Source: Baffinella frigidus (taxonomy: Eukaryota > Cryptophyceae > Cryptomonadales > Baffinellaceae). From it: a stretch of 31,562 nt of DNA. Position numbers and translations under genes: made by a program. The stretch lies in the NCBI GenBank assembly GCA_026770585.1, contig MU646595.1, positions 401,742 to 433,303 on the forward strand, given 5' to 3'. Below the pieces are notes generated by a model that was not told the DNA's origin, made no database searches, and saw only the letters and a program-made list of their open reading frames with translations. This document shows positions 1-31,562 of this stretch, piece by piece; position 1 is the first letter of the stretch; the number at the start of each line of letters is the position of its first letter.

Positions 1-458
1 CTTAGGGGAGCCCAACCGAGGGGGTCAGGGGGGGCACCTCTCGAGGGGGGCTTTCTTTGAGGAAGCCTTGCCTCAAGGGGGGCTTAATCACGGGGGGCAA
101 TCTTCTTTTTCTCTCCACCCTCCCACCCTGATGCTTTTGAGGGGGGTTACACTTATTTTGGCTTCACTTGTGCGCACTCCCGCACAGGGGGTGTCAAGTG
201 GGTGGTCTCGTTTGGTGCTGGAGTCCTCACAACCTGAGGATTTCCGAATAGTCCTAAAGGATTCCTCCGACTCCGAGAAATCGGAGGAAGGCGGCCTCGT
301 TTCTGGTAAGTAAAATGTCCACTCCCTGACTCGTGCCTCGGGTTGGTGTGATCTGCTGCCCTGCTCCGCTTCGCAACTGCTACAGCCGCTACTGATCCTC
401 CTTCGTGAAGAGCCCTGCCCCGCCTGCTGTTCTCCGAGCGCTGCCTGCGCACCTTGCT
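1..458. other. Non-genic stretch, GC-rich
   Basis: No recognisable coding region was found. The first 120 bases are rich in G runs with several GGGGGGC-type blocks and a repeated word of the form AGGGGGGCTT. Around 268-292 there is a short inverted repeat (CTCCGACTCCGAG / CTCGG..GGAG). The open frames on the minus strand have low-complexity Arg/Ser-rich translations and match no family that I know. Confidence 0.5.
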
Positions 459-626
459 CCAACAAGTGGAGCCTCAGCAGGACGAGGACAGGGTCAAGCA
501 CCATCGGGCCCCAGCTGTGGCCTGATGGTAGCTTGACAGGTTATGACCAACAAGTGGAGCCTCAGCAGGACGAGGACAGGGTCAAGCACCATCGGGCCCC
601 AGCTGTGGCCTGATGGTAGCTTGACA
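459..626. repeat. 88-bp tandem direct repeat, two copies
   Basis: A unit beginning CCAACAAGTGGAGCCTCAG and ending GGTAGCTTGACA occurs at 459-538 and again at 547-626. The two copies are practically identical and sit 88 bases apart. The near-perfect identity suggests a recent duplication. It directly abuts a dispersed repeat at 627. Confidence 0.9.
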
Positions 627-732
627 AGCTCCCAACATAGGCGGACACCAGAACTTGTTCTGTAGAAGTCCATGCTTCCTTTCGGATCACATCAAGCCCC
701 ACTGTACAGAGGATCGCGGCAGAAACCGGATC
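627..732 (+). repeat. Dispersed repeat family F, copy
   Basis: The segment starts at AGCTCCCAACATAGGCGG and ends at CGGCAGAAACCGG. Related copies occur at 21776-21897 and 22047-22178 on + and about 27710-27835 on -, all with the block CCATGCTTCCTTTCGGATCA. Its right end cuts the antisense ankyrin remnant inside a codon run encoding LLLL, so it is an insertion into that gene copy. I saw no open reading frame or terminal inverted repeat, so its class is unknown. Confidence 0.75.
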
Positions 733-848
733 GAGAAGAAGGAGGCATACTTCATCGTGTCCCCGGCCAGCAGCCACCATCAGGGCTGTGCTACCCACCT
801 TGCTCCACCCGTCGACATCCACCCCGCGCTTGCGCACCTTCCGCACCG

Positions 849-970
849 TACAGGGGTACTTCGCTCATAAGAGACTGCCCCCTCCCCCATGGGGCCACCA
901 TGGGGCCCTAGGCATAGCCATACTGCAGGATCCTAGGGGGTGGTGGTTTCTTATGAGGGAGGTGCCCCTC
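849..970. mobile_element. Palindromic MITE, family A (diverged right end)
   Basis: The left end is TACAGGGGTACTTCGCTCAT and the right arm reads TTTCTTATGAGGGAGGTGCC, the imperfect reverse complement. The whole unit is about 120 bases of near hairpin with a centre of CCTAGG/GGGCCC words. It matches the cleaner copies at 1531-1651, 8438-8565, 8932-9083 and 21552-21672. TA at the left boundary fits TA target use as in Tc1/mariner-type non-autonomous elements, which is inference. It interrupts the ankyrin relic. Confidence 0.8.
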
Positions 971-1068
971 AAGTGGCGAGGGGGTCAAAATTGACCCCCG
1001 AGAAGTCCTAGGCAGGTCATAGGGCCCAACGGTAAGGCGTATGAGCCTACTGGCCACTTATGGGATCC
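971..1068. mobile_element. Short inverted-repeat element, family B
   Basis: The element runs from AAGTGGCGAGGGGGTCAA to TACTGGCCACTTATGGGA. It is the reverse orientation of the copies at 8195-8288, 8619-8731 and 8733-8831. Ends resemble CCCTTAAGTGGC and its complement, and the interior carries CCTACCGTAGGGCCCTAGGA-like palindromic words. It lies directly against the family A copy, inside the ankyrin relic. Confidence 0.75.
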
Positions 1069-1457
1069 AGCTTGCCTTTCCCCGCGAAAACCACAAGCTT
1101 CTCGACGGGAGGCAGTTCCGTGCTCTTTGGCAGCCCCTTCTCTGTTGGCAGCCCCATCTCCCTGTAGTCAACCAGCCCACAGCTGAGGAGCTTTTTTCGA
1201 GCAACTTTCCAAGATGGTTTGGATGAGCGTCCACCCTGAAGACACTCAACAACGCGGAAATTCGCCGTTGTAAAAAATCGATTCGCCGTTGTTAAAAAGG
1301 AAGAAGCGCCACCACTCAAAATGTTTTGTTCTTATCAGAACCGTTTTGTATGGACGAGGTACCCCTGTACAAGAAAGGAAAGTTCAGGGCTTACTCGAAG
1401 TGAAGGTCGCACGGTAGAAGGTGGCACCGTAAACTGAGATGTGGACCTTCATTATTT

Positions 1458-2130
1458 AAGGTCCGCACACCACACCCGTTTTCTGCGGACCTTGGATTTT
1501 AAGGTCCGCACACACCCGTTTTGCGAACCTTACAGGGGTACCTCGCTCATAAGAAACCGCCACCTCCTAGGACCCTACAGTAGGCCCATGCCTAGGGCCC
1601 TATGGTGGTCCTAGGGGGGGGGCGGTTTCTTATGAGCGAGGTACCACTGTAATACAGCGAAAAAAATCTGGCTCGACATCGGTTACTCTAGTTACCCCCC
1701 TGAAGAATGCTTCTGACGAGTTTTCGGGTCCACAAAAGTGTCATCGTTTCTCAGAAAAAGCTGAATTTATGTACTGAATTCAAGGTCCGAACACACCCGT
1801 TTTTCGCGGACCTCACTGAATTTAAGGTCCACATTTAAAGTCCACACACCCGTTTCTGTGGACTTTAATTGTTCAAGGTCCGCACACCACACCCCTCAAA
1901 ATGGTGGGACCTTAACTTCAAGTAAGCCCTGTATCACCCTGCAAACATCATTCGCCGACTCTCGCAAAACAGTCTGCTACAGGGGTTACTCAAAATTAAG
2001 GATTCGCACAATCAGTTACACACCTGTGTGTGATGTGCGGACCTCACTAAAATAAAGACCGCACACCGAAGGGTTTATCTGCGGGACTTCAATTTGAGTA
2101 CCTTCCGACACATGTGCTTCGCAGACCTTA
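1458..2130. repeat. Cluster of small hairpin repeats, family C
   Basis: At least six short units carry the form AAGGTCCGCACACACCCG, then TTTT, then GCGGACCTT, so each can fold into a small hairpin with a 9-10 base stem. Clear units are at 1458-1493, 1501-1531 and 1782-1813. More diverged ones are near 1824-1866, 1876-1913 and 2035-2096. A family A element (1531-1651) sits in the middle, its TACAGG start fused to the ACCTTA end of one unit. No coding sequence was found. Confidence 0.8.
1531..1651. mobile_element. Palindromic MITE, family A
   Basis: This is a clean 121-base copy. The left arm TACAGGGGTACCTCGCTCAT is answered on the right by ATGAGCGAGGTACCACTGTA. The arms extend to about 45 bases each, and the centre is ACAGTAGGCCCATGCCTAGG. 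TA flanks both ends. No transposase is encoded. Confidence 0.9.
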
Positions 2131-2184
2131 CAGGGGTATCTAGACTAAGAGAACACGGGTGCTCCGACATCGGTCGGTGTCTGC

Positions 2185-2254
2185 TTTCTTAAAGTAGTAT
2201 CAGAGGGTTGTCCCCAAAGCAAGATGCAGTCGAACCCTCTGGTGCTAAATTAGG
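2185..2254. mobile_element. Short inverted-repeat element, family D
   Basis: The left arm TTTCTTAAAGTAGTATCAGA and following GGGTTG are answered on the right by AACCCTCTGGTGCTAAATTA. The same arms are found at 9452-9548 and, most perfectly, at 21251-21318. It is too short to encode anything, and a MITE-like nature is inferred. Confidence 0.7.
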
Positions 2255-2898
2255 ACAACGGGGGGCACAAAACTGGTCTGTGTTCTCAAGTACTGGTTCC
2301 TGCATAGCCCAGATACCCATGAGCCCGGCGATGGTCCTGGCTAGTTGGGAGGGGTGGGGGGCACTCTCTTATGAGCGAGGTAGCCTGTACGAACAGTCAA
2401 GAGCTTACCGTCGGTGGTCCAATCCGAACCGATTTCGGAACATGTGTTTTCGTATGAGGAATTCCTGTACAGGGTCACAAATACCCCAGACCAACCGGTG
2501 AATGTTCACAAATAACCACAAGGTGAACATTCACCCTAACTCGCCCAAAGCAGGTCCTCGTGCTCTCCCGTAGGGCGTGGGAACTGCACACGTGAGGGAT
2601 AACTGAAGTATGTATGTACAGTGTGCTGCGTAAACGTGCGCAGGCAGTATGCAGCTTGATCACGGGCGGTGTGGACATGAACACGGGCACGCGGATGATC
2701 TCTCCAGCGAAGTGACGCACGGCAACCAAGCACAGCACGGTTGCGGAAAGTGTGGGAAGGGCGGAGCTCAACACTCAACAACGGCTTGCGGGGCGCGCCC
2801 GAGACACACAACACAGAAAGACAAACAACTCCTCCCGGCCAGCCCAGCGTGGATCGCTGCCATGATTTTGTTTGCTCGATAGCGTTCATTCTTCCCGC
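2255..2898. other. Intergenic region downstream of RPS15A
   Basis: No gene could be supported. The end of a decayed family A element (CTCTTATGAGCGAGGTA) lies near 2366-2385. GGTGAATGTTCAC at about 2500 and AAGGTGAACATTCACC at about 2520 form a further small inverted repeat. The rest is unremarkable and should include the 3' end of the RPS15A transcript. Confidence 0.5.
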
Positions 2899-4118
2899 TT
2901 AATAGAAGAACCCAAGGATCTTGCCACCAGTGGACTTCCGGCGGGCCTGCGAGCAAAGACAAAGGAAAGGTCAGCGACTGAATCTCCCGACGGCCAGTCG
3001 GGGATGTTCAGCCCAACAGAACAACAGCCAAAAAAATCTATCCGCAAGGAACTCAACTCTCTTGGCAAAAGGATGGCACTCAACTCTCTTGGCAAAAGCA
3101 TGGCACTCTCTCAACCAGGCATCGTGAAATCAGCGATGCCCTTACAGGAACGCGCTCAGGCGTCTGAAATACACAGAAGGGCTTTTGAGAGTGGCGGGGC
3201 ACGGGAGGAGAAAAGGCAATCTGGGCCAAGGGCTCGGGAAAAGCATGGAAAAGAAAGGGCTCAGGAAAAGCATGCGCATGGGAGACGGGCAGCACCTCCT
3301 CCTGGTCCATGATCCCGAGGGAGGTGGTCAGCACGATGTAACCGAACTGACGCGACGGCAGCAGGTTGGACATCCACTGCTCGATGCTCTTCAGCTTAAT
3401 ATCGAAGCGCGGGGAGATGACGCCGCACTTGTTGATGCGACCGATGAGCTCGATCACAACCTTCCCGCCGCGGTGGTCGTCGACGATCTCGAACTCACCG
3501 ATGTACCCTGTGTTAGGAGAAGGAGATCAGGCCCAGCTCTCCCCGCCAGAGAAACACCAGCCCGACACCGTGACAGCCAGGGCACCCGACCCCAAGCCCA
3601 GGCACCAGCGCCTGACTCGTGCGAAACATTTCACAGAGGCCCGAACCAACCCTGCAGGACTGCGAAACTGGACATGCCCCCTCGGCCGGCAAGCTCTGAC
3701 GCGAGCCAGGAACGAAGTATCAGAGCCTGCGCGCAACTACTCCTGACACCCACAGCCCAGCGCCATGGTCCCACCGAAAAGCGTGACCCCGAGCTGATCC
3801 CGCCACAGCTCCAGCTCGCTCGCGCGACGCGGACATCGGACTGCGCTGCAGCATCACCGCGGCCGACCATTGGAGTGCAACCAGCAGCCGCCATCCGCCC
3901 TGCGCCCCCGCCAGCCCAACCCCCCACCTGGTCCTGCTGCGAAATCAATGGCGGGGGTCGAGAGTTTCTTAGGGGGAGAGCTCACCGTGCTTCTGCATCA
4001 CTTGAAGGTACTTGACGATGACCTTCGAGCACGGGCGGATAAGCACCTGACGCTTACCCGCCTTCTCCGCGTTGTTGAGGGTCTTCAGGGCGTCCGCCAG
4101 GACACTCATCCGCACCAT
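2899..4118 (-). CDS. RPS15A: 40S ribosomal protein S15A (uS8), three exons
   Basis: The protein is a component of the small cytosolic ribosomal subunit. Exons on the minus strand are 4118-3986, 3507-3296 and 2946-2899. Both introns are GT-AG (478 and 349 bases). Intron 1 splits a Gly codon after its first base and intron 2 is phase 0. The joined product is 130 residues, exactly the usual length of eukaryotic S15A. It starts [19 protein letters not shown] and contains [14 protein letters not shown], then [47 protein letters not shown] and GIMDQEEARRK. It ends GGKILGFFY, with Tyr last as in plants rather than Phe as in animals. All universally conserved uS8 blocks are present and no break is seen. 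It is divergently arranged with the ankyrin gene that starts 246 bases away. Neither intron contains telomere-like repeats. Intron 2 carries a 28-base tandem duplication (AACTCTCTTGGCAAAAG units, about 3052-3108). Confidence 0.95.
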
Positions 4119-4364
4119 CTTGGAGAGTTGCTCGTGAGGTTGCTAGAAAAAAATATCGACTTTTGAGGAAGTGCACGGCGGTGGTTGACTAATCACCAAA
4201 AGTTGCCAATTTGTGATGCCAAAAGTCTACTGTTGCCAAAAGTTGAGGGTCCAGGCTCGCAACCTTAAGCAAAATTTGAGACGGTGTCGATCCATGAGGA
4301 ACCCCTTGGTCGATCCTTCCCCTTGGTGTCGCGTCGGGTCGGGGTGCATCCCGAGGTCACAGGA
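4119..4364. promoter_or_regulatory. Shared divergent upstream region of RPS15A and ankyrin gene
   Basis: Only 246 bases separate the two opposed start codons, so this stretch must hold both 5' leaders and probably a bidirectional promoter. Three related words GCCAAAAGT(T/C) lie within about 4193-4240. No convincing TATA box or pyrimidine tract was found for either gene. The promoter role is inferred from geometry only. Confidence 0.45.
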
Positions 4365-7300
4365 ATGTCCTTACACCCCGGAGCGTGGTGTGAGATCACC
4401 GGGCTGGAGGCTTCTCCGCAGCACAACGGCAAGTGCTGCACGCTGACGAAGTTCGACCAGGCTATCGGTCGCTGGAAGGTGAAGCTCGAGAGCGGGGAGG
4501 ACTTCGCAGTCAGGCCCCGGAATCTCAAAGGAACGCAGTCGTGGATGGACAGACCCAGTGAGCGGAAGGTGATGTCGAAAACCACGGCGCTGCCAACGAT
4601 CACGAAGGTGCCTCCCGCCGAGAAGCTGGTGGCGTCATCTGGAAAAGGCGAGCTGGAGACGGTGCGGACGCTGCTCGAGCGAGGGTTGGATGTCGACGGG
4701 CGCAGCAAGGTGGGCAGCACAGCCCTCATGGCGGCAGCTCGCCGGGGACACGATCACGTGTGCCTCCTTCTTCTCGAGCACAAGGCCGATCCCAACCTTG
4801 GCAGGGATGGTTTTACAGCGCCGCTTCCAACTGATCACAACCTCGGCAAGGAAGGGTTCTCCGCGCTTCACATCGCGTGCGTTAACGGCCACGAAAAGGT
4901 GCTGCCCTCCTTCAAGAATCCAGCCCTCCGAGCTCGCTGCATCCCTGCCATTGACTCCAACCGCACAGATTCCACCAGCCCTCCCAAGTGGCTGAAATAG
5001 TGCCCTGGAAGGTCTTCGATTTTACCTTGGATCGGGGTCACTTTTGACCCGGATGTCAAGGTAAATCGAAAATGTTCCAGAACACTATTCGAGCCACCTC
5101 CAAGGGCTAGTGGTTTGCGTGCCTCAGTTCGCGCGGCTGGCGGCCGCGCGAACAGCAGTGGATGTGGCGCTCTGCGACCAGTGTCCCATGACGGCGTGCG
5201 ATGGGTTTCTGAGCGGCTCCGTGGCGCGGCGCAGGTGGTCGGTGTGCTGCTCGCAGGGGGCGCGGACGTGATGATGCAGGCGAACCACGTCCGGTCTGTC
5301 CACTCCGAGCCAGAACATTTCACTTAATTCAACTCCCCCTGAAAACAACAGCCTCATGTCAACTGCCGGCTCCCGGAGCCGGTCCATCTGAACGAAATGG
5401 CAACTTACTGCCGAGAATCAGCTTTGTTGACTTACGGTAAAAACTCCTGGCTCGCAGTGCCGTCGGGCGCACCTTGCCCCTACACGAAGCGGCGAAGCAA
5501 GGCACGTGCGAGGTCGTCGCCATGCTGTTGGAGGCGGGGGAGAAGGTGGGGGTGAATGTGCGGAACATGCTGGGGCGGCAGAACGTGGAGGGTGACACGG
5601 TACCGCCAAGCGCCCAAAACCCTAGATCCTAGTTACTAAAGTGGTGGGGGTTAGGGTTTAGAGCCTAAATCCTAAACCCAAAACCCAAACTCCAAACCCT
5701 AAACCCTATGCAAAACCTAAAACCTAATCCCTAAACCCTAAACTCTAAACCCTCATCCCTAAACCCTAAACTCACCCTAAGCCCGAAACCCGAAACCCGA
5801 AACCCTAAACCCTAGACCCGAAACCCTAAACCCTGAACCCTAAACCCTAAACCCGAAACCCTGAACCCTAAACCCTAAACCCGAAACCCTAAACCCGAAA
5901 CCCTAAACCCTAAACCCTGACCCCTGAACTCTGTCTAAACGTCAATGTCGTGTTTTGACAATTTATTACCCGTTCCAACACCCTAGAATGAGGCATGAAG
6001 GCCTGCACCCTGGACCCGTGACTGTGCGCCAAGACACTGACGGGCGACGGCGCGTCGACCCCCCACCCTGCCCACTAGTTACCCTCCAGCCAACCTGTGC
6101 ACCTCTAGCGCTGGCCCACTTGTGACCCTCTAGTTCTGCCCGAGTTTTATTATGGCTCGTCCTTGAATGTATTTAACAGCAGAAATCCAGTACAAAAGGG
6201 CGAACAGAACGAGGTAGAATACAACTGAGGCAGAGCTGGAACCTGGAGGGGCGTGCCTCCTCTCCCATTCCTGAGCCCGCCTCTCATCCAAAGGCATATC
6301 CAATGTCGTTAGGCGTATATGCCCTGAAAAAAAACATCACTTTATGGCACCCCATACCACACCATTCCTGATCATTCCTGAGCCCGCCTCTCCACACCAC
6401 GACAGGCGCTGCACCTCGCTTCTGTGGTAACCGCGGGGAGAGCACACTCATTTAGTACCACGAAACGAAACGTCGCGTTCTGAAATTCCCACGTATGATC
6501 TGGCGTGGACCAGGCGCTGCACCTCGCATCGAGAGCCGGGCGCGCGCAACTCGTGGAGTTCCTCTGCACTCTCAACGCGCCGCGCAGCGTCCTCAACAAC
6601 CAGGGCAAGCGCCCCGAGGAGGTTCATCCCCGCCACGTATTTCAATAATTGCTTTGGGCTCCACGAAATTTACTACACACATGCGTTGCTATTTCTAGTA
6701 TGGCCAAATCGTGTGATAAATTTCGTTCACCGCAATTTATTAATACTTTTGCGGGGGTGAAGGAGGCTAACGGGAAGAAGACGCGCGCGGCGTTCAAGGA
6801 CGGCAGGGTCTCCAAAGTGGTCAACAGCGGGGATGTCCCCGAAACCATGCAGCCCTCCGCTGTGGAGCTCCTGGTTGAGAACACCCCTCTAAACCCTAAA
6901 CACTCAACACTCAACACTCAACACTGAACCCAAAACCCTGAACCCTGAACCCGAAACCCGAAACCCGAAACCCTGAACCCCGAACCCTGAACCCTGAACC
7001 CCGAACCCTGAACCCCGAACCCTGAACCCTGAACCCTGAGCCCTGAGCCCTGAACCCTGAACCCTGAACCCTGAACCCGAAACCCGAAACCCACAACCCT
7101 CAACCCTTAACCCTAAACCCTAAACCCTAAACCCTGAACCCGAAACCCTAAACCCTGAACCCTAAACCCTAAACCCGAAACCCGAAGCCCTCAACCCTCA
7201 ACCCTAAACCCGAAACCCTAAACCCCCAACCCCAAACCCCAAACCATAAACCATAAACCGTAAACCATAGACCATAGACCATAGACCATAGACTATAGAC

Positions 7301-8176
7301 CATAAACCATAACCCATAAACCATAAACCATAAACCATAAACCAGGAGTACGACGACACAGCGCACGGGCACGTGACAGTCACATCCGCGTGGGAAAGCA
7401 CGGCGCGTGCGATATCCCCCCCCATCGATGACGACGTCTTCAACCTCACGCCCCTCGGGTGGGCCGAGCAGCCGCCATCTGCCGCCGCCGGGGTGGGAGG
7501 ACCTGCCGGGGGGCAGCAGCCGACTCAGTCGTTTGGGGAGGGGCTGCACATCCCCGGCGTTCTCCGCGAGCATGAGGCACCCCACCCTCCGAAGCCGCGC
7601 CCCCGCGATCCACTCGAGCCTCCGCCCCCCGTGCGGTATCTCCGCCGGTCGTCGTCATCCACGGAGCCCAGCGTGCCGTCGTCATTCCGGTTCTCGTCTC
7701 CGCAGCGCGGCGCGTCCGTGCGGGCGGTGGACGCTCTGCCCGCGTGGGGGGGGGGGCATTTCGTGCCGAGTGGAGAGCGGGTCCAGCAGGCTGGTGTTCT
7801 GGGCGGGGGGGCGATGCACGATACCTGGGGGGGGCTGCTGGAGCACCCAGTGTCGACGCTGGGCGGGGGAGTGGAGGAGGGGGTCGGCGAGGCTCAGGTG
7901 AGGCCTGAACCCTGAACCCTGAACCCTGAACCCTGAACCCTGAACCTGAAATCCTTAGCCCTAAATCAGGCGAGGGTGCGCGAAGCGGGGAGGGAGAACC
8001 AAGTGCGCATGGTTGAGATGGCCGCGGCGGCGCGCGTGAAGCACGGGGAGCAGATGACGTGGGTGATGCGGAAGCATCAGGCGGCGCTCGCGTCTTCCAA
8101 GGCCAAGCACGTGGCGCTGCGGGCGTCCGTCGAGGTGGCGTGGCGGGTGGCGGGGCGGAGGTTTGGGGAGACGTGA
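4365..8176 (+). CDS. Ankyrin-repeat protein with N-terminal SH3-like module, seven exons
   Basis: Exons 4365-4898, 5235-5293, 5458-5599, 6514-6621, 6766-6873, 7346-7897 and 7970-8176 join in consistent phase to 569 codons plus stop. Residues 6-54 (ITGLEASPQHNGKCCTLTKF, then GRWKVKLESGEDFAVRPRNL) resemble a small beta-barrel module often seen in algal multi-domain proteins. Ankyrin repeats follow: residues about 85-130 (VGSTALMAAARRGHDHVCLL), FSALHIACVNGHEK|VVGVLLAGGADV, LPLHEAAKQGTCEVVAMLLE and GDT|ALHLASRAGRAQLVEFL. Repeats spanning exon junctions confirm the splicing. The last third is Pro/Gly/Arg-rich, ending in a basic helical exon (ARVREAGRENQVRM to RRFGET). Function is unknown beyond protein binding. 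The ATG at 4365 was chosen because upstream in-frame codons lack a Met. Intron 3 is partly, and introns 5 and 6 almost wholly, telomere-like repeat. The exon 5 acceptor is the least certain junction. Confidence 0.75.
4996..5099. mobile_element. Palindromic element in intron 1 of the ankyrin gene
   Basis: AATAGTGCCCTGGAAGG at the left and a complementary arm ending CCAGAACACTATT at the right enclose ATTTTACCTTG / CAAGGTAAAT and a short central GGGTCA-CTTT-TGACCC hairpin. The unit is about 104 bases with arms of about 45. I saw no other copy in the window. A MITE-like origin is inferred. Confidence 0.7.
5610..5935 (+). repeat. Telomere-like CCCTAAA array inside intron 3 of the ankyrin gene
   Basis: Degenerate 7-mers (CCCTAAA, CCCGAAA, CCCTGAA) run almost without interruption on the sense strand. 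A short inverted start at about 5648-5672 (GGGTTAGGGTTTAG facing CCTAAATCCTAAACCC) gives a small hairpin. The rest of the 914-base intron (5936-6513) is non-repetitive. It carries an apparent partial duplicate of the next exon's start (GCGCTGCACCTCGC at about 6405). Confidence 0.9.
6636..6756. repeat. AT-rich imperfect palindrome forming most of intron 4 of the ankyrin gene
   Basis: The left arm GTATTTCAATAATTGC and inner CGAAATTTA are answered by TAAATTTCG and GCAATTTATTAATAC on the right. The surrounding gene is GC-rich, so this 120-base AT-rich block stands out. It fills nearly all of the 144-base intron 6622-6765. The intron may therefore derive from an inserted hairpin element, which is inference. 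Confidence 0.6.
6889..7344 (+). repeat. Telomere-like array occupying intron 5 of the ankyrin gene
   Basis: The array passes through zones of different 7-mers: AACACTC, CCCTGAA with CCCCGAA, CCCTAAA, then from about 7242 AAACCAT and AGACCAT. It ends AAACCATAAACCAG, where the last unit supplies the splice acceptor. The 7-base period is kept throughout while the unit sequence changes. Confidence 0.9.
7898..7969 (+). repeat. 72-nt intron 6 made of CCCTGAA units
   Basis: The intron starts GTGAGGCCTGAACCCTGAAC, continues with six CCCTGAA-type units and ends CTTAGCCCTAAATCAG. Both flanking exons are in phase 0. The residues either side are VGEAQ and ARVRE. Almost nothing but repeat and splice sites is present. 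Confidence 0.8.
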
Positions 8177-8194
8177 GAATGTAGAGAGTATGAT

Positions 8195-8288
8195 ACCCTT
8201 TAAGTGGGTCCATACGCCCTACCGTAGGGCCCTAGGACCTGCCTAGGACCTCGTGGCCGTCAAAGTTGACGGCCTCGCCACTTCAGGG
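8195..8288. mobile_element. Short inverted-repeat element, family B
   Basis: It runs from ACCCTTTAAGTGGGTCCATA to CCTCGCCACTTCAGGG. The interior has CGCCCTACCGTAGGGCCCTA followed by GGACCTGCCTAGGACCTC. It sits 18 bases after the ankyrin stop codon, so it could lie in that gene's 3' UTR. Confidence 0.8.
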
Positions 8289-8296
8289 ATGGGGGA

Positions 8297-8358
8297 TGGG
8301 GACACGGTCCCGTGTAGGATGGCCGGTGTAACTTTACAAGTCACGTCCACTAGCAGGA
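8297..8358. mobile_element. Family G element fragment
   Basis: It reads GGGGACACGGTCCCGTGTAGG and then GATGGCCGGTGTAACTTTAC. It is related to 20805-20870, to the insertion at 13137-13232, and in reverse to about 27336-27410. The shared core is GGAGTGACTTTACAAAGTCACG, itself a palindrome. The class is unknown. Confidence 0.6.
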
Positions 8359-8437
8359 TGATACGGGACAGTCCCCAGAGAGGGGGGGGGGGCTTGCAGG
8401 AAGAGCTGCCGGGGTAGGAGGACCTGCCGGCCGGGTG

Positions 8438-8565
8438 TACTGGGGTACCTCGCTCACAAGAAACCGCCACCCCCTAGGACCCTACAGTAGGCCTATGCCC
8501 AGGGCCCTACAGTGTATGGTGGTCCTAGGGGGTTGGCAGTTCCTTATGAGCGAGGTGCCCCTGTA
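8438..8565. mobile_element. Palindromic MITE, family A
   Basis: This 128-base copy has a left arm TACTGGGGTACCTCGCTCAC and a right arm TTATGAGCGAGGTGCCCCTG with flanking TA. The centre has an extra ACAGTGTATGG relative to other copies. Confidence 0.9.
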
Positions 8566-8618
8566 CATGTACGCGGGCAACCTCGCCGATTGAGTCTGGC
8601 AGCCTTTCAGTGGGAGTT

Positions 8619-8731
8619 ACCCCTTGAGTGGTCAGTAGGCTCGTACGCCCTACCGTAGGGCCCTAGGACCTGCCTGGGACCTGCCTGGGACCTCTTTGAG
8701 GTCAAATTTGACCCCCTCGCCACTTAAGGGA
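8619..8731. mobile_element. Short inverted-repeat element, family B
   Basis: It starts ACCCCTTGAGTGGTCAGTAG and ends TCGCCACTTAAGGGA. It has the usual CTACCGTAGGGCCCTAGGAC core and a local duplication of GACCTGCCTGG. Confidence 0.85.
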
Positions 8732-8732
8732 T

Positions 8733-8831
8733 CCCCCTTAAGTGGCCGGTAGGTTCATACGCCCTACCGTAGGGCCCTAGGACCTGCCTAGGACCTCGTT
8801 GGGGTCAACTTTTCCCCATGGCCACTTGAGA
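8733..8831. mobile_element. Short inverted-repeat element, family B
   Basis: It starts CCCCCTTAAGTGGCCGGTAG directly after the preceding copy and ends ATGGCCACTTGAGA. The two copies form a tandem pair in the same orientation. Confidence 0.85.
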
Positions 8832-8931
8832 TAACAGGCGAGGCTCGGCTTCACGCCTGCAGCAAGCTTGAAATTGAAATCGATATGTACAGAGAGGCCT
8901 TCCCTGTTCAAAGTGTGAGACCACGTCAAAT

Positions 8932-9083
8932 TACATGGGTACCTCGCTCATGAGAAAGCGCCCCCTCCGGGGCCTCGCTCATGAGAAAGCGCCCCCCCCG
9001 TAGGACCACCATAGGACCCGGGGCATAGGCCTACTGAAGGGCCCTAGGAGGGGGCGGTTTCTTATGAGCCAGGTACCCCTGTA
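8932..9083. mobile_element. Palindromic MITE, family A with duplicated left arm
   Basis: It starts TACATGGGTACCTCGCTCAT and ends AGCCAGGTACCCCTGTA. The block CCTCGCTCATGAGAAAGCGC occurs twice in the left arm, making this copy 152 bases instead of about 120. Confidence 0.85.
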
Positions 9084-9451
9084 GAAGAGGGGGGTTGCCT
9101 CAAGTTGATTCCCGAGATTTGTACTAGACCTTACCAATAACAACTCAATAGCCCCCCGCCACAACAATGTGTAAAAAAATCACACACAACACCTTCGCAG
9201 TGATTTCACAGCGAACGGTTGCGTTCTGAAATTCCCACGCAATCTGGTGTGGAATTTTTGGAGAAATGAAAGGACAGGTAGCCCTCAATCACCAAATTGA
9301 TGGCAGTGAAAGATGACGTTGTTTTGACCCGAGACAAGACTGAAGAGACCCTCCTTGTTGACGCATGCAGAGGAAAACTTAATTCCTACAGAGATACCTC
9401 GTGTACAAGAACCCGTTACTTAAGAATCCAAAACGGATTCGACCCCTGCGT

Positions 9452-9548
9452 GTTCTTAAATTAGTAGGGAACCAAGATTTAGTCAACCCTCTAGTACAAA
9501 TTTAAGAACGCGATTATAATCAACCCTCTGGCATAATTTTGTAAACAC
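9452..9548. mobile_element. Short inverted-repeat element, family D
   Basis: GTTCTTAAATTAGTAGGGAA at the left faces TCAACCCTCTAGTACAAATTTAAGAAC at about 9511-9537. A further partial arm, TCAACCCTCTGGCATAATTTTG, follows, as if two copies were nested or an arm duplicated. Confidence 0.65.
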
Positions 9549-9990
9549 GGAGTGCCCAAATCCATTTCTGAGAGGACATCAAAGATGGTCAATCCCTGGG
9601 CACTTATCGCGACAATTGCAGCACACTAAGTAAACCACTCTCAGTTCCCCACGCGCTGTATTCAAGATGTGTGCCTTTATAAAGAAGGTCTCTTTGAGTT
9701 TGTAAACTGAGGGGACAGTTTGAGAGCAAAGGAGAAGACACTCCCTTCTTTTCTAGATAATAACCTGAAAGCTGGGGAAAAGACATTTCCAACTCTCCTA
9801 CTCAGGCTCAGGAGGTCAAGATGTATTGAAACAAAGGGGCACTCCTAGTTGTCTAATTCCTAAAGGTTCAAACTGTTCTCTCAGTGAAATGTTACTCGCA
9901 CATAATGCGTACGTGTGTCACAAACGCCTGAGCGCTACATGTACGATGCGCCAGACAACGGTTCCTTTCGCTGCTGGAGGAGTGGCACCA

Positions 9991-10083
9991 GTAAAATCTA
10001 CAAAAACGTGGTGTTGCCGACAAAATCCACAAAAACGTGGTGTGGCCGAAAATAGTAAAATCTACAAAAACCTGTTGTGGCTG
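9991..10083. repeat. About 30-bp tandem repeat, three units
   Basis: Units of the form GTAAAATCTACAAAAACGTG followed by GTGTTGCCGA start at about 9991, 10020 and 10054. The third has diverged (ACCTGTTGTGGCTGA). Confidence 0.8.
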
Positions 10084-10872
10084 AGAATTACCAGAAAAGG
10101 TTTTCAAACTTTTTAAGCACCAGCTTTTTTTTAAATTAACCAACTGCCAGTTTGGGCCAGTTTGTTCATCAAAAAACTGAAAAACTGACCTACATACCAG
10201 CTAGGTTCACGTTTCTGTTCGTATAAGACTGACTGATGGGTTTTCACTGATTGTTTCTCGTTGGCCACAGTAAAATAAAGATGTTGGTGGATTACTTGTT
10301 TTTTTAGGAAGAATCTGAAATATTTTGCACGGGCCAGGAAGTAGGAGGGAGGCAGTTGATTAAAAAATCAAATTTGCGCGTGGCGTTTCTAGGTCCTGCT
10401 GAAGCTCGTACAACACAGCCTCAGTGGGTATCCAGGCTTATAAATACTATTACAGCCAAGGTGCCCTTGAGCCTGGACATCCCCAGGCTATGTAGGGCAA
10501 CTTGATAGTTATTCACCGACAGAGTAGGGAGTCTTTTTTCTCTGCTCACACACCTAGTCTGCAAGAGAATGAGCCTAGATACCCACAGCCTCCGTGTATG
10601 GCAGGCGTGTCGAGTGAATACTGACTCCACTCGTACACAACGCGCAGAGATCGCACGACCTCTCGTCAGGTCCTACTCAGACACAGCCTCTGTGGGGGTG
10701 CACACATGGGGGCCGTGTTGGTATTAACACAAGTCTCATTCGTGTCATGTGTGGGCAACGACGCACAAGCGCCACTTCCCTCGGGGGGGCGCCACCCTCG
10801 ACGTAACGATCTCCTATCCCTTTTCAGGGTTAACCCACTTAAAAGTGGCCAGTAGGCTCATACGCCCTAGAT

Positions 10873-10949
10873 GTAGGGTTTAAGGTTTAGGGATTAGGGA
10901 TTAGGGATTAGGGATTGAGGTTTAAAGTTTGGGGTTCATGATTTGGGGT

Positions 10950-10995
<46 letters not shown>

Positions 10996-12070
10996 GATTT
11001 ATTGTTTTGGAATTGGGATTTAGGATTTGGGGTTTGTGGTCTCGGGTTTAAGGTTTAGGGTTCAGGGTTCACGGTTCAGGGTGTAGGGCGTAGGGCGTAG
11101 GGCGTAGGGTGTATGGTGTAGGGATTGGGGTTTGCGTGTAGGGTGTAGAGTGTAACGTGTGGGGTGTAGGGTGTAGGGTGTAGAGTTTTGGGTTTTGGGT
11201 TAAGGTTTAGTGTTTAGGGTGTAGGGTTTATGGGTGATGGTTGAGAGTTGAGGGTTGAGGGTTGAGGGTTACGGGACTAAGTATCAGGGTTTAGGGTTTA
11301 GGGTTTAGGGTTTAGGGTTCAGGGTTCAGGGTTCAGGGTTAAGGGTTAAGGGTTAAGGGTTTAGGGTTGAGGGTTGAGGGTTGAGGGTTTAGGGTTCAGG
11401 GTTTGTGGTTGAGAGTTGAGGGTTGAGTGTTGAGGGTTACGGGACTAGGTATCAGGGTTCAGGGTTTAGGGTTTAGGGTTCAGGGTTTAGGGTTCAGGGT
11501 TGAGGGTTCAGGGTTCAGGGTTAAGGGTTAAGGGTTAAGGGTTTAGGGTTTAGGGTTTAGGGTTTAGGGTTTAGGGTTTAGGGTTCAGAGTTCAGGGACT
11601 AGGGGGGTTGGAGGTTAGGAGTCAGTGGTAAGGGTTTAGGGTGTAGGGTGTAGGGTACAGGGTTTAAGGTTCAGGGTTTAGGGTTCAGGGTTTGGAGTTG
11701 AGAGTTGAGAAAATCCAGTGTGTAGGATTTAGGGTTGAGTCGAGAAAATCCAGTGTGTAGGATTTAGGGTTCAGGGTTTAGGGTTTAGGGTGAATGGTTT
11801 TAGGGTTTAGGGTTGATTGTGTATTGTTTAGAGTTTTGGGGTTGGGGTCTAGGATTCAGGGTCGAGGGCTCAGGGTTCAGGGTTCACATTTTAGGGTTTG
11901 GGTTTCAAGTTTGAGTTTTTAGGCTTCAGGGTTGAGGGTGTCTGGTTTAGTGCTTGAGGTTTTGAGTGTAGGGTTCAGGGTTTAGATGTGAGGATTTAGG
12001 GTTTAGGGTGTGGGGTTTGGGAATGGGGTTTGGGGATTGTGGGATTGGGTTTAGGGTTCAGGTTCTGGGG
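10873..12070. repeat. 1.2-kb degenerate TTTAGGG-type array (intergenic)
   Basis: Seven-base units dominate, with TTTAGGG, TTGAGGG, TTCAGGG, TTAAGGG and GTAGGGY zones. Blocks of one variant run for several units before switching, for example six TTGAGGG units at about 10945-10993. Larger repeats of about 170 bases are visible: the phrase GTTACGGGACTA(A/G)GTATCAGG occurs at about 11268 and 11436. It is interstitial, flanked by unique DNA on both sides. Confidence 0.95.
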
Positions 12071-12617
12071 TTGTTGTAACGAAACTGCTCCCCCCGCTCG
12101 CAGGGTGTTTTCCCAGCGTTCTAGGGAGTTAGGGTGTTGGCCCAAGGGTTTGATACCTCCCACAAGGAAAACACATTGGGCCACATATAGAAAAAGGTGC
12201 AGCTGGGGTGATTTGTTTTTGTTTTGCCACTCCCTCGCTGTGTCCTGTCAGCGCGCCCGCTTTTTTTCTGTGAGAACACCCGCACTTTGCATGGAGCCAG
12301 TCTCCATAAAACATCGAGCCCCACCTTCTCTGACCACCCCCCGCTCTTAAAGCCAGTTCGGCGGATACTGACTATCTTAACGACTCAGGCAGGTGACCTT
12401 GGAAGGTTAATCGAAGGTAAAGCCGGTCCTATCCGTGCGCGAACAAATCAGCAACAGGGCAGGCGGCTTCAGGGCCCCAGTACCTGCCAAAGCACTCGTG
12501 GCACGCACCGAACGTAACGGAGAACCAAAGGCCCTGTGGCATTTGTGGAGCGGTAGTTGCGCGCGAGGCCCGAGATGAATGCACACCGTTCACTGACTCT
12601 CCTCCCCACACCGCGCC

Positions 12618-13026
12618 CTACTGAAACACCTCGACATAGTCAGCAGGCAAGCTGCTCATCGCCGGCTGGTAGGGGTTGCCCGGCAGCCCCCAGCGCTGCG
12701 GCTCGAAGCCCGGAGGCCCGTAGATGTACACCACGCCATTGTCGGCCGAGTACTGCACAGCACCAGACAGGCAACGGTTGAGGAGTGAGGGTCTAGGGAA
12801 AGCAGCTTCACAAAACAAGCGGGTGGGTGGGCCAGGCACGCGCAGCATGCACCGGATGCGATGAGCGGGCACTGACCGCGTTGACCTCGGACTGTCCGTC
12901 CGGGACGGAGAACCCGGGCGTCCCCACCCCAGTCTCGTTGAGCGCCTGGAGTGTCGAAACCAGCATCGCCCAGCAACCTGAAGAAAGTTGACTGAAAATC
13001 CGATTTGCCCCTTCATCCTGGGGCAT
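12618..13026 (-). CDS. Small two-exon ORF, 94 aa, unknown function
   Basis: Exons 13026-12877 and 12752-12618 join in phase 0 (donor GCG|GTCAGT, acceptor TGCTGTGCAG|TAC). The product starts MPQDEGANRIFSQLSSG, contains STLQALNETGVGTPGFSVPD, and ends LPADYVEVFQ. It is rich in Gly, Pro and Tyr in its second half (VVYIYGPPGFEPQRWGLPG). No membrane segment or known domain was recognised. Its ATG shares the four bases CATG with the oppositely directed carbonic-anhydrase start, so at most one of the two starts can have a normal leader on a separate transcript. In the second copy (14954-15361) a single base is missing, which shifts the frame. It may be a real small gene, the 3' part of a longer gene, or chance. 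Confidence 0.4.
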
Positions 13027-13275
13027 GGTGAGCGAGGCCCTCTTGGGGGGATCGCCTCCACGGAGAGGGGGGCAACGGGCAGCGGCGGCGGCCTCGCTGG
13101 TGGCTGTCGCGCTGGCCGGGGCGCTGCTGGTGGCGGCATGGTTTGTGGATACTTGCCCATGTGGGATGACCGGAGTGACTTTACACCTTCACGTCCACTA
13201 AGGAGATACAGGAGACACAAATCAATCCCCTAGGGATGACACTCGCGGCCAGGCTTGCTGCTCGGTCGGGATAAG
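13025..13275 (+). pseudogene. Truncated duplicate of alpha-carbonic anhydrase exon 1
   Basis: The start matches the intact gene at 15360: MVSEALLGGSPPRRGGQR followed by the hydrophobic stretch LVAVALAGALLVAA. The frame then runs into the inserted segment at 13137, adding unrelated residues and a stop near 13200. A short tail of homology (ACTCGCGGCCAGGCTTGCTG) resumes at about 13237, and no further exons follow. Only the anchor segment could be made. Confidence 0.85.
13137..13232. mobile_element. Family G insertion in the truncated carbonic-anhydrase copy
   Basis: These about 95 bases are absent from the otherwise identical second copy at 15471. Inside are GGATACTTGCCCATGTGGGA, GACCGGAGTGACTTTACAC and TCACGTCCACTA, matching family G at 8297 and 20805. 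The paralogue thus gives an empty site, which defines the element's ends to within a few bases. Confidence 0.8.
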
Positions 13276-13296
13276 AAGGGGTACTGCGTATGGTTT

Positions 13297-14395
13297 TGGT
13301 TTAGGGTTTAAGGTTTAAGTTTAGGGTTTAGGGTTTAGGGCTTGGGGTTTGCGGTGCAGTGTGCAGGGTTTGGGGTGTAGGGTGTAGGGTGTAGTGTGTT
13401 GTGTGTAGGGTTCAGTGTTTGGGGGTTTGGGGTTCAGGGTTTGGGGTTCAGGGTTTAGGGTTGAGGGTTTGGGGTTGAGGGTTGAGGGTTTAGGGATTAG
13501 GGTTTAGGGATCAGGGATGAGGGCTTGGTAGTCAGGGTACAGGGCTTAAGGTTTGGGGTTTAGGGTTCAGGATTTAGGGGTTTAGTGTTTAGTGTTTAGG
13601 GTTTAGGGTTGAGTGTTTTGGGTTTAGGTTTTAGGGTTCAGGGATTCAGGATTCAAGGCTTATAGTTTAGGGTTGAGGGTTAAGGGTTTCAGGTTGGGGG
13701 TTGAGGGTTTAGGGTTTAGGGTTTGAGTTTTGGGTGTAGGGTGTAGGGTGTAGGGTGCAGGGTTGATGGTTCAGGGTTTAGGGTTTAGGGTTCAGGGGTA
13801 AGGGTCCAGCATTCAGGGTTTCGGGTTTCGGGTTTCGGGTTTCGGGTTTAGGGTTTTAGGGTTTAGAGGGTTTGGGGTTTAGGGTTCAGGGTTAAGGGTT
13901 TAGTGTTCAAGATTTAGGGTTTAGGGTTCAGGGTTCAGGATTTGGGGGTGAGGGGTTTGGAGTTAGTGGTCAAGGGTTAGGGGTTAGGGTGTAGGGTAAA
14001 GGATTCAGGGCTCATGGCTTTGAGTGCAAGGTTGTGGGTTAAGTTTTCAGGGGTATGTGTTTGGGGTTTAGGATGTAGGGTGTAGGGTTCAGGGTTAATG
14101 GTGTAGGGTTTAGGGTCAATGTTTTTAGGGTTCAGGGTTTATGGTGTATGGTTTAGAGTTTGGGGTTTGGCGTAAGAGTTTAGGATTTAGGTTCAGGGTT
14201 CAGGGTTCAGAATTTCGGGTTTGGGTTTCAGGGTTTAGCTTTTAGTGTTTAGTGTTTAGGGTTTATGGTTTATGTTTATGGTGTTTGTTTTAGAGTTTAA
14301 GGTTTGGGGTTTAGGATTTCAGGGTTTCGGGTTTAGTGTGTGGGTTTTGGGGGTTGGGGTTGGGGATTGTGAGATTGGGTTTTAGGGTGAATGTT
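13297..14395. repeat. 1.1-kb degenerate TTTAGGG-type array between duplication copies
   Basis: The 7-mers are TTTAGGG, TTCAGGG, TTGAGGG, GTAGGGT and a short TTTCGGG run (about 13818-13845). Variation is greater than in the 10.9-12.1 kb array. It lies between the two segmental duplicates and may have mediated the duplication, which is inference. Confidence 0.95.
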
Positions 14396-15512
14396 CTGGA
14401 GTTTTTGTAACGTAACGGCTTCCAGGGTGTTCCCAGGTTCCCAGCGTTCTAGGGAGTCGGGGTGTGGGCCTAAGGGTTCGACACTTCCCACAAGGAGAAA
14501 ACGTTGGACCACACATGGAATAAAGGTGCAGGTGCCCTGAGCTGGGGTGATTGTTTTGCGCCACGCCCTTGCTTTGTCGTGACAGCGCGCCCGCTTTTTT
14601 CCTGTGAGAACACCCGCACTTTGCATGGAGCCTGTCTCCATAAAACATCGAGTCCCCCATCCTCTGAACCCCCCCCTTCGGCAGCTCTCAAAGCCAGTTC
14701 GGCGGATACCGACTATCTTAACGACTCAGGCAGGTGACCTTGGAAGTTCAAGGTAGAGCCGGTCCTATCCGTGAGCAAACAAATCAGCAACAGGGCAGGC
14801 GGCTTCAGGGCCCCAGTACCTGCCAAAGCACGCGTGACACGCACCGAACGTAACGGAGAACCAAAGGCCCTGTGGCATTTGTGGAGCGGTAGTTGCGCGC
14901 GAGGCCTGAGATGAATGCACACCGTTCACTGACTCTCCTCCCCACACCGCGCCCTACTGAAACACCTCGACATAGTCAGCAGGCAAGCTGCTCATCGCCG
15001 GCTGGTAGGGGTTGCCCGGCAGCCCCCAGCGCTGCGGCTCGAAGCCCGGAGGCCCGTAGATGTACACCACGCCATTGTCGGCCGAGTACTGCACAGCACC
15101 AGACAGGCAACGGTTGAGGAGTGAGGGTCTAGGGAAAGCAGCTTCACAAAACAAGCGGGTGGGTGGGCCAGGCACGCGCAGCATGCACCGGATGCGATGA
15201 GCGGGCACTGACCGCGTTGACCTCGGACTGTCCGTCCGGGACGGAGAACCCGGGCGTCCCCACCCCAGTCTCGTTGAGCGCCTGGAGTGTCGAAACAGCA
15301 TCGCCCAGCAACCTGAAGAAAGTTGACTGAAAATCCGATTTGCCCCTTCATCCTGGGGCATGGTGAGCGAGGCCCTCTTGGGGGGATCGCCTCCACGGAG
15401 AGGGGGGCAACGGGCAGCGGCGGCGGCCTCGCTGGTGGCTGTCGCGCTGGCCGGGGCGCTGCTGGTGGCGGCGGGATGGCACTCGCGGCCAGCCTCGCTG
15501 CTCGGCCGGGTT
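14338..15512. repeat. Segmental duplication, right copy
   Basis: This is the partner of 12005-13275 at an offset of about 2335 bases. It lacks the family G insertion and continues directly into the intact carbonic-anhydrase gene. A one-base deletion relative to the left copy lies near 15297 (CGAAACAGC against CGAAACCAGC). Confidence 0.9.
14954..15361 (-). pseudogene. Frameshifted second copy of the 94-aa ORF
   Basis: Exon 2 (15088-14954) is identical to the left copy and ends LPADYVEVFQ. Exon 1 starts MPQDEGANRIFSQLSSGCWA, but a missing base at about 15297 turns the following STLQALNETGVG frame into an unrelated Arg/Ser-rich one. Either this copy is dead or the ORF was never coding. Confidence 0.5.
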
Positions 15513-18500
15513 TTCGGCCGTGGACCGTTCCAGCAGCTGGCCTACGATGGGCCGACTGACACGCCCCCCGTGACGTGGTACTTTCCGGCAACGGATACGC
15601 AGAACACGCTCGGCTACACATGGAACGAGGCGCAGGTACGCTGGCTCGGCTAGCAGGTCCAGGGAAGAGGCAATGTTTTTTTTTTGTGCCCGCTTTCCTG
15701 GCAGCTGTCATTGCAAGTTCAGGTGTCGTGTTGGTACTGCTAAATGGCAGCTGGCATGGCAAGTGCAGCTGGCTTTGAGCATTGGTGGTGATCAGGCAGG
15801 CAGCCAGCTGCCAGCCAGCCAGCCAAGCTACCCAGCCAGCCGCCAGCCACCAGCCAGCCAGGCGTCTAACTTGCGTTGGTGCTGCTGAGTGGCAGTATCA
15901 GGATGTCGGCGGCACGTACATGCCTGGCGTGATGACAGACAACGGCCTGGCCCAGTCCACCGCGGTAAACCCTAAACCCTAAACCCCAAACCCCAAACCC
16001 TAAACCCTAAACCAGAAACCAGAAACCCTAAACCCTGAACCCTAAACCCCAAACCCTAAACCCTAAACCCTAAACCCTAAACCCTGAACCCTAAACCCTA
16101 AACCAGGACACCATCGGATTCAACACCGGGCCCACAACCACCGCGCAGCCCTTCGGGGCAGGCGGGCCCTACTCGTATGGGGGTGGCGAATCTGCCGGGC
16201 AGATCTATTATCAGTCGGAGGATTCCTGGGCCTCGGCGAAGAAGGGGCGGGCGACGGCGCTGAAGCAGCGGGGGGCGCAGACGACGATGCTCGCGGCGGA
16301 GTCGGACATCGATGAGATGGAGGGGGCACTGGCGCAGTCGGCGAGCAGCAACGCGCGGAAGAAGGCCGCGCGGGATGACCCGCTCGAGGACAGGCTCAAC
16401 CAGAAGCTCGCGCAGATCCACGGGAAGGGCAGCGGGGCCGCGGCGCAGAGCACGTACCAGGCGCTGCTCAACGACCTCAACCTCTCGGATGAGCTGGCTG
16501 GGGCGTCGCTGGGGGGGAAGAAGGGGGCAGCCGCGCATGCGCAGGCAGTGATCCAAGCCGGGCAGGCGAAGCAGGCTCAGAAGCAGAGCCTCAAATCGCT
16601 CAAGAGCATGCACTTCAACATCGACAGCGTATCCCCCCCCGCGCGGTATTCGCCGTATGCGCAGCCGAGCTACGCCGTGGCGCCGCAGAAGCCGGTGCAG
16701 GCGCTGGGGTCCGTGGATCCGTTCGAGTACGCTGAGGGCGCGGACACCTCGTCCCCGTTCCAGACGCAGAGTGACAACGTGGTGGGGGCGTTCCCGGTGA
16801 ACTCGGCGCTGAGCTCGGCGACGAGCAACAGCTTCGGGATGCAGAAGGACGTGATCATGCAGGCTCCCGCGACGATCCTCCCGCCTGCCGTGTCGTACAC
16901 GCCCGCGCAGCCGCAGTTTGTTAACGCGGGGCAGATATACCACCACGGGGAGAACTGGGCGTATACGGGGGAGAACGGGGCGGAGAACTGGGGGGACAAG
17001 AATGCGGCGTGGAGAGTGTGTAAGACGGGGAAGAACCAGAGCCCGATCAACCTGGAGCTGAACCTGAAGCGGGACGATAACCTGAAGCCGCTGCGGTGGA
17101 TTGGGAGCACGAACCCGTATGAGGCGTCGCTGATCTCGCCGCTTTACAAGAACGCCTTGACGGTGCCCGCCCTGTCCACCAACCCTGCTCCGTGCTGCTC
17201 AGCCTCCGACTTCTAGCTTTGCTTCAGTTAATCTGGCCTCGTCGAATAAGGAGACCGGAAGTTGACTGAAGTTGATTCCCAGGTGTTGTAGTATACACCC
17301 GCCAGCATTTGGTGCGAAAACGATGAGTCAACCCGACTGAGACAGAGCTAGGACTTCCCGCAGGCGCTTGCGTGCGCGGTGGACAAGGTGTTGACTGTTG
17401 GTGTCTGCAGGTGGAGGGGCTGCACGGCAAGATGACCGTGAGCGGGGAGGACATGCACCTCAAGAGGTGCGCCCAACTTCTCTTCGCGGCCCTGGATAGA
17501 TTTTATCTCAGATGTGCGTGTGGCTTGGAGCCATTTCAGAGCTTACTCACTTTGAGGGGTTTAAAATACCTGGTTTTGTATCAGAAATCCTCAAATAGAC
17601 GTCTTGCGAAATAAAAGCTATTGTGGTCTGGGGCTAATTCGTGCGCCTCCCGCACGTCATCGCGATGGAGTGGCTGGCGTCGAGTGCTTGCTGTTTTGAA
17701 GCGATTCAATCGGGGCGAGTGTTTTATTTAACTCCCCTTCCTCTCTGCTCATAGGGAATTGGACCATGAGCCTAATTTCCCAAGGAAATGCTCAAATTCC
17801 CTATGGTAGCGAGTATTCAAAATAGATACTCGTCTGGATGAGATTCGAATGACGTGCGGTGAATAGATTCGAGCGGGAAAAGGCATAGTCTCACCAAATC
17901 GACTGAGACAGAGCTAGGGGTTCCACTTTCTTGCGGTGAACAGAGTCGATGCGATGTGCCAGGATCTGATGGTGTGTGTTTGGCAGTGCGGTGATCCACA
18001 CGCCGAGCGAGCATCGCTTCCAGGGGCGGCAGATGCATGGGGAGATTCAGTTCGAGCACACGGCCGAGGTGCTGCCCTGAACCCTAAACACTAAACACTA
18101 AACACTGAACACACACCACTAAATAATAAACCCTGAACACTAAACTCTAAACACTAAACCCTAAACTCGGACCCCCAAACCCCAAACCCCAAACCCCAAA
18201 CCCCAAACCCCAAACCCTACCCGCCGCCCCTACACCCACCCTCCAACTCTCACCATCCCCCAACCCCCACCATCTGTGAAGTCTTTGTTCCAGGAAACGC
18301 GCGAATTGGTCAACGATCGTGCATGAGATTCTGGTGCAGGATTTTGTCCCATGGGGGTGACCATCCCCGCGCGTTCCAGGCTCTGCCAGCTGGGAAAGCT
18401 CACGGTGTCTTTGGTGGAAAGGCCAATTTTCTCTCTGGATCCAACGGCGTGCGCGCGGCTGGAGGTCGGAACGTTCGGGTCTGATGCGTATCGATGCGTA

Positions 18501-20797
18501 TCCTTGGAAGCTCCAGTCTCGCAAAGAGGGTCTGATGCGTGTTTTTGAAAGCTCCAGTCTCGGAAACGGAAATCCCGGTCTCAATTTATTCAATAGTACG
18601 AACATCCTCTCGATAGACGAGCTGTGGTTTCTCACGCTCCAACCGTTTCTCACGGTTGTTTCTCACGCTCTTGCAGGTGGACGGGCAGGACGTGACGATG
18701 ATTGTATCAGCGTTCCTGGTGGTGTCCGACCACACGGCGCCCTCGCTCCGCACGTTGTTCGACGCGGTCTCTTTCCCTAAACCCTTTAGGTTTAGGGCGT
18801 GGGGAACTCTAAACCCTGAATCCTAAACACTCAACTCTAAACCCTAAACCCTAAACCCGAAACCCTAGACCCTAAACTCTAAACCCTAACCCTAGACCCT
18901 AAACCCTAGACCCGAAACCAGGTCTCGGGCTACGAGGGGGTCTACCGCGCGGACAACTTGGGGACAATGGGTCACTACCCGAAACCCGAAAACCTGGACC
19001 CGAAATCCAACACCCTAAACCCGACAACCCAAACTCGAAACCCGAAAACCGAAAACCGAAATTCGAAAACCGAAACCCTAAATTTTAAACCCCAAACCCC
19101 AAACCCAACCCCCACACCAGGGTATTACCCGCCGCAGTACGCGCAGGACGTGAAGCCCGACTTCTGGGTCAACCCTAAACCCTAACCCCCAAACCCTGAA
19201 CACTGTTCCCTAAATCCGAACCCTAAACCCCAAACCGTGAAGCCTGAACCCTACATCTCAACCCCTAACCCCTAAACCCTAAACCCCCACCACAAACCCT
19301 AAACTCTAAACCCTAAACCCTAAACCCTAAACCCTAAACTCCAAACTCCACACCCCAAACCCTCAACCCGAAACCCGAAACCAGGTGAACACCGCGAAGC
19401 TCGCAGAGGACGTGTTGGGCACGGGGTCGAACTACGCCAACTATTTGACGTGCGTGCCCCTCACACAGCGGACTTTGAAGGGATTTTCGGGCACTGAGAG
19501 TCCGAGTTTCCGCAACCTTATCCGTAGGAACCCCCCTATGTCCCTACGGGTCGCCTACCGTAGGGTCGTAGGTATGATCGCTTAAGGGTTATTCAGAAAC
19601 CCCTTCGACTTTCGCTGTGTGGCACACCGGAAACCTGAAAGGCGGGTTGGAGGGTTGAGGGTTGAAGGTCGAAGATTTGTGGGGTCAGGGTTGAGGATCG
19701 ATGATGCTTTGCTGCGGGGACCTTCGCGCCCCTTGTTCCGCTTGAAAGCAAGCATGGTTTTCTATTGCCGAACGACCAGCGCCAGCACCGCGCCTCACGC
19801 GTTCAGTTGGAATCCTGGTGTATGGTTTCCCTTGCGCGAGCGTCGCGGCTGCCAGGGAGTCGCGAGGCAGGGAAGCAGCGGTGCAGATCATCCTCGGCTG
19901 GCAGGGAGTGAGGCAGCAGTGTAGCCTCTGACTGTGGTTAGGGAGTGAGGCAGCAGTGTTGACTCGGACTGCGGTCAGGGAGTGAGGCAGCGGTGCAGGT
20001 TATCATCGGCCAGCAGGGAGTGAGGCAGCAGCGCAGCATCTGACTCTTTGTTCAGGAGTGAGGCAGTAGTACAGGCTAGCGTCAGCTGGCAGAGAGTGAG
20101 GCAGCAATGCAGCCTCTGACTGTGGTCAGTCAGTGCGGGAAGGGTGCAGCCTCCCTCTGAACGGGGAGGTGTCGTGTTGATGGCAGGTACTACGGTTCCT
20201 TGACAAAGCCGCCGTGCACGGAGGGGGTAACTTGGGTAAACCCTACACCCTAAACCCTGAACCCTGAACCCTGAACCCAACCCTAAATCCTGAACCCTAA
20301 ACCCGAAACCCGAAACCCGAAACCCTGAACCCGAAACCCTAAAACCTAAACCCAACACCATACACTCCACACCCCAGACCCCAAACCCCAAACCCCAAAT
20401 CCCAAACCACAAACCCAAAACCTCAAACCCCTAACCCAAGACCCCTAAACCCTGCACCAGGTGCTGCTGAAGACGCCGATCCCGATCGCGGCGTCAGACC
20501 ACGCGATCCTGCTCGAGGAGCAGGGCGCGCTCAACTACCGCCCCACCCAGGAGCTCTACGACCGCGAGGTACCCCCGAAACCCGAAATGCGGAATGCGGA
20601 ATGCGAAATGCGGAATGCGAAATGCGAAATGCGAAACCCTAGACACCAACCCCCAAACCCCAACACCCAACACCCAAAACCTGAAAACCCAAACCCAAAC
20701 CCCACACCTCAAACCCTAAATCCTCGATCCTAAACCCTAGGTGTACGACACGGCCACGGGACGCTCGGGTGGTTTCCAATCGCCCGGCTTCTTCTAA
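15360..20797 (+). CDS. Alpha-carbonic-anhydrase-like protein, twelve exons, zinc site degenerate
   Basis: Exons 15360-15635, 15896-15964, 16107-17162, 17411-17466, 17987-18068, 18677-18766, 18922-18970, 19121-19167, 19385-19449, 20187-20235, 20461-20568 and 20741-20797 join in exact phase to 667 residues. Residues about 21-37 (ASLVAVALAGALLVAAG) form a signal anchor. Residues about 93-395 are an Ala/Gln/Ser-rich extension of unknown role. The carbonic anhydrase domain starts near residue 399 (WAYTGENGAENW, GKNQSPINLELN). It continues with HTPSEHRFQGRQMHGEIQFEH, YYGSLTKPPCTEGVTW, VLLKTPIPI and NYRPTQELYDRE. Catalytic family members bind zinc with His94, His96 and His119 (CA II numbering). Here the FHFH block reads AVIH and ExHxxH reads EIQFEH, so His94 is Val and His119 is Gln. 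Thr199 and Glu106 are kept. It is therefore probably non-catalytic. Six introns are telomere-like repeat. Confidence 0.85.
15783..15872 (+). repeat. GCCA-type microsatellite in carbonic-anhydrase intron 1
   Basis: Repeated CAGC/CCAG tetramers (CAGGCAGGCAGCCAGCTGCC, then CAGCCAGCCAGCC) fill much of the end of the 260-base intron 15636-15895. A T-run (GTTTTTTTTTTG) at about 15674 and a twice-seen TGGCAGCTGGCATGGCAAG phrase precede it. Confidence 0.8.
15965..16106 (+). repeat. Intron 2 of the carbonic-anhydrase gene: wholly telomere-like
   Basis: The 142-base intron begins GTAAACCCTAAACCCTAAAC and ends AAACCCTAAACCAG. Units are CCCTAAA with CCCCAAA and CCAGAAA variants. Exon phase is 0 on both sides (QSTA | DTIG). 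Confidence 0.95.
18077..18223 (+). repeat. Telomere-like tract at the start of intron 5
   Basis: It starts seven bases after donor GTGCTGCC with TGAACCCTAAACACTAAAC and passes through ACACTAA units to CCCCAAA. It ends in a C-rich stretch, then non-repetitive DNA fills the remaining about 430 bases of the intron. That part has a 26-base direct repeat (GAAGCTCCAGTCTCG at about 18507 and AAAGCTCCAGTCTCG at about 18547). Confidence 0.85.
18767..19384 (+). repeat. Introns 6, 7 and 8: three telomere-like introns separated by tiny exons
   Basis: Intron 6 (18767-18921), intron 7 (18971-19120) and intron 8 (19168-19384) are CCCTAAA/CCCGAAA-type throughout. They are separated only by exon 7 (49 bases) and exon 8 (47 bases). 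Intron 6 carries a perfect-looking hairpin CCCTAAACCC-TTTAG-GTTTAGGG just after the donor. Intron 7 drifts to GAAAACC units. Intron 8 starts GTCAACCCTAAACCC and ends GAAACCCGAAACCAG. Confidence 0.9.
19850..20145 (+). repeat. 37-39-bp minisatellite in intron 9
   Basis: About seven units each start with (C)AGGGAGTGAGGCAGCAG and continue with variable GTGCAGCCTCTGACTGTGGTC. The 737-base intron 9 (19450-20186) has no telomere-like tract, apart from GGTTGAGGGTTGAAGG at about 19650. It also contains a family B-like fragment CCTACCGTAGGGTCGTAGG at about 19555. Confidence 0.85.
20236..20740 (+). repeat. Introns 10 and 11: telomere-like, with a mutated 7-mer array
   Basis: Intron 10 (20236-20460) starts GTAAACCCTACACCCTAAAC and ends CCCTAAACCCTGCACCAG. 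Intron 11 (20569-20740) starts GTACCCCCGAAACCCG, then holds seven AATGCGR heptamers (about 20585-20634), then CCCAACA and CCCTAAA units, and ends AAACCCTAG. Exon 11 lies between at 20461-20568. Confidence 0.9.
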
Positions 20798-20804
20798 GGG
20801 ACGC

Positions 20805-20870
20805 TCTGGGGATACAGTCCCGTGTATGATGGCCGGAGTGACTTTACAAAGTCACGTCTACGATGCGCCA
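20805..20870. mobile_element. Family G element at the 3' end of the carbonic-anhydrase gene
   Basis: It reads CTGGGGATACAGTCCCGTG, GATGGCCGGAGTGACTTTAC and AAAGTCACGTCTAC, starting eight bases after the stop codon. GTGACTTTACAAAGTCAC is a near-perfect palindrome. The 3' UTR probably includes it. Confidence 0.65.
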
Positions 20871-21250
20871 GAGACGCGGGGTCCGGCAGTGAGACAGGGG
20901 GCGTAACATGTAGAGTCCCGCGCTTCGGGGGAGCGCGGGCGTGGGCGTGGTGGTGGGGTGTGGGGAGTGTGTGTGTGTGCAGTGCATTTCCGTGTGTGTG
21001 TGTGCAGTGTAGACCGCTCCAACGACTCGTGGGTGTGCTGCTGCAGGATGTACTCACGGGGGTATTGCGAGACGTACAGGTGTGCGTGCCACGGAGCAGG
21101 GTCGGGATACCTGGAATTCAGGACTCGTGAAGAGCTTGGCGGCTGCGTTGGCTTGAGTCTGTGCCGAGTGCACCGAAGAGCGATTTGAACCATCATCTAT
21201 GGGTACCTCGGATAGGAGCATCCTGGTTCGAGGGTCAGTCGGCCGCCGTA

Positions 21251-21318
21251 TTCTTAAATTAGTACCAGAGGGTTGACTACATCCCGCGTTAGTCAACTCT
21301 TTGGTACTAAATTAAGAA
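21251..21318. mobile_element. Short inverted-repeat element, family D (best copy)
   Basis: TTCTTAAATTAGTACCAGAG and GGTTGACTA at the left face TAGTCAACTCTTTGGTACT and AAATTAAGAA at the right, with an 11-base loop. The arms are about 29 bases with few mismatches, so it is essentially a hairpin. Confidence 0.8.
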
Positions 21319-21551
21319 AACACAGGGGTCGAAGCCGGTCTATTTTCTTAAGTTGCGTTTCCTTGTACACAAGACACCCCTGTAAGATGTCGATACTCAT
21401 CGGCACGATCCAGAGCCTGCTTGCGGCGTGCAGGGGCATCCCGTTTTTTCCAGACTTATGTGGAAAGTTCGTTTAGGACCTTTAGGCTTGATGAAAATCC
21501 CGCCATAACAGGACACCTGGCCGTTCCGTAGGAAAGGGGGGCAGATAGGTT

Positions 21552-21672
21552 TACAGGGGTACCTCGCTCTTAAGAAAGCGCCCCCCCCTAGGAACCTACA
21601 GTAGGCCTATGCCTAGGGCCCTATGGTGGTCCTAGGGGGGTGGCGGTTTCTTATGAGCGAGGTACCCCTGTA
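21552..21672. mobile_element. Palindromic MITE, family A
   Basis: This is another clean 121-base copy, TACAGGGGTACCTCGCTCTT to ATGAGCGAGGTACCCCTGTA, with TA at both ends. It is the same length as the copy at 1531-1651 and differs from it at only a few positions. Confidence 0.9.
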
Positions 21673-21775
21673 TTACGTTGACAAACACGACCGCTGCACG
21701 CCACGTGGAGAGGTAGGACGCGACGCAGGGACGATAGCTCCCCGAGTGCACCCCGCGGGGTGTATGCAGAAACGT

Positions 21776-22260
21776 CCTTTAGGTCCTTCAGGTCCTTCAG
21801 GTTCTGCGAGCTCCCAACATAGGCGGGCACCGAAACTTGTTCTGTAGAAAGGCCATGCTTCCTTTCGGATCACATCAAGCCCCCCTCCCCTGTACATATC
21901 CTTTAGGAAAACCTCCCACATAGGTTTTTGAAAACCTCCCACAGATTCTTTTTCGACGACTGGTGAAATGAGGTTTCAATTTCGCCAAACATGGCCTAAC
22001 GACTCGCCCTTCCGTAGAAAAGCCTGCTCCTGTAAGTAAGGTCCTTGAGGTCCTTCAGGTTCTTCGAGCTCCCAACATAGCAGTACGCCGGGACTGGTTC
22101 TGCAGAAAAGCCATGCTTCCTTTCGGATCAAATTCAGCCCCCACGGTGCAGAGGATCGCGGCAGAAACCGGCTGAAGGGTGCCCCCTAGCTTAGCCCGTT
22201 AGGTCCTTTGGCTGTTGAATGCTCCCACCATATGCCAACGACACGCCCTTTCGTAGAAAG
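21776..22260 (+). repeat. Family F dispersed repeats, three copies in a row
   Basis: Copies start near 21776, 22047 and 22197 with AGGTCCTT(C/G)AGG-type words. They continue CGAGCTCCCAACATAG and GTTCTG(T/C)AGAAA, and the first two continue to CCATGCTTCCTTTCGGATCA. The second copy runs to GATCGCGGCAGAAACCGG, the same end as at 732. The first is cut at AAGCCCCCCT and the third is partial. Confidence 0.75.
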
Positions 22261-22870
22261 GATCTGCAGGAAAATTTATTTTCATTATTTCCGATTCATT
22301 AAACAGGATGGTCGGTTTCAACCCATGCCATCCCCAAGCAAGGACTGGAGCTGCCCTCATACTCCCAGGTGAGAAGAGGACTCCACCCGCATTTTTGCTT
22401 TCGGATCGCGTTTAGCTCTCCAGTGCAGAGGCTTGTGAAGAGGGGATACAGGGTAGTTCTTTTGGGGTGCTTGAGTTGATCCAGAGGACTCGTTAGGTCC
22501 GTCAGGTTCTTTTGTATTCGAGGGGAACTAAAGGACTTTTATCCCAAAATCTGACCTCAAAATCTCCGGGTTATGAGCCCCAAGTATCGGATTTACAAAT
22601 GTCTCGAATTCCCGTTTTTGCCAAGAACCAAAACCAAAACAAGAATCGATTTTTCCGGGAAAGTACACGAGCTTGTCATGCTTATTTTTTTGGCCGTAAA
22701 TATCGTTGCCAAAATAATTTGAATTAAACCTGTTCCCGGATTAGGTTGAAGGTGACGAAGGGGGGCTTCCAAATTCACTTCGCGTCGGGTGTGCAACAGT
22801 CAATCTCCCAAGGACTCCTGGATTTCTCTCCAATAGGGGCCAGCATGTGTTTCCCATAAGAAAGACGGGT

Positions 22871-22990
22871 TGAGGCTGAGGGTTTAGGGTTTAGCATCGG
22901 AATTAGGGTTTAGGGTCTTGGGTTCAGGGTTTAGGGTTTAGGAGTTAGGGTTGAGGGATTAGGGATCAGGGTATAGGTTGTAGGGTTCAC
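22871..22990. repeat. Short TTTAGGG-type tract
   Basis: It has seven-base TTTAGGG, TTCAGGG and TTAGGGA units plus ATCAGGG variants, about 400 bases downstream of the NLR gene's stop codon. On that gene's strand it would read CCCTAAA. It may mark an intron of an unrecognised minus-strand gene, but no flanking exons were found. Confidence 0.85.
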
Positions 22991-23373
22991 GAGATGTAGT
23001 TTCGGATGCGCTTTCCACCGCATCCTCAGGGGGAACACACGGTGGCTGTAACCGTATGAATGAAGGGCACTCGCATGTAGCATTGCACAGTGTCCATAAA
23101 TGACACTCTCTTCTGGTGTGGTGCATTTGTGCACAGCGTGTAGCATGTACGTGGCGTCCATCAAGGACCTGCTTCAACACAGCCTCCTCTGGAAGAAATA
23201 CATTCATTCCATTTCCGAACCAATAAAGGCACTCTCACACACACGGGAGGGAAGGATTGAAATGAAAGCCCCTGGATTTTCAATGTAGGACCTCTTTCTC
23301 TGACCCTGAAGCACGAACCCTGGGCGCACAACCACCAAAAATTCATTGAATCCCAACAATTTCGAGTCACAGG

Positions 23374-23379
23374 TTTATT
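23374..23379 (-). terminator. Possible polyadenylation signal AATAAA of the NLR gene
   Basis: The minus strand reads GTGTGTAATAAACCTG, placing AATAAA 15-20 bases past the TGA stop at 23394. The overlapping TGTAA is the signal used in many green algae. The position is rather close to the stop, so this is tentative. Confidence 0.4.
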
Positions 23380-23393
23380 ACACACCTCACGAA

Positions 23394-25561
23394 TCACTTC
23401 GTCGTGATTGCTGCAGCCTCCTTCTCAAACTGAAGCGCCTCATCGTGCTTGCCCAGCTTCTTGCACACGTTGACCATGCCGCTGTACGAGTTGGCCACCT
23501 CCTTGTCGTTCTGCCTGCCATTGATGAAGATGCCGAGGCCGTTCTTGTACTCCTCCAGCGCATCTTCAAGCTTTCCCTGCTTGTCGTACACTGTGGCAAT
23601 GCCGTAGAACGCGAAGGCCGCGTCCAAGTGAGCCTTGCCCTTGATCGAGATGTCACGGCTTTGCGTGTACTTCTCCAGCGCCTCCTCGAGCTTGCCCTGC
23701 TTGAAGTAGACGTTGGCGATGCCCATGCACGCGGACGTCACGTGCGGGTGGTCCGGCTGCTTCTTGATCTTGATGGCGAGGCTCTGCTGGAACATCTCCA
23801 GCGCCTCCTCCAGCTTGTTCTGCAAGAGGCTATGATCGCCCAGGTTCTGGTACGAGTTGGCCACGTCCGGGTGGTCCGGCTGGAGCATCTTGTGCCTGAT
23901 GGCGAGGCTCATCTTGTTCAGCTTCAGGGCTTCGTCGTGCTCGTCCATCGAAACATGCAGGTTGGCCATGTTGTGGTACGATGCGGCGACGGCGGGGTGG
24001 TCCTCACCAAACACATGTTTTTTGATGTCGAGGCTCTTCGTGTGAAGCTGCAGCGCCTCCTGGTACTTGCCCTGAATCTTGTACACGATGGCCATGTTGT
24101 TGTACACATCCGCCGCGCTCGGGTGCTTTGGCCCTTGCACCAACGTTATGACGTCGAGGCCCTTCTGGTACAGCTCCAGCGCATCCTCCAGCTTGTCAAG
24201 ATACTTGGTGCAGATGGCCATTCGAACGTAACAAGTGCCCACGTTCGGGTGGAGCGGACCGTGCACCCTGATCACGATGGCGAGGCCCATAACAAGCATC
24301 GCCAGCGCCTCGACGAACTTGCCCAGCTTTTGGTACAAGTTGGCCAGGTGAATGTACGGCACACGACGGTGGTCCGCCCCGTGCAAATCGACCATGATGT
24401 CGAAGCCCTTCTGAAAAAAAACCAGCGACTCCGCATACGTACCCTGTTCCTCGTGCGATACAGCCATACCGATGTAAATTAAGGCTACGACGGCCCGGTC
24501 GTGGCCAGGTTGCTTGATCGAGATGGCAAGGCTCTTCTCCCAGAGCTCCAGCGAAATCTCGAACTTGCCCTGCTTGCAGTACACGTTGGCCATGCCGTTG
24601 TACGAGGCGGCCACGTCCACGCCGTCTAGCCCGATCTTGACCCTGATCGAGAGGCTGTTCTTGAACTCCTCCAACGCCTCGACATACATGCCCTTCTGAC
24701 TGTACACACCGGCCACACCGTGGTACGAGTGTGCCACGTCCTCGTGCTCGGGCCCGTGCACCCTGATCCTGGTCTCAAGACTGTTCTTGAACAGCTCCAG
24801 CGCCTCTTGGAAGGAGAACGACACGTCGGCCAGGAAGATCGCGGTCTGATGGCAGAGACGTGCAATCATCTTTTCATCTTCGGCAGTGCGTTGCGTCGCC
24901 CCTCGCTTGTCGTGACGGACGGCTGCTTTCACGTGGGGAGCATGCACTCTGCCCACACCGTGCGTCCCAGGCAGATCGCAATTGAAGCCCTTCATTCCAG
25001 AGTCCAGCGCAGTCAGCACCGCAAGCAGGGAGCTCCCCTCGAACTTCTCCAGGCCCGGGAGCTTGCGCACAGCATCCTGCGTCAGCGCGTGCATCGACAA
25101 TCCTCCCGTAGCGCTGTCCACGACAAGCGAGTGCCTCTTCAGAGCGCTGATGTTCGACCATTCAAGTTTCTGCACGACACGGCCGCACAAGGTTCAATGA
25201 AAAATTGTGAAGAGCATAAGATTGTGAAAAGCATGTGATCCATGTGAGCTGTCGAAGTCATACAGACCGTTCATCACAAGGCATACTCAATTACAGGGTT
25301 CTGAACGCATCTGTCGCACGGACCGAGTCATCAAAGAAGCCAAACGTGGCAATTATGTGATACCTGAGAGCCGTTGAAATCATGGAGGATTTGAATGCAT
25401 ACAATCACTCCATGGCAAGTACGATCAATCGTAAGGTGCTAGAAACATCGATCTCAGATTCTTGGGATGAGAGTGCAGCTCACCGTGAACAGTGTCTTCA
25501 AGAAGACGATGCCGTCTTTGTGAAGGTAGGACATCTTCAGCAGCAGGCCAATCGCTCCACC
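23394..25561 (-). CDS. NLR-type gene, 3' part: winged-helix remnant and twelve TPRs (exons 4-5)
   Basis: Exon 4 is 25561-25484 and exon 5 is 25169-23394, both joining in phase 0 with the part at 28090-30288. Exon 4 encodes GGAIGLLLKMSYLHKDGIVF, a typical helix from the winged-helix region after NB-ARC. Exon 5 opens ISALKRHSLVV and GLSMHALTQDAVRKL, the ALxxLxxxSLV / iHxLvQdvvR pattern that precedes TPRs in NB-ARC-TPR proteins. About twelve 42-residue kinesin-light-chain-type TPRs follow. Each has a form like VAxSYxNMAxVYxxQGKxEEAL and then xxxKSLxIxxxxxGxxHPx, running to a terminal FEKEAAAITTK. Such TPRs act as ligand-sensing or protein-binding arrays in STAND proteins. The frame is open for 592 codons with no breaks. 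The junction T|KLEW between exons 4 and 5 could hide a further small exon. Confidence 0.85.
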
Positions 25562-26854
25562 CTGCACACCAACGATGTAGATATCAAAATCACATTCCTT
25601 CGCGCCACTTGCTTCCACTGCATTCTTGGAATTATGTGTGTGCAAGCCACATTTGATAGACGCTGAGTGTAGAGAGCTTCGTGAAAAGAGCTCTCAGGGT
25701 GAGGATCATAAGTAGTGTGGTCATAACTTTGCTGGCTTTCGTACATCGGGAGAAACCTGTTCACTTGTTTTCACGTATCTCTCTCTGAACTTTGCGTACA
25801 TGGGGGAAAACATGTACATTTGTTTGGTTCGACATCTGAGGCATCCCTGGTTGGAGCTCCTGTGACGTCGGGATACCATGGGCGTGCAGCCGACTTGTTG
25901 TCCTGGTGTATGTGTGAGTATGGCAAGCAGCTGGTGTACCTTCACATGCCCGATGAGAATACATTTTGGCCGATTTCTGCTGCGATCCTCTGCACCGGGG
26001 AGATTAATTGGTCTTGGTAAGTAGATTACTTGGTCTTGGTTAGTAGATTACTTAGTCTTGCTCAGTCTTGATTAGTAGACAGATTACTTAGTCTTACATA
26101 GTCTTGGTTAGTAGATGTCTTAGTCCTACTCAGTCTCGGTTAGCAGCTGGAAAGCTCTCCCCCCACCGACTTGCTCTGTGGAAGCGGACTTCTTCGGGGG
26201 TAGACAATCGACTCGGTTCACAGGGAGAAAGGTGTTAAAATACATTCAACCTAGGGGTTGACCTAGGGGCCAATGTCTCAACCTCTAGCCTCTTTGATTC
26301 GTTTCAGAGATGTCATCAAAACACCATCTTCCCAAAAAAGAACATTTTTTTCCTTGCGAGAATCCACTGGAGAGCAGGCGATTTCCGGCAACTCTGATAA
26401 TTCAACTCTTCACTCAGACGAATATTGAGTGCGTCAGAGGCGTTGAGATATGTTCCCCACAATCCGGCCCGTTCGGGCCGCAGAAATTGCTTTCACGTCA
26501 AGTACCTTCGCAACTTTGTTTGACCTTTTCATAGGGGTGGCCCTCAACTCTCTGAACCCGAGACCCTGAGCCCTAGACCCTGAATCTGAACCCATCAACC
26601 CTCAACCCTCCACCCTGAACCCTGAATTCTGAACCCTGAGCCCTCATCACCTTGAACCCTGAATCCTGAACCTTAGGGTCTAGGGTTTAAGATTTAGGAT
26701 TTGGGGTTGAGGGTTGAGGGTTTAGGATTCAGGGTTAAGGGTCTAGGGTTTTGGGTTAAGGGTCTAGGGTTTTGGGTTTAGGGTTTAGGGTTGAGGGTTG
26801 AGGGTTTGAGGTTGAAGGTGCAGGGTTTAGGGTTGAAGGTTTAGGGTTTAGGGT

Positions 26855-26893
<39 letters not shown>

Positions 26894-28089
26894 GGCTAAG
26901 GGCTGAGGGTTTAGGGTTTAGGGTTTGGGGTTGAGGGTTGAGGGTTTAGGGTTCAGGGTTTAGGGTTTAGGGTTTAGGGTTTAGGGTTTAGGGTTTAGGG
27001 TTTAGGGTTTAGGGTTCAGGGTCTAGGGTTTAGGGTTTAGGGTTCAGGTTTTAGGGTTTAGGGTTTAGGGTTTAGGGTTTAGGGTTTAGGGTTTAGGGTT
27101 TAGGGTTTATCTGACAGCAGGGGGCGGTGGGACCGAAGACATTCGCCGGCAGGCGCCAGCTGTGACTCTAGCTAGGTGGCTAGGGGAACTAAGGGTTCGA
27201 AGCTTCTGACAGCAGGGGGGCTGTCTAGGAGGGCGGCATGGGGCCGCTGTGCGGGCTGAGGCCGCAGGTCGACTGAGTTGTGTACTGAAGAGAACAGGTG
27301 GCTCCTCGCGAGAGGGGCCTAAAGTGGACACTCGGTCTAAAGTGGCCGTGACTTGTGTAAAGTCACTCCGCTTGGGCCTACATGGGGGATATCCCTGGAT
27401 ATCCCCAGAGTTTAGGCGGGAGGCCAGAAGGTGATCCAAAAGGAAGCATGGCTTTTCTACAGAAAAAAATCCGGTGTCCAACTTTGTTGAAAGCTCGGAG
27501 AAACGACAGGAACTAAATCCAGCAATAAGTTTGCCAATCTCCGTGCATGGGGGGGAAACTCCACAATTTTTAGGTTCGACATCTGTGGTATATGAGCCTT
27601 ACGATGAGAACCTCGGGCCTTCAGCCGACTTGCTGGTCCTGGTTTGTGTGCGAGTGCAAACCAATTTGTTTCAGCTCAGATGCCCGATGAGGATACCCTT
27701 CAGCCAATTTCTGCTGCGATCCTCTGCACGGAGGGGGCTAATGTGACCCGAAAAGAAGCATGGCTTTCCTGAAGATAAGGTGCAGTGCCGCCTATGTTGG
27801 GAGCTCGAAGAACCTAGAAGACCTTAAGGACCTATCTGATGGTGATCTTGTACGGATTTATCATGGAAAGAGTAAAAAATAGCTCATACAAGGACAGCTC
27901 TCGCTCTCATCTAATTCATGTTTAAGCCACGAGGAGGAGCCATAAGCACTCGTCCTCTGGAGATCCCTCCCGCCTGAAGCGTGTATGAAACCAACACAAT
28001 TTCCAAACATGCCACACCACTGTGCAAGCAACAACGCATTTTTGAGACTGGATCTCATAGATTGAATCGTACAATCGCCTCTTGCTCAC
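25562..28089 (-). other. Long intron 3 of the NLR gene, filled with repeats
   Basis: No exon was supported inside this 2.5-kb intron. From low to high coordinate it holds a family F-related segment (about 25830-26005) and a degenerate tandem repeat TTAGTAGATTACTTAGTCTTG (26008-26145). Next come AT-rich unique DNA and the telomere-like block at 26540-27108. Beyond that are a reverse family G fragment (about 27336-27410) and a reverse family F copy (about 27431-27835). The segments 25830-26005 and 27560-27745 resemble each other (GGTTCGACATCTG, GCCGACTTG, ATTTCTGCTGCGATCCTCTG), so both are pieces of a longer family F element. Confidence 0.7.
26540..27108. repeat. Telomere-like block with internal inversion, in NLR intron 3
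   Basis: From 26540 to about 26670 the plus strand is C-rich (CCCTGAA, CCCTCAA units). At about 26672 it flips to G-rich (TTTAGGG, TTGAGGG) until 27108, where a run of about ten pure TTTAGGG units ends the block. The main part therefore reads CCCTAAA on the coding (minus) strand. The point of inversion reads CTGAACCTTAGGGTCTAGGG. Confidence 0.95.
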
Positions 28090-30288
28090 CGAGTCGTCGC
28101 CATCGGCCTCGTCGACCTCGTCGGCCTTCTTCAGCCTCTCACAGATCATGGATATCATCTGGTCAAAAAGTGGCGAGTCAGAATACGCAAACGCTACTCT
28201 GGAGAGTATGGGCGTACGTCGGCTCGCAAAGTCCACCCAATACAACGGAGTTCAAAGGGGTTTCGTGGGTAACCTGTTAGCGATAAGTCGTAGGACCCTC
28301 CAGTGTCAATAGCGTAGGGACATAAGAGGGTTCCCACGGATCAGGTAACGGAAACTCGGCCAGAATCTCACCTCAAATTCCTTCAAACCCCGCTGTGTAG
28401 TTGAATCCGACTTGGCTTCATAAGTTATCTTGATCTATGTCTCGTCTTTCACTACAACCTCATCCCACACTTGTTTCGTGCGGCATAAAAGCAGGGACCC
28501 ACTCATCTGTTTTGAAAGAGTCAGAGCAAGACGCAAATCAGCATGATCAACCCTCAGAGTCACAACCAACCACATAATCAGGGCCTGGAACACACCTGCT
28601 CGAAAGTCGAGGGGTACTCTCCACTCCGTAGGATCCTCTTCGCCCACTTCCTTTGCAAAATTGAGTTGCTCTCTGCCTGCCAACAACATCAAGCATCAGT
28701 CAGCGAAACAACTTGAAACCAGATTTCGCAAGAACTCTGGTCCCCAACCCAACCCCCCACCCCTCACTTTGTCTTCAAAGGGTGCAATCCTTGAGAATCA
28801 ACGCAAGGGCGCAAGGCAAACCTGTTCTGCCAAGTACGCCGCAGGGCTGTCCATCGACCACTCGAAGGCGAAGGCTGCAGCTTGCTCGATCGCCAGAGGT
28901 AGGAGCCCGAGTGTCCGCACCAGCTCAAGCACCCCTGCCTTGTCCCCCGCCCAGTTCGCCATTCGGCTTACAACCCACGTGCATGCCTCCAACTCCGTCA
29001 TGCCTTGCAGCGCAAGCTTCTCCCACTTCCCCGCCCCCCCCTCCTCGGCCCAGCCAGGCGATCGAGACGTCACCAGCGTCTTCCCACATCCAAACGGAAA
29101 GTCCTTCGCGATCCAGCTGGCCCGTTCCTCCTGCGGATCCGGCAGATCGTCCAGCACGACCATCCATCTCCCTTTCCATTCCTCACTCGCCAGCAACCGA
29201 TGAACGAGCGCTCGCAGATCTTCCTCCTTCATTTCCTGAAACCCCGAGTCCCTCTTTGCCCCCAACGCCTCTGCGAGCTCCGAATACACGCCCATGCAGC
29301 TGCCGTCCGTAAGAGAGAGAAAGAGAACTGCCTCCTTCACCCCATCTGCCGCCGCCCACGCTGCAAACATCTTGCCCAGGGTCGTCTTCCCCATCCCACC
29401 CAGACCGTGCACCAGCATTCGATTCTTTGAGGTAGCCCCCCCATCCTTGGCCCACTCCCGCAGCTTCTCCAGTTCCGCGTCGCGCGCTTGAAACGCTCCC
29501 GTATTATCCTGAGACACGCCGAACAGAATCCTGCGCTTGACCGACTCTGCTGCTTCAACGCTGGGTGTCAAATAAAACTTGAAGGCATCATCACCGAAGA
29601 GCTGAAACCCTCGCGTCACCTTCTCTTCAGAAAAGATATTTGCGTTTCCGAAACTCGTCTGGAGCGACTTTCCAAGACCGAGATTGTTGAAGAGCGCCTC
29701 CGAAAACCCAAGCGCAGACTTTTCAGCCACGGGAACGCCGTGACCGATGACAAAATCGATGCCCTGGAGCTGCCTCCCGCCGAAGAGCCCCCCCAGATGA
29801 AACTTTTTAGCGAGTTCCGCCGAATTGCACGCGCTGATCACTAGCAGCCGAATCCTCTTCTCCGGCGCATCAACCTCCTGGTTGCTGGAGAGAATGGTGT
29901 GCAGCAGGGTGTCGTCGTCGATGAAGCCCGAACCAACATTCGAGATGTAGAGCCCGGCCCCATCCGGTCCATCCGCATCCTCGCCGTGGCATGAGAGGAG
30001 CACGATTGTCGGCTTTTCCTCCCCAATCGATAGATGGCTGAATCGTAGCTGGAACTTGACGCTCTTCACGACGTCAAAGCGCTCCGACTTCGACGCGCCG
30101 TAAACGAAGGCCTTCTGCACTTTGTTGAACTCCGCGTCCAGTTGCAGCACCCGCATGAACATTCCACACTGATCCACCATGTTTGCTCCCACGAAGAGCA
30201 CGTTCACCTCTGGAGGCATTGCGACGCAACGGCCAGCTTCTTGCATAGGCGTCCCATGCACCGCAGCACGAGGCTCAACTCGTGGCAT
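28090..30288 (-). CDS. NLR-type gene, 5' part: CHAT-like protease and NB-ARC (exons 1-3)
   Basis: Exon 1 is 30288-28822, exon 2 is 28676-28596 and exon 3 is 28158-28090, all phase 0. With exons 4-5 the protein is about 1156 residues. The first domain starts VNVLFVGAN and shows PTIVLLSCHGEDADG and LLVISACNSAELAKKF, the His and Cys motifs of CHAT/caspase-fold proteases, then IDFVIGHGVPV. NB-ARC follows: P-loop MLVHGLGGMGKTTLGKMFA (about 29418-29361), Walker B RWMVVLDDLPD, TLVTSR, and LGLLPLAIEQAAAFAF. Exons 2-3 encode KWAKRILRSGEYPSTFEQ and SMICERLKKADE, continuing into exon 4. NB-ARC-TPR proteins oligomerise on ligand sensing, and a CHAT effector would then cleave targets. That role is inferred here. 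The N-terminus is uncertain: the frame stays open to about 30393, with an acceptor-like CTGCCAG|GCGCAG at about 30359, so an upstream exon is possible. Confidence 0.85.
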
Positions 30289-30359
30289 CTCGTCGAGTGA
30301 CGACCCCGCTCCTTGCAAAGGCGCTCCCTGCACCGCCGCAGGAGAATCGAGCTGCGCCT

Positions 30360-31142
30360 GGCAGCGGTAACATTGTGTCAAGGTCCACCCCAAACAATCT
30401 GGCAGCTTCCCAACACACCAGATCGCCGCCGGTGGCCGTCAGAGCGCCCATGCTCACCTGATCCGAGAGGTTACCATGCAACCGAGAGAGAGACCTTTGT
30501 TAATAGAGCGTGTCCCTCATAAGTTGACGTGAGATGGGGAGTGCGGACAAAGTGAGATGAGAGGAGTGGGCACGACTTGTCCCGTGTGCCCTCAATGAGA
30601 CTGCTTACCAGACTAGATAACGTTTTGCACCAGGACAGTGGCATCTCCAGGCAGATCTCTCAATGAGTACAACGTTCACTTGAGGCTGGAAGAAGGACTT
30701 TGTAAATAACCTTTTTCTTCTTCAAAGTCTTAGTTTCGGAGGGAAGGCCACGTCGCTCATACTTGAATCACAAGCACCGAGTCCAATTCCAGTACAAAAC
30801 TAGATCGTAACACCCCGACACAATTGCAAATAATACCTTTATTGACCTCGAGTGGGTCCAGGAGAAGAAGAAGAAGCTCTGAGTATATTAGGGTGTAGTG
30901 CATAGGATTCTGAGTTCATATTCAGGGTTCAGAGTTCATGGTTGAGGGTTTTGGTACCTGAGGCGGCAGGTGCCAACAGTATTCATTTACACAACTCGTA
31001 GACACCAAGTAGTGTGTTTGCTGAGTGCGTAAAAAGCTGGTTGCAAATGAGGGCAACCATAATGTCGCACGTTTGAGAGGGATAGGACATCCAATAGCTG
31101 TTTGAGGAAAACTTTATGTTTCCCTTCGGTGTAGGAAAAACA
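30360..31142. other. Upstream region of the NLR gene, nothing firm
   Basis: On the minus strand, a GTTGCATGGTAACC start-like site at about 30477 is followed by the donor-like CAGGTGAGC. This could be a leader exon spliced to about 30358, but the phase from that ATG does not fit. A short tract GTTCAGAGTTCATGGTTGAGG at about 30927 has telomere-like 7-base spacing. No gene was recognised. Confidence 0.4.
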
Positions 31143-31385
31143 GGGAGAAGAAGAAGAAGAACACGCAGAAGTCGAAGAAGATCAACAAGATGAAGACAAA
31201 GAAGACAAAGAAGCAGAAGAAGAAGAAGAAGAAGAAGAAGAAGAATCAAAAGAAGAAGAAGCAGAAGGAAAAGAAGAAGAAGAAGAAGAAGAAGAAGAAG
31301 AAGAAGAAGAAGAAGAAGAAGAAAAAGAAGAAGGAGAAGGAGAAGAAGAAGAAAAAGAAAAAGAGAAAGAAGAAGCAGGAGGAAG
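31143..31385. repeat. Long GAA/AAG microsatellite (polypurine tract)
   Basis: The plus strand is almost pure purine for about 240 bases, mostly GAA triplets with AAAAG and GGA variants. On the minus strand it is a TTC polypyrimidine tract. It begins about 35 bases past the donor of the exon at 31419-31478, so it would lie in that exon's downstream intron. Translations in any frame (poly-Lys, poly-Leu, poly-Ser) are not credible proteins. Confidence 0.95.
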
Positions 31386-31418
31386 AGGAAGATCACAAGC
31401 AGACGCCCTGAAGCATAC

Positions 31419-31478
31419 CTGGCGCATGTCGCGCATGGCCTTGGTTATCTGCTGCTGCATCGGATTGCTCGCGATGAT
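31419..31478 (-). CDS. Isolated 60-nt exon of an unknown minus-strand gene
   Basis: On the minus strand the acceptor ACACGGTGGCAG is followed by 20 clean codons (SNPMQQQITKAMRDMRQ at the end) and the donor CAG|GTATGC, in phase 0. The upstream intron reads CCCTAAA-type on the same strand (31490-31562), as in other genes here. Downstream exons were not found before the NLR gene. It may be an upstream NLR exon or belong to a separate gene cut by the window edge. The family was not recognised. Confidence 0.45.
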
Positions 31479-31489
31479 CTGCCACCGTG

Positions 31490-31562
31490 TTGAGGGTTAA
31501 GGGTTTAGTGGCTTTGTTTTTTTGTGTTGGAGTTTGAATGTTGGGGTTTAGGGCTTGGGGCT
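31490..31562 (-). repeat. Telomere-like tract at the window edge, probable intron
   Basis: The plus strand reads GTTGAGGGTTAAGGGTTTAG, then a T-rich spacer, then TTGGGGTTTAGGGCTTGGGG, running off the window. It precedes the exon at 31419-31478 on the minus strand and so has the C-rich strand as sense. Confidence 0.75.

Follow-up and report, generated by a model that had tools for sequence, protein, structure and literature searches.

Introns built of telomere-type repeat in the cryptophyte alga Baffinella frigidus

The origin of new introns has long been debated; of the mass gains on record, those best documented go back to transposons. Introners carry or complete their own splice sites, spread through genes and are excised exactly, and introns can also arise by tandem duplication of AGGT-containing exon pieces, the duplicate giving both splice sites. 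Passages on introners describe target duplications of 3–9 bp, with inverted repeats in some families, and the main text of that paper mentions neither Baffinella nor the stems cryptophy- and telomer- (Gozashti et al. 2022, PMC9860276). Interstitial telomeric sequences are described, in passages of two papers, as inserted at double-strand breaks, with deletions, additions and target duplications at their edges; such duplications are given for 4.6% of rodent, 16% of primate and 4.5% of horse loci (PMC2246262, PMC7215372). Human exons lack these sequences, which one passage explains by stop codons in both orientations (PMC7215372). In the chlorarachniophyte Amorphochlora, many introns are recent and lineage-specific; half of an examined set carry a simple repeat, [AT]n, and several lie at AG/GN sites (a slash marks the junction) and are not assigned to introners, according to the passages concerned (PMC12730881). 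The genome paper on Baffinella sp. CCMP2293 puts the genome at 534.5 Mb with 41.1% repeats and 33,051 haploid gene models; neither intron nor telomer- occurs in its main text (PMC9756366). In a literature search that left most subscription papers and bioRxiv preprints outside, no title or abstract opening among those listed describes introns made of telomeric repeat.

Here we describe such introns in Baffinella frigidus, a unicellular alga of the Arctic, in an assembly (382 Mb) smaller than the published one. Like introners, the Baffinella insert brings or completes the splice sites itself, has spread among genes and is excised exactly; unlike them, it consists of telomere-type tandem repeat with no transposon family sequence seen, and its arrays lack terminal inverted repeats and have a duplication that is variable or absent. 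The arrays share with the mammalian sequences, as described in those papers' passages, their telomere-type unit, their internal position and, in some, a target duplication, but the Baffinella units are heptamers and the arrays abundant. In contrast to the human case they separate exons of functioning genes and are removed by splicing; the expectation that exons do not tolerate telomere repeats is contradicted here. The Amorphochlora repeat differs in not being telomeric, the telomere there being TAACCC, and the passages are silent on a repeat that fills an intron from end to end (PMC12730881). There is a resemblance to AGGT duplication where a duplicated exon piece may give both splice sites, as in HSP70 intron 13 and at an array on contig C226 (stretch L024), but the Baffinella introns are mostly telomere-type filler rather than the duplicated piece.

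The carbonic anhydrase gene and the excision of its repeats

The window, the whole stretch of 31,562 nucleotides analysed, lies at the end of contig C291 and carries an α-carbonic-anhydrase-like (CA) gene of 12 exons at 15360–20797 on the plus strand, in frame and open throughout (Table 1). All 11 introns are GT–AG, and the spliced product matches the Pfam α-carbonic anhydrase domain PF00194 (E 1.6e-22). The homologues are cryptophyte (Guillardia, Hanusia, Rhodomonas), and a search of the assembly for paralogues returned this single locus and a weak match on C1165. We measured telomere-type coverage as the fraction of an intron under CCCTAAA-like 21-mers with at least 15 of 21 matches. An earlier note, made from the sequence, had described six of the eleven introns (2, 6, 7, 8, 10 and 11) as almost wholly CCCTAAA-like heptamers, and measurement bears this out at 77–100% coverage. 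Shuffled versions of the same six introns reach 0.013–0.057, ruling out chance or base composition as the source of the heptamers. The repeat also supplies splice ends as that note had it, with GTAAACCC and GTCAACCC as donors and AAACCAG as the acceptor of introns 2, 6 and 8; introns 7 and 10 end in CACACCAG and TGCACCAG, respectively.

Table 1. Exons and introns of the CA gene in the window, with telomere-type coverage of the introns
Feature	Position	Strand	Coverage	Remark
Exon 1	15360..15635	+		exact match to P0001
Intron 1	15636..15895	+	0.00	not telomere-type
Exon 2	15896..15964	+		spliced mapping
Intron 2	15965..16106	+	1.00	telomere-type end to end, GTAAACCC...AAACCAG
Exon 3	16107..17162	+		spliced mapping
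Intron 3	17163..17410	+	0.00	not telomere-type
Exon 4	17411..17466	+		spliced mapping
Intron 4	17467..17986	+	0.00	not telomere-type
Exon 5	17987..18068	+		spliced mapping
Intron 5	18069..18676	+	0.26	partly telomere-type, array at 5' end
Exon 6	18677..18766	+		spliced mapping
Intron 6	18767..18921	+	0.77	telomere-type; starts GTCTC, same GTCTC opens exon 7
Exon 7	18922..18970	+		spliced mapping
Intron 7	18971..19120	+	0.96	telomere-type, phase 1
Exon 8	19121..19167	+		spliced mapping
Intron 8	19168..19384	+	1.00	telomere-type, GTCAACCC...AAACCAG; exon 9 opens GTGAAC
Exon 9	19385..19449	+		spliced mapping
Intron 9	19450..20186	+	0.00	not telomere-type; one short G-rich piece 19643-19701
Exon 10	20187..20235	+		spliced mapping
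Intron 10	20236..20460	+	1.00	telomere-type, GTAAACCC...CACCAG
Exon 11	20461..20568	+		spliced mapping
Intron 11	20569..20740	+	0.85	telomere-type, GTACCCCCGAAACC...CCCTAG
Exon 12 and stop codon	20741..20797	+		spliced mapping, P0001 match

From residue 2 to the C terminus, the spliced CA prediction equals a database protein of 666 residues, P0001, so the repeats are excised exactly from CA. The unspliced gene is 5.4 kb, too long for the 2228-bp contig from which P0001 comes, and this contig must therefore be a spliced copy; judged from that length it is probably a cDNA (its source is labelled 'jgi'). Together with the open 12-exon model and the Pfam match, this identity agrees with the note's statement that the exons join in phase into an α-carbonic anhydrase. 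For a second gene, CCT-α, our hand-spliced query equals the MMETSP transcript P0087 over 521 of 521 residues. For a third, an HSP70 gene on contig C62, the hand-spliced query and the partial NCBI model P0207 (Baffinella frigidus) agree at 477 of 479 columns and differ by a single Q at two of the junctions; the HSP70 junctions were taken from P0207, that is, from an NCBI gene model. Transcripts that keep the repeats had been named as the contrary case, and both P0001 and P0087 are free of them. Retained or mis-assembled repeats are ruled out, as these two transcript-like products skip the repeats exactly. The telomere-type introns are real spliceosomal introns, excised exactly in CA and CCT-α. 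Over the three genes the donor is GT in 43 of 44 introns and GC in one (CCT-α intron 16), and all 44 end in AG, in a spliced mapping that permitted only GT or GC with AG and reached a full solution under those borders.

α-Carbonic anhydrases are expected to have three zinc-binding histidines. Within 17987–18068 (around VIHTPSEH and EIQFEH) two of these positions look replaced, by V and Q, and those cryptophyte homologues that were read also lack these two histidines at the same places. The product may be a CA-like protein that lacks the usual zinc site.

Telomere-type introns beyond this gene and the bases at their edges

The 44 introns come from spliced mapping of CA, CCT-α (P0087) and the C62 HSP70 gene (P0207), which are not a random set: CA was given, and the other two were picked after arrays had been noticed at their loci. 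The CCT-α and HSP70 counts cover the introns within the examined stretches and not those further upstream; the CCT-α intron between EML and VFEG (site 13), which is broken by N, is omitted, and an automatic split reading of the CCT-α intron 6955–7406 with a GC donor was replaced by one GT–AG intron. Coverage is at least 70% in 22 of the 44, 30–70% in four, 5–30% in eight and at most 5% in ten, and 12 introns are at least 95% heptamer. Median length is 187.5 bp for the 24 introns with a coverage of at least 0.5 versus 312 bp for the 11 below 0.1. CCT-α introns 5 and 11 and HSP70 intron 7 are telomere-type but have no clean repeat start or end.

Arrays also occur within a gene that by eye looks WD40-like, in stretch L038, the one of five random 10-kb stretches (taken from 80 drawn) to contain them, and within a γ-tubulin-like gene in stretch L056. 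Seven further stretches, L073–L079, were picked from the list of donor edges, some for an acceptor edge nearby; in six of them coding-like sequence flanks the array on both sides by eye, the exception being L076.

The arrays are strongly oriented. Within five gene spans, 54 are C-rich and three G-rich in the sense strand (binomial p 4e-13, a value too small because one intron can hold several arrays); counted per intron, C-rich coverage exceeds 5% in 34 of 44 and G-rich coverage in three of 44. Since the CCCTAAA unit contains neither GT nor AG, this bias is explained without any preference at insertion. Internal GT occurs at 0.011 per base in the 24 introns of at least 50% coverage and at 0.064 in the 11 below 10%, and internal AG at 0.020 and 0.067, so that GT is about six times and AG about three times rarer in the telomere-type introns, in a comparison that omits the nine introns between the two classes. 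Read in antisense, the telomere-type introns would present GT at 0.135 per base.

The bases at the array edges indicate how splice sites could have been formed. We compared them genome-wide, tallying by hand the first 100 places of each listing. In CCCTAAACCCTAAACC-D-GG the base D is A at 88, T at 5 and G at 7 of the first 100 of 516 places; in CCCTAAACCCTAAACC-D-TT it is A at 28, T at 57 and G at 15 of the first 100 of 150. The excess of A before GG (88/100 vs 28/100 among the places listed; Fisher p 1.6e-18) concerns a base that replaces the last C of CCC and makes the acceptor CCAG/G. At the donor edge, D in G-D-TAAACCCTAAACCC is G at 64, T at 20 and A at 16 of the first 100 of 523 places, and in T-D-TAAACCCTAAACCC it is G at 35, T at 36 and A at 29 of the first 100 of 679 (G 64/100 vs 35/100 among the places listed, p 7e-5); the set with T in front is an impure control, as T before GTAAACCC serves as a donor in CCT-α intron 10 and HSP70 intron 8. 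The earlier note had let a one-base change of the repeat create the splice sites. This may stand for the acceptor, with CCC becoming CCA, but no mutation is required for the donor: where a target G meets an array that begins with TAAACCC, the sequence is already GTAAACCC; in some introns a duplicated piece of the target supplies the donor GT.

Among the 24 telomere-type introns, nine end in CCAG and ten in GCAG, the latter being also the commonest end of the 11 low-coverage introns (7/11). Acceptors may mature from CCAG to GCAG. The exact two-unit CCAG/G end is found in one of the 24 clearly telomere-type introns, and about 450 such ends are expected genome-wide (88% of 516, extrapolated from the first 100). 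HSP70 introns 7 and 9 (stretch L042) and CCT-α introns 10 and 11 (stretch L057) end in AACGCAG, which by eye sits twice within CGCAACGCAG, possibly as a shared 3' motif.

Relatives, insertion marks and the origin of the introns

Sites in relatives were read from protein products. P0092, a CCT-α fragment 90% identical to P0087 whose cluster lies on seven contigs (the longest 113 kb), is unbroken through CCT-α sites 4–16, that is, 13 sites. Its first 21 residues, up to the Baffinella intron 3 junction, have no match in place in P0087, and it reads as a mechanical genomic open reading frame that begins inside intron 3 and contains no further intron. The CA homologues P0009, P0011 and P0010 are unbroken at sites 2–8, 1–8 and 3–8, respectively, and all three turn to unrelated residues after YYG, as a genomic frame entering an intron would; sites 3 and 4 are uninterrupted in P0012 (labelled Rhodomonas salina). 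P0002, with a CA part 85% identical and either DNA- or cDNA-derived, is unbroken through sites 2–11. Within the Baffinella genome itself, C709 carries two HSP70 copies (80% identical) that lack introns and run for 642 residues without a break, versus 18 introns in the examined part of the C62 gene. These unbroken products favour gain in the Baffinella lineage over loss, although loss by way of cDNA would produce a like pattern. The relatives also lack the non-telomeric CA introns 3 and 4, and one of them lacks intron 1; telomere-type insertion is thus not the sole form of intron gain here. A comparison of tubulin paralogues was set aside, the intron-bearing gene on C276 resembling γ-tubulin by eye and not being comparable with the single-exon tubulins. 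In Hanusia phi, P0004 has 16 extra residues at the site of CA intron 10; they resemble a retained 48-base intron whose position would be shifted by one base relative to the Baffinella one.

We compared the two flanks of each of 91 arrays at a score threshold of 12; a further five, of 96 in all, had no usable flanks and were omitted. Direct repeats reach the threshold at six of the 91 arrays (0.35 expected; mean score P 0.003), and inverted repeats at none (0.11 expected, P 0.25). At L038, L077, L059 and CCT-α intron 5 (L057), array or array-like sequence also lies outside one copy, and in these cases an exon edge may have been tandemly duplicated along with its array; the repeat at L057:7312 does not abut its array. 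The sole clean one of the six, 19 bp long, is at the acceptor of CCT-α intron 3 (L057:2724). The array on C226 has a 14-bp direct repeat with no outer array, scoring 11.5, just below the threshold. Duplication length thus varies from 5 bp in CA intron 6 to 14, 19, 31, 37 and 38 bp elsewhere, with mostly none evident, and the three longest are possibly tandem duplications; a fixed length, as expected of a DNA-transposon-type introner, was not found among these arrays.

Exact short repeats occur as GTCTC in CA intron 6 and as GTGCG in the WD40-like gene, and in HSP70 intron 13 GTCTTCGAG at the intron start pairs with GTGTTCGAG at the exon start. Such short donor/exon duplications are weak overall: permutation P is 0.016 for the 24 introns of at least 50% coverage, 0.118 for the 34 above 5% and 0.065 for all 44, and the corresponding values for exon end versus intron end, the mirror test, are 0.21, 0.15 and 0.10. 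Copies of flanking exons inside introns are pronounced, with a summed score of 430 vs 326 (s.d. 8.9) that none of 2000 permutations reached. They are found in introns with and without arrays (CCT-α intron 9 has none), so that local duplication seems to be a general habit of this genome. Exon ends and their donors are copied into introns at L057:5122–5611, L057:580–1175 and L079, and one of the introns concerned is a CT-repeat intron without telomere repeat.

Most telomere-type introns probably arose in the Baffinella lineage when arrays were inserted into exons. A chromosome break would be repaired with telomere-type DNA as filler, coming from telomerase or a captured telomere fragment, and the target would sometimes be duplicated in the process. 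Only arrays that read CCCTAAA in sense would persist inside a reading frame, because a unit with neither GT nor AG offers no decoy splice sites. The donor would be formed by target G plus TAAACCC or by a duplicated target GT, and the acceptor CCAG by a change of CCC to CCA ahead of a target G; splicing would restore the old reading frame, and the array interior would then be free to decay. That a fresh insert was spliced from the first is plausible, since target G and TAAACCC already make a donor. Break repair fits best because the duplications are variable or absent, inverted repeats are lacking and the purest introns contain no other element. Gain by insertion, which the earlier note had placed in exons, is well supported, the relatives' proteins being unbroken at the sites; the polarity of gain and loss and the molecular route we infer.

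More broadly, and as a tentative proposal, telomere maintenance or telomeric filler could have been an intron factory, in which a non-mobile tandem repeat delivered at breaks made thousands of introns (a rough guess) and forms a separate class of origin. The repeat would work in this way because its C-rich strand has no internal splice signals and its edges make donor and acceptor. If true, this class stands apart from transposons, exon duplication and intronization. The make-up of the insert is known, many copies exist at differing stages of decay, and the repeat unit itself shows why one strand is favoured; a single culturable alga thus allows tests of origin, of splice-site birth and of decay.

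It is unlikely that the introns are old and acquired or expanded telomere-type repeat that displaced their prior sequence, with no intron gained. Mixed introns are common (8/44 with 5–30% coverage), arrays also lie outside genes (for example 10872–12062 and 13298–14351 in the window), the exon edges duplicated beside arrays suggest local rearrangement of arrays, and the extra residues of Hanusia P0004 are perhaps a retained intron one base off. But old introns fit poorly with relatives' products unbroken at 13 CCT-α and 7–8 CA sites, and with introns that are repeat from first base to last, of which there are several. Moreover, CCT-α intron 3, where P0092 also shows an edge-like break, has one of the lower telomere-type coverages (0.25) and exceeds the other 43 in length (1007 bp), and nine of the 12 measured introns not common to P0092 have at least 50% telomere-type coverage.

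We consider it improbable that telomere-filled introns are ancestral and that the relatives and the C709 HSP70 copies lost theirs through reverse-transcribed copies. P0092 does keep the 5' intron 3 and lacks all downstream introns, as cDNA-mediated loss predicts, and intronless HSP70 copies exist in the same genome. However, the CA homologues lack the mid-gene sites and yet seem to have introns of their own elsewhere, which independent gains fit better than loss from the 3' end.

An introner-like mobile element that is, or carries, the telomere-type repeat is very improbable: splice sites at the insert edges, exact removal and the 5–38 bp direct repeats of some inserts would suit it, but duplication length is not fixed, 12 of 44 introns, being at least 95% heptamer, could not accommodate other element sequence, and a form with inverted repeats is ruled out (0/91 arrays). 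The earlier note's view of a route distinct from introners holds as regards inverted repeats and, in the 12 purest of the 44 introns, the lack of space for a family sequence.

Arrays outside genes and other features of the window

A CCCTAAA-type repeat caps chromosomes in plants and many algae. In Baffinella, tandem telomere-type repeat is present at internal chromosome sites: (CCCTAAA)3 has 27288 forward and 25832 reverse matches in the 382 Mb, and the 100 matches listed are scattered along C1 between 187 kb and 1.96 Mb. The longest perfect arrays include one at C32:1019239. None of 13 contig ends, eight of which are N, showed a clean telomere cap; the end of C62 is 28% perfect TTTAGGG but degenerate.

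The intergenic arrays at 10872–12062 and 13298–14351 lie below a minus-strand gene, whose 3' end is duplicated along with the start of CA exon 1. The tandem duplication, of about 2.3 kb within 12600–15400, comprises that 3' end, an intergenic part and the exon 1 start, and in the minus-strand sense a CCCTAAA-type array of about 1.1–1.2 kb comes after each copy. At 26552–27109 a C-rich array directly abuts a G-rich one (CCCTAAA then TTTAGGG) in an inverted arrangement. Among the open reading frames on the minus strand at 28801–30438 and 23397–25193 are NB-ARC/AAA and CHAT-like matches and a long TPR (NPHP3-like) repeat protein.
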